Shown: positions 1 through 64,000 of the stretch, one piece after another
How positions within the stretch are numbered: the stretch's first letter is position 1
Layout of the letters: every line of letters starts with the position of its first letter
Assembly: GCA_029582155.1 (NCBI GenBank)
Contig: CM055894.1
Location: 31,463,707-31,527,706 of the forward strand
From: Panopea generosa
Taxonomy: Eukaryota; Mollusca; Bivalvia; Adapedonta; Hiatellidae
Direction: 5' to 3'
Length of the DNA stretch: 64,000 bases
Translations under genes and position numbers: made by a program
The notes under the pieces: generated by a model
Told to the model about the DNA's origin: nothing
Seen by the model: only the letters and a program-made list of their open reading frames with translations
The model's database searches: none

Positions 1-165
1 TAGATAAATAAAAACCGTAAATAAAATCATCACCCACTCTCCCTTTTGAAGAAAAAAAAAAGATTGCGAATCTAGCAATTAATAATTAATGGTATTAAGC
101 TTGTTAAGATTTGAACAACTTCATCAAATACAGTTTGACAATCATTCTCGTCATATCATATCTAG
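1..165 (+). other. Intron end upstream of exon 1
   Basis: Read as the 3' end of an intron whose donor is outside the window. The frame that opens after the stop at 105-107 is hydrophobic but lacks ATG. Confidence 0.6.
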
Positions 166-479
166 TGTGTCAATACGAAGATGTCAACGCCGATTCTTTT
201 AATGGCCATCTCGACGTATTATATGACGACAACAATGACGGGTTGGTGAACGCAAACACAAGTCTACTGTCACCAGAACTTGCCCCAGTCATATTGTCTT
301 TCACGCCTGATGAGGAACCAAAGAAGAAATACATCTTCATTACTTCCTTCAAAAATTTTGTCGAACCACCCCAAGTGTTTGCGGTGGAGCTTGTAGTTAT
401 TGCTGATGACGAGACAGTGGACGTCAAAGTAGTGGTACAACCAATTGACGAGGAAGGTCTAGACATAGGGGATGGTGTG
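166..479 (+). CDS. Exon 1 in window: A half of module 1
   Basis: Acceptor tctag ends at 165 and donor gtaagc starts at 480; phase 1 in, phase 0 out. About 104 codons, starting with the module's invariant early Cys (C-Q-Y-E-D) two bases after the border. It is acidic, with alternating hydrophobic stretches (VFAVELVVI) that suggest beta strands, and carries an N-T-S sequon. A hydrophobic run upstream in the same frame (from 111) resembles a signal peptide but has no ATG and sits where a polypyrimidine tract is expected, so I prefer an internal exon. Confidence 0.75.
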
Positions 480-3400
480 GTAAGCATAACGAATAAATAA
501 TAAATGAATAAAAATACTATAACAACATGCTTACACAAAACATACATAAAATACCATTTTAAGGTTTGATTGAAAGTATATTAACTTTTACGTCACAGAT
601 ATCGAGTGTTGTTGAGACCCTCAAATTGTTGAATGTTAATGTTATACACGTCTCACACCATTATTACATTTCCCATAGGGCTAAATTGTAATATTTATGT
701 CCAAAACACAGTGAAAAGAAATGCAGCATGTGTCTAGGTGCATATTTTTCAATGGTTCAAGGTCTGCAGTTAAAAAGAAAAAAAAATAGTACCTTGACCT
801 TTTTTTTTATTCATTGATTTTGTGATACCTTTCCAAAGTAATAATATGTCAGCTATTTGCCCACGATGCGGCTCGAACCAACAATTTTAAAATGACACAG
901 AATTGCTTAGAAATCCGGTATCATCAAAATACTTTCAGTGTTGATTTCTATTTCAAATACTAAACAAAGCCTTGTAAAAAGAAGAAAAAGAGAACTATTT
1001 CTACCTCTTTCATCTGTAGGTTTGAAGTAATCAAAGGTGATAACAGTGGTGTGAGTCCTGCAACACTCTTTTGTCGGTTGGCACATGATAATATACACAT
1101 CGTCAGTGACTTTTATTGATTTGAATCTAAAACCAATTATATATATGTATGGTTATATTTTTTCTAGGAACTCGTTTCAAATCCTGACAAGGAAAATGGA
1201 TTCAAATTTGCAAGCAGTGCGGAAGTGATGGATATGGATCGGTTTGAACTGATAGTTAAGCTATCTGAAGAAGCGACGATAACTGTCAGCGAATATGAGC
1301 TTAAAGTTTGCTTTGAAGCGGGAGGTAAGATGTTTAGTTGTGTGTGTCGATGTGAAAATAAATCCACTTATACACATGTAGCATCACTTGTTTCTTTTTT
1401 AAGGTATATATATAAATTATGTACTGAACGGAACATCCCTTTTGTATTTCCAATGTTTTCGTCAAAATATGCATTATGCAGTAGGATCGTGCCACGTGTT
1501 AGTTTATAAACTACAATCCAATTTTTAATGGGCACTTATCCTTACAATAGTAATGAAAGATTTTATTGACACCATAATTATAATATACTGAAAGGAATAG
1601 CTAACCCGTCAACTGACATTTTATGTACCTGACATATAATAGTATTTTCTCAAAAAGAAATATCCTTGAAATTTTGACTTCACTTAGAAAGATTCTACAT
1701 TAAGGTAATATAATTTCAATACAAAGTCATACTGTCTGCTAATGTCGTATACACATTTAAAAATGCTATTCAATATTTTTGATATTGGAAATACGAAAGT
1801 GGCGAGTTCGCTGTTCCGTTCAGTATATCACCAAACTATTATATTTAATACAACTGCCACCAAATGGAACCATGAATGTATTATAAAGCTGTTCATTATT
1901 ATTTTTTAAACAATATAGTAAAATATATCGTGCCTGTAACCTACTAGAACATGAGAACAATCACGTTATTCATACTTCCTTTGTCAGCAGCGTTCCCTGT
2001 TTGAGGTATTTTTTGAAGCCGATAGCCATTTATAATAGCATTCACCAAACATTTAGATATTTTAACTCTAAATTTGATTGCCAAGTCAAACGTTATTTGT
2101 ATACTGAAGTAAACAGCAGACCCGACACTTTTGTATTTTTAATATCTTTGTCAGTCTATTAATTAGCGTTTTCAAAGTTGCATATGACATAAACAGACAA
2201 TCATGTATTTATCTTCTTTTTCGAGTCCAAATTTCAAGAAAATGACATATTAAATAATGGTATAGGCTAGTAGTATACTTCGCATTGTTTCACTGCTTTT
2301 GTTGAAAAAAAACGTTAGGATTTTATATCCGTTTTAAGAACACAGTAACCCTTTATATGGAATTAAAATATGTATCTTTATGCTAAATTTCTGTTTCAAT
2401 AAATAACAGTTTCTGTAAAACGTGGCGGTAATTCAGAAATAATGCATCATGCATGTTTTAGCCCGAAGTACATTCAACTTAAAACAAATACTTTATTTTG
2501 CAGTGACTGGTACTACACCAAGAACAACAACACCTCCAACCACAACGACTGTTAAAACAACAACAGTTTGTAATATGGTAGAAGGAATGGGCGACAGCAG
2601 GCAGGTCGATTTAGAAAATGTCGAGGTAAGAGTTTGTTTATAAACTGATGCATTTTTGTGCGTTTTACTACATTTACTACTATTGTTTGCCAACTACTTG
2701 TTGAACAACGGTAGTTGTACAACACATGAAGAATGGTATTTTTACATCAGAGGTTCAGCATGTGGTCGTTATCATAAAGCAATACAAACCTAGATGACAA
2801 ACATAACCTGCAATGAGTTGAACATGGCGTCAAACCATCATTAAAAAGTGCTGTTAATATATATAACATAGTAGTAGAAGCAATCAACAATTGTAACAGT
2901 ATTTTATGACTACCACAAGCGATATGGCACCTGCTTCCTCTACAAAATCACGTCGAATGCGGCATTTTTCACACTACTTACACATTTTGAATGAAACATA
3001 TACTGATAATGAAAATTAATAACGCACCAAAAGTCACAGGAAATAAAGTGCCAAGTTATCAAATGTTAGATTAAACTATTAATACTTTAGTTGCAATACT
3101 GCCATTACTATTTCAGCTTAGTACTCGTACAAAACGTGACATAAAATAATTAAGTTAACGTATCCATTGCTGTTTTTCAGATCATTGTCGATAATGTACC
3201 AGACGACAGTCTTGAGCTTGGATCCCCAGAAGAGCCAGTCGAAATTCTTGCTACAAATGAGGTCAAATTTGTCATTCCAATTGATACTATCTTTGTTGAA
3301 CAAGTGAGCTTCCCAATAAGCGACAAATTCGACACAGTCAGTGTTGAGTTATATGGTAGCGATGAGTTACTACTGGATTCATACACCGATGTAAGTTTCA

Positions 3401-6400
3401 TTGAAAAAGGATTACTCATGTTGTTTCCATATTATGATAGTCTTGATAATATGCGACGCTTGCTTTTCTAAAAGACAAACGTCTTTACAAGTTCGGCGAA
3501 AACCGATTAACGTTTTGATTCAATTTGGTTGATTCAAACATTTGGAGATTTCCATAGTATTTCAAAAGAGTATTGGTTGAACATATATTTCTATATTCAT
3601 ATTATTTTTATATTTTAGATGCTTTTTCTTAGATCTTATATAACACAAATAGCATGAATTCTGTCCGAATAAGTATTTTTATTAAATATTATTATAACAT
3701 AACCATTGCAGAGGTGTGTCTGTTTCAGCCAATCAGATCTTACTTCCAAATCCAAACGTTTCTTCCGCACAACTTGTCAAGACGTTTGTCTTTTAGAAAG
3801 GCAAGTGTCGGATATGATCAAGATTAATATGATTAATGGTCTCTGGAAGTGACATGATTGCAGTATACTGCTGTATATGTAATTGATTTACTGTCTTGCC
3901 TTGTAGCATAATAGACAATCAAACTAGGGTGGTATAATTTTAACTCATTTTGTTCACATGTTTATATAGTTCTCAATAATTGTTTCTGTCTCTTAATGTA
4001 ACCAAGGTATGTCTCTAACTAACTTGTTATTCAAACCAATGTCTGTCTACCACTGCCTGTCCACTCTACCAAAACAGCCTCGTGCTCTATTTTCTCATTG
4101 GTCCATTTATACTACCTTCCCATTGGTCAATTTCTTAATTACTAAGTCCGTATTAAACACGCCCATATCTTATCCCCAACATGACATGTAATCTCTATAT
4201 ATTAATAACCTTAAGGCTACCTTTACTTGACATATCATATCATTAAGTTAACACACAGTGACATTTGGTGTTATTCAACCCTGTATATACACATGCTTAA
4301 ACATATTGAATTGTCCCCTGCATTTTTTATATATCATAATTTTTTAAAAAAAAACAACTCAATAATATATCAGCCTTTGTAGAGAATATAAAACATTTTA
4401 CATGATTTTCAATTATCACGAATTGGCATTTTATAGTGTAGAACAGTTGACACGACTTTAAACATTTAATACGAGTATGTTAATTTTTTAACGTAAATGT
4501 ACTTTAGATTTAGAAATGATATTAATGGGACTTTTTTTTATCGATTTATCAATACAACAGAAATGTATAATTCATAATAATAATAAAACATTTGCTATGT
4601 CATCGTTCAATCAATAACTGTATGTTGTTTATATGAGTGTATGTTTTATTTAAACCTATTTTACTTATTATACTTATTCCACCAATATACGTCAATCGTG
4701 AAACATCGGGTATTTCCGTATCCTCCGTATAATACACTAATTGCGTAGCATAAAGGCCGAGGTGATCCGATTGCAATATACGTGTAACACATATGTGCAT
4801 AATATGAATATATGTTTACACTCATAGGTTCCGGTCGATGAGGTTGTTGCCATTCAGAAAGAGAACGTAACATCCATTGTGATAACCATTGTCCCAAATA
4901 ATCCAGAGAGGAAGATAACCGTCTCCGTGTCTGTTATTGGCTGCTTCGAACCAGGTAAACGTGCAATATATAGAGGATCTTACATGAGTGCTTATTTATT
5001 ATTGGATTTATTGAACGAGTTTGAAAGTGTATTGTATACGAGGCTGTGCCGAGCATAATATATTTTAGCAACGGATTTGATATATGCACACGAATGTAAG
5101 ATCATTGTATCACATGCCACATGGTTGGCATATTTACCAATTATTATTCAGATTACCTCTATAAAGCATGAGAAAATATCGCGCATATTAGTTTCTGAAC
5201 GTTATCATATGACGTAACGACTGAAAACAACGTCACTTTATCTTAACTTGTCGTTATTCATAAGTTCTTGCAAGTCCGTATGCACATCGGTATTTTACGT
5301 ACGATACCCAATTTATACAGAAAATGCCAAACGATGACTAGGTAGCAATGTTACTCTAGGTTGATATCAATATGATATCATGGTTTGATTACACTCCCGC
5401 AACGAAAAAACATTGAAAAATAGTAATGACTCACTGATATTAACGTATGCTATTCAATTTATTCATTACAGTTTCAACAACTGCCAGCTCTACGCCAACA
5501 TCGACTACACAAGTCACACGTGAGTATTTCTAGCATATTTCTGCACATTTGGTATGGGGGTCTTTTGTGACCGAATGGTCTTGGGGAATGTCGTGGATTG
5601 AAGCCCAGTTCAGCATAAAAAAGATTTATATGAGATTTATATACGATTTATATGAAAAAGTTGGCCAACTACTTGCGGAAGGATGGTGGTTCTACTCAGA
5701 TTTATCCGGAAGTTTTCTTCCACCAGCAAAATAAGATATGCCATGTTTTACCTGTGATGTGTTGAATGTGGCGTTTAATCCCATTAAAACAACAAAAACA
5801 ATTATTGATATGAATTTATAATACTTAAGTTATCAACTAACCTAAGTCATGTTTCCAAACAAAAATACAAACTGTTTTTCAAATACGAATTAATGCTTCG
5901 CTATAAGCAAGCTAAGAAACTAAAACGTTTCAGATGCTGATATTTTATAATTGTTGATTTTGGTAGCTTAAATACGGAAAGCATGACAAATCGACTTTTT
6001 TGTGTACACTGATGATACAGCACTATGTCAAACGACTTGTATACAAAATGTATTTTGGTCAATTCATATATTTAGTTTATGTATACAGCAATACAAAATA
6101 TATGTACACAATATCAAATGGATCCACGCAACCTGTTAATTGAATCTCATAAGAGTTATAATCAAAAATATGAAAAATTTTAGTTAAAAAAATTCAGTTA
6201 ACCGAGATTCGTAATATACGTTAGTATATTGATTTGCGTTTAAGTGTGCCCTCCGTGACGAAGTGGTCCAAGGCGCACGTTAATATATTGTTTTGCGTTT
6301 TAGTGTGCTCTTCGTGACGGAGTGGTTAGTGTGTCATCCGTGACGGAATGGTCCAAGGCGCTGTCTCATGCTCATTTTCCTCTTATCGCTAAGGTCGTAG

Positions 6401-9400
6401 GTTCGTGTCCCGCTCGCTCAAAAAACTGTATGTGAGAGTTTGTCTGTTACTTACGGAAGGACAATGGTTCTACTCAGGTTCATTCTGAGGTCTTACGCCA
6501 CCTGTAAATCTGGATATGTCATATATAACCTGAATATAACCTGAACACAAACATTTGGCACATATTAATCAGAAAGAAAGAGGTTGACAGTTACTCCTTT
6601 TTTTTCTAATACAGCTTGCGAGATCAAAATGATTCACGAAGAGCAAAACGACGAACTATTAGACATTGTGTATGTTGTTAAGTCTGGTGAAGAAGTACCG
6701 GCCGTGGATATATTAGGAGAGCCAGACGTTGAGGACGAAGAACCGTTTGATTCTCCGGAAGAATCCGATGAGCACGTGATTAAGGTTGTGTACCAAAGTG
6801 TGGAAGAAGGTGCAGTAACAGAAGATGTTTCGGTTCAAGTGGAGTCCGACTCTGACATCGTGTCAGTCGTAGTTGTGTTCATAGATGAAGAGGAGGAGCC
6901 AACAGGAGAAGAGACGGTATTGGATTATTGAATATAATATCCACGTTACACAGGGGCGTTCCTAGTCACACTACTATACGCCCTGGCGTATAACTCAGAG
7001 TAGAATGTTGCACACTTAAAAATAGGTTAAAATACGGAAAAAGCAATAAAAATGAAGCCGAAGAGATGGGAGGGGGTATGAGTAAGGAGTTTCTGCTTTA
7101 GGAAATAAAAAATCCGTATGATTAAAGGCAATATGAATGACTTCACAATCCTGCGAAAGTCGCTAATAACTACCCATTTGCAGTTATATTAGTCAATATC
7201 CCTATTGAATACTCAAACCATCAAGGAACGCCCCTGACGTATAAACGTACAGATACACAAACAGAAATATATCATGGCAGTTACTGTGAATAATTTTCAG
7301 TAGCATGAATGTATCCGCATATAAAATGCTCAATAACTGGTGGGTTTACCAGCTTGGTGCTTTTAAAGAAAGTGCAGTGAAACCCCTCAGTTTTTTAACA
7401 AACAAAAATAAGTCGTAAATGCTCATTAATGCATCCATGAGTTAAAATCCGATAAAATCACGTTTTTTAACACCAGTGATATCTTATTACAGTACATGCT
7501 ATGACAAATATCAAATTTCTATTTTTATAAGAAATATTACCCAGACTTTAAAAACTAACAAGGCTTAAATAGTTCCATAAATATTACAATTTTCATAAAT
7601 ATGAAAATTCAGATAGAAACACTTGGGCATTAATACCTCCTTATAGGGGCTTTACATTCGTCTAACGAAGGTGTAAGGAAATATTTGATGCGTAAAAAAT
7701 AAATAAAAATCAATTTCAACAGTTTCGCATGTCACTTTAAATTTCCATATGAAAAAAAAATATCATTTTGAATATTAGAAGGTGTCTTGTAAATGATCCG
7801 CAGGATTTAGTTGCTTTACCTGAGTTGACTTCGATTCCAACATTTCCGTATATCCCTTTAATGGTACTTGCGACACATTAAGTTTAGCACGCTGCCAATA
7901 TGGTTTATGCAGCACGACACATAACAATATGGACTGTCTAAAACACGAACAGAGCTTCAACCATTTATTGTATTTATATTATCGGCTTTAAGAAACCAAA
8001 TATGATACATAAATATCAATTTCTTTTTAGGAGTTAATTCCAGATACCTACCCAGACACGTACACTTTCCCCGAAGGTGTGTCTATTCCAACATACGGGT
8101 TCTTGATTAAGATAGAACTAGAAGAGATCGACACAGTTACACTCGGGGGAATGTTTGTCGAAGTGTGCGCTGAGCTAAGTACGTCGTTTGATGAATACAT
8201 ATTAATATACAATTCAATGAGGATCTCTTATACGTTCTCATTTAATATTTAATTTATTAAATGACTTGGCAAAAATTTATTCAGCGAATCTATGCCGAGT
8301 ATTTGATTTATTTTTTAACATTTGAGAGTTAAAAATTGTAAGTGAGCACGAATGAGTGATTCTTTTCTTTGACATACATGATTAGGGGATAAGTTTTATT
8401 TCAGATCACCTCTATTAATAACGAGAACTAATGCTGTTTTTTCCTGGATGTTACGAATAACGTTATATTTATATCAGTTTTCATCAGTCCTGGTATGACG
8501 TCATCAATTTAAGATATGTAAATAAACGTCCCTTAGATATTCTGTCAAGTCGAAAGTACGTATGAGAGCGGAGTTACGCGGGAAATACCGAGCAAAATGA
8601 CGAACGGTGTGACTTCATGGTATTCACATGAGGAAATTATGAATTAAGGTTAGACGGGTGTTACTCATTTCAAGGTCATTGGTTATTTGATCATTGTCGA
8701 TACCCCTGATTAAAACAAAATAAAATGTCTACGAACAGTTATCAATCCTCATTGCATCAGAGTAGAAAACATATAAAAACAATATATCTGAGTAGATCTA
8801 TATGCTTATATTCATTTTGTCATTTAATATTTCCTATTATTGCAGCAATAACCTCCACGGTTGTGACGACCTCGACAGCAACAACACCGGAAGGTAAACA
8901 CTATTAATAAACGCTTGATAATCACGTGATGAATAATATCAAATACGTTGATATTAATTTTAATTATTAAAATGTTGTCGAGTTAGAGTGAAATTATACA
9001 CAATCCTTTACAATAAATAAAAATATCATACAGTTAAATTAAAAATTATAACCTCATTCAACACTAAGGATCACTAAATCGATGAAATAACAATTATAAT
9101 AATGAACTAATACATATATGCATTATGAATATACAAAAGAACTTTACCTAATTAATACTTATATTTAATTCAGTGTATGTATTAGGACAACTAAATTTTC
9201 AGAAATATTCAATATTTATCGCACAAAGTAACTGCATTTTTTTAGATTTATATTAACTGTAGTACATAATCACCTTTGTATGTATACATTTTGTGATCAT
9301 AAGGTGTACGGTATTCCAAATTTAATAGCTCTGGCGTTTAATTAAATATTTTTTATTACAAATAAACAGCAAGTCAACTTGATGTACAACTTACATTTGC

Positions 9401-12400
9401 ATTTTCTTCAACGTCTAGCCTGCGAGCACGTGATCATAGACGTTAATGAAAATTGGAAGAACATAGATATAACGTACACACTGCAGAACGGAAGCACCGT
9501 TGACGCCAACGACGCTCTTGGCGAACAAGGAGTCTACGACGTAACACCGTTTAACACAATTGGTAAGCACGAAAAGTAAAATAAAAGCAAGCATAAACAA
9601 CATCTTTGTTTCAAAAACTTGTTTTCATTCTTTGTTCTATCCAATTGTCTTGTATTGATACAAGAAATCCGTTTAGATTTTCGTAAGTGAAATTATAAAT
9701 GTATAAATATACATACTGTATTATTTATAATGTGATACTACGTATACATTGCAGACAAAATTCACGTAAACACTAATGTTAGGTCTTCTTATTCTGACGG
9801 GTAACGGTTTGTAATATTTCATGGAAAAGTATTGTTAACCATCCAGGGGGAAATGACGTCTTGATAATGTTAACCGCTCCACATCCAGTGATGTTATATA
9901 ACTGTCATCCGCAGCAAAATACCATAACATAAATGTTACATTCTAGCAAGGTTGACAGTGAGATAATATAAATGTCACCCGCAACAGAATGTAATAACAT
10001 AAATATTACATTCTAGCAAGATTGGCAGTGAGATAATATAAGAGATAATATAATTGTCACCCGCAACAGAATGTAATAACATAAATATTACATTCTAGCA
10101 AGGTTGACAGTGAGACAAAAAAATTGTCACTCTCAACAGAATGTAATAGCACAAGTATTACATTCTATCAAGGTTAATCAATATAATTGTAACCCGCAAT
10201 AAATTCATTAACATAAATATTAAATTATTGTAAGGTAGGCAATGAGAACAATTATATAAATGTAATCTTTACATAAAGTTATATATAATAGTATAAAAAA
10301 CAATATTCGGAAAGCCGTATCCGGCTTTATTTACTGATGAACATAGCTTTACAGCTACAGTTATGTATATATTTTGTAGATAAGACGAACATTGTAACTT
10401 TGGATGCAGAATTCGTTATGGTAACAACCGACACAACGGTGATTGACGCTACCGTTGATATTTTAGTAGACAACGGCAAATCCTCAATTACTTTGGTTGA
10501 ACTAAGATTAAAAGACGAGATTGACGATGTAGTTGGAATAATGGTACGTGGCTAGAGTGACACGGATGGCTGTTTTAAAGAGGCTTGATAACTTCATGCC
10601 CTAAGGATTTCGTTTTAACTTTATCTTGGCTTGCATGCGGCGAAACCTCAGAGCTTATATAAATCGCCCCGAATATGCTTCTTGGTCACATTAGTATTCA
10701 GTGTTATTATTAAGCGGCTATCCCATTAAGTCTAGGATGGAACCCGTGCGACGTAACATAATAATGTTTTATACGTTGTTTTATATGTATATTTTGATGC
10801 GTACCATCACTATAGCTCTTATACTGATCTAAAACAAACACAACCTCTTATATACGGTTGCACAATATCATTACAGCTGATACATGGCTATATATTATCT
10901 CGTTGTAACATATATTTGAGTGTCCAATATAACAACAGTTTATATATGGCTGTACAATATTACTACAGCTTATATATAGCTGTACAATATCACTGTTACT
11001 TATATATGGCTGTACAATATAACTACAGCTTATATATAGCTGTACAATATCACTGTAACTAATATATGGTTGTACAATATCACTGTAGCTTCTTTATGGC
11101 TATACAATACTACTGTAACTAATATATGACTATACAATATCGCTGTAACCTATATATGATTGTCCAACATAACTACAGCTTATATATGGCTGTACAATAT
11201 CACTGTTACTTATATATGGCTGTTCAATATAACTACAGCTTATATATGGCTGTACAATATAACTACAGCTTATATATGGCTGTACACTATCACTACAACT
11301 TATATATGAATGTACATTATACTACACCTTATTTATGGCTGTAACTAATATATGGCTGTACAATATCGCTTCAGCTTATATATTGATATGAAATATCACA
11401 ACAGCTTATAAATGGATGTACACTATCACTGTAACCTATGTATGATTGTATAATATCACTGTAACTTAGAATTGGCTATACAATTTCACTACAGCTTGTA
11501 CATATCTGCACACTTTCACTGTAATTTATATATGACTATACAATATCATTAACGCTAATATATGGCCGTCAAATATTTTTTATATATATTGCTTATACAT
11601 GTATACCACTACAGTTTATATATGGCTGGACAACACCAATATACTGGTATATATTGCTGTACAATTTCACTACAGCTTATAAAGTATTGTCCAATGTTAC
11701 TTAACTTACTTTATACATCGCTGTATACAATATCACTACAGTTTATACATCACTGAATAAAACCACTACAGTTTATATATGGCTGCACAATATTACAACT
11801 TATATTACAACTTGGCTGTATACAATATCTTCAACACTTATATATCGATGTAATTAATATATGACGGTACGCCATCATTAACGCTTATATATCACTGTAC
11901 ACTATCACTACAGTTTATTTATGGTTGTACATTGTCACTGTAACCGATACATGGCTATACAATATATGACAATTTATATTTAGTTTTATTATATCACTGC
12001 ATTATTCTCTGTCTATCTGTTTAGATGCTTACAGAAGAGGAACCTAATGTATACTCCGTTCCTGATGCATTCAAACCACAGGATGAGGTCTATTCCTTTT
12101 CACTAGTTGTCTACCTTAGCAAGGAGTCCACTTTAACCATTGGAGGGCTAACACTTAAAGTGTGTGTGCATCCGGAAGGTTTGTGTTTTACATAATCAAC
12201 ATATACCAGTCAGATAATTTACTATGTCACTTGTAATGTTAAAAGTTATACACATTAGTAACGACTATTAAATTAAAATGGCATTCATTTGTTGATAATC
12301 ACTTCGAAAAAAAGCATATCAATTGGAAAACGTCATTTTCGTCAATTTCGCATTTCAGTTTCTGTGACTTATCCACCAACATCGACATCTAGAAGTTCAT

Positions 12401-15400
12401 CATCATCTTCCAGTTCGAGAAATGTACCATCGAGTTCCTCAACCTCTGGAAGCTCTTCTTCGTCATCGAGTTCGATTAGTGTACCATCGAGTTCCTCGAC
12501 ACCCTCGACATCACTTTCGTCATCTGGAAGTTCTTCATCTTCCAGTTCGACAAGTGTTCCATCGAGTTCCTCAACGTCTACTTCTTCATTGGGTAGTGTT
12601 TCATCACATGCAAGTCTTGCAACATCTACATCAATATCATCTACATCTAGTTCGGGAAGTGTTCCATCTAGTTCCTCAACATCGGGAAGCTCTAAATCGA
12701 CATTTAGTTCGACAAGTGTCCCATCGATTTCCTCAACAACTGAAAGCTCTTCATCGACATCTAGTTCAACAAGTGTTCCATCAAGTTCTTCTACATCTGG
12801 AAGCTCGTCATCGACATCTAGTTCGACAAGTGTTCCATCAAGTTCTTCAACATCTGTAAGCTCTTCATCGACATCTAGTTCGGGTAGTGTTCCATCGAGT
12901 TCCTCGACACCCTCGACATCTGTATCGTCATCTGGAAGCTCTTCATCATCTTCCAGTTCGACAAGTGTCCCATCGAGTTCCTCAACATCTGGAAGCTCTT
13001 CATCGACATCTAAATCGACATCTAAATCGACAAGTGTCCCATCGAGTTCCTCAACATCTGGAAGCTCTCCATCAACATCTAGTTCTACAAGTGTTCCATC
13101 CAGTTCTTCAACCTCTGGAAGTTCGTCATCGACATCTAGTTCGGGTAGTGTTCCGTCTAGTTCGTCGACACCCTCGACATCTGTATCGTCATCTGGAAGT
13201 TCTTCAACATCTTCCAGTTTGACAAGTGTCCCATCGAGTTCGTCAACATCTGGAAGCTCTTCATCGACCTTTAGTTCGACAAGTGTTCCATCGAGTTCCT
13301 CAACTTCTGGAAGCTCTTCTTCGACATCTAGTACGACACGTGTTCCATCTAGTTCTTCAACCTCTGGAAGCTCGTCATCGACATCGAGTTCGGGTAGTGT
13401 GCCATCTAGTTCATCGACACCCTCGACATCTGTATCGTCATCTGGAAGTTCTTCATCATCTTCCAGTTCGACAAGTGTCACATCAAGATCCTCAACATCT
13501 GGAAGCTCTTCATCGACATCTAGTTCGACAAATGTCCCGTCGAGTTCCTCAACATCTGGAAGCTCTTCATCGACATCTATTTCGACAAGTGTCCCATCCA
13601 GTTCCTCAACATCTGGAAGCTCTTCATCGACATCTAGTTCGACAAGTGTTCCATCAAGTTCTTCAACGTCTGGAAGCTCGCCATCGATATCTAGTTCGGG
13701 TAGTGTTCCATCTAGTTCCTCGACACCCTCGACATCTGTATCGACATCTGGAAGTTCTTCAACATTTTCCATTTCGACAAGTGTCCCATCGAGTTCCTCA
13801 ACCTCTGGAAGCTCTTCATCGACATTTAGTTCGACAAGTGTCCCATCGAGTTACTCAAACTCTGGAAGCTCTTCTTCGACATCTAGTTCGACAAGTGTTC
13901 CATCTAGTTCTTCAACCTCTGGAAGCTCGTCATCGACATCGAGTTCGGGTAGTGTGCCATCTAGTTCATCGACACCTTCGACATCTGTATCGTCATCTGG
14001 AAGTTCTTCATCATCTTCAAGTTCGAAAAGTGTCCCATCAAGTTCCTCAACATCTGGAAGCTCTTCATCGACATCTAGTTCGACAAATGTCCCGTCGAGT
14101 TCCTCAACATCTGGAAGCTCTTCATCGACATCTAGTTCAACAAGTGTCCCATCGAGTTCCTCAACATCTGGAAGCTCTTCATCGACATCTAGTTCGACAA
14201 GTGTTCCATCAAGTTCTTCAACGTCTGGAAGTTCGACATCGACATCTAGTTCGGGTAGTGTTCCATCTAGTTCCTCGACACCCTCCACATCTGTTTCGTC
14301 ATCTGGAAGTTCTTCATCAGCTTCCAGTTCGACAAGTGTCCCATCAAGTTCCTCAACATCTGGAAGCTTTTCATCGACATCCAGTTCGACAAGTGTCCCA
14401 TCGAGTTCCTCAACATCCGGAAGCTCTTCATCAACATCTAGCTCGAGAAGTGTTCCATCAAGTTCGTCAACTTCTGGAAGCTCTTCATCGACCTCTAGTT
14501 CGACAAGTGTTCCATCTAGTTCTTCAACATCTGGAAGTTCGTCATCGACATCGAGTTCGGGTAGTGTTCCATCTAGTTCATCGACACCCTCGACATCTGT
14601 ATCGTCATCTGGAAGTTCTTCATCATCTTCCAGTTCGACAAGTGTCCCATCAAGTTCCTCAACATCTGGAAGCTCTTCATCGACATCTAGTTCGACAAAT
14701 GTCCCGTCGAGTTCCTCAACATCTGGAAGCTCTTCATCGACATCTAGTTCGACAAGTGTCCCATCCAGTTCCTCAACATCTGGAAGCTCTTCATCGACAT
14801 CTAGTTCGACAAGTGTTCCATCAAGTTCTTCAACGTCTGGAAGTTCGTCATCGACATCTAGTTCGGGTAGTGTCCCATCTAGTTCCTCGACACCCTCGAC
14901 ATCTGTATCATCACCTGGAAGTACTTCAACATCTTCCAGTTCGAAAAGTGTCCCATCGAGTTCCTCAACCTCTGGGACCTCTTCATCGACATCCAGTTCG
15001 ACAAGTGTCCCATCCAGTTCCTCAACATCTGGAAGCTCTTCATCGACATCTAGTTTGACAAGTGTTCCATCAAGTTCTTCAACGTCTGGAAGCTCGCCAT
15101 CGATATCTAGTTCGGGTAGTGTTCCATCTAGTTCCTCGACACCCTCGACATCTGTATCGACATCTGGAAGTTCTTCAACATCTTCCATTTCGACAAGTGT
15201 CCCATCGAGTTCCTCAACCTCTGGAAGCTCTTCATCGACATTTAGTTCGACAAGTGTCCCATCGAGTTACTCAAATTCTGGAAGCTCTTCTTCGACATCT
15301 AGTTCGACAAGTGTTCCATCTAGTTCTTCAACCTCTGGAAGCTCGTCATCGACATCGAGTTCGGGTAGTGTGCCATTTAGTTCATCGACACCCTCGACAT

Positions 15401-18400
15401 CAGTATCGTCATCTGGAAGTTCTTCATCATCTTCCAGTTCGAAAAGTGTCCCATCAAGTTCCTCAACATCTGGAAGCTCTTCATCGACATCTAGTTCGAC
15501 AAATGTCCCGTCGAGTTCCTCAACATCTGGAAGCTCTTCATCGACATCTAGTTCAACAAGTGTCCCATCGAGTTCCTCAACATCTGGAAGCTCTTCATCG
15601 ACATCTAGTTCGACAAGTGTTCCATCAAGTTCTTCAACGTCTGGAAGTTCGCCATCGACATCTAGTTCGGGTAGTGTTCCATCTAGTTCCTCGACACCAT
15701 CCACATCTGTTTCGTCATCTGGAAGTTCTTCATCATCTTCCAGTTCGACAAGTGTCCCATCAAGTTCCTCAACATCTGGAAGCTCTTCATCGACCTCCAG
15801 TTCGACAAGTGTCCCATCGAGTTCCTCAACATCTGGAAGCTCTTCATCAACATCTAGCTCGACAAGTGTTCCATCAAGTTCGTCAACATCTGGAAGCTCT
15901 TCATCGACCTCTAGTTCGACAAGTGTTCCATCTAGTTCTTCAACATCTGGAAGTTCGTCATCGACATCGAGTTCGGGTAGTGTGCCATCTAGTTCATCGA
16001 CACCCTCGACATCTGTATCGTCATCTGGAAGTTCTTCATCATCTTCCAGTTCGACAAGTGTCCCATCAAGTTCCTCAACATCTGGAAGCTCTTCATCGAC
16101 ATCTAGTTCGACAAATGTCCCGTCGAGTTCCTCAACATCTGGAAGCTCTTCATCGACATCTAGTTCAACAAGTGTCCCATCGAGTTCCTCAACATCTGGA
16201 AGCTCTTCATCGACATCTAGTTCGACAAGTGTTCCATCAAGTTCTTCAACGTCTGGAAGTTTGCCATCGACATCTAGTTCGGGTAGTGTTCCATCTAGTT
16301 CCTCGACACCCTCCACATCTGTTTCGTCATCTGGAAGTTCTTCATCATCTTCCAGTTCGACAAGTGTCCCATCAAGTTCCTTAACATCTGGAAGCTCTTC
16401 ATCGACATCCAGTTCGACAAGTGTCCCACCGAGTTCCTCAACATCTGGAAGCTCTTCATCAACATCTAGCTCGACAAGTGTTCCATCAAGTTCGTCAACT
16501 TCTGGAAGCTCTTCATCGACCTCTAGTTCGACAAGTGTTCCATCTAGTTCTTCAACATCTGGAAGTTCGTCATCGACATCGAGTTCGGGTAGTGTTCCAT
16601 CTAGTTCATCGACACCCTCGACATCTGTATCGTCATCTGGAAGTTCTTCATCATCTTCCAGTTCGACAAGTGTCCCATCAAGTTCCTCAACATCTGGAAG
16701 CTCTTCATCGACATCTAGTTCGACAAATGTCCCGTCGAGTTCCTCAACATCTGGAAGCTCTTCATCGACATCTAGTTCGACAAGTGTCCCATCCAGTTCC
16801 TCAACATCTGGAGGCTCTTCATCGACATCTAGTTCGACAAGTGTTCCATCAAGTTCTTCAACGTCTGGAAGTTCGTCATCGACATCTAGTTCGGGTAGTG
16901 TCCCATCTAGTTCCTCGACACCCTCGACATCTGTATCATCATCTGGAAGTACTTCAACATCTTCCAGTTCGAAAAGTGTCCCATCGAGTTCCTCAACCTC
17001 TGGGACCTCTTCATCGACATCCAGTTCGACAAGTGTCCCATCAAGTTCCTCAAACTCTGGAAGCTCTTCTTCGACATCTAGTTCGACAAGTGTTCCATCG
17101 ATTTCCTCAACATCTGGAAGCTCTTCATCGACATCTAGTTCGACAAGTGTTCCATCAAGTTCTTCAACGTCTGTAAGTTCGCCATCGACATCTAGTTCGG
17201 GAAGTGTTCCATCTAGTTCTTCGACACCCTCCACCTCTGTTTCGTCATCTGGAAGTTCTTCATCATCTTCCAGTTCGACAAGTGTCCCATCAAGTTCCTC
17301 AACATCTGGAAGCTCTTCATCGACATCTAGTTCAACAAGTGTTCCATCAAGTTCTTCTACATCTGGAAGCTCGTCATCGACATCTAGTTCGACAAGTGTT
17401 CCATCAAGTTCTTCAACATCTGTAAGCTCTTCATCGACATCTAGTTCGGGTAGTGTTCCATCGAGTTCCTCGACACCCTCGACATCTGTATCGTCATCTG
17501 GAAGCTCTTCATCATCTTCCAGTTCGACAAGTGTCCCATCCAGTTCTTCAACATCTGGAAGCTCTTCATCGACATCTAAATCGACAAGTGTCCCATCGAG
17601 TTCCTCAACATCTGGAAGCTCTCCATCAACATCTAGTTCAACAAGTGTTCCACCAAGTTCTTCAACCTCTGGAAGTTCGTCATCGACATCTAGTTCGGGT
17701 AGTGTTCCGTCTAGTTCGTCGACACCCTCGACATCTGTATCGTCATCTGGAAGTTCTTCAACATCTTCCAGTTTGACAAGTGTCCCATCGAGTTCGTCAA
17801 CATCTGGAAGCTCTTCATCGACCTTTAGTTCGACAAGTGTTCCATCGAGTTCCTCAATCTCTGGAAGCTCTTCTTCGACATCTAGTACGACAAGTGTTCC
17901 ATCTAGTTCTTCAACCTCTGGAAGCTCGTCATCGATATCCAGTTCGGGTAGTGTGCCATCTAGTTCATCGACACCCTCGACATCTGTATCGACATCTGGA
18001 AGTTCTTCAACATCTTCCATTTCGACAAGTGTCCCATCGAGTTCCTCAACCTCTGGAAGCTCTTCATCGACATTTAGTTCGACAAGTGTCCCATCGAGTT
18101 ACTCAAACTCTGGAAGCTCTTCTTCGACATCTAGTTCGACAAGTGTTCCATCTAGTTCTTCAACCTCTGGAAGCTCGTCATCGACATCGAGTTCGGGTAG
18201 TGTGCCATCTAGTTCATCGACACCCTCGACATCAGTATCGTCATCTGGAAGTTCTTCATCATCTTCCAGTTCGACAAGTGTCCCATCAAGTTCCTCAACA
18301 TCTGGAAGCTCTTCATCAACATCTAGTTCGACAAATGTCCCGTCGAGTTCCTCAACATCTGGAAGCTCTTCATCGACCTCTAGTTCAACAAGTGTCCCAT

Positions 18401-21400
18401 CGAGTTCCTCAACATCTGGAAGCTCTTCATCGACATCTAGTTCGACAAGTGTTCCATCAAGTTCTTCAACCTCTGTAAGTTCGCCATCGACATCAAGTTC
18501 GGGTAGTGTTCCATCTAGTTCCTCGTCACCCTCCACCTCTGTTTCGTCTTCTGGAAGTTCTTCATCATCTTCCAGTTCGACAAGTGTCCCATCAAGTTCC
18601 TCAACATCTGGAAGCTCTTCATCGACATCTAGTTCGACAAGTGTTCCATCAAGTTCTTCAACGTCTGGAAGTTCGACATCGACATCTAGTTCGGGTAGTG
18701 TTCCATCTAGTTCCTCGACACCCTCCACATCTGTTTCGTCATCTGGAAGTTCTTCATCAGCTTCCAGTTCGACAAGTGTCCCATCAAGTTCCTCAACATC
18801 TGGAAGCTTTTCATCGACATCCAGTTCGACAAGTGTCCCATCGAGTTCCTCAACATCCGGAAGCTCTTCATCAACATCTAGCTCGAGAAGTGTTCCATCA
18901 AGTTCGTCAACTTCTGGAAGCTCTTCATCGACCTCTAGTTCGACAAGTGTTCCATCTAGTTCTTCAACATCTGGAAGTTCGTCATCGACATCGAGTTCGG
19001 GTAGTGTTCCATCTAGTTCATCGACACCCTCGACATCTGTATCGTCATCTGGAAGTTCTTCATCATCTTCCAGTTCGACAAGTGTCCCATCAAGTTCCTC
19101 AACATCTGGAAGCTCTTCATCGACATCTAGTTCGACAAATGTCCCGTCGAGTTCCTCAACATCTGGAAGCTCTTCATCGACATCTAGTTCGACAAGTGTC
19201 CCATCCAGTTCCTCAACATCTGGAAGCTCTTCATCGACATCTAGTTCGACAAGTGTTCCATCAAGTTCTTCAACGTCTGGAAGTTCGTCATCGACATCTA
19301 GTTCGGGTAGTGTCCCATCTAGTTCCTCGACACCCTCGACATCTGTATCATCACCTGGAAGTACTTCAACATCTTCCAGTTCGAAAAGTGTCCCATCGAG
19401 TTCCTCAACCTCTGGGACCTCTTCATCGACATCCAGTTCGACAAGTGTCCCATCCAGTTCCTCAACATCTGGAAGCTCTTCATCGACATCTAGTTTGACA
19501 AGTGTTCCATCAAGTTCTTCAACGTCTGGAAGCTCGCCATCGATATCTAGTTCGGGTAGTGTTCCATCTAGTTCCTCGACACCCTCGACATCTGTATCGA
19601 CATCTGGAAGTTCTTCAACATCTTCCATTTCGACAAGTGTCCCATCGAGTTCCTCAACCTCTGGAAGCTCTTCATCGACATTTAGTTCGACAAGTGTCCC
19701 ATCGAGTTACTCAAATTCTGGAAGCTCTTCTTCGACATCTAGTTCGACAAGTGTTCCATCTAGTTCTTCAACCTCTGGAAGCTCGTCATCGACATCGAGT
19801 TCGGGTAGTGTGCCATTTAGTTCATCGACACCCTCGACATCAGTATCGTCATCTGGAAGTTCTTCATCATCTTCCAGTTCGAAAAGTGTCCCATCAAGTT
19901 CCTCAACATCTGGAAGCTCTTCATCGACATCTAGTTCGACAAATGTCCCGTCGAGTTCCTCAACATCTGGAAGCTCTTCATCGACATCTAGTTCAACAAG
20001 TGTCCCATCGAGTTCCTCAACATCTGGAAGCTCTTCATCGACATCTAGTTCGACAAGTGTTCCATCAAGTTCTTCAACGTCTGGAAGTTCGCCATCGACA
20101 TCTAGTTCGGGTAGTGTTCCATCTAGTTCCTCGACACCATCCACATCTGTTTCGTCATCTGGAAGTTCTTCATCATCTTCCAGTTCGACAAGTGTCCCAT
20201 CAAGTTCCTCAACATCTGGAAGCTCTTCATCGACCTCCAGTTCGACAAGTGTCCCATCGAGTTCCTCAACATCTGGAAGCTCTTCATCAACATCTAGCTC
20301 GACAAGTGTTCCATCAAGTTCGTCAACATCTGGAAGCTCTTCATCGACCTCTAGTTCGACAAGTGTTCCATCTAGTTCTTCAACATCTGGAAGTTCGTCA
20401 TCGACATCGAGTTCGGGTAGTGTGCCATCTAGTTCATCGACACCCTCGACATCTGTATCGTCATCTGGAAGTTCTTCATCATCTTCCAGTTCGACAAGTG
20501 TCCCATCAAGTTCCTCAACATCTGGAAGCTCTTCATCGACATCTAGTTCGACAAATGTCCCGTCGAGTTCCTCAACATCTGGAAGCTCTTCATCGACATC
20601 TAGTTCAACAAGTGTCCCATCGAGTTCCTCAACATCTGGAAGCTCTTCATCGACATCTAGTTCGACAAGTGTTCCATCAAGTTCTTCAACGTCTGGAAGT
20701 TTGCCATCGACATCTAGTTCGGGTAGTGTTCCATCTAGTTCCTCGACACCCTCCACATCTGTTTCGTCATCTGGAAGTTCTTCATCATCTTCCAGTTCGA
20801 CAAGTGTCCCATCAAGTTCCTTAACATCTGGAAGCTCTTCATCGACATCCAGTTCGACAAGTGTCCCACCGAGTTCCTCAACATCTGGAAGCTCTTCATC
20901 AACATCTAGCTCGACAAGTGTTCCATCAAGTTCGTCAACTTCTGGAAGCTCTTCATCGACCTCTAGTTCGACAAGTGTTCCATCTAGTTCTTCAACATCT
21001 GGAAGTTCGTCATCGACATCGAGTTCGGGTAGTGTTCCATCTAGTTCATCGACACCCTCGACATCTGTATCGTCATCTGGAAGTTCTTCATCATCTTCCA
21101 GTTCGACAAGTGTCCCATCAAGTTCCTCAACATCTGGAAGCTCTTCATCGACATCTAGTTCGACAAATGTCCCGTCGAGTTCCTCAACATCTGGAAGCTC
21201 TTCATCGACATCTAGTTCGACAAGTGTCCCATCCAGTTCCTCAACATCTGGAGGCTCTTCATCGACATCTAGTTCGACAAGTGTTCCATCAAGTTCTTCA
21301 ACGTCTGGAAGTTCGTCATCGACATCTAGTTCGGGTAGTGTCCCATCTAGTTCCTCGACACCCTCGACATCTGTATCATCATCTGGAAGTACTTCAACAT

Positions 21401-24400
21401 CTTCCAGTTCGAAAAGTGTCCCATCGAGTTCCTCAACCTCTGGGACCTCTTCATCGACATCCAGTTCGACAAGTGTCCCATCAAGTTCCTCAAACTCTGG
21501 AAGCTCTTCTTCGACATCTAGTTCGACAAGTGTTCCATCGATTTCCTCAACATCTGGAAGCTCTTCATCGACATCTAGTTCGACAAGTGTTCCATCAAGT
21601 TCTTCAACGTCTGTAAGTTCGCCATCGACATCTAGTTCGGGAAGTGTTCCATCTAGTTCTTCGACACCCTCCACCTCTGTTTCGTCATCTGGAAGTTCTT
21701 CATCATCTTCCAGTTCGACAAGTGTCCCATCAAGTTCCTCAACATCTGGAAGCTCTTCATCGACATCTAGTTCAACAAGTGTTCCATCAAGTTCTTCTAC
21801 ATCTGGAAGCTCGTCATCGACATCTAGTTCGACAAGTGTTCCATCAAGTTCTTCAACATCTGTAAGCTCTTCATCGACATCTAGTTCGGGTAGTGTTCCA
21901 TCGAGTTCCTCGACACCCTCGACATCTGTATCGTCATCTGGAAGCTCTTCATCATCTTCCAGTTCGACAAGTGTCCCATCCAGTTCTTCAACATCTGGAA
22001 GCTCTTCATCGACATCTAAATCGACAAGTGTCCCATCGAGTTCCTCAACATCTGGAAGCTCTCCATCAACATCTAGTTCAACAAGTGTTCCACCAAGTTC
22101 TTCAACCTCTGGAAGTTCGTCATCGACATCTAGTTCGGGTAGTGTTCCGTCTAGTTCGTCGACACCCTCGACATCTGTATCGTCATCTGGAAGTTCTTCA
22201 ACATCTTCCAGTTTGACAAGTGTCCCATCGAGTTCGTCAACATCTGGAAGCTCTTCATCGACCTTTAGTTCGACAAGTGTTCCATCGAGTTCCTCAATCT
22301 CTGGAAGCTCTTCTTCGACATCTAGTACGACAAGTGTTCCATCTAGTTCTTCAACCTCTGGAAGCTCGTCATCGATATCCAGTTCGGGTAGTGTGCCATC
22401 TAGTTCATCGACACCCTCGACATCTGTATCGACATCTGGAAGTTCTTCAACATCTTCCATTTCGACAAGTGTCCCATCGAGTTCCTCAACCTCTGGAAGC
22501 TCTTCATCGACATTTAGTTCGACAAGTGTCCCATCGAGTTACTCAAACTCTGGAAGCTCTTCTTCGACATCTAGTTCGACAAGTGTTCCATCTAGTTCTT
22601 CAACCTCTGGAAGCTCGTCATCGACATCGAGTTCGGGTAGTGTGCCATCTAGTTCATCGACACCCTCGACATCAGTATCGTCATCTGGAAGTTCTTCATC
22701 ATCTTCCAGTTCGACAAGTGTCCCATCAAGTTCCTCAACATCTGGAAGCTCTTCATCAACATCTAGTTCGACAAATGTCCCGTCGAGTTCCTCAACATCT
22801 GGAAGCTCTTCATCGACCTCTAGTTCAACAAGTGTCCCATCGAGTTCCTCAACATCTGGAAGCTCTTCATCGACATCTAGTTCGACAAGTGTTCCATCAA
22901 GTTCTTCAACCTCTGTAAGTTCGCCATCGACATCAAGTTCGGGTAGTGTTCCATCTAGTTCCTCGTCACCCTCCACCTCTGTTTCGTCTTCTGGAAGTTC
23001 TTCATCATCTTCCAGTTCGACAAGTGTCCCATCAAGTTCCTCAACATCTGGAAGCTCTTCATCGCCATCTAGTTCGACAAGTGTCCCATCAAGTTCCTCA
23101 ACATCTGGAAGCTCTTCATCGACATCTAGTTCGACAAGTGTCCCTTCGAGTTCCTCAACATCTGGAAGCTCTTCATCAACATCTAGCTCGACAAGTGTTC
23201 CATCAAGTTCGTCAACATCTGGAAGCTCTTCATCGACCTCTAGTTCGACAAGTGTTCCATCTAGTTCTTCAACATCTGGAAGTTCGCCATCGACATCTAG
23301 TTCGGTTAGTGTTCCATCTAGTTCCTCGACACCCTCCACATCTGTTTCGTCATCTGGAAGTTCTTCATCATCTTCCAGTTCTACAAGTGTCCCATCAAGT
23401 TCCTCAACATCTGGAAGCTCTTCATCGACCTCCAGTTCGACAAGTGTCCCATCGAGTTCCTCAACATCTGGAAGCTCTTCATCAACATCTAGCTCGACAA
23501 GTGTTCCATCAAGTTCGTCAACATCTGGAAGCTCTTCATCGACCTCTAGTTCGACAAGTGTTCCATCTAGTTCTTCAACATCTGGAAGTTCGTCATCGAC
23601 ATCGAGTTCGGGTAGTGTGCCATCTAGTTCATCGACACCCTCGACATCTGTATCGTCATCTGGAAGTTCTTCATCATCTTCCAGTTCGACAAGTGTTCCA
23701 TCAAGTTCTTCAACGTCTGGAAGTTCGCCATCGACATCTAGATCGGGTAGTGTTCCATCTAGTTCCTCGACACCATCCACATCTGTTTCGTCATCTGGAA
23801 GTTCTTCATCATCTTCCAGTTCGACAAGTGTCCCATCAAGTTCCTCAACATCTGGAAGCTCTTCATCGACCTCCAGTTCGACAAGTGTCCCATCGAGTTC
23901 CTCAACATCTGGAAGCTCTTCATCAACATCTAGCTCGACAAGTGTTCCATCAAGTTCGTCAACATCTGGAAGTTCGTCATCGACATCGAGTTCGGGTAGT
24001 GTGCCATCTAGTTCATCGACACCCTCGACATCTGTATCGTCATCTGGAAGTTCTTCATCATCTTCCAGTTCGACAAGTGTCCCATCAAGTTCCTCAACAT
24101 CTGGAAGCTCTTCATCGACATCTAGTTCGACAAATGTCCCGTCGAGTTCCTCAACATCTGGAAGCTCTTCATCGACATCTAGTTCAACAAGTGTCCCATC
24201 GAGTTCCTCAACATCTGGAAGCTCTTCATCGACATCTAGTTCGACAAGTGTTCCATCAAGTTCTTCAACGTCTGGAAGTTTGCCATCGACATCTAGTTCG
24301 GGTAGTGTTCCATCTAGTTCCTCGACACCCTCCACATCTGTTTCGTCATCTGGAAGTTCTTCATCATCTTCCAGTTCGACAAGTGTCCCATCAAGTTCCT

Positions 24401-27400
24401 CAACATCTGGAAGCTCTTCATCGACATCTAGTTCGACAAGTGTCCCATCGAGTTCCTCAACATCTGGAAGCTCTTCATCAACATCTAGCTCGACAAGTGT
24501 TCCATCAAGTTCGTCAACTTCTGGAAGCTCTTCATCGACCTCTAGTTCGACAAGTGTTCCATCTAGTTCTTCAACATCTGGAAGTTCGTCATCGACATCG
24601 AGTTCGGGTAGTGTTCCATCTAGTTCATCGACACCCTCGACATCTGTATCGTCATCTGGAAGTTCTTCATCATCTTCCAGTTCGACAAGTGTCCCATCAA
24701 GTTCCTCAACATCTGGAAGCTCTTCATCGACATCTAGTTCGACAAATGTCCCGTCGAGTTCCTCAACATCTGGAAGCTCTTCATCGACATCTAGTTCGAC
24801 AAGTGTCCCATCCAGTTCCTCAACATCTGGAGGCTCTTCATCGACATCTAGTTCGACAAGTGTTCCATCAAGTTCTTCAACGTCTGGAAGTTCGTCATCG
24901 ACATCTAGTTCGGGTAGTGTCCCATCTAGTTCCTCGACACCCTCGACATCTGTATCATCATCTGAAAGTACTTCAACATCTTCCAGTTCGAAAAGTGTCC
25001 CATCGAGATCCTCAACCTCTGGGACCTCTTCATCGACATCCAGTTCGACAAGTGTCCCATCAAGTTCCTCAAACTCTGGAAGCTCTTCTTCGACATCTAG
25101 TTCGACAAGTGTTCCATCGATTTCCTCAACATCTGGAAGCTCTTCATCGACATCTAGTTCGACAAGTGTTCCATCAAGTTCTTCAACGTCTGTAAGTTCG
25201 CCATCGACATCTAGTTCGGGTAGTGTTCCATCTAGTTCCTCGACACCCTCCACCTCTGTTTCGTCATCTGGAAGTTCTTCATCATCTTCCAGTTCGACAA
25301 GTGTCCCATCAAGTTCCTCAACATCTGGAAGCTCTTTATCGACATCTAGTTCAACAAGTGTTCCATCAAGTTCTTCTACATCTGGAAGCTCGTCATCGAC
25401 ATCTAGTTTGACAAGTGTTCCATCAAGTTCTTCAACATATGTAAGCTCTTCATCGACATCTAGTTCGGGTAGTGTTCCATCGAGTTCCTCGACACCCTCG
25501 ACATCTGTATCGTCATCTGGAAGCTCTTCATCATCTTCTAGTTCGACAAGTGTCCCATCCAGTTCTTCAACATCTGGAAGCTCTTCATCGACATCTAAAT
25601 CGACAAGTGTCCCATCGAGTTCCTCAACATCTGGAAGCTCTCCATCAACATCTAGTTCAACAAGTGTTCCACCAAGTTCTTCAACCTCTGGAAGTTCGTC
25701 ATCGACATCTAGTTCGGGTAGTGTTCCGTCTAGTTCGTCGACACCCTCGACATCTGTATCGTCATCTGGAAGTTCTTCAACATCTTCCAGTTTGACAAGT
25801 GTCCCATCGAGTTCGTCAACATCTGGAAGCTCTTCATCGACCTTTAGTTCGACAAGTGTTCCATCGAGTTCCTCAATCTCTGGAAGCTCTTCTTCGACAT
25901 CTAGTACGACAAGTGTTCCATCTAGTTCTTCAACCTCTGGAAGCTCGTCATCGACATCCAGTTCGGGTAGTGTGCCATCTAGTTCATCGACACCCTCGAC
26001 ATCTGTATCGTCATCTGGAAGTTCTTCATCATCTTCCAGTTCGACAAGTGTCACATCAAGTTCCTCAACATCTGGAAGCTCTTCATCAACATCTAGTTCG
26101 ACAAATGTCCCGTCGAGTTCCTCAACATCTGGAAGCTCTTCATCGACATCTAGTTCGACAAGTGTCCCATCCAGTTCCTCAACATCTGGAAGCTCTTCAT
26201 CGACATCTAGTTCGACAAGTGTTCCATCAAGTTCTTCAACGTCTGGAAGCTCGCCATCGATATCTAGTTCGGGTAGTGTTCCATCTAGTTCCTCGACACC
26301 CTCGACATCTGTATCGACATCTGGAAGTTCTTCAACATCTTCCATTTCGACAAGTGTCCCATCGAGTTCCTCAACCTCTGGAAGCTCTTCATCGACATTT
26401 AGTTCGACAAGTGTCCCATCGAGTTACTCAAACTCTGGAAGCTCTTCTTCGACATCTAGTTCGACAAGTGTTCCATCTAGTTCTTCAACCTCTGGAAGCT
26501 CGTCATCGACATCGAGTTCGGGTAGTGTGCCATCTAGTTCATCGACACCCTCGACATCAGTATCGTCATCTGGAAGTTCTTTATCATCTTCCAGTTCGAC
26601 AAGTGTCCCATCAAGTTCCTCAACATCTGGAAGCTCTTCATCAACATCTAGTTCGACAAATGTCCCGTCGAGTTCCTCAACATCTGGAAGCTCTTCATCG
26701 ACATCTAGTTCAACAAGTGTCCCATCGAGTTCCTCAACATCTGGAAGCTCTTCATCGACATCTAGTTCGACAAGTGTTCCATCAAGTTCTTCAACCTCTG
26801 TAAGTTCGCCATCGACATCAAGTTCGGGTAGTGTTCCATCTAGTTCCTCGTCACCCTCCACCTCTGTTTCGTCATCTGGAAGTTCTTCATCATCTTCCAG
26901 TTCGACAAGTGTCCCATCAAGTTCCTCAACATCTGGAAGCTCTTCATCGCCATCTAGTTCGACAAGTGTCCCATCAAGTTCCTCAACATCTGGAAGCTCT
27001 TCATCGACATCTAGTTCGACAAGTGTCCCTTCGAGTTCCTCAACATCTGGAAGCTCTTCATCAACATCTAGCTCGACAAGTGTTCCATCAAGTTCGTCAA
27101 CATCTGGAAGCTCTTCATCAACCTCTACTTCGACAAGTGTTCCATCTAGTTCTTCAACATCTGGAAGTTCGCCATCGACATCTAGTTCGGTTAGTGTTCC
27201 ATCTAGTTCCTCGACACCCTCCACATCTGTTTCGTCATCTGGAAGTTCTTCATCATCTTCCAGTTCGACAAGTGTCCCATCGAGTTCCTCAACATCTGGA
27301 AGCTCTTCATCGACATCTAGTTCGACAAATGTCCCGTCGAGTTCCTCAACATCTGGAAGCTCTTCATCGACATCTAGTTCGACAAGTGTCCAATCCAGTT

Positions 27401-30400
27401 CCTCAACATCTGGAAGCTCTTCATCGACATCTAGTTCGACAAGTGTTCCATCAAGTTCTTCAACGTCTGGAAGCTCGCCATCGATATCTAGTTCGGGTAG
27501 TGTTCCATCTAGTTCCTCGACACCCTCGACATCTGTATCGACATCTGGAAGTTCTTCAACATCTTCCATTTCGACAAGTGTCCCATCGAGTTCCTCAACC
27601 TCTGGAAGCTTTTCATCGACATTTAGTTCGACAAGTGTCCCATCAAGTTACTCAAACTCTGGAAGCTCTTCTTCGACATCTAGTTCGACAAGTGTTCCAT
27701 CTAGTTCTTCAACCTCTGGAAGCTCGTCATCGACATCGAGTTCGGGTAGTGTGCCATCTAGTTCATCGACACCCTCGACATCTGTATCGTCATCTGGAAG
27801 TTCTTCATCATCTTCCAGTTCGAAAAGTGTCCCATCAAGTTCCTCAACATCTGGAAGCTCTTCATCGACATCTAGTTCGACAAATGTCCCGTCGAGTTCC
27901 TCAACATCTGGAAGCTCTTCATCGACATCTAGTTCAACAAGTGTCCCATCGAGTTCCTCAACATCTGGAAGCTCTTCATCGACATCTAGTTCGACAAGTG
28001 TTCCATCAAGTTCTTCAACGTCTGGAAGTTCGCCATCGACATCTAGTTCGGTTAGTGTTCCATCTAGTTCCTCGACACCCTCCACATCTGTTTTGTCATC
28101 TGGAAGTTCTTCATCATCTTCCAGTTCGACAAGTGTCCCATCAAGTTCCTCAACATCTGGAAGCTCTTCATCGACCTCCAGTTCGACAAGTGTCCCATCG
28201 AGTTCCTCAACATCTGGAAGCTCTTCATCAACATCTAGCTCGACAAGTGTTCCATCAAGTTCGTCAACATCTGGAAGCTCTTCATCAACCTCTAGTTCGA
28301 CAAGTGTTCCATCTAGTTCTTCAACATCTGGAAGTTCGTCATCGACATCGAGTTCGGGTAGTGTGCCATCTAGTTCATCGACATCTGGAAGCTCTTCATC
28401 GACATTTAGTTCGAAAAGTGTTCCATCAAGTTCTTCAACGTCTGGAAGTTCGTCATCGACATCTAGTTCGGGTAGTGTTCCATCTAGTTCCTCGACACCA
28501 TCGACATCTGTATCATCATCTGGAAGTTCTTCAACATCTTCCAGTTCGACAAGTGTCCCATCCAGTTCCTCTACCTCTGGAACCTCTTCATCGACCTCTA
28601 GTTCGACAAGTGTCCCATCGAGTTCTTCAAACTCTAGAAGCTCTTCTTCGACATCTAGTTCGACAAGTGTTCCATCGATTTCCTCAACATCTGGAAGCTC
28701 TTCATCGACATCTAGTTCGACAAGTGTTCCATCAAGTTTTTCAACGTCTGGAAGTTCGCCATCGACATCAAGTTCGGGTAGTGTTCCATCTAGTTCATCG
28801 ACACCCTCCACCTCTGTTTCGTCATCTGGAAGTTCTTCATCATCTTCCAGTTCGACAAGTGTCCCATCAAGTTCCTCAACATCTGGAAGCTCTTCATCGC
28901 CATCTAGTTCGACAAGTGTCCCATCAAGTTCCTCAACATCTGGAAGCTCTTCATCGACATCTAGTTCGACAAGTGTCCCATCGAGTTCCTCAACATCTGG
29001 AAGCTCTTCATCAACATCTAGCTCGACAAGTGTTCCATCAAGTTCGTCAACATCTGGAAGCTCTTCATCGACCTTTAGTTCGACAAGTGTTCCATCTAGT
29101 TCTTCAACATCTGGAAGTTCGTCATCGACATCGAGTTCGGGTAGTGTGCCATCTAGTTCATCGACACCCTCGACATCTGTATCGTCATCTGGAAGTTCTT
29201 CATCATCTTCCAGTTCGACAAGTGTCCCATCAAGTTCCTCAACATCTGGAAGCTCTTCATCGACATCTAGTTCGACAAATGTCCCGTCGAGTTCCTCAAC
29301 ATCTGGAAGCTCTTCATCGACATCTAGTTCGACAAGTGTCCCATCCAGTTCCTCAACATCTGGAAGCTCTTCATCGACATCTAGTTCGACAAGTGTTCCA
29401 TCAAGTTCTTCAATGTCTGGAAGTTCGTCATCGACATCTAGTTCGGGTATTGTTCCATCTAGTTCCTCGACACCCTCGACATCTGTATCATCATCTGGAA
29501 GTTCTTCAACATCTTCTAGTTCGACAAGTGTCCCATCGAGTTCCTCAACCTCTGGAATCTCTTCATCGACCTCCAGTTCGACAAGTGTCCCATCGAGTTC
29601 CTCAAACTCTGGAAGCTCTTCTTCGACATCTAGTTCGACAAATGTTCCATCGATTTCCTCAACATCTGGAAGCTCTTCATCGACATCTAGTTCGACAAGT
29701 GTTCCATCAAGTTCTTCAACGTCTGTAAGTTCGCTATCGACATTTAGTTCCGGTAGTGTTCCATCTAGTTCTTCGACACCCTCCACCTCTGTTTCGTCAT
29801 CTGGAAGTTATTCATCATCTTCAAGTTCGACAAGTGTCCCATCAAGTTCTTCAACGTCTGGAAGTTCGTCATCGACATCTAGTTCGGGTAGTGTTCCATC
29901 TAGTTCCTCGACACCCTCGTCATCTGTATCGTCATCTGCAAGTTCTTCAACATCTTCCAGTTCGACAAGTGTCCCATCGAGTTCCTCAACATCTGGAAGC
30001 TCTTCATCGACCTCTAGTTCGACAAGTGTTCCATCTAGTTCTTCAACATCTGGAAGTTCGTCATCGACATCGAGTTCGGGTAGTGTGCCATCTAGTTCAT
30101 CGACACCCTCGACATCTGTATCGTCATCTGGAAGTTCTTCATCATCTTCCAGTTCGACAAGTGTCCCATCAAGTTCCTCAACATCTGGAAGCTCTTCATC
30201 GACATCTAGTTCGACAAATGTCCCGTCGAGTTCCTCAACATCTGGAAGCTCTTCATCGACATCTAGTTCGACAAGTGTCCCATCCAGTTCCTCAACATCT
30301 GGAAGCTCTTCATCGACATCTAGTTCGACAAGTGTTCCATCAAGTTCTTCAATGTCTGGAAGTTCGTCATCGACATCTAGTTCGGGTATTGTTCCATCTA

Positions 30401-33400
30401 GTTCCTCGATACCCTCGACATCTGTATCATCATCTGGAAGTTCTTCAACATCTTCTAGTTCGACAAGTGTCCCATCGAGTTCCTCAACCTCTGGAACCTC
30501 TTCATCGACCTCCAGTTCGACAAATGTTCCATCGATTTCCTCAACATCTGGAAGCTCTTCATCGACATATATTTCGACAAGTGTTCCATCAAGTTCTTCA
30601 ACGTCTGTAAGTTTGCCATCGACATCTAGTTCCGGTAGTGTTCCATCTAGTTCTTCGACACCCTCCACCTCTGTTTCGTCATCTGGAAGTTCTTCATCAT
30701 CTTCAAGTTCGACAAGTGTCCCATCAAGTTCCTCAACATCTGGAAGCTCTTCATCACCATCTAGTTCGACAAGTGTCCCATCAAGTTCTTCAACGTCTGG
30801 AAGTTCGTCATCGACATCTAGTTCGGGTAGTGTTCCATCTAGTTCCTCGACACCCTCGTCATCTGTATCGTCATCTGCAAGTTCTTCAACATCTTCCAGT
30901 TCGACAAGTGTCCCATCGAGTTCCTCAACCTCTGGAAGCTCTTCTTCGACATCTAGTTCGACAAGTGCTCCATCTAGTTCTTCAACCTCTGGAAGCTCGT
31001 CATCATCTTCAAGTTCGACAAGTGTCCCATCGTTTTCCTCAACCTCTGGAAGCTCTTCTTCGACATCTAGTTCAACAAGTGTTCCATCTAGTTCTTCAAC
31101 CTCTGGAAGCTCGTCATCGACATCTAGTTCGGGTAGTGTGCCATCTAGTTCCTCGACACCCTCAACATCTGTATCGTCATCTGGAAGTTCTTCAACATTT
31201 TCCAGTTCGACAAGTGTCCCATCGAGTTCCTCAACCTCTGGAAGCTCTTCTTCGACATCTAGTTCGACAAGTGCTCCATCTAGTTCTTCAACCTCTGGAA
31301 GCTCGTCATCGACATCTAGTTCGACAAGTGTTCCATCAAGTTCTTCAACGTCTGGAAGTTCGTCATCGACATCTAGTTCGGGTAGTGTTCCATCTAGTTC
31401 CTCGACACCCTCGACATCTGTATCGTCATCTGGAAGTTTTTCAAGTGTCCCATCAAGTTCCTCAACATCTGGAAGCTCTTCATCAACATCAAGTTCGACA
31501 AGTGTTCCATCAAGTTCTTCAACGTCTGGAAGTTCGTCATCGACATCTAGTTCGGGTAGTGTTCCGTCTAGTTCCTCGACACCCTCGACATCTGTATCGT
31601 CATCTGGAAGTTATTCAACATCTTCCAGTTCGACAAGTGTACCATCGAGTTCTTCTACATCTGGAAGCTCTTCATCAACATCTAGTTCGACAAGTGTTCC
31701 ATCAAGTTCTTCAACGTCTGGAAGTTCGTCATCGACATCTAGTTCGGGAAGTGTTCCATCTAGTTCCTCGATACCGTCGACATCTGTATCGTCATCTGGA
31801 AGCTCATCATCATCTTCCAGTTTGACAAGTGTCCCATCGAGTTCCTCAATCTCAAGAAGCTCTTCTTCGACATCTAGTTCGGGTAGTGTACCATCGAGTT
31901 CCACGACCTCTGAAAGTTCTTCTTCGACAATGAGTTCGGGTAGTGTGTCATCACATGCAAGTCTTGCAACATCTACAACTATATCCTCTACTTCTAGTTT
32001 GGGAAGTGTACCATCCAGTTCATCAACAGCATATACATCGATATCGTCATCTGGAAGTTCTTCGTCATCATCCAGTACGAGAATTGTCCCATCGAGTTCC
32101 TCGACACCGTCGACTTCCATTTCGTCATCTTTTTCAACACCCTCGACATCGTCGTCATTTACGACCTTCGGTTAGTAATTTCTTAATGATGAAAACTTTT
32201 ATTTCATACTTTGACATTTTCTTGAATGCATATAGAAATTATATACGTTAACTAAATTCATAAAATCTTTTTCTTGTATAACCTTCTTGCGCATTGATGC
32301 ACGTATGACAGCGACTTCTCATTGAATGGATACTATTAAAATCCGGGCTTGTGATATATGTTTCTACTATTGAAGAAGCGCTTAGCGAAGTACTTGAACA
32401 CTGATTTCAATATTATTTTACAAAAGTGATAGAAAATACCATAGAAAAAAAATCTGAATACCACAATAAAGATCAGCTTGTTCTAAACGAAATTATATAA
32501 ACAATAAACGTATTGCGTTTTTTGTGAATGTAGATAACGAAGATTTATGTTTAAAATCAATAAAAAGTGTTCCATCAAGTTCTTCAACGTCTGGAAGTTC
32601 GTCATCGACATCTAGTTCGGGTAGTGTTCCGTCAAGTTCCTCGACACCCTCGACATCTGTATCGTCATCTGGAAGTTCTTCAACATCTTCCAGTTCCAAT
32701 AAAGATCAGCTTGTTCTAAACGAAATTATATAAACAATAAACGTATTGCGTTTATGTTTAAAATCAATAAAAAGAAGTAATATTCGCAATAGGTTTCGAT
32801 GAAACTTTCCAGAAAAAGTAGAACAATGTTATATTATCATTTTTTTTTCTCGAAGAAATCCATAAAGAATTCAATGTGTTATTGCTGTTTATCTGAGTGT
32901 TACGTTTCTTAAGTATTTTTGTGTATACATGTACATGTAAAGCAGTAGTGTACAAGAATCGTGTTTCGTTCATCAGCTTAAGATTTAAGGACTAAATAAT
33001 ATTGCTCTTCGGAATACAAGATCAATGAAAACCGACGCATGGCGGTGTTAATTGAATGCATTACTACTAAATTTATAAGAAAATACAGTCAAACCTGTCA
33101 TAAGCAGCCAGTCGAAGGAAGGGACAAAGGTGACTTTTTGAGAGAGGTTATTGCTAAATGTAGATTAATTTGCTCTGAAAGCATAGAGATGAGAAAAAGC
33201 AGATGATGTTGCTCAAGACAAGTGGATGTTCGATAAAGAAGACCGCTTTCACAGGATTATTTGTTGGCTATTCATGAGACATGAACTTTCATGTAACGTG
33301 GAATTTTAATATTTAACTTCGATTTACCTACTTTGCACTTCACACATACACGGTCACATTTAATGAACGTTTAACACCTTAAGCGAACACACGAACTGAA

Positions 33401-35363
33401 GAAACTTTCTGACAAACTCATGAGAATTTAACGACGTTGTGATCCTCAAGATGGCTTCTGGGACACGAGTTATAAGCTTGATATGTTACCGTCACGTGGT
33501 TACAGCTTTATGTGTTAATGACATCCTATTATTGTTACTTATAAAGATGGTCTGCAATATATGTGGAACTTTTTCTAAATCGCCCGGGCCAGTGGCAAAT
33601 CATCGTCCACTTGATCGGAGGGGTCGTTTCGACCCTCCGCTACGATAATGTGTGGTGTCCTTGGGCATGACACATTTCTCGCTTCTAGGAAGACTTTGAG
33701 CGTGGTTTTTACAAATTGTAAATTTTTTTTTTCCCAGTCAAGGTTGACTAAATAAATTAAAATAAGCTAATTACGAAATCTCACATTCCTACTCATTTAT
33801 ACTAAACTAAACTATTTAAATGTTCGGCAGAGACTAGCATAACATTTTTTTGCCAGCTCGATTAATAATTCCAGTTAAAAATGAGGTATCATGTAAGATC
33901 CTCTATGTAGTCTTACCGGACCATAATATATCTCTTTATACACACGAACTAAAACAGAAACCATACATGCTCGTGCAAACTATAGACATGGAATTAACTT
34001 GAAAATGGCTAAATAAATATACAATTCGCTTATTGACAACGCATCTGCATAGTATATGTTTAATTATAGTTACATTTTTGATTCGAAACATTAAATTAAC
34101 TATCTTGGTGTTTTATAAGCAGATACACGGTGTATAGTTTCTTTTTTTGAGTTTGTATATGTCCAACTTGAGGTCAAGTCATATATTAAACTAACTAATA
34201 CAACAGGAAGGCGATGCTACGACAGCACGATAGTGTTGGTACGATGGTACGGTGGTGACGGAGCGATGCCACGACAGCATGATTGTGATGGAATGATTGC
34301 ACGATGATGCTGTAACGATTGCACGATTATGATTGTACGATGGCACGATGATGATGGAGCGATGCCACCTCAGCACGATGACGAAGACACCATCGTGTCA
34401 TCGTCATTGTGCCATCGCTCCGTCCCTATCGTGTCATCGCTCCACCTCCATCGTGCTATCGTACTGTCGTTCGATCGTGTTATCGTGGCATCACGCGTGA
34501 CAAAGCTATAGCACGATGGCCCTAGCGGAACACCGTACTGATGGCATAAACATGACGCTAAAGACTTAACCAATCAATCAATCTACTACTCGACCACTCG
34601 CTCTACACTAAGAAATTGTTTACATGAATACGGCATTTAAATCATAAAAGAAAAATATCATTATAGTGTAGATACCATTATTGGAACGACATTGTTGTGC
34701 GAAGTCATTACTGGAGATTTGTACGTTTTAGGATAATGTCGCATTTAAGAGTTTATGTAGAGATACATAAATCGCCCAATGAATATAGAGAGCGTGTGAA
34801 CAGTGTTCTTACATGGAAGATATTGATATGCCTTATGAATTATATTTTGAATATATTTTATTTTGAATAGAAATTACATCAATTTCCATATTTGTTGACA
34901 GCATATTGCCAGATGAACACATTAAACATTTGGTCGGACGACATTCGAGTGTCTTCATATCCAGTTTCTGACTCGGCTTATCTGTCATTGAATGGCTCCG
35001 AGACACCGTTTAAGATTGTCCCTGTTGATGACAAGGTTATACTCACCTACGTGATCGCATCATCTATTGATGTAGAGGTGATGACCGTGTCGCTGACCGT
35101 CAAACGAGTTGACTCAGTGACCTTAGAACAGTTCGTTAACCCTGACGACAGCGCCGTGTTTACACAGGTACGAATAAATCTAAGAAAATGTGCCTGAGAA
35201 AAACGTACTTTTATGTTTCATTTGCAGATAGCATTTTTATGCCTTAGGTTGTCGAAATGGACCCATATTTAACAATTTTCGCACATACATTTCGAATTAT
35301 TAGTGTTATTATTATTCTATTATCATTATTAGTTGTAACATTATACTATTGTTATTATTTCAA

Positions 35364-35405
<42 letters not shown>

Positions 35406-38400
35406 ATTACCGGTGGTTACATCGGAACATGTTCTATCTACCAATATATTACGAAATAAGATAAATCGTTTAAATTCAGACCCCTCGCCGAAAATGGTCA
35501 AATCTGAAAATGATAAACACGTATGCTGAAAATACAATGCACTCTGAAAGTTGTGACAGCCTACACACGCCAAACCAATGTCCTGTATACATTAGAGATA
35601 CTACTTTTTTATAATTTTAACTACGTTTGACTTTAACCTTAGAGTTACAGACCTGGTAAATAAGCTCTGCATATGGTTTTATGTTGCACACATTTACACC
35701 TTGTTATATTAAAATAATTTTTCAACGCTGAGTTTTTGTTTCCTGTTTGCGCATTGATCTAATTCGTGTTTCAGATAACCTGGTGTTAATGATGACAATT
35801 TCTATGGTGTTTTTCATTTTATTCGTTTAAACTAATTCATTAACACGTATTGACTTTCGATAGACAAAGACCGATCTAGAAAATGTTGAAGAGATTTCAT
35901 TTGACCTGATGGGATCTATTGGAAGCATTATAGAACTGACCGCCTATCTCAGACCTGGTGAAGAGGAAGGAGCGACGATAAAAGTGGAAGACGTTTTAAT
36001 TGAAGCGTGTTATGAGCCACTGGGTATGTTGATAACAGACTGAAATTACATATTGTTAACAGAATGGATTTTTAGTCCTTTGCGTTTGAAATGTTTAAGT
36101 ATACTGAACGGAACAGCCACCCCGCCAACTTTGTAATTTAAATATTCAAAATGTGGAGTAGCGCTATTACAGTTTGTATTTGACCTTAACAGACAATTAA
36201 ATATTTTTACATAACCTAAATATGCTTTCTAGTTCAAGTATAACTTTAAAGGAAATTGCTTTGATACGTTTCAAACGAGAAAATACATAACGTGTCAAGC
36301 ACATGAAATGTCGGGCTGCAGGTTAGCTGTTACGTTCAGTATAGTAGTATAGTCTTTGTTTATGAACAAACAAGTCGATTTGAAATAACAACAGGTATTC
36401 TTTCAGTTTCTTCTCAATGACAATAATTTTACAAACATCTACACAAATGTTCAATTGTGGGCAAATGATAGTGATCGTACTGGTAATCCAATTAGAATAA
36501 CATATATCTGACAGGATTAATAATTCATGCATCGAGTTTGGACCGGCTCGCTCAGTCAGTAGCGCATTTGACTATCAATTCAAGGGTCGTGAGCTCGAAT
36601 TCATGTTCGGTCGGTCCCCGTGATTAGCGTTATACGAGATTGTGTATCATTATCATTCACCGCTAATTCCAGTGCGAAACTTCAGTTATATGCGGCGATA
36701 GATTGGCTCGAGCACTCGTTAACATTTCAGAATTCTAGGCAAGAGTGGTTAAGTTAACTAATCGTCTGTGAGCCCTCGATGGCATAAAATGACGCTTAAC
36801 ATTCAATCAATCAATTATGCATAAAAAATAAAAACAACATAAAACGGGGATCCATTTTAATATTAGCCTAACTTTTGATTGTTTCTGTACAAAAAAAAAC
36901 ACAAAATTTTATGATAAAAAATATCAGTAACATTGATATTCCCAGAAACCCTAAATACAAATTTGATTTACAACATATTATGTCGAATGTTTTGCAGTTT
37001 TAATGTCTAATGGCGTATTAAATTGTTAATAAGTATTGCAGCAATAGCTTAGCATACCATTAAATAATGAGATAGCATTATTAATGCAATCTTTAATCAG
37101 TTGTTACAATACAATTATAAAACCATCATTAAAATTTGTAGTTGAAATCATTACATTGATACTAAATATAATACATTTTAAAAATTGTTAAGTAAAAGAA
37201 TGTATTTTGTTAGAAATTTGTTCTAATTTCAAAATGTATCGTTTTAATGCATAATATTATTACATAAATTAAGCACTGTTACAATGTTGTCTGCCGTCAT
37301 TATAGAACATTGTAAAATGAACACAGCCATATGCTTTTAATATCCATTCTCTACACAAGGCTTTGTAGAATAGCTCAGATGATGATGCTAACGCAGATTA
37401 CGAAATTAACATTAAAGAAAAAAAATGCAGTCAAGTTGGGTTCTGGATAAAGAAATCCCACTCAAGGATTGGAGTTCATTATACGCCTATTTAAAACGTT
37501 ATACTGTTATGAAAATATAGTCTGATTTTCTTTCTTTTTAGAAACGTGTATGGAATATATGCCTGGTGCACATCTTATACTGTCTTCAAATGATGTTCAA
37601 GACGGTTCCGAGCCTAGTGATGCTTTAGAAGGCGGAAGTGGCTGGTACCCAATACCTTCCGAAAAGGTCGTTTTGGAAGTTGATTTAAGAGACGAGGCGG
37701 CAAGTGTTTATAATGTCGAGTTAAAGGTTGTCGATGTTGTTCAAGTCAACTTTATTCTGAAGACGTCGGCTGGCACTGTTGTTCAAACCAAAACGGTAAT
37801 TAAATATGCTCTTTTGTTCCGAACTTGAAAGTGTCCGTTTAAGCCAAATGCGTTTCCAGAGTGTTTCATCATTACGCATGTATGCATTACGGGTAACTGT
37901 CCTTAAATGTTGCCGTGCGAATGATATAGGACAAATTACTTGTTTATAGATCAACGGCTATAACTATTTTTCCAAAAGAATGACTACTGATCCGAAACAC
38001 ACGACTAGTTGTGAAAAATGTTATCTGCCAATAGTTTTCCCAATTGACGCTTGTTTTACCCGTTGACGATGGTAAATGCAAATCAATGTAGTCGTTTCTT
38101 ACACGATAAATTATTTTTTTATACGAAAATGTCAGATCAACAAGAAATATGCGGATGTATGTGTTCTATAACGTCATCATAACGTCTTTGTTTTCTTTTA
38201 CGTCAGCAAGTATAAAGACATAGGGTAAACAATTTTTCGAAAGGAAAGTATTGACGGGCAACTAACTAACTTTATTGAAGTAAAAAAAATAGCCAAATAT
38301 TACCAACATAAGGCTGGGTCCAAGCCATATAAAACAGTAACTGTTTGTTTACAAGTAATATATAACAATTGCGAATATCATGTCTATGTTGTTTGTGAAT

Positions 38401-41400
38401 ACAAACTAAAAAAAAACTACAATAGCTCCCATAAAATATTGCAAATTATCTTTAATCATATCTGGTAGACTTTATACAAATACCAAACCACATTTCTGAT
38501 GCTTTTCATTACAAATCATGATAAGACTCTTTAAAACTGAGTATTATTATTTCTTGGTTACGTTTTGTGATGCAAAGGATTTGTTCGCAGATAGTATGAA
38601 ATATCACATTAGTAGTAATCCTTACTGTATTGCGGGCATGAATAGTCATTACGTACATTCACACGGTGTTGTTATTATTTCCGATTCCTTGAATAATCGC
38701 AAAGAGACGATGCATGGTACCATGGGCTGTAATGGCTTCGAAATAAGTTTTGATATGGCATAATTGAATATTCTAAAGAGATTGATTAAAAAAGCCCTGT
38801 AATCTGTGTTAAGTTTCATTTATAAAATAAAAAAACACATAATATTAGACTAAGTATAATATGGCCAATACTTTCAGTATCCATTGGATTTCTCACCTGA
38901 ACATGCGATTGTTAATTTCCTCGGACAAGTTGGTGATGCGATGGAAATAGAGTTTTTGGCAGAGGCTGGCAAAACTCCATCAGTTCATGACCTAAAGGTT
39001 GAGGCTTGTGCTGAACCTATAACGTCAACTTCCTCATATGTGTCATCGACGACCACACCATCGTCATCGACTACAGGATCATCTTCAACTTCGGGACCCA
39101 CCACACCAACAAGTTCAACAACACGTATGTATTCTGAACATATAAAATACTCATATATTCGATGGTGTAAAATATCACGTCGAACGTATGCACCGTGTGT
39201 TAGTTGTAGTCAATATATACGTCTAGGTGCATTTTGATCAGTTTATTTCAATGAATATATAGGATAACTAGGCGCATTTTGATGGGTACAATTAAAGGAA
39301 ATATAAACACGACTACTAGGCGCATTTTGATGCTTACATTTCAATGAAACATAAACACGACTACTAGGCACATTTTGATGCGTACAGTTCAATGAAAAAC
39401 ATATACCGTATACGAGAATTATGTCATATTCAACATATTCATGACGTTACACCGCTATTGAATCCATACAAAAATACTAGATGAATTATAATACAAATAT
39501 AAGGCATTTTATGTGATTTACATTTGCGACGTGTGCCCTTACAGTTAAGGGACAAGCTTGGGATTTTACAGACTGTACACACGAAATTGTATTAAATCTT
39601 GACCTTAATATCTAAGGTTTTACGTCATAAGAAGGCAGATCTTTTCGGCGGTCATTACATAGTATTGAAATAAATAAATAACATAAAGTAACGTACACAC
39701 GATATAACAAACAAGTAATATTGCACAACATTTAGACAATGACTTATTATATTATGACTGTATTATATCAATTACGATTATGAGTATGGGTTTGAGGTTC
39801 GAATGGAAAACACGAGAAATATCTGTTTTAGTTGTGACGAGGTTACGAGTTACCGCCAAAACACAAATCCTGAGGGACGGAATTTTCCATCCGCATCAAA
39901 TAATATATAAACGATACTTTTTTCTTGTATACAACCATAACTTTTTTTCTTAAGATTTTATTCCGGATTATTTTTTAGTAGCGCAAGGATACCATAGTAT
40001 TTATTAATGAATACGTCATAGCACGAGGGTTTTCTGAACGACGTGACGTCATTGCGCAAGGAATTTGTCATAGTGCGAGGATTTTATGAATGGCGTTTCG
40101 TCACAGCGCAAAACTTTTATATCGGCCCAAGTGTGAGATAGAAACACCTAACCCCGGTAAAAATGGAGATATTCCTGTCCGATGTGCATGAAAAGTGTAG
40201 ATATAATGTGAAAATAATGTACTGAAATTAATGATTTATATTTACACAGCATATTGTCAGACGGGTATATTAGACATTTGGTCGGACGACATTCGAGTAT
40301 CTTCAAATCCAGTTTCCGAGTCGGCTTTCATGTCGTTGCATGGATCAGAGACACCGTTCAAGATTGTTCCTGTAGATGACAAGGTTGTATTGACTTACGT
40401 TATCTCATCATCTGTTGATGTAGAAGTGATGACCGTGTCTTTAAGTACCAAACGAGTTGGCTCAGTAACCCTAGAACAGTTCAAAAAGTTCACAAGAGAA
40501 GCCGTGACCACACAGGTGAGAACAAATATCACAGTTTAAAAATGACCAGACAAGAATGTCATTTTATCATCAAATGTATTAAACTTGTTGCTAGATTATG
40601 TCATAAGAAGCTTTTCAGAGCATAATGTTAGCAAGTCGTATTATTTTTTAGCGCAAAATTCAAGTTATGGGAACACTAAGTGAAATTATATACGTATTTC
40701 TAACCAAAGGGTTGTAAAAACCGCCACTCAAAGTGCAAACATGCTTCCACAAGCTGAATGCCAGTATATATTTAAAATGAAATGTAGTATAACAATATAT
40801 GTAACTGTATGGCACAAATACCTAACAATGGACCAATACAGGTAGTACTATAAAACTGTTCATATGCAATACTATTTTTTTGTATTCATTAAATAGATTT
40901 GTTTTATACGCAGCTACCACTTTATCCGTCTATCTGTAAGTTGGAGCGTCTGTCCGTGCACACGAATGGGTAGTTAAGTGTCTAGGGTTAATTGCTAGTA
41001 ATTTTTATGGACGGTTGAAAAGCAGTTGAAAAAAAACAGCTTTAATGGGGTCTTTTTCCTTTTCGGTGGCTAAAATTTAAACACACAAGTAATAAGCTTG
41101 GCGCAAAGTAGCCACCTAAATACCCATTCGTAGGAACGTTCGGGTCATTGTCTGGAATATAGTTGGAAAAGCTCTGAAGGAACTTGGAGACACTTGGATC
41201 ATGATAGAGGGTTATTGGGTGAAACTGCAGGGCGAGTTAATATTGAAAGCAATCCAATGCGACTTTGAATATCGATAAATGTCAATGTGACAATATGCAG
41301 ATAGAGTAAACCATGATTCTATCTGGAATAATGAGATAATTATTTTCACTTTTGTATCTTATGTTCGGTTATATTTGCATGTCCGAAATATTTATTGATA

Positions 41401-44400
41401 CAAGTATGGAATGGAACAAATCCAACGATACTTTGCACATGGGCACAGGTCAATGTCTGGAAGTGCTAAATGCAAGAACCGAAGCTATATCCTGAACATT
41501 CTCCGAAATATCTTCCCTTTGTACCCTATAATCCTTACGTACTAAATGTAGCTATTTCTCAATCATCGACAAGTACGTGTACGAGTAGTTTCCATCCAAC
41601 GGTTCTACAGATACAGTTGTCTATTTTGTTAAATAACATCGGTAAATATCTCAGTGTTTCAACACGTTTTTAACAAACGCTTACTTTCGATAGACAAAGA
41701 CCGATCTAGAAAATGTCGATGAGGTTTCATTCGACCTGAAGGGATCTGTTGGAAGTATCATAGAACTGACTGTCTATCTGAGATCTGGCGAAGAGGAAGA
41801 TGCGACTGTAAAAGTGGAAGACGTTCTAATTGAAGCTTGTTACAAGCCAGTGGGTATGTTTGTTACTGTCATAGTACGTGATGCTGGCGCCTCCCACAGT
41901 CTCATTTTTGCGAATGACTAAATTTGTTGTTCTTCTTTCCTCTTCCGTATTTTGTTCTAACATGATACTATTAAATACTGTTTTTAATTCACCTATATTA
42001 TAAACACCATACTAGCCTAAATAATGCAACACCATAAATGCTACTTGCTAACCAGTAACAATAAAATATGTGTTTTCTTGTCATCCAAACGAAACGTCAA
42101 GGACACGGTACACGGATGGTAAGAGCTATTTTCTGACGAATTTGGATACAAATAAATGTAACAAATCATATTAATAGTGATCATTGTAAACACAATATGT
42201 TATAAAGTACTTGCAGTTGTGTAGTTGGCATAATATGCATCTGTTGACTTGTTTCTTTCCAGAGACCTGTATGGAATACCTTGCTGATCATCACTTGGGC
42301 CTTAATTCAACTGATATTCAAGATGGTTCTGAACCTTCTGATGCTTTAGAAGGTGGCAGCGGTTGGTACCCAACACCTTTGGAAAAAACCGTTTTGGTTG
42401 TGGATTTAAAGGACGACTCAGCAAGTGTTTATAATGTCGAGTTAAAGGCTGTTGATATGATTCAAGTCAACTTTATATTAAAGACCTTGGATGGCATCGT
42501 CGTGCAAAGAATAGCAGTAAGTGATTATACTTTTTAACAGGTGATAGAAATGCAGTGGAGCATATTATGAATATTTACAGGCATTGACTAAAGTATTTTT
42601 TAATCGCGCTTGAAAGCATCATCAGTAAATTGCATGGTAAATCTTGACTTGAGCTATCATACATATTATATATATTTCTAAGTAAAGCGTTTTTGTACTT
42701 TTCGCACATTTGTCAATCAAAATGCTTAAATACGTTTTAATTAGATACATTTTTAATTAACTACTTGAATTTGTATTGATTTGTTGACTTACGCTGAACA
42801 GGAAATATCTGATAAAAGTTTACTAAAACTGCTAAAGAGATTGAAACAGTATTGGCCGATTACAATATGACATTATATATTATAACGATTGTTAAAAAAC
42901 TCTTAGTTGTCCACGTGACATATAATTAAATGTACAATAACAATTCATAAGGCATGTCTAATATTTTCAGTATCCGTTGGACTTTTCACCTGAACATGCA
43001 ATTGTTGATTTCCTCGGCCAAGTTGGTGCAGAGATTAAAATAGAGTTTTTGGCAGAAGCTGGCAAATCTCCATCAGTTCATGACCTGAAGGTCGAGGCTT
43101 GTTCTGAACCTCTGTCGTCAACTTCCTCATATGTGTCATCGACGACCACACCATCGTCATCGACTACAAGGTCATCTTCAACTTCGGGACCCACCACACC
43201 AACAAGTTCAACAACTCGTATGTATTTTGCACATATAACAAACTTATAGATTCGAATTGTTGTCAAAATATACTACTATGTGCATTATGATGAGTACAGT
43301 TGAAGGAAACATAAACACGACTACTAGGTGCATTGTGATGAGTACAGTTTAAGGAAACCTAAACACGACTACTTGGCACATTGTGATGCGTATAGATCAA
43401 AGAAACATAATATATAGTTTACGAGTATTCTGTCATATTTAACGTGTTCATGACGTTACACCGCTACTGAACCCATACAGAAATATGAAGTTTATGTGTA
43501 TATGGACGCATAATAGCACTGATAAACTAGACACATATGTTGGCAAATTTATATACTAAAATAAGTGATATCAGTACTAAATATAAGACAAGAGTTTTAT
43601 TTGTTAAACGTTTGCGATGTTTGCCCATACATTTAACGACGTACAAAGTTTGAAATTGCAAAGACTCTGCACATGCTACTGCATTTAAATCATGACATTA
43701 ATATCCAAACAGTTTACGTCATTAGAAGGCAAATCTTATCGGTGGTCATTGCATAGTATTGGAATAATTGAATAGCAGGAAATATGCAAGCAACGTACAC
43801 ACGATATAACATAACAACAAATAACATAACACAACTTTACACGATGACTTTATTATAAACATCTGTGAAATAATATGTTATTAATGAAAAGCTAATGGTT
43901 TCATATTTGATGCAAGAGCAAAACTAAAATATTTTATCCAGATTTAAAACATTTGTATGGAATAAATGTAGGCAAATAACACACACATACAATGCTAACG
44001 AAATAGTTGGCTTGGAATTTGAATACATTGTTTAAGTGTCTTAACTGGTTGGCCAAGATATCCTGTCTGCTAAAACATATGTTGATACCAGTAAGCAAAT
44101 GATATTTGAATCCTATTATAATAGATAGAAGGTCATTCAAAGATGCTTGCATTATGACGTATTTGACATTTTTTTATCATGTATAAAATGCTGATAGTTC
44201 GTATTCGTTTTTTGTGTATTAAAGTAAATACAGTTTGTTATGTTTTTGTGTGAAAAATAAATTGATAAACATATTTATATATCTACAACATACTGTGAGA
44301 AGAATATAATGAACTGGTCGCGAACGTATACTAAGAAATGTATGTGTGGACACTGTTGTATTTGAAAGACAATTATTCTAATATGCTAGCATTGTGATGG

Positions 44401-47400
44401 TTTTGGATCTATTTCATTAGTATAATGTTGATATTTCTTTTTCATGTGTTTGATGTGCAGATGGAAAATTCCATCCCAAAGGAAAACTATTTTAACGATA
44501 ACGAGGTTCTACCGAGGGACGGAATTTTCCATAAGCACCGAACAGCATATAAAGGATAGTTTCTCTTGTATGCAAACCTAACTGTGTATTATTTAGATAT
44601 TGTATTCCGGATCATTAATGATAGTAGCGCAATATACTATAGTTTTTTATGAATGAATACGTCATAGCATAAGTATTTTACGAATGACGTTACGTCATTG
44701 CGCAAGGATTTTATGAATGACGTTACATCACAGCGTAATAATTTTATCTTGGCCTATGCTGTGATAGAAACACATTACTCCGGAAATAATGGAGATATCC
44801 ATAGCCGGTGTACAAGAAATAATGTAGCTATTTTGCCAAAAAAAGATACGTCGACGTACTTATTTATATTCCCACAGCATATTGTCAGACGGACATAGTA
44901 GACATTTGGTCGGACGACATTCGGGTATCTTCAAATCCAGTTTCCGACTTGGCTTACATGTCGCTGCATGGATCAGAAACACCGTTCAAGATTGTTCCTG
45001 TAGATGACAAGGTTGTATTGACCTACGTGATTTCGTCATCTGTTGATGTAGAGGTGATGACCGTGTCTTTAAGTACCAAACGAGTTGGCTCAGTAACCCT
45101 AGAACAGTTCAAAAAGTTCACAAGAGATGCCGTGACCACACAGGTGAGAACAAATATCACAGTTTAAAAATGACCAGACAATAATGTCATTTTATCATCA
45201 AATGTATTAAACTTGTTGCCATATTAGATAGTAAGAGGCTCTAACGAGCATAATGTTAGCAAGTCGAAATGTTTTAATATCAGAAATATAAAGGGCACAG
45301 TTATCGGAACAATAAGAGAAATTATATACGTATCACGAACCGAAGGGTTGTAAAAATCGCCAGTCAAAGTGCAAACATGTTTCCACTAGCTGAATGTCAG
45401 TATATGTTAAAAATAAAATGTAATGTAACAATATATGTAACTGTAAGACACAAATACCTAACAATGGGTCAATACAAGTAGTACCACAAAACTCTTCATA
45501 TGCAATACGAGTAATTGTATTCATGAAATAGTTTTTTTATGCTCAGCTACCGCTTTGTCTGTCTATCTGTATATCGGAACGTCTGTCCGAGTCTTTGTCC
45601 GGAAAATAATTGGAAAAGCTCTGAAGGAACCTCGATACACTTGAATCATGACAGAGGGTAGTGTGTGGAAGTACAGGGCGAGATAACCTTAATCGTAGTG
45701 AAATGACGTAATAGTCTCACCTTCATTTTTTTTTATTTTTTGCTTTTTCCGGAGAAAATATCGAATGTATTGAAAGCGAATGTATTGAAATGCGAATTTG
45801 AACATGGATTAATAGCAGTGTGTTGAGATGGAGAGAGAACATATCATAATTCTATCTTGAATAATGACATAATTTCTTCCCTTTTGTATCTTTTTTTTCT
45901 GTTATATTTGCATGTCCGAAATATCTAGTTGATATAAGTTTGGAATGAATTCCAGGAATTGAATTTGAACGACACTTTGAACATGGGTACAGATCAATGG
46001 GTGGAAGTGCCAAGTGCAAGAATCAAAACTATATATTGAAAATTCCTTTGCAACCAATTACCCTTTACGTACTCAATGTAGCTATTTTTCGATCATAAAA
46101 TTAATGTTAAATAGCATCGGTCAGTCTCTATGTGTTTCAACAACTTTTTAACAAACGCTTCTTTCGATAGACAAAGACCGACCTAGAAAATGTCGATGAG
46201 GTTTCATTCGACCTGGAGGGATCTATTGGAAGTATCATAGAACTGACTGTCTATCTGAGATCTGGCGAAGAGGAAGATGCGACTGTAAAAGTGGAAGACG
46301 TTCTAATTGAAGCTTGTTACAAGCCAGTGGGTATGTTTGTTACTATCAAAGTAACTGATGCTGGCGCCTCCCACAGTCTCATTTTTGCGAAATATTTAAT
46401 TTATTGTTCTCCTTTCCTCTTCCGTTCTTTGTTCTAACATTATACTATTAAATACTTTTTAATTCACCTATATTATAAACACCATACTAGCCTAAAAAAT
46501 GCAACACCATAAATGCTACTTGCTAACCAGTTACAATAAATATTTTCTTGTCATCCAAACGAAATGTCAAGGACACGGTGCACGGATGGTAAGAGCTATT
46601 TTCTGACGAATTTGAATAGAAAAGAATGTAACAAATCATATAAATAGTGATCATTGTAAACACATAAATGTATAAAGTACTTTCAGCCGTGTAGTTTGCA
46701 TAATATGCATCTGTTGACTTGTTTCTTTCCAGAGACCTGTATGGAATACCTTGCTGATCATCACTTGGGTCTTAATTCAACTGATATTCAAGATGGTTCT
46801 GAACCTTCTGATGCTTTAGAAGGTGGCAGCGGTTGGTACCCAACACCTTTGGAAAAAACCGTTTTGGTTGTGGATTTAAAAGACGACTCAGCAAGTGTTT
46901 ATAATGTCGAGTTAAAGGCTGTTGATATGATTCAAGTCAACTTTATACTAAAGACGTCGGATGACATTGCCGTGCAAAGAATAGCAGTAAGTCATTATAC
47001 TTTTTTAACGGATGATGCAAACGCAGTGGATCAGATTATGAATATTTACAGGCATTGACTAAAGTATTTTTAATCGCATTTGAAAGCATAATAAGATCAT
47101 TGCATGTTAAATTTTTAAGAAAAGCAATCGTACATGTTATATATATTTCTAAGTAAAGCAATCATACATATTATATATATTTCTAAGTTAAGTGTTTTCG
47201 TATTTTGAAGTACTCGCACATTTGTCAGTTCAAATGCTAAATACCTTTTAATGAGATACAATGTATATTTTAACGTAATTATTCGAATTTGTATCGACTG
47301 ATCGCCTTACTCTGGACAGGAAATAACAGGTAAAAGTTTACATAAACTGCTATAGATATTAAAACAGTATTGACTGATATCAAAAAGACAATACATTATG

Positions 47401-50400
47401 TTATGACCGTAACAAACAAGTCGTTTTATTTGATAAATAAAATTAAATGTACAATAACATAAGGAATGTCCAATATTTTTCAGTATCCGTTGGACTTTTC
47501 CCCGGAACATGCAATTGTTGATTTCCTCGGCCAAGTTGGAGCAGAGATTAAAATAGAGTTTTTGGCAGAGGCTGGCAAATCTCCATCAGTTCATGACCTG
47601 AAGGTCGAGGCTTGTTCTGAACCTCTAATATCTTCCACCTCAACACCAGTTTCTTCAACCGGTATGTATTTTGCACATAATAGCAAACATATCTATTTTA
47701 GTAGGTCACGTCAAACTGGTGCACCGTGTGTAAGTTGAATTCAAATTATATTTTGTCGGTATACGTTTAAACAACAATATTTTATAACAAAAATACAAAG
47801 TTATAGAAACATTTTAATATAAACATTTCAAATATTAGAAATGTTTTAAGAATTAAAATGAAAGCTTAACGATTAATATATGTCTTATTAACATATTTGT
47901 AGATATTGATACCTTATATGTAATAAAACATAGTTTTGCATTATAACCGTATGTGTAGTGTTGTGCAAACATGCACAATATAACATCACATATGTATTGT
48001 GTACAATCAGAATACATTGTGTTTGAAATATCTACTATGTACATTTTGATGCATGTAGTTTAAGGAAACATACATGTTACCTATGTCCTATTTCTTACGA
48101 ATGTATAATGAATACAGTTGTACAGCAATAACAAGATAATTTCATTTCATTTTATTCCTAACGATAAATTACTAAGATCTCTTGAATAAAATATTCAGTT
48201 AATTAAGTAAATATTTTAACGACTTGGAGTTTATCTTCAACTTATGTTTCTTCTTCCTGAATCCGAGTCTGAGCAAACCGGTGATATCAACGGCACTATG
48301 TGTTCGTATATAGACTGCTGTATTGAGACGCATAATGAATTGTAGATAATGGTACAGTACGTACGTATTTAGCTTTGAAAAATGACATTTCAGTGTCAGA
48401 TTTAACTTGCGAAGTGTAATAATTTATTCAACTGATGTTTTTCATTATACGAGAAATGAGTGATCACTGGTTTCGCATCGCTCGAACTATGACATCATTT
48501 TTGTTAGAATAATATGTTTATACCAGAACTGTTACCGATAGATAAACATATTATCTCTTTCTTTAAACAGAGATTTGTATCCCTGACCACATCCTTATCC
48601 ATACCGACGGATTAAGAATATATGTAGAAAACCTCGAAGGGGGTCAGAAACGACAGAGTGGTGAAAAACCGAAAGGAGCGCCAACACAAGCGCTTCTGGG
48701 ATCGGGAGCATCCTACACTCTTCAAGAAGGAGTTACAGAAGCAGCTTACGTTATTGTTATAGAAGCCGACGACGTATCTACCGTAACAGATGTACAGGCA
48801 AGATTCTCGTACGTGTCCAAGATGACACTGGCAATATATGAAACTGAAGATGATACAGTACCAACTAAATCAAAGGTAAGGCATGTAAGACAATGTGAGA
48901 CAAGATGAGACAAGGTGAGATATGTGGATTTAACATTTAAACAGTAGAGTGTAAAATGTATGTGTATAGTAACCTATAACCGATACGTTTTAAATCCAAA
49001 CACACTTGAAATACATATAGATCAGAAGTGTTAGCATCTAAACTCTTAAAGGGAATTCATCAGGAATGTTCAAACTTTTAAAATTGGCTAAAAACATATT
49101 TTTCCAATATATCATGCCTATATATACTCTCTAAACCCCATATTGCCAAAAGGACATTAATTAAGCATGCCAAAATAATATGTGCAAAAGGGATCTTAAA
49201 CTTGGTCTACGCGCCTAGGTTAAACAAAAATAGATTTCCCGTCATTGATACAGGCTTACACATAGTAAACAATGTTTTATCTTAGAAAGAGTCTGAATGA
49301 CGTCAACCAGTATTAAGTGCGGTCTATTTTCCGAATGGGGATTACTTTCAAGTTTACCTATCCAATTTAGATATCAGTGTTGTGACGTTTTGGTGGATTT
49401 GACATACAAAACCATTCGTATTGCATTATTAATGATAATGAGATGCTTTTTATTCATTTTAATATTTTTATTATTTTTCCTGATATTCTTTAAATATTTA
49501 TAATGTACGATCATGAACTTTTGAATGGTTCTATGAGAGTGAAAAATACGAAGTTCTGTATGGCTGTACCCGTATTTGATAGGAATTTTTAATACAGCTA
49601 TGATACAATACAAACTACATTTGTATTACAAACATTACTACTTTAAACATTGCAACTGTATACTTCATAGCTTATAGTGTTCTTATTATAGATACATATA
49701 ACTGCTTCAACACATATTTACATCTACCATAATTATCGTGGTTTATTTCTTATCAAAGAAAATGCTAATTTTATATGACAAAAACTGACTCAACCTTGGG
49801 AGAACTTGGCCAATAATAAAACCCACGGACACCTTATAACTGGAATTAATCCATAACAACTATTTCCCGTTATAGGTAAAAGTTAATAAAACTAATTCTA
49901 ATTTTCTAATTGATTTTGTTTATATATTAAATTATATAGTATAAGTATATATAAGTAAAAGTGAGAAGCTTGTTTTTAACTCATACGTATATTTATTTAT
50001 TTTAAGACGTTTAAAAATGTCGCCGATGAAGAATTTATTGATATCCACATCAACGGTGACGGTAACGTTGTGAAGCTGATAATGGACAAACGTGAAGGCG
50101 AGGTGAATCAACCAATCATTTCGGAAGTCTTGGTCAAGGCTTGTTATTTCCCAACAGGTAAGTGTGTTTCGCTTATTGAATACAGATCTAATATATACGT
50201 TTATTGCATTTCCATGTGTATGGTTGAATATCAACACATTGATTACTGGGTTGGTATTCACCAACCATTCTTAAGACTATTTCTAGACTTGAACTCAGGA
50301 ATGAATTTTGAACAACACACTTCAATACTATTTTTGAGGCCAAAATTTGCAAGCACATAGGAACACTCTAACATATAATAAAACTATAATAAAACTCTCA

Positions 50401-51150
50401 CAATTACTCTATCTGTCATTGTAAACTAGTTATCTATGGTTGAAATTTGGATTTTCAAGCTAAAGTCTAAGAATATTCTTAAGAAAGGTTGGTGAATACG
50501 ATAGGTTCAATTGGATAATCGCTCACGTCTCCTGCTGAAAATGTCCCCCGATCGGATAAAGTGTTGCAATACTTTATATTGTCTTATTCTAATTATTTTG
50601 GCATTTTATTGACAGAGGTGTGTTATGAAGATTTATCTGACTCTCATATGGTCGCCACCGGTCCTGAAGGAGAACAAGGTATGTTTGTGACATTTTTAAA
50701 ACAGTTTTATGTGCACTTCTTGCATTCTGAAAGATATAGTGGAAAAACTTTTCATTTGTCCGAAACATTCGTCACTGAGCCATATTTTTAAAAGTAATGT
50801 AGAACGTTTTAAAAGAACATGAACAAAAACAATGAGTATGCGTATCACGCACGAAACTAACCCTAAAAAGTCAACATGCTATCATTTTATTGCAATATAT
50901 ATAAATAGATTGTCATCTTTAAAATTAATTTGCTCTCAGTAATACAGGGTTACATTATAGTGTTTGCACAATATGGGAATATATTGTACGTGTATGTATT
51001 GTGCTGAAAACAATATTGGACGAGCTGCCGTAAACTATAAAGTAGGTATAAACATTCTAAAACACAAAACATAATATTTACTAGCAAAAATATGATTTTA
51101 AAAGTTTTTTTTTTTTTAATTTTATTTTTTATGCGTGCATGGAGAGAGGA

Positions 51151-51227
<77 letters not shown>

Positions 51228-54200
51228 GAGAGAATGAGAGGGGTGGGTGGGGTGTGGAGCGAAAGGCATGTTGTTGACCAGACGTGGAAACGCTTTTGAT
51301 GTTGTCTTTATTCCGTTTTTAACTGTAAACATAACTCGGTTGTTTTGTAAAACGATTCAAACAGTAATACTTTGAAGCATTGTGTATATAAGATGTATTT
51401 ATGTATAATTGTAGATACTGTTCCACAAGATATAACGACATCTAAGGGATTCAAGCCAATACCAGATGATGAAGATATGGTCACGATAACCATGAACTTT
51501 GGAGCACCAAACATCACTGATGTTTATAACATCGAAGTGTCAATTAAGAATGTTGCAATCGGAGTACCAGTAGTAATAACTGTCTTGGATTCATTTTATC
51601 TTGAGGTTGACGCAAGAGAGGTATTTCAATTTCACATTGTCTATGTGTGCACTTACTGATGATATTTTATAATCAAATAATTTAAATAATTAATGGATTA
51701 ATCGTAAGTACAAATCGTATAAACATTTTTACATGTCTTTGACCATGTTTGTATAAGAACACATGGAAAACGATAGACATATACTAAACGTTCAAAACCA
51801 AATCATTAAAGTATAAATGCAGTGTTTGATATATCTTCATTATTTTTGTGCATATATATATATATATCAAAAATATTTTTTATTTACTTTTTTATTTTCA
51901 TTCTCCAATACATTGCACTATTAAAATGACAATTTATTACATGTATAGCATTTGCACAAGTGTATTCTTTTTAAAATGACTATTATGCATAAATTGTTCC
52001 GGATTACAGAGTTGTTTTCCTATAAGTAATGACGTTTTAGATATATTACTTGAAAAGTTAATTTAATTGACACTTACTACTATTATTATTTTCATAATCT
52101 TCAACATATTATACATTTAATCTACAAAGTAACGATTTAAACTGACTTTATTTACTTTCTTGCAGTACCCAGTATCAAGTAACGACATAGTTGTTATCGA
52201 CAATTTCCTCGGTACAGTTGGCAGTTATATTGAAGTTAATTTCGAGGCTCGTGACGGATATACCCCTGTTGTGAAGCTTCTGTTTGTCGAAGCGTGTTCA
52301 CATCCTAAGGAATTATCCACATCCACACAAATGTCAACTACCGTAACAGAGTCTTCTACATCATCTACTTCCGTATATTCAACGCCGTGTATGTTTAAAT
52401 TTGTTAATTTGCCAAAGCGGTCCTGTTTCTTGTATTTGGTATTGGTTGCGGTAGTATTTAACTTATTTAGAAAACATGAAGTATTAGGTTACTCGAGGTT
52501 CTATATCACATATTGTTATTGTTAGTTATTTTGAACTACGTTTAAAACAATGTCATATTTGTAATAGTTTGAGCTAGCTCAATACGAGTTGTGTTTCATT
52601 GTGTTTACATCAAACTTATACAGCGGTTATATAATTGTAAAATATTGGACACGTTATTGAATGGCTTAATGTGATATTTATATTAGAATTATGGCTCTCT
52701 AATTGTCAAGAATTGCGTTATTTGTCCTTGTGTGCTCTATTTCCCTAACAGTTATCATGTTATCATTACTGTACTTACACAGTAGCTATATAATTATACC
52801 ATCTCAGATAAGTAATTGAACTGGCCAAATTTGGTTGATAAGGTCGAAGTCATGACCCTCCAATCATCAACATTGTGAGATGTGTTCTTTTGAGCCATCT
52901 AGCAACTACAGTTTTCCCATTTGTTTGTGTTTTGGATTTGTTGTTAAGTGTGACAAAACTGTTAAATATATTTAAATTTAATCTTGTTCCATCGTTAAGA
53001 TTAAGAGACAATTTAAACAAAATATAATTCCAAAGACTAATGTGACGGTTGTTAATTACAAAATTACAAAAACAAATATAAAGCTTCTGTAAAACTTAGA
53101 TGTTACCATTTACATATGGTTATGCGTTCACTTGAGATGTTAAAATTTACATATGGTTATGCGTTCAATTGAGATGTAAATATTTACATATGGTTATGTG
53201 TTCACTTGAGATGTTAATATTTACATATGGTTATGCGTTCACTTCAGATGTTAATATTTACATATGGTTATGCGTTCACCTGAGATGTTAAAATTTACAT
53301 TTGGTTATGCGTTCACTTGAGATGCTAATGTTTACATATGGTTATGCGTTCACTTGAGTAAAAATTGATTTGATGTTTGAATATCAGTGAATTTAATCTG
53401 ATAAAGATATATGGGAAGTAAAGAAAGCAACCAAGAGAAGACAATAGCACACCCTGTTTTACTGTGTCTGTTTATAAAAGTTTCTGAAACATGCAACGAC
53501 CCCTGTGAGTCGTAGTACCGGCCTAAGCGGTATTCTGTTTTTAAACAGCGCTGTTTTAACTTCATAATTCCAAGGACTCCAAGGCATTTCAACTTTGCTG
53601 TGTTTCCGTTTCCACACAAGTATATCGATTATCGATACTGATATATTAAAAGCGTACTTGAAGTTGACGATCATATCTGAAATGAAACGTGTTTTAGCTA
53701 TGACAATATTCAATCATCCTGTCTAAATTATACACTAAATAAATACTTATTATTTCCACAGTATATTACTGAATGTTTTAGTGGCTTCCGTCGGTTCTTC
53801 AGTTATATTTATTTACAGTTGTTTGTGAGGAAATTGCAATTGACGTCCTATCCAACGATGTGTCATTTACCGTATCCTCGTCCGGATTCGTGGACCAACC
53901 TAGACAAGCCCTCGAAGGGTCAGGAAATTCCTATTCCGCCTCTCCTTTTGCATCAACTGAAATAATGAGCATCACAATATCTTCTCTGGATACCCCAACT
54001 ATAGAGGAAATAACATTCGCCACCAAAAATGCAAAGTCTGTTACAGTAAACGTTCTGCCGAGTGAGGGACTCCTGTCAGTATACGAAGAGGTACAAAATC
54101 ATTATTTATATCGGTTTCATATATCTGTAAATTGTTGTTCATGGAAACAAGATATATATTTTTCATATCGGCTTTATTAACCTGCTACAATAAATTAATG

Positions 54201-57200
54201 TTGTTTTAATAACATTACATTAGACATAAATATTTAAACAATTAAAACTAACATAAATTTTAGTCATCACCAATAACACCATATGCAGATTTTTTTATTC
54301 AATATGTGTAAGTTTTCTTAAATATGTAAATACGCTGATGAAACAAAAACCTGATACTAATTGAGTCATTTCTATTAAATATGTTATTTTCAATTCAGGT
54401 CAGATCCAACCTCATTGACGGAGAAGTGATAACATTTTCTATTCCTAATGGTATTGCAATGGGATATGTCGTTGAAATAGAACTAGTAAGACGGAATAAC
54501 GAAAACAATCCACTTGAAATAAGTCAACTGGCAATAAAAGCATGTTATGTTCCTAAGGGTATGTACACAGTTTCATTCTCAACTACTCAACTTACCATAT
54601 TGGATGATTTACTAGTTATGTTTCAAATTGTATTGTATACACTACTGCTAATAGAAATATGTAATTAACTTTCTCATATGAGGTCCACCGTGGCCGATTT
54701 TTTCGAAGACGCTTTTGTCTAGTGACCACTTATCTATCACGGTTTAAGTTGTGGGTTCGAGTTCAGTTCGATCCAGATACGGTTCGTGTGGTTTGCCTGT
54801 TATTTACGGAAGGACGGTGGTTCAACTAGAGGAATCTCATTCTCACTACTAGCCATCATCATTGATACTTAAAAAAATATTTTCATAATCTCTCAGGGGA
54901 TCTTGTCAGACAAGATACATTACTCTGTTTTGAGTTAGACAGATTTATGGTGGACTTGTCATTAGCCAAGAGTAGTTATTTCATTACCCACTGACATACG
55001 GCTCAAATGTCTTCATGGCCTTTCAAGAATCTTTTTAAAGTTAAACATACCATTTATGGTCTATTTAGACTTTAGAATTTGGTCATGCATTTCTTTATGA
55101 GTAGTATGTAACTATCTCCTTGTAGCTCACTAAATGCTAATGTTGTCCTTTAACTTGTTTTAGTGTTAATTGATAACATTAAAAGCATTGATAATACTGT
55201 TGCATTTATATGTATGGACATATTTATAGTTGTTAGGTATTATCGAATTTAAAACATCTAGATGTGAGGTAGGATTCAAGTTTGAGACACGATACACGGT
55301 TTGATAAAAGGAAATGAATATAATTGTAAGATTTGCATTTGCAGAAATCTGTGTGGAAGAATTAACCGACCAATCCGTGCATTTGGAATCTGAAACACCG
55401 AGTAAGTCTGGATCTACCTTGGATGATGCCTTCAATTCTTCGCCTGACCTTGGATGGTTACCGAAAGTTGCTGGCACTGATACGTCTGTACTTATATCCG
55501 CTGATACAAACGATGAAAATAGCAAAGTATATGCCGTCACTGTATCTATTCGAGGTTTCGAAGTTTTGGAAGTATATTTGAAAGACATCAATGACGACGC
55601 TGTTGATTCCCGAAAGGTGTGTAATAAAGAGTATATCAAATTGTTTGTAAACAATATATTTTGACATGTATATATTACATATATTCTGAGTATTGCATGA
55701 AAAATGAAATTCTTAAATTGTTCGGAACAATTTGTTATTCACATATTGTCGCGTAATGCCTTGTTGATATATATTTTTCTTATATTAAGCGGTTAAGCGT
55801 GTATGGTGTAAAGATAATATATGCTGTTTTTCAAACATTAAACCTTGTCAATACAATTTGGTAAATGAAATTTCAGATATCAGATATTTGGAGAGATTGA
55901 TATCCGAGATATTGCTTAGAAAAAGTGGGTGCAATTAAGCTTATTCATTGTGACTGTGAATTTAAACCATTTCAATAAATCAAGAGAAATAATGCCTGAC
56001 CCTTGCAATGAAACTGACAAGTTGTTATATAGATGTGTGTTAGTTAATTATCTTGATTCTTTTTTTTTTTCGCTTCTTCAGTATGCGGTAGACAATTCCG
56101 GTGACATGACCAATATCATAGTGAACTTTGAAGGAAAGACAGGTGCCGTTGTAGAGTTTGAATTTGATATAGATTCTAATAAAAACAATCAACAAGTAAA
56201 GGGATTGACAGTAGAGGCTTGTTCTCACCCAGTGACTGCCTCAACCACCCAGCCAACATCAACTTCTTATTCAACCACAGAAGGTGCGTACCATCAATAG
56301 CGGATCTTGAGGCCAAAAGTTGGGATGTATAATAAAATTTACTTAAAATCCGGCGTTTTGAACGGGTACGCCCAATAAAGTGCCAAATACGTTTATAACG
56401 CCCCAAGTCTGAAAATTGTATCGTTAAAATCGTGTTTTACCGTTTCACCCCACAACGTATTAAAATCCTATCCTTATCGAAAATCTACTTTTATATGGGT
56501 ATATAAACTTTAATTTGTTTTACAGCTGTTTGTGTTTTCACTGACGCAATATTTGAAGAACTGTTTAAGGAAGTATCAACGCAGGACAGAATTGGTTTTA
56601 TTGATTTGGATGGCGACAATGAGTTTTCAGCTGCCGAAGAGGCATTTGCAATTGGTGATGAAATACCTGCCGATACTGTATTGCATATTCTTTGTAAAAA
56701 CTGGTAAGCCTTTGTTCGTTCGTGTAAATACAATACTGAATAGTTTTGTCAGCACGCTGTGCATTTTTGTCAAACTGCTATCTGGCAAACACATGAATTC
56801 AATTATTAAAAATATAAATGCACATCATCCTGTAATATTCAACGGACACACCCAAATCAGCTTAACTCAACCAATGAAAATACAAAAGATAATTACAACA
56901 TATACAATTGCCTTTGAACGACCAGTTGTAAAAACAACACTATGTAAATTGCAGCTGGGCGACGGGTAAACGAGACCTTACTATTTCTCTGCTGGCAACA
57001 TTTTAAAATATACAAATAACAGAAAGTCAGAGTTTGGTCATCGGGAACAAGAATCATTCGCTACTGTACATGCCATTAAAATATTTGTATTGTATAACTT
57101 ATTGGTCAGTTGACTAAATCTTCGTATTTTATTTGTAGCACGTGTGTGGACACAGAAATAGAGTGCATGGAAAAGGAAGAGTGCGACGGTATGATATTTT

Positions 57201-60200
57201 ATATTTATTTTCAAATTAATATGACACTACTGTAGCGTTAAATACAGAGATAAGTGTCGTTTTCACAGTCACGTGTCACAATATCACGGTTTTTGGAGAT
57301 GTATATTATAATTTTGCAAAGCAGTAAGTCAACGCTAGGTCGACATATCATTTTTATAAAATCGACATGACGGTATTATCATTAATAGTTATGAAGTGAA
57401 ACAAATAAAAGTGTCAAAAACCACTGAATGAATTGAAGTTTTATGTAATCTAATTTCGTCTGATCCGGCGACGTTGTCATCAAGCATGTGTCACTTTATT
57501 CCACATCGTAGTATGTATTTAAATGTTTCCTCGCAGAATGTGTCTTTACGGAATGGACAGAATGGAGCGAGTGCACCAAACCTTGTGACAACGGTATTAC
57601 ATCGAGAACACGTGAAGTTATTGGTGACGTCACATGTGACATGCTCGATTACGAATCCAAAGACTGTAATACAGATCCTTGCACAAGTACGTTATATGTT
57701 TCTGTAATTCACATAAATGATATTTCTCATCATTGATAAGAATACATATTCATAAATATATCTTATACACAGAACATAAGAGTACATAATTAAGTAAGAA
57801 AATTTCCTTGTTTATCTGCAAGCAGGTTCTGCCTGAACTAATGATCAAGTATTGCTTTCAGTATTGGTCTACAATATTACAAAATTATAGTTGTTTTTAT
57901 CGTACTCACATATTACTTTGTATGCAGAATTGTGCTGAAACACACGCACTGAGAAGTATACTTAGTTAAGCGATATAATTATACAAATAAGATATGCTTT
58001 ACCAAAATATTATGCAACGCCAAATATTTATTAAGCACATATAAAAGGTTCTATTTAGTTTATTAATACCTTAAATAAATAAAATGATAAATTTTCAGCA
58101 TCCACTCCACCTCCATGGACCACATGGACGTCATGGACACCATGTACAAGTACCGACCCGTGTATACCCGGAGTGACTCTACGTATCAGGTGGTGTGAGA
58201 CACATCCTGAGGATTGCGACGGAGACTCCTTGGAGCTGGAAGCTTGCCAACCCGAAGGTTGTAACGAAAGTAAGTGCAATACACGAGCATTGTAAATAAT
58301 GACAGATAATCAAAGTAAAAATAGTGCAATACAGTGGCATTGTAAATAATGACAGATAATCAAACTAAGAATAGTGCAATACATTGGCATTGTAAATAAT
58401 GATAGATAATCAAAGTAAGAATAGTGTATACACTGGCATTATAAATAATGACAGATAATCAAAATAAGAATAGTGTATACACTTGCATTATAAATAATGA
58501 TAGATAATCAAAACAAGAATAATGTATACACTGGCATTGTAAATAATGACAGATTATCAAAATAAGAATAGTGTATACACTGGCATTATAAATAATGACA
58601 GATAATCAAAGTAAGAATTGTGCAATACACGAGCATTGTAAATAATGACAGGTAATCAAAGTAAGAATAGTGCAATACAGTGGCATTATAAATAATGACA
58701 GATAATCAAAGTAAGAGTTGTGCAATACACGAGTATTGTAAATAAAGACAGATAATCGAAATAAGAAAAGTGCAATACACTAGCATTGTAAATAATGACA
58801 GATTAGCAAAGACAACGTTATCGTGTTTGCTTTGCCATGGTTACATACGTGTTAATCCTTTCGTAATCATCAGAGCATAAAACAGACATGTTTCTATTCA
58901 TCGAGACATAAAATATACATGTTAACATAAATGCTATTCTGTTCCCTGTCAGTGAGACATAAAGTACACACGTTAACATAAGAGCTATTCCTTTCCCTGT
59001 TAATGAGACAATAAATACACATGTTAACATAAATGCTATTCCGTTCCCTGTTAGTGAGACATAAAATACACATGTAAACAAAAGTGCGTTTCCGTTCCCT
59101 GTCAGCGAAATATAAAATACACATGTTAACAAAAGTGTTTTTCCGTTCCCTGTCAGCGAGACAGTAAATATACATGTTAACATAAAATGGATGCTATTCC
59201 GTTCCCTTTAAGTGAGACATAAAATATACGTGTTAAAATAAGTGTTATTTCGGTTCCTGTCAGCCAGACATAAAATATACATGTTAAAATAAAAATGAAT
59301 GCTATTCCGTTCCCTGTCAGTCTGCAGTCGTCGTGATCTGATATTGTGCAGTTTAACAAGTTATTATCTATATTTACAGCTGTCTGCGATCACAAAGACG
59401 AAGTGTTTTCCAACTGTTCTAATATGTGCACAACAATTAGCTGCAAGGATTACCGATTGGGTCAGCTTTGCGACAACAACACTGAGTGTGAGCCAGGATG
59501 CGCGTGTAAACCAGGCATGGTGTTTGACAATAACGGCAAATGTATCAAAGAAGAAAACTGCCCTTGCTACACAGAAGAAGATGGAACTATTGTACCATTC
59601 GGTGCCACAATACAAGGCAGTAACGAGTGTGAGATATGGTACGGAATACCTTATACCTTAAAGTAGTCTTGTCTCAACTAACTGTTATGCAAACATATAC
59701 TTTACCACTTTGTACGTAATGAGCCGCGTAAACTCGTTTTTGAAGTATTTTTCAGGACATTTTAACGCAGACATACGATGAATCTGTATATATTCCGAAC
59801 GTGGCAGCGCAATTTAAATGTTTAAAGCGTTATAAGAAAATATAGTTAAAACTAATTTTCAATTCTTTAATGACATCTTACCTGATTAGTATTCAGTGTA
59901 AAGCTTCAGACAGTTGTTATTGTCGTTGTCAGGGGAGCATTTTCTTTAATTCAAAAATAGTTGATATCTATGAAGAAGCAGAATACTTGGTGTGTCCGTT
60001 AGCGAGTCTGAGTATTTGTTTTGGCTCCTAGGCATAAAGGATGTCGAGTAAAGACAAATCTGGTTATTGATTAGGAGTTCCAATGTTATTTTTATGGTCT
60101 AGCAAATATCACGGAAGCACCAACTCACTGTTTAACTTTCCTTTTCAAAAAAGTTCAATTCTGACAGGATAGTATAACATGGCTTAACATGATAAACAAA

Positions 60201-62330
60201 CGAAACCATCTCTTTGTATTTAATCAAATTATTTGAATAACTGCTTTGTGATATTGTTAGCAATACTGCAATTAGTAATTTGAATAGATGGATTTCAAAA
60301 GGTTCTCAATTTTCAACTCTGTTATTTGTCTGTTTCAGTAAATGCGAATATGACGGCAGCATAAACTGCTCAACAATAGAAGGATGTAAGTTTAACATAC
60401 TTTATATACTAGCATGTATTTTTTTCCATGAATAAAATTGACATTAATCTATGAAATAGAATATTTTATTACTATTTAGCTGCTATTCTATTTATCTTAT
60501 ATCTGAATGTCTTAACGTTATTCTGTCTTGTGGAAATTATAGGTTTGAATAGGTTATACATACTTAAATATGTGTGAAACCACATAGCAAATGAAAATAG
60601 TATGGGTCTGCGTCTTAACGTATTCGTAATTATTATTCTCTTACTGCTTTAACTAGTGAAAGCCATCGGGCACATATGTATATCTCATATTTTGTTTCTT
60701 TTTTGTATATATTTACCTCAGTATGTCTAAAAAAATAAATATGAATTTACTTGCTACCATAGTCTTATAGAATAGACTGGTGGTGATACTTTTATTCACG
60801 CTGTCTCGACATATGACATGATGACGTTGGAAGAACGAGGTTTAGTACAGTCAGGTTTAAGTTGTCTTAAACAAACTAATAGTTACAAGACGGCGCCTCA
60901 TGTTATGGTAAACTTCTTAATACTGCTTGTCGGGGAGCTAATACACGGAGTCATACCTCCCTTTCCTTTGGCGATTACCTCCCCTTCTTGCATTAAGCGT
61001 AACGCTGTGGCATCTGCCATTTGTCATGGTTGTGCCGTTGTACAGTATACTGACTATTTAATATGATTTTTTTTTCTATCAGGTTGTGAAGAAGGCGAGT
61101 GGGGAGAATGGGGCGAATGCCACGCGGAATGTGGAGACGGTACCAGATACAGATACAGGTATATATTTTCAGTGCACTGACAGCTTCAAGAGCCCTTTTG
61201 ACAGACATGCAAAGAAACGTTATTTAGCTCAACTCTCGTTTTATGTCGTTATTTCCGTATTAATCTGTAAAATAACTCAAATACTAAATTTACTGATGCA
61301 TAATTATATATTTCGTCATATGTTTGAAAAGTATGTTCTTTATATTTTGCAAAAAAAACTAATTCTTTAAACTTGCATTGCTCTATATTGATTTGTTGTT
61401 TCTGCAATGTCAATGCTGAAATACATTAAGTATTCTGAAACATGTAGAAATATAAAAGTATTCGTCTTTACTACGGAGGACACCATAATGAAATATAACC
61501 ACTGTATCTGAATATCTATGTTTACTCCACTAAGGAGGACTTATCAGCAAATATAACGACTTTATCTGAATTTTATATTTATTTCCTAAGGAGGACACTA
61601 TAAAAAATATAACGACTTTATCTGATTTTTATATTTATTTTCCTAAGGAGGACACTATAAAAAATATAACTTTATATGAATATCTATCTTTACTTTCCTA
61701 CGGAATGAAATAAAAAAAAAAATATTTGTATATATTTCCCTACTATTATTTACACGTCATTATTAGTATGACAATTCATTGCTATAAATAATAAAACACA
61801 ATACGGTCTGTTAGAGCGCAGTTTCATGAACATTTAACACAATAATGCATGTTAGAACACTGTTTAAGTAGTATACTGCGATTTTCAGAAATTCACGAAG
61901 CGGAGACGATTGTGATGCGTCTGATCTTCAAGAATCAGAACCCTGTAGCAGTGGTCCCTGTCCTCCAGTGTGTATTGTCGGTGGAGTGGAATATAGTGTC
62001 GGAGATGTCATATCTTCGTCCCTTTGTGAAATATGGTGAGTTGCAGCTACTAATACCGTCCCTACAGCCAGTGTAACAGGGGCATAAAGCATGAATCGCT
62101 CTCGAGGCCGCTAACTAGTGGGTAGAATTCCTATTTCGATGTATATACATTTATATACAAGTTGAACAATACTTGCCCCGAACAGCCCTTATCGCGAACT
62201 ATTTTGTCTAGTCCGGTCGGGTTAGAGCCATCGACGTTCTACTGTATTTCAATATTATTTGTATTTGACTGCAAATTGGTAAATAGAATATAAAGTTGTG
62301 AAAAATGTTTTTGCTGTTGGTATATCTACA

Positions 62331-62370
<40 letters not shown>

Positions 62371-63489
62371 CTCTCCATGACTACACCATTATATTACACA
62401 AACTATTGTCCTTTATTCAGCTACTGCGAGAAGGTTGCTGTTATCGGCGGACGTGTATGTTATCCAATACAAGATGCTATTGGTAATATATTATATTTTT
62501 TGATAAAAATTGAATTATATATACATTTACAAACGAAGATAAACTTTTAAATTTCAAATATTTTCTATTCTACAGCATAGGGACACTTTTATTACATCTG
62601 TATGCATAGACTGAAATAGAATAACAGGACTTTAGGTACTTTTGGATAATGAAATCAAAAAGAATGTCGACAACGTTTTAACTTTAATTATCCTTTCTCA
62701 AATGCTTTTTGGATGGTATATTAATTATCCGTCTAAATAACGTATTTCAGTTGACGGAAGTTGGGGTAACTGGACTCAATGGACAGAGTGTACTAAAGAC
62801 TGTACTGGCGGACAGAAGAACCGATACCGTGCTTGTAATATGCCAGAGCCTACGTGTGGTGGAAAACCATGCGAGGGTGATGTAGTCGAAACAATGCCCT
62901 GCAATGACGACATTAGCTGTAAGTATTGTCATTTGCCAGCTCATTTAACTTTGGAGTTGACTTATTGTCTATTGTGTCAGAATTCCCTTGTGGACGAGTA
63001 TGTTTTTGCGCCTTTTCAATATCACTTACCTCTAAACAATTAGCTCGCCGGTTCGAGTACAGCGATGTCCAAATATTCTATTTTCCAGTTACTAGCGGAA
63101 AACAATTTAACTAAATGGTGTTATATCTTTTGACATATGATAGATAGATAAACAATGTCCTTCTTTCTAGTGTATCAGTTATACAAACAATTAATATTTA
63201 TAGTTTATCACGGGATTGTTCACACAGATGTGCTTTCGTTTAGTTATGGTAACATGGTTATTTATTTTTGAACGATTTCATTGATTGGTCAATTATAAGT
63301 TATTGAAATATTTCTAATTAGGCTGTGAACTGGGTCCCTGGTCAGAATGGTCGGAATGCTCAGAGGAATGTGAGGGCGGTGTACAAAACAGGACACGGTA
63401 TTTCAACGATGTAAATGATGAAAACCGATTCGAATGTGAAAATGTCACCAGCACAGAAGTACAGACCTGTAATACAGATCCTTGCAACA
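166..63489 (+). CDS. Giant mucin-like, multi-module secreted protein gene (partial at both ends, 45 exons)
   Basis: One multi-exon gene reconstructed from GT/AG splice sites and reading phase. The 45 exons listed below total 27,792 nt and join without a stop into about 9,260 codons. Order: four A/B modules with Thr-rich linkers, a 6,600-residue Ser/Thr repeat exon, ten more A/B modules, an EF-hand-like segment, then TSP1-TSP1-TIL-VWC-like-TSP1-VWC-like-TSP1-TSP1. Module borders are almost all phase 1, and the A-to-B junction is phase 0, the classic pattern of exon-shuffled extracellular proteins. TSP1, TIL and VWC domains are extracellular, so the product is inferred to be secreted and strongly O-glycosylated. 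The tail order recalls SCO-spondin, but the giant mucin exon and repeated A/B modules do not belong to that family as usually described. Start, signal peptide and stop are outside the window. Transcript evidence could move individual borders. Confidence 0.85.
480..1167 (+). other. Intron 1, no recognised feature
   Basis: AT-rich, with A and T homopolymer runs near 770-810. Nothing else seen. Confidence 0.75.
1168..1324 (+). CDS. Exon 2: B half of module 1
   Basis: Acceptor ttttttctag, donor gtaaga; phase 0 in, 1 out; 52 codons. It ends in the B signature, a strand leading to Cys (YELKVCFEAG). Similar in length and position of the last Cys to the other B exons, which supports one shared fold with exon 1. 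Confidence 0.82.
1584..1827 (-). mobile_element. MITE, 244 bp, family 1 copy a
   Basis: Inverted ends: tatactgaaaggaatagc at the left and, on the opposite strand from the right, TATACTGAACGGAACAGC. Same length as the copy at 36100-36343; its reverse complement aligns with that copy near the ends (CTTTCGTATTT versus CTTTGTAATTT). No coding potential, so non-autonomous. A possible degenerate relative starts near 2100. Confidence 0.75.
2504..2625 (+). CDS. Exon 3: Thr-rich linker plus start of module 2
   Basis: Acceptor ttttgcag, donor gtaaga; phase 1 in, 0 out. The first 22 or so residues are a Thr/Pro linker (TTTPPTTTT), then V-C-N-M starts the A half. Fusion of linker and A start in one exon is unusual here; elsewhere the linker is a separate mini-exon or is attached to the B exon. 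Confidence 0.78.
2680..2850 (+). mobile_element. SINE 3' fragment
   Basis: Contains ttgccaactactt and the end motif gttgaacatggcgtcaaacc, followed by catcattaaaa. Related to the tail at 5640-5795 (gttgaatgtggcgtttaatc), so a truncated copy of the same family. Confidence 0.5.
3181..3390 (+). CDS. Exon 4: remainder of A half, module 2
   Basis: Acceptor tgtttttcag, donor gtaagt; exactly 70 codons, phase 0 to 0. Acidic beta-rich sequence ending in EL-LLDSYTD, equivalent to the end of other A exons. Module 2 therefore has an extra intron inside its A half. Confidence 0.83.
3441..3824. mobile_element. Foldback/MITE-like element with about 60-bp inverted arms
   Basis: The left arm (from about 3441, core ctaaaagacaaacgtctt at 3468) and right arm (core aagacgtttgtcttttag, ending about 3797, extending to 3824) are reverse complements with scattered mismatches. 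No open frame inside. Distinct from the family at 1584 and 36100. Confidence 0.75.
4828..4954 (+). CDS. Exon 5: B half of module 2
   Basis: Acceptor ctcatag, donor gtaaac; phase 0 in, 1 out; 42 codons. Contains an N-V-T sequon and ends with the B signature G-C-F-E-P. Shorter than the usual 53-codon B exon, lacking part of the central loop. Confidence 0.82.
4955..5471 (+). other. Intron 5, possible dispersed repeat
   Basis: Words gccgagcat, cacgaatgtaagat and tcagattacctctata recur in similar order in intron 8 (8179-8845) as gccgagtat, cacgaatgagtgat and tcagatcacctctatt. This suggests an old shared repeat of unknown type. Confidence 0.4.
5472..5519 (+). CDS. Exon 6: 48-bp Thr/Ser linker mini-exon
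   Basis: Acceptor ttcattacag, donor gtgagt; phase 1 in and out, 16 residues rich in Thr and Ser (TTASSTPTSTTQVT). The same size and phase as exon 9, so it looks like a duplicated O-glycosylated spacer between modules. A short exon found from splice sites and frame alone, hence moderate confidence. Confidence 0.7.
5549..5795 (+). mobile_element. SINE-like element, tail part
   Basis: Shares the segment acttgcggaaggatggtggt with 6450-6475 and 54803-54825 (cggaaggacggtggttcaac), and ends gttgaatgtggcgtttaatc plus cattaaaacaac. The head (gaccgaatggtc) is a degenerate tRNA-like start. Confidence 0.6.
6240..6545 (+). mobile_element. tRNA-derived SINE with duplicated head
   Basis: A-box-like tggtccaaggcgc (6349-6361) and B-box-like ggttcgtgtcc (6400-6410) stand 38 bp apart, as in a tRNA-derived promoter, followed by the family's cggaaggacaatggttctac segment. 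The head with tccgtgacg occurs three times in tandem from about 6250. Confidence 0.7.
6615..6916 (+). CDS. Exon 7: A half of module 3, highly acidic
   Basis: Acceptor tctaatacag, donor gtattg; phase 1 in, 0 out; 100 complete codons. Starts P-C-E-I-K and is crowded with Glu and Asp (PDVEDEEPFDSPEESDE), then beta-like segments (VSVQV, VSVVVVFI). The strongest acidic stretch in the gene; calcium binding is possible but is inference only. Confidence 0.82.
6951..7235. mobile_element. hAT-like MITE, 285 bp
   Basis: Perfect 13-bp inverted ends CAGGGGCGTTCCT and AGGAACGCCCCTG. Flanks acgttaca and acgtataa are 8 bp long and agree at six positions, consistent with a decayed 8-bp target duplication as expected for hAT elements. 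No transposase. Confidence 0.7.
8031..8178 (+). CDS. Exon 8: B half of module 3
   Basis: Acceptor ttctttttag, donor gtacgt; phase 0 in, 1 out; 49 codons. Ends with a strand and Cys (MFVEVCAEL), the B signature without the usual Pro. This exon lacks an internal start codon near its beginning and is defined by splicing and frame. Confidence 0.8.
8179..8845 (+). other. Intron 8, possible dispersed repeat
   Basis: Partner of the repeat in intron 5; includes tgacgtcatc at about 8496. No coding potential seen. Confidence 0.4.
8846..8893 (+). CDS. Exon 9: 48-bp Thr/Ser linker mini-exon
   Basis: Acceptor ttattgcag, donor gtaaac; phase 1 in and out; 16 residues (TSTVVTTSTATTPE core). Matches exon 6 in length, phase and composition. 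Confidence 0.72.
8894..9418 (+). other. Intron 9, no recognised feature
   Basis: Very AT-rich; nothing seen. Confidence 0.75.
9419..9562 (+). CDS. Exon 10: first part of A half, module 4
   Basis: Acceptor acgtctag, donor gtaagc; phase 1 in and out. Starts A-C-E-H-V; 47 complete codons. The phase-1 intron that follows splits the A half, as also happens in module 12, although at a different position. Confidence 0.78.
9898..10255 (+). repeat. About 70-bp tandem repeat with internal palindrome
   Basis: Roughly four to five copies of a unit with tgtcacccgcaacagaatgt and attacattctagcaaggttg. Within each unit agaatgtaata and tattacattct are inverted around a short spacer, so single strands could fold into hairpins. 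Intron between exons 10 and 11. Confidence 0.75.
10380..10543 (+). CDS. Exon 11: second part of A half, module 4
   Basis: Acceptor attttgtag, donor gtacgt; phase 1 in, 0 out; 54 complete codons. Beta-rich acidic sequence ending LRLKDEIDDVVGIM. The joined codon with exon 10 reads Asp. Confidence 0.8.
10860..11990 (+). repeat. 30-bp minisatellite, more than 30 degenerate copies
   Basis: Unit close to ttatatatggctgtacaat followed by atcactacagc. Degenerate copies fill most of the intron before exon 12. Short open frames here are repeat by-products. Confidence 0.85.
12025..12178 (+). CDS. Exon 12: B half of module 4
   Basis: Acceptor tatctgtttag, donor gtttgt (a weak donor); phase 0 in, 1 out; 51 codons. 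Ends TLKVCVHPEG, the C-x-x-P signature. It directly precedes the mucin exon after a 180-bp intron, the shortest in the window. Confidence 0.8.
12359..32170 (+). CDS. Exon 13: giant 19.8-kb Ser/Thr-rich mucin-like repeat exon
   Basis: Acceptor gcatttcag, donor gttagt; phase 1 in and out; 6,603 complete codons with no stop. After a short lead (VSVTYPPTS) almost all of it is a repeat built from two units: a 19-residue unit, consensus TSVPSSSSTSGSSSSTSSS (57 bp; 13 Ser and 3 Thr), and a 26-residue unit (78 bp) that starts GSVPSSSSTPSTSVSSSG and ends in a Ser run. Typically one 26-mer is followed by three to six 19-mers, giving roughly 300 units. There is no Cys in the repeat and very few charged residues. 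Such Ser/Thr/Pro arrays are typical of mucin domains and would be densely O-glycosylated if secreted. A silk-like or phosphoserine-rich role cannot be excluded. GC content is clearly higher than in flanking introns. The other open frames here, on both strands, are by-products of the repeat period. Confidence 0.9.
14155..23064 (+). repeat. 4,440-bp tandem duplication inside the giant exon
   Basis: Copy 1 is about 14155-18594 and copy 2 about 18595-23034. Identity at offset 4,440 continues to 18624/23064. The first differences are at 14154/18594 (g versus a) on the left and 18625/23065 (a versus c) on the right. Every stretch I compared between these limits was identical, including rare variants (SLPST, SGGSS, VPFSSS). 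The block is 1,480 codons, in frame. Confidence 0.9.
23967..26009 (+). repeat. Third, slightly diverged copy of part of the 4,440-bp block
   Basis: Aligns with about 20388-22430 at a constant offset of 3,579 bp. Several substitutions are visible, for example SGS to SES near 24964, a Ser to Arg change near 25015, TSGS to TYVS near 25436, and Ile to Thr near 25956. It is older than the perfect pair. Confidence 0.75.
29411..30460 (+). repeat. Block repeated at offset about 939 bp near the 3' end of the array
   Basis: The rare variants SMSGS and SGIVPSS occur together at about 29411-29460 and again at about 30350-30400, 939 bp later, in near-identical context. This marks another in-frame segmental duplication within the array; exact ends were not resolved. 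Confidence 0.6.
32465..32774 (+). repeat. Orphan mucin-repeat fragment between duplicated intron sequence
   Basis: 130 bp (32568-32697) match the giant exon at about 31503-31631 with two mismatches in 129 bp. It lies between direct copies of intron sequence: 32465-32567 and 32698-32774, the second lacking 26 bp (32521-32546). There is no plausible acceptor or donor, so I read it as non-exonic. Confidence 0.85.
33590..33740 (+). mobile_element. SINE-tail-like fragment
   Basis: Contains gtgtccttgggcatgacaca, a motif recalling SINE tails common in invertebrate genomes, preceded by a short hairpin ggagggtcg...cgaccctcc-like stretch (33617-33642). Family assignment is from memory and uncertain. 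Confidence 0.4.
34190..34515. repeat. Degenerate cacgatgg-type repeat with inverted second half
   Basis: From about 34204 the strand is rich in gcacgatg-like words; after about 34390 it is rich in catcgtgt/ccatcgctcc, the reverse complement. This makes a large imperfect foldback centred near 34390. Confidence 0.65.
34902..35167 (+). CDS. Exon 14: A half of module 5 (CQ subtype)
   Basis: Acceptor tttgttgacag, donor gtacga; phase 1 in, 0 out; 88 complete codons. The Gly codon of the giant exon's last base joins CA to read Ala, then Y-C-Q. Contains IWSDDIRVSS and an N-G-S sequon. First of three related A exons (with 18 and 22). Confidence 0.88.
35367..35405 (+). repeat. (ATT)n microsatellite
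   Basis: Uninterrupted ATT triplets of about 13 copies in the intron between exons 14 and 15. The rest of this intron (35168-35863) holds nothing I recognise. Confidence 0.9.
35864..36023 (+). CDS. Exon 15: B half of module 5
   Basis: Acceptor ctttcgatag, donor gtatgt; phase 0 in, 1 out; 53 codons. Starts TKTDLENVEEISFDL and ends LIEACYEPLG, the full B signature. No linker follows; module 6 begins directly. Confidence 0.88.
36100..36343 (+). mobile_element. MITE, 244 bp, family 1 copy b
   Basis: Starts tatactgaacggaacagc and ends gctgttacgttcagtata, one mismatch between inverted ends of 18 bp. Opposite orientation to copy a, in a different intron. Confidence 0.8.
36536..36815 (+). mobile_element. 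tRNA-derived SINE, second family
   Basis: tRNA-like start ggctcgctcagtcagtagcg and B-box-like gagctcgaattc (36591-36602), then a tail with gcataaaatgacgcttaac and repeated atca/atcaatca. The same tail (gcataaacatgacgctaaag plus caatcaatcaatc) occurs at 34544-34582. Confidence 0.65.
37542..37795 (+). CDS. Exon 16: A half of module 6 (ETC subtype)
   Basis: Acceptor tttcttttta-g, donor gtaatt; phase 1 in, 0 out; 84 codons. Starts E-T-C-M-E-Y; the stretch DALEGGSGWYP followed by VVLEVDLRD resembles the early strand pattern of discoidin (F5/8C) domains, where a Gly-Trp-x-Pro is followed by a VDL-type strand. Confidence 0.88.
37796..38877 (+). other. Intron 16, no supported feature
   Basis: Holds an 81-codon ATG frame at 38518-38763 that I do not recognise, without splice sites or neighbours that support it. 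Confidence 0.6.
38878..39124 (+). CDS. Exon 17: B half of module 6 fused to Thr/Ser linker
   Basis: Acceptor ctttcag, donor gtatgt; phase 0 in, 1 out; 82 codons. Starts YPLDFSPEHAIV, ends the module with LKVEACAEP, then about 37 residues of Ser/Thr linker (SSTTTPSSSTTGSSSTSG). Confidence 0.88.
39215..39410 (+). repeat. About 55-bp tandem repeat, intron 17
   Basis: Four copies of a unit with ctactaggcgcattttgatg and caatgaaacataaacacga. The same repeat occurs at 43270-43410 in intron 21, part of the larger cassette duplication. Confidence 0.75.
40030..40070 (+). promoter_or_regulatory. CRE plus C/EBP-like composite site, intron 17 (candidate)
   Basis: TGACGTCA (40044-40051) overlaps ATTGCGCAA (40051-40059), consensus-like sites for bZIP factors of the CREB/ATF and C/EBP groups, about 200 bp before exon 18. 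Further gtcatagcac and gcgcaa words lie nearby. Function is unproven. Confidence 0.3.
40250..40515 (+). CDS. Exon 18: A half of module 7 (CQ subtype)
   Basis: Acceptor tttacacag, donor gtgaga; 266 bp, same phase and length as exons 14 and 22. Protein differs from exon 22 at only about seven of 88 positions, pointing to recent duplication. Confidence 0.9.
40516..41693 (+). other. Intron 18, matches intron 22
   Basis: The first part after the donor is nearly identical to 45144-46170, as expected from the cassette duplication; the copy here is longer. No gene seen. Confidence 0.8.
41694..41853 (+). CDS. Exon 19: B half of module 7
   Basis: Acceptor ctttcgatag, donor gtatgt; 160 bp, phase 0 in, 1 out. 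Starts TKTDLENVDEVSFDL and ends LIEACYKPVG. Nearly identical to exon 23 and clearly related to exon 15. Confidence 0.9.
41854..42262 (+). other. Intron 19, matches intron 23 (46331-46732)
   Basis: Both share ctcccacagtctcatttttg and the region before the acceptor. Nothing else seen in either. Confidence 0.8.
42263..42516 (+). CDS. Exon 20: A half of module 8 (ETC subtype)
   Basis: Acceptor gtttctttccag, donor gtaagt; 254 bp, phase 1 in, 0 out. Starts E-T-C-M-E-Y-L and carries DALEGGSGWYP and VLVVDLKD. Differs from exon 24 at about three residues. Confidence 0.9.
42517..42970 (+). other. Intron 20, matches intron 24 (46987-47483)
   Basis: Alignable over most of the length; intron 24 also carries a short local duplication (tatatatttctaagtaaagc and near copy) at about 47135-47195. 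No gene seen. Confidence 0.75.
42971..43217 (+). CDS. Exon 21: B half of module 8 fused to Thr/Ser linker
   Basis: Acceptor atattttcag, donor gtatgt; 247 bp, the same length as exon 17. Ends the module with LKVEACSEP, then the same linker type as exon 17 with only small changes (TTRSSS for TTGSSS). Confidence 0.9.
43270..43410 (+). repeat. About 55-bp tandem repeat, intron 21
   Basis: Three copies of the unit seen at 39215-39410 (ctactaggtgcattgtgatg, gaaacataaacacgac). Copy number differs between the two introns. Confidence 0.72.
44680..44720 (+). promoter_or_regulatory. CRE plus C/EBP-like composite site, intron 21 (candidate)
   Basis: TTACGTCA (44690-44697) overlaps ATTGCGCAA (44697-44705), the duplicate of the site at 40044. 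The C/EBP half is unchanged and the CRE half has one change. Confidence 0.28.
44878..45143 (+). CDS. Exon 22: A half of module 9 (CQ subtype)
   Basis: Acceptor attcccacag, donor gtgaga; 266 bp. Third CQ-type A exon; starts P-Y-C-Q-T-D. The intron after it also matches the intron after exon 18. Confidence 0.9.
45144..46170 (+). other. Intron 22, matches intron 18
   Basis: Duplicate of intron 18 with small deletions. No gene seen. Confidence 0.8.
46171..46330 (+). CDS. Exon 23: B half of module 9
   Basis: Acceptor ctttcgatag, donor gtatgt; 160 bp, phase 0 in, 1 out; ends LIEACYKPVG. Close copy of exon 19. Confidence 0.9.
46733..46986 (+). CDS. Exon 24: A half of module 10 (ETC subtype)
   Basis: Acceptor gtttctttccag, donor gtaagt; 254 bp, phase 1 in, 0 out. 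Close copy of exon 20, with SDDIAV replacing LDGIVV near the end. Confidence 0.9.
47484..47661 (+). CDS. Exon 25: B half of module 10 with shortened linker
   Basis: Acceptor atttttcag, donor gtatgt; 178 bp, phase 0 in, 1 out. Module part matches exon 21, but the Ser/Thr linker is cut to about 14 residues (SSTSTPVSSTG). Confidence 0.88.
47662..48570 (+). other. Intron 25, start matches introns 17 and 21
   Basis: The first 80 bp resemble the start of intron 17 (gcaccgtgtg word), the remains of the cassette duplication. The rest shows nothing recognised. Confidence 0.65.
48571..48875 (+). CDS. Exon 26: A half of module 11
   Basis: Acceptor ctttaaacag, donor gtaagg; phase 1 in, 0 out; 101 complete codons open in frame, with the only Met late (MTLAIYE). 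Starts E-I-C-I-P-D-H. Divergent from the cassette type, with a basic patch (QKRQSGEKPKG) unlike its acidic neighbours. Confidence 0.83.
48876..50006 (+). other. Intron 26, no recognised gene
   Basis: A few short gagacaagatgagacaaggt-like repeats follow the donor (48890-48920). Otherwise AT-rich and featureless. Confidence 0.7.
50007..50157 (+). CDS. Exon 27: B half of module 11
   Basis: Acceptor attttaag, donor gtaagt; phase 0 in, 1 out; 50 codons. Starts TFKNVADEEFIDI and ends LVKACYFPTG, the B signature. Confidence 0.85.
50158..50615 (+). other. Intron 27, no recognised feature
   Basis: A short imperfect inverted pair (tggttggtattcaccaacca, about 50248-50267) is the only structure noticed. 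Confidence 0.7.
50616..50678 (+). CDS. Exon 28: short first part of A half, module 12
   Basis: Acceptor ttattgacag, donor gtatgt; 63 bp, phase 1 in and out. Reads E-V-C-Y-E-D-L-S-D-S-H and joins exon 29 through an Asp codon. Short, but phase and the early Cys fit. Confidence 0.75.
51153..51230 (+). repeat. (TA)n(GA)n compound microsatellite
   Basis: About 15 TA repeats run directly into about 22 GA repeats, between exons 28 and 29. The rest of the intron (50679-51414) shows nothing else. Confidence 0.9.
51415..51620 (+). CDS. Exon 29: second part of A half, module 12
   Basis: Acceptor taattgtag, donor gtattt; phase 1 in, 0 out; 68 complete codons. Contains an N-I-T sequon and the strand pattern VYNIEVSIKNV, matching VYNVELKAVDM in the ETC-type A exons. 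Confidence 0.83.
51621..52165 (+). other. Intron 29, no recognised feature
   Basis: AT-rich with a short (AT)n run near 51855. Nothing else. Confidence 0.75.
52166..52388 (+). CDS. Exon 30: B half of module 12 fused to Thr/Ser linker
   Basis: Acceptor tttcttgcag, donor gtatgt; phase 0 in, 1 out; 74 codons. Module ends LFVEACSHP, then a linker (STSTQMSTTVTESSTSSTS). FLGTVG matches FLGQVG of exons 17, 21 and 25. Confidence 0.85.
53098..53358 (+). repeat. 36-bp minisatellite, seven copies
   Basis: Unit contains tttacatatggttatgcgtt followed by cacttgagatgttaa. Copies are well conserved. Intron between exons 30 and 31 (52389-53818), otherwise featureless. Confidence 0.88.
53819..54090 (+). CDS. 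Exon 31: A half of module 13
   Basis: Acceptor atttacag, donor gtacaa; phase 1 in, 0 out; 90 complete codons. Starts F-V-C-E-E-I and contains QALEGSGNSY, the counterpart of DALEGGSGWYP but lacking the Trp. Confidence 0.84.
54091..54398 (+). other. Intron 31, no recognised feature
   Basis: Short AT-rich intron; nothing seen. Confidence 0.75.
54399..54558 (+). CDS. Exon 32: B half of module 13
   Basis: Acceptor caattcag, donor gtatgt; 160 bp, phase 0 in, 1 out. Ends LAIKACYVPKG. No linker, so module 14 follows directly. Confidence 0.86.
54676..54860 (+). mobile_element. tRNA-derived SINE copy
   Basis: B-box-like gtgggttcgag near 54752, followed by ttatttacggaaggacggtg, the segment shared with the elements at 5549 and 6240. 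The A box is poor, so a decayed copy. Confidence 0.6.
55345..55616 (+). CDS. Exon 33: A half of module 14
   Basis: Acceptor tttgcag, donor gtgtgt; phase 1 in, 0 out; 90 complete codons. Starts E-I-C-V-E-E-L; LGWLPKVAGTDTSVLISAD again resembles the Gly-Trp-x-Pro region of discoidin domains. N-S-S sequon present. Confidence 0.86.
55617..56081 (+). other. Intron 33, no recognised feature
   Basis: Ends in a T-run polypyrimidine tract. Nothing else seen. Confidence 0.75.
56082..56283 (+). CDS. Exon 34: B half of module 14 fused to Thr/Ser linker
   Basis: Acceptor cgcttcttcag after a T-run, donor gtgcgt; phase 0 in, 1 out; 67 codons. Ends LTVEACSHP, then a linker (TASTTQPTSTSYSTTE). The last A/B module in the window. 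Confidence 0.86.
56526..56703 (+). CDS. Exon 35: EF-hand-like calcium-binding segment
   Basis: Acceptor ttttacag, donor gtaagc; phase 1 in, 2 out. Starts A-V-C-V-F-T. The loop DLDGDNEFSAAE places D, D, D, E, S and E at positions 1, 3, 5, 7, 9 and 12, a good EF-hand match, between two likely helices (IFEELFKEV and EEAFAIG). Only one loop is visible; EF-hands usually pair, so the partner is missing or intermolecular. Confidence 0.82.
56704..57138 (+). other. Intron 35, no recognised feature
   Basis: Open in one frame for a stretch, without domain resemblance. Nothing supported. Confidence 0.7.
57139..57188 (+). CDS. Exon 36: short Cys-rich connector
   Basis: Acceptor atttgtag, donor gtatga; 50 bp, phase 2 in, 1 out. 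Reads C-T-C-V-D-T-E-I-E-C-M-E-K-E-E-C-D across the junction; four Cys in 17 residues, resembling the end of a VWC-type unit. Found by phase matching. Confidence 0.72.
57189..57536 (+). other. Intron 36, no recognised feature
   Basis: Nothing seen. Intron 37 (57687-58098) is likewise empty. Confidence 0.7.
57537..57686 (+). CDS. Exon 37: thrombospondin type 1 repeat 1
   Basis: Acceptor cctcgcag, donor gtacgt; phase 1 in and out. Contains W-T-E-W-S-E-C, then T-K-P-C-D-N-G, the R-T-R layer residues and six Cys ending N-T-D-P-C. Typical complete TSP1 of about 50 residues. The W-x-x-W motif is a C-mannosylation site in known TSP1 proteins. Confidence 0.92.
58099..58269 (+). CDS. Exon 38: thrombospondin type 1 repeat 2
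   Basis: Acceptor attttcag, donor gtaagt; phase 1 in and out. PPPWTTWTSWTPC start, then T-S-T-D-P-C and L-R-I-R-W-C; six Cys, ending E-G-C-N-E. Slightly divergent, with an enlarged Cys-Cys spacing in the second position. Confidence 0.88.
58265..58810 (+). repeat. About 50-bp minisatellite, eleven or so copies
   Basis: Unit holds gcattgtaaataatgacaga and taatcaaagtaagaatagtg plus caatacac. It starts at the exon 38 donor, so that the donor sequence gtaagtgcaatacac may be its first copy. Confidence 0.85.
58890..59325 (+). repeat. About 58-bp minisatellite, seven or so copies
   Basis: Unit has catgttaacataaatgctat, tccgttccctgtcagtgaga and cataaaatacac. Long minus-strand frames with LTGNGIAFMLTCVF are products of this repeat, not genes. 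Confidence 0.85.
59380..59638 (+). CDS. Exon 39: TIL (trypsin-inhibitor-like Cys-rich) domain
   Basis: Acceptor atatttacag, donor gtacgg; phase 1 in, 2 out; 85 complete codons. Eleven Cys in the first 67 or so residues with the TIL pattern, including E-C-E-P-G-C-A-C-K-P-G and C-P-C-Y, then VPFGATIQGSNECEI leading into a VWC-like piece. N-C-S and N-N-T sequons. TIL next to TSP1 is known from SCO-spondin, mucins and related proteins. Confidence 0.9.
59639..60338 (+). other. Intron 39, no recognised feature
   Basis: Interrupts the TIL/VWC junction in phase 2. Nothing else seen. Confidence 0.72.
60339..60385 (+). CDS. Exon 40: VWC-like end of the TIL unit
   Basis: Acceptor ctgtttcag, donor gtaagt; 47 bp, phase 2 in, 1 out. 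With its neighbours it reads C-K-C-E-Y-D-G-S-I-N-C-S-T-I-E-G-C, the C-x-C-x-x-G-x-x-x-C signature that follows TIL in mucin and SCO-spondin proteins. Confidence 0.82.
60386..61082 (+). other. Intron 40, no recognised feature
   Basis: An open frame at 60818-61066 shows no family resemblance. Nothing supported. Confidence 0.7.
61083..61158 (+). CDS. Exon 41: first half of TSP1 repeat 3
   Basis: Acceptor ttctatcag, donor gtatat; 76 bp, phase 1 in, 2 out. C-E-E-G-E-W-G-E-W-G-E-C, then C-G-D-G-T-R-Y-R-Y-R. Splits this TSP1 at its Arg layer, unlike the other TSP1 repeats, which are single exons. Confidence 0.85.
61460..61710 (+). repeat. About 60-bp tandem repeat, four copies
   Basis: Unit with aaggaggacactataaaaaa and tataacgactttatctga. 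Lies in the intron splitting TSP1 repeat 3. Confidence 0.78.
61889..62035 (+). CDS. Exon 42: second half of TSP1 repeat 3 plus start of VWC-like domain
   Basis: Acceptor gattttcag, donor gtgagt; phase 2 in and out. Completes TSP1 with D-D-C, E-P-C and G-P-C, then VCIVGGVEYSVGDVI and a C-E-I-C start of a VWC-like unit. The reading frame is fixed by the phase-2 joins on both sides. Confidence 0.82.
62331..62367 (+). repeat. (GT)n microsatellite
   Basis: About 18 GT copies, 54 bp before exon 43, within the intron 62036-62420. Confidence 0.9.
62421..62482 (+). CDS. Exon 43: end of VWC-like domain
   Basis: Acceptor tttattcag, donor gtaata; 62 bp, phase 2 in, 1 out. Reads C-Y-C-E-K-V-A-V-I-G-G-R-V-C-Y-P, completing the C-x-C ... 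C pattern begun in exon 42. Confidence 0.8.
62751..62918 (+). CDS. Exon 44: thrombospondin type 1 repeat 4
   Basis: Acceptor cgtatttcag, donor gtaagt; phase 1 in and out. D-G-S-W-G-N-W-T-Q-W-T-E-C, then D-C-T-G-G and N-R-Y-R-A-C; ends M-P-C-N-D-D-I-S-C. N-W-T sequon inside the Trp ladder. Confidence 0.92.
62919..63321 (+). other. Intron 44, no recognised feature
   Basis: Nothing seen. Confidence 0.72.
63322..63489 (+). CDS. Exon 45: thrombospondin type 1 repeat 5 (last exon in window)
   Basis: Acceptor tttctaattag, donor gtaagt; phase 1 in and out. C-E-L-G-P-W-S-E-W-S-E-C, E-E-C-E-G-G, then six Cys in total, ending N-T-D-P-C-N. N-R-T and N-V-T sequons. The gene continues beyond the window because this exon ends in a good donor with no stop. 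Confidence 0.92.
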
Positions 63490-63529
63490 GTAAGTATAGA
63501 TATCGATATCGACACTTTTATGAATTAAG

Positions 63530-63930
63530 TATCCCCTTCACATACACGATGTGTACGTCGTAATCATCTCCTTCAAAGACAATTTGTGCGTAGGTCGTAA
63601 TAACCTCATTCAAATATACAAAGTGTAGGTCAGCATAATCGCCTTCAAATACACAAAGTAATTCGGCATACTCTCCTACAAATACACAAAGTGTAGGTCG
63701 GCATAATCTCCTTCAAATACCCAAAGGGTAATTCGGCATAATCTCCATCAAATACAAAAAGTGTAGGTCGGTATAATCTCCTACAAATACACTAAGTGTA
63801 AGTCGGCATAATCTTCTACAACTACACTTAGTGTAGGTTAGCATACTCTCCTACAAATACACTAAGTGTAGGTTGGCATAATCTCCTTCAAATACACCAT
63901 GTGTAAGTCGTAATAATCTCCTTCAGTCGG
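63530..63930 (+). repeat. About 33-bp minisatellite at the 3' end of the window
   Basis: Around eleven copies of a unit with ggcataatctccttcaaata and cacaaagtgtaggtc, after exon 45. The last 70 bp of the window hold nothing recognised. Confidence 0.82.
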
Positions 63931-64000
63931 CTTGTCGTGCTTCATTGTTTGATATTCAATATAAAACAAATCTAACCCAACTCTCACATGCGTTCTGTAC

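Follow-up and report, generated by a model that had tools for sequence, protein, structure and literature searches.

In vertebrates, SCO-spondin is familiar as the protein of Reissner's fibre. The chick protein is described as comprising an EMI domain, three VWD+TIL assemblies, an FA5/8C domain, LDLa modules, TSRs, TIL, VWC and EGF modules and a CTCK, and a VWF-like polymerisation has been proposed for SCO-spondin (PMC8487547). In molluscs, SCO-spondin-like proteins have been found in limpet pedal mucus (PMC7333891) and octopus skin mucus (PMC11431876), and Spondin1 of Cornu aspersum, which has repeating S/T-rich and Cys-rich regions, has been proposed to be a mucin (PMC10475054). Here we analyse a stretch of 64,000 nucleotides from the bivalve Panopea generosa (contig CM055894.1, positions 31,463,707 to 31,527,706; hereafter the window, whose numbering is used throughout, with negative positions upstream), which holds a giant Ser-rich exon. 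The genome's C1q matches, 150 scored out of 621 candidates on contigs C1-C19, point to a heterodont bivalve.

A SCO-spondin-like host gene

The host gene, extending over ~120 kb, is best read as encoding a secreted protein with a SCO-spondin-like plan, its predicted modules following the order VWD/C8/TIL, LDLa, beta domains, TSP1, TIL, VWC-like and C-terminal cystine knot (Table 1). Above the Pfam cut-off we found VWD (5.8e-19 and 7.8e-18), C8 (8e-8), TIL (5.3e-9 and 4.6e-6), three LDLa (2.2e-21), TSP_1 (4.9e-20) and TSP1_spondin (9e-20). The N-terminal region contributes two VWD, one C8 and one TIL to these, with another TIL below the cut-off (4.2e-4); a third VWD-like exon at -40145 was recognised by eye, and neither this piece nor a second C8 piece has a match in Pfam. 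The LDLa tandem follows the VWD modules and comprises, besides the three found by Pfam, further ones seen by eye. TSP1 exons flank the TIL exon of the window on both sides, and the second TIL-looking exon has no Pfam match. For the C-terminal knot, the PDB gave a match to that of VWF (E 3.6e-4), and the Pfam scores for Cys_knot (E 0.25), VWC and EGF are all below cut-off. A CCPGW motif is visible at ~-50.4 kb, and EMI and EF-hand were read by eye; the Pfam search of the host gene returned neither family, nor FA5/8C (F5/8C).

The beta domains are Cys-bounded and belong to no Pfam family. A set of ten members (u9 and u10, which had stops at the joins used, and u8, which translated, were left out) gave only weak Pfam matches, to three unrelated families (best E 0.027), and the best match by PDB profile had an E of 0.23, such that no known fold could be assigned. 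The giant exon sits where two of these domains meet, and short S/T tails close other beta domains of the gene.

The locus thus resembles SCO-spondin in that most modules are of the same kinds and come in broadly the same order, but differs from it in its many Pfam-orphan beta domains, the lack of a detectable FA5/8C, the 6,600-residue Ser repeat and the number of TSP1 modules (at least five versus 27); moreover, an EGF-like exon precedes the VWD exons here, whereas EGF is placed after LDLa in the chick description (PMC8487547). Compared by description only, the limpet proteins P-vulgata_3 and P-vulgata_6 share VWD, C8, TIL and LDLa in one and TSP1 and a cystine knot in the other, but are two proteins, and the passages describing them mention no giant Ser repeat (PMC7333891). 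Spondin1 of Cornu aspersum, likewise compared by description only, is similar in being spondin-like with repeating regions of the two kinds, and a giant exon is not mentioned in the passages concerned (PMC10475054).

Table 1. Features of the host gene in and next to the window (all on the + strand)
Feature	Position	Remarks
Upstream beta-domain and S/T-linker exons	166..10543	Approximate boundaries; examples: 166-479, 1168-1351, 2504-2625, 4828-4954, 6615-6916, 8031-8178, 9419-9562, 10380-10543
Preceding exon	12025..12178	Closing segment of a Cys-bounded beta domain; phase 1 exit
Intron before giant exon	12179..12358	180 bp; 180/180 bases the same in copy 2
Giant Ser-rich exon	12359..32170	19,812 bp; phase 1-1; 19- and 26-residue units
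Intron after giant exon	32171..34901	
Ser-repeat fragment in that intron	32563..32700	Approximate; direct repeats on either side; unlikely to be an exon
Next exon	34902..35167	First half of the following beta domain; phase 1 entry
Remaining downstream beta domains u1-u6	35864..47661	Two exons each, phases 1-0 then 0-1
S/T tails in the u1-u6 region	before 39124, 43217 and 47661	
More divergent beta-domain exons	48571..56283	Exon joins tentative at 53819-54660 and 55311-56283
Two open frames	57512..58292	One TSP1 domain in each
TIL domain exon	59379..59639	
Two TSP1 exons	62762..63560	
Another TSP1, TIL-looking, VWC-like and cystine-knot exons	beyond window, to ~67.8 kb	

The giant exon is constrained as protein

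The stop-to-stop open reading frame that holds the giant exon spans 12277-32172 on the + strand (6,632 codons). The acceptor and donor of the exon are both in intron phase 1 and fit the two neighbouring exons in frame, the joins containing no stop. Among the 6,582 residues scored, Ser accounts for 65.5%, Thr for 13.5%, Pro for 6.4%, Val for 6.1% and Gly for 5.7%, and Cys and Asp are absent, with only three Glu, 16 Lys and 10 Arg. The commonest units are of 19 residues (SVPSSSSTSGSSSSTSSST, 57 bp) and 26 residues (SVPSSSSTPSTSVSSSGSSSSSSSST, 78 bp), and all 46 offsets at which 600-bp windows are >97% identical are multiples of 3. A first-pass annotation had described a single open exon of 19.8 kb with matching phase-1 splice sites, encoding about 6,600 residues of a two-thirds Ser, Cys-free and almost uncharged repeat built from frame-preserving 57- and 78-bp units, all of which is borne out. 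Its remark that such coding exons are rare in animals should be qualified, as human mucin VNTR exons are equally long or longer: lengths of up to 27,843 bp are reported for MUC4 VNTR alleles, and of up to 23,080 aa for MUC12 proteins (PMC13345508, preprint). There, too, a coding VNTR occupies one exon, of similar or larger size, whose alleles vary in length; the likeness to the present locus is confined to exon type and size, the host gene here being SCO-spondin-like. By this comparison, the size of the giant exon on its own is not exceptional.

Shuffling the bases of the exon 20 times gave stop-free runs of 299 codons at most, and 2,085 of its 6,603 codons are one base away from a stop, none being an actual stop. 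Repeat copies at offset 306 show a dN/dS of 0.227, third positions making up 1,001 of 1,591 differences, and those at offsets 249, 57 and 612 show values of 0.254, 0.269 and 0.262. Because dN/dS lies at 0.23-0.27 between repeat copies and a second genomic copy is stop-free as well, the giant exon is constrained as protein, under purifying selection. A chance open frame or a non-coding minisatellite is ruled out by the frame-specific selection, the absence of stops and the second open copy. The antisense frame of the same codon register also has a low dN/dS (0.28-0.35); it is the sole such antisense frame, the low value going with the shared register, and the antisense strand is interrupted by stops. 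An antisense gene was accordingly rejected.

On a home-made matrix, the splice sites of the giant exon score moderately (4.7 bits for the acceptor and 5.1 for the donor, versus 8-13 for the best sites of the other listed exons), and a rival acceptor at 12414 scores higher (6.4 bits) but in a different phase, which is a caveat for the start at 12359. The intronic Ser fragment has no convincing acceptor by eye. Since the giant exon is symmetric (1-1), the frame survives its skipping, and indeed joining 12178 straight to 34902 introduces no stop. Together with the moderate scores, this would suit an optional cassette, mostly skipped, with a mucin form made in one tissue or stage and a short form serving as a SCO-spondin-like matrix protein. 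However, dN/dS lies at ~0.25 and neither of the two copies has a stop, which shows that the array is translated often enough for constraint, and we regard predominant skipping as rather unlikely.

A putative mucin-like centre

We propose, with a probability of roughly 0.6, that the giant exon codes for a mucin-like domain at the centre of a very large, secreted SCO-spondin-like protein. Judging from its modules, the host protein is best read as an end-polymerising protein with a predicted mucin-type glycosylated centre that would work like a gel-forming mucin. Through the VWD/C8/TIL assemblies at the N terminus and the cystine knot at the other end, molecules may be joined end to end by disulphides, as in VWF, gel-forming mucins and, as proposed, SCO-spondin. 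The Cys-free stretch of 6,600 residues rich in Ser/Thr that lies between these ends would carry mucin-type O-glycosylation and act as a hydrated, drawn-out spacer, while partners may be bound by the beta and TSP1 modules. The putative product is a gel or a fibre that would form part of mucus, an adhesive or an epithelial matrix. As in gel-forming mucins of the MUC2, MUC5AC and MUC5B type, VWD assemblies and a cystine knot seem to enclose a Cys-free S/T repeat, which is S/T(P)-rich, apparently of variable length and lies in one giant exon, whereas the repeat is Ser-dominated and the scaffold SCO-spondin-like here. To our knowledge, mucins of this type have no LDLa or TSP1 modules, and because both are present, we do not class the host protein as a gel-forming mucin but only suggest that it works like one.

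Counting against the mucin reading, vertebrate mucin repeats differ in composition, with Ser here far above Thr and Pro at 6%. The high Ser content and the regular 19-residue unit could instead point to a silk- or sericin-like cohesive adhesive block, mostly unglycosylated and packed by hydrogen bonds. However, GalNAc transfer is favoured where a secreted protein has densely placed S/T and Pro at regular intervals, and the other linkers of the host gene are also S/T-rich, which makes such a block improbable. The first-pass annotation had left the choice between an O-glycosylated and a phosphoserine brush in a secreted protein. Its secreted, mucin-like side is supported by the Cys-rich modules of the host gene, which are typical of secreted proteins. 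A calcium-binding phosphoserine brush, like those of biomineral proteins, would fit a Ser-rich composition and probable secretion, but S-x-E, the secretory kinase motif, occurs once in the 6,603 residues and never in copy 2, and [ST]xx[DE] three times and once, respectively, so that a Fam20C-type brush is disfavoured and, in our view, very improbable. A literature search with the repeat-unit peptides retrieved only unrelated matches and no related report.

The SCO-spondin-like identity of the host gene tells more about mechanism than the giant exon alone. The occurrence of SCO-spondin-like proteins in mollusc mucus had no clear reason, and polymerising ends around a glycan domain of mucin size would explain it. 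Against a mucus role, a deep-sea mussel snRNA study reports SCO-spondin in basal membrane cells and not in mucus cells (PMC11299980), and an oyster study links it to larval metamorphosis (PMC7525975).

Array length and a second genomic copy

The giant exon probably originated as a short Ser/Thr linker between beta domains that grew by in-frame unequal exchange, and the length of the spacer would therefore be set by that of the array. We tentatively extend this, with more doubt than confidence, to a SCO-spondin-like scaffold turned into a mucin by expansion of one Ser/Thr linker to a giant symmetric VNTR exon. Gel-forming mucins would then have arisen a second time, independently, in this lineage, and splicing could choose whether the gene yields a mucin or a matrix protein. 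The locus suggests that the animal builds a gel-forming mucin from a starting gene other than that of human mucins. If true, convergent evolution of mucins could be tested on this gene, which would also hint at why genes of this kind may come out fragmented in transcriptome assemblies.

A second copy of the gene lies at 24.46 Mb, its array measuring 15,378 bp with no stops and its giant exon having identical acceptor and donor contexts. The arrays differ in length, and all 34 gaps in their alignment are multiples of 3, as gaps tend to be anyway where the units are already multiples of 3; this agrees with the variable array length anticipated in the annotation. Inside the array of the window, a 4,440-bp higher-order copy includes 600-bp windows that are 100% identical, and part of the array might have been falsely duplicated in assembly. 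Likewise, the copy at 24.46 Mb could be an uncollapsed allele and not a paralogue, as it spans at least 169-192 kb as probed, with the outer two probes 94-99% identical over long matches and the upstream spacing within 0.3 kb. We lean slightly against such an artefact: copy 2 carries its own differences and the downstream spacing differs by ~23 kb, and an allele would still mean an open array of another length, leaving the coding conclusion unaffected. Between the copies, exons diverge by 1.26% (24/1,898, including exon 3181-3419, used despite its poor donor score) versus 4.28% for introns (358/8,366). The latter figure sets apart a low-complexity intron stretch (9850-12000), in which 5 differences were counted over 1,987 sites.

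Extent, composition and coding status of the giant exon

A single plus-strand frame runs from stop to stop over 6,632 codons (12277-32172, from an ORF scan of the window), and splice signals delimit within it a giant Ser-rich exon that starts and ends in phase 1, in agreement with both flanking exons. A rival acceptor at 12414 scores higher than the one used here, but has another phase. Being symmetric (1-1), the exon could in principle be removed by splicing. Among its 6,582 residues, Ser accounts for 65.5%, Thr for 13.5%, Pro for 6.4%, Val for 6.1% and Gly for 5.7%, with no Cys, no Asp and three Glu, and the bare Cys-free Ser/Thr block amounts to 590 kDa. Two repeat units are commonest, SVPSSSSTSGSSSSTSSST with 53 exact copies and SVPSSSSTPSTSVSSSGSSSSSSSST with 30; they correspond to the repeats of 57 and 78 bp in the first-pass annotation, whose description of one open 19.8-kb exon, about two-thirds Ser, free of Cys and almost uncharged, is likewise borne out.

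Exons of the repeat arrays and their neighbours (window coordinates, or positions on C1, the chromosome holding the window)
Feature	Position	Strand	Remarks
Exon upstream of giant exon	12025-12178	+	ends in phase 1
Giant exon	12359-32170	+	19,812 bp; bounds from splice signals
Exon downstream of giant exon	34902-35167	+	enters in phase 1
Second array exon	C1:24462531-24477908	same as window array	15,378 bp; 0 stops

No stop occurs among the 6,603 codons, although a single base change would turn 2,085 of them into one; the longest stop-free run in 20 base-shuffles of the exon was 299 codons. Between repeat copies at an offset of 306 bp, 1,001 of 1,591 differences fall at third positions of the proposed frame (dN/dS 0.227), and offsets of 249, 57 and 612 gave 0.254, 0.269 and 0.262. 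At each of these four offsets, dN/dS exceeded 1 in the two other forward frames and in two antisense frames. The remaining antisense frame, which shares the codon register, also has low values (0.28-0.35), as expected where third positions coincide; as a gene it was rejected, its strand being interrupted by stops. Windows of 600 bp that are >97% identical recur at 46 offsets, each of them divisible by three. We conclude that the giant exon is a real, selected coding exon of a SCO-spondin-like gene.

A SCO-spondin-like host gene

With the window start taken as zero, the plus-strand exons of this host gene (~120 kb) begin near -52 kb and end near +67.8 kb, the first ones having been identified by eye. 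Pfam profiles identified two VWD domains (5.8e-19, 7.8e-18; a third was seen by eye), C8 (8e-8), TIL (5.3e-9, 4.6e-6, and one below cut-off), three LDLa (2.2e-21), TSP_1 and TSP1_spondin (both passing cut-off), with VWC and EGF scoring below cut-off, and the C-terminal knot matched that of VWF in the PDB (3.6e-4). Between LDLa and TSP1 lie many domains with two invariant Cys close to their ends (beta domains; 131-157 residues in ten aligned), for which no convincing Pfam match was found; the FA5/8C domain of vertebrate SCO-spondin is also located between LDLa and TSP1. Beta domains mostly occupy two exons each (phases 1-0, then 0-1), several terminate in a short Ser/Thr tail, and the giant exon sits at the junction between two of them. 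The overall plan resembles that of chick SCO-spondin, as far as laid out in the available part of PMC8487547, but differs in its many beta domains, in an EGF-like exon preceding the VWD exons, and in that profile searches detected neither EMI nor FA5/8C.

Three tandem double-domain units occupy 34902-47661. Protein similarity is ~93-97% for the exons of units two and three, and 74-84% between unit-one exons and the query copies; judging from these values, this is a recent expansion within the host gene. An EF-hand-looking exon, with no Pfam match, follows the last beta domain (56543-56653).

Mucin-like reading and published relatives

Both VWF and gel-forming mucins polymerise through VWD/TIL ends and a cystine knot; SCO-spondin has been proposed to do likewise (PMC8487547, in part). 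A Cys-free Ser/Thr block, probably O-glycosylated, set between polymerising ends would follow the logic of a gel-forming mucin, and we infer such a mechanism from sequence features. The phosphoserine brush, an option of the first-pass annotation, is argued against in a Fam20C form by a single S-x-E motif in the exon, and an N-glycan brush by zero sequons.

Excerpts of published work report SCO-spondin-like proteins from the pedal mucus of a limpet (PMC7333891) and the skin mucus of an octopus (PMC11431876), and put forward a snail Spondin1 with S/T-rich repeats as a mucin (PMC10475054). Excerpts on a deep-sea mussel, where snRNA data list SCO-spondin for basal membrane cells (PMC11299980), and on oyster, where it changes during metamorphosis (PMC7525975), count against a mucus role. 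Exon size is not new: coding exons this large had been called rare in animals, and human mucin VNTR exons are at least as large (PMC13345508, a preprint available in part). No SCO-spondin-like scaffold carrying a mucin-size exon was found in a limited search of open-licence literature, covered in part.

A second copy of gene and array

The window lies at C1:31463707-31527706 in a 1.47-Gb genome of 39 contigs. The animal is probably a heterodont bivalve, judging from 150 scored C1q matches (of 621 candidates) spread over contigs C1-C19. The genome was searched with a 20-base repeat pattern (≤2 mismatches). All 429 matches were forward and none reverse. The window accounts for 235 of them and a second array for 184 (419 together); this array has the same orientation and lies on the same chromosome, 7.01 Mb upstream. 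Among its scored matches, a 411-base query from the exon start was found in full at two places, and all 15 matches to a beta-domain query (E ≤0.01) fell within the two gene copies; a further probe, from elsewhere, matched a high-copy repeat. The duplication also includes probes lying 77 kb upstream (94-98% identity over matched pieces) and 114 kb downstream (99%) of where the window starts, and therefore covers 169-192 kb as probed (C1:24373190-24542157 versus 31386606-31578606, same strand). Spacing from the exon start agrees within 0.3 kb upstream and is ~23 kb shorter downstream in copy 2. The second copy may be either a large segmental duplication (a paralogue) or an uncollapsed allele.

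Whether paralogues or alleles, two open arrays that differ in length give direct evidence of length change with the frame kept, as the first pass had proposed. All 34 gaps in their alignment are multiples of three, although the units themselves are multiples of three and gaps tend that way. Over the 12.4 kb upstream of the array, the exons used differ by 1.26% (24/1,898; dN/dS 0.34 across 627 codons, from these 24 differences) and introns by 4.28% (358/8,366, a low-complexity stretch counted apart). Divergence in 1-kb bins is uneven: it reaches 8.7% between 5 and 6 kb and is 0.1-0.4% in the bins starting at 8 kb and beyond, and the stretch 9850-12000 differs by 0.25%; this patchiness hints at conversion. 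The intron preceding exon 12025-12178 carries a 30-bp AT-rich minisatellite (10847-11566).

At 32464-32770, the intron after the giant exon holds a Ser-repeat fragment together with the 74-nt intron stretch that brackets it as two direct copies (89% identical), and the second gene copy has the fragment too. Upstream of the host gene, two similar genes resembling gamma-glutamylamine cyclotransferase by eye lie at window-relative -76930 and -61711, and their surrounding DNA has matches upstream of the second gene copy as well. Two reverse-transcriptase-like ORFs were seen, by eye only, in the flanks (L011, -57410 to -55753; L021, 108288-111354, window-relative).
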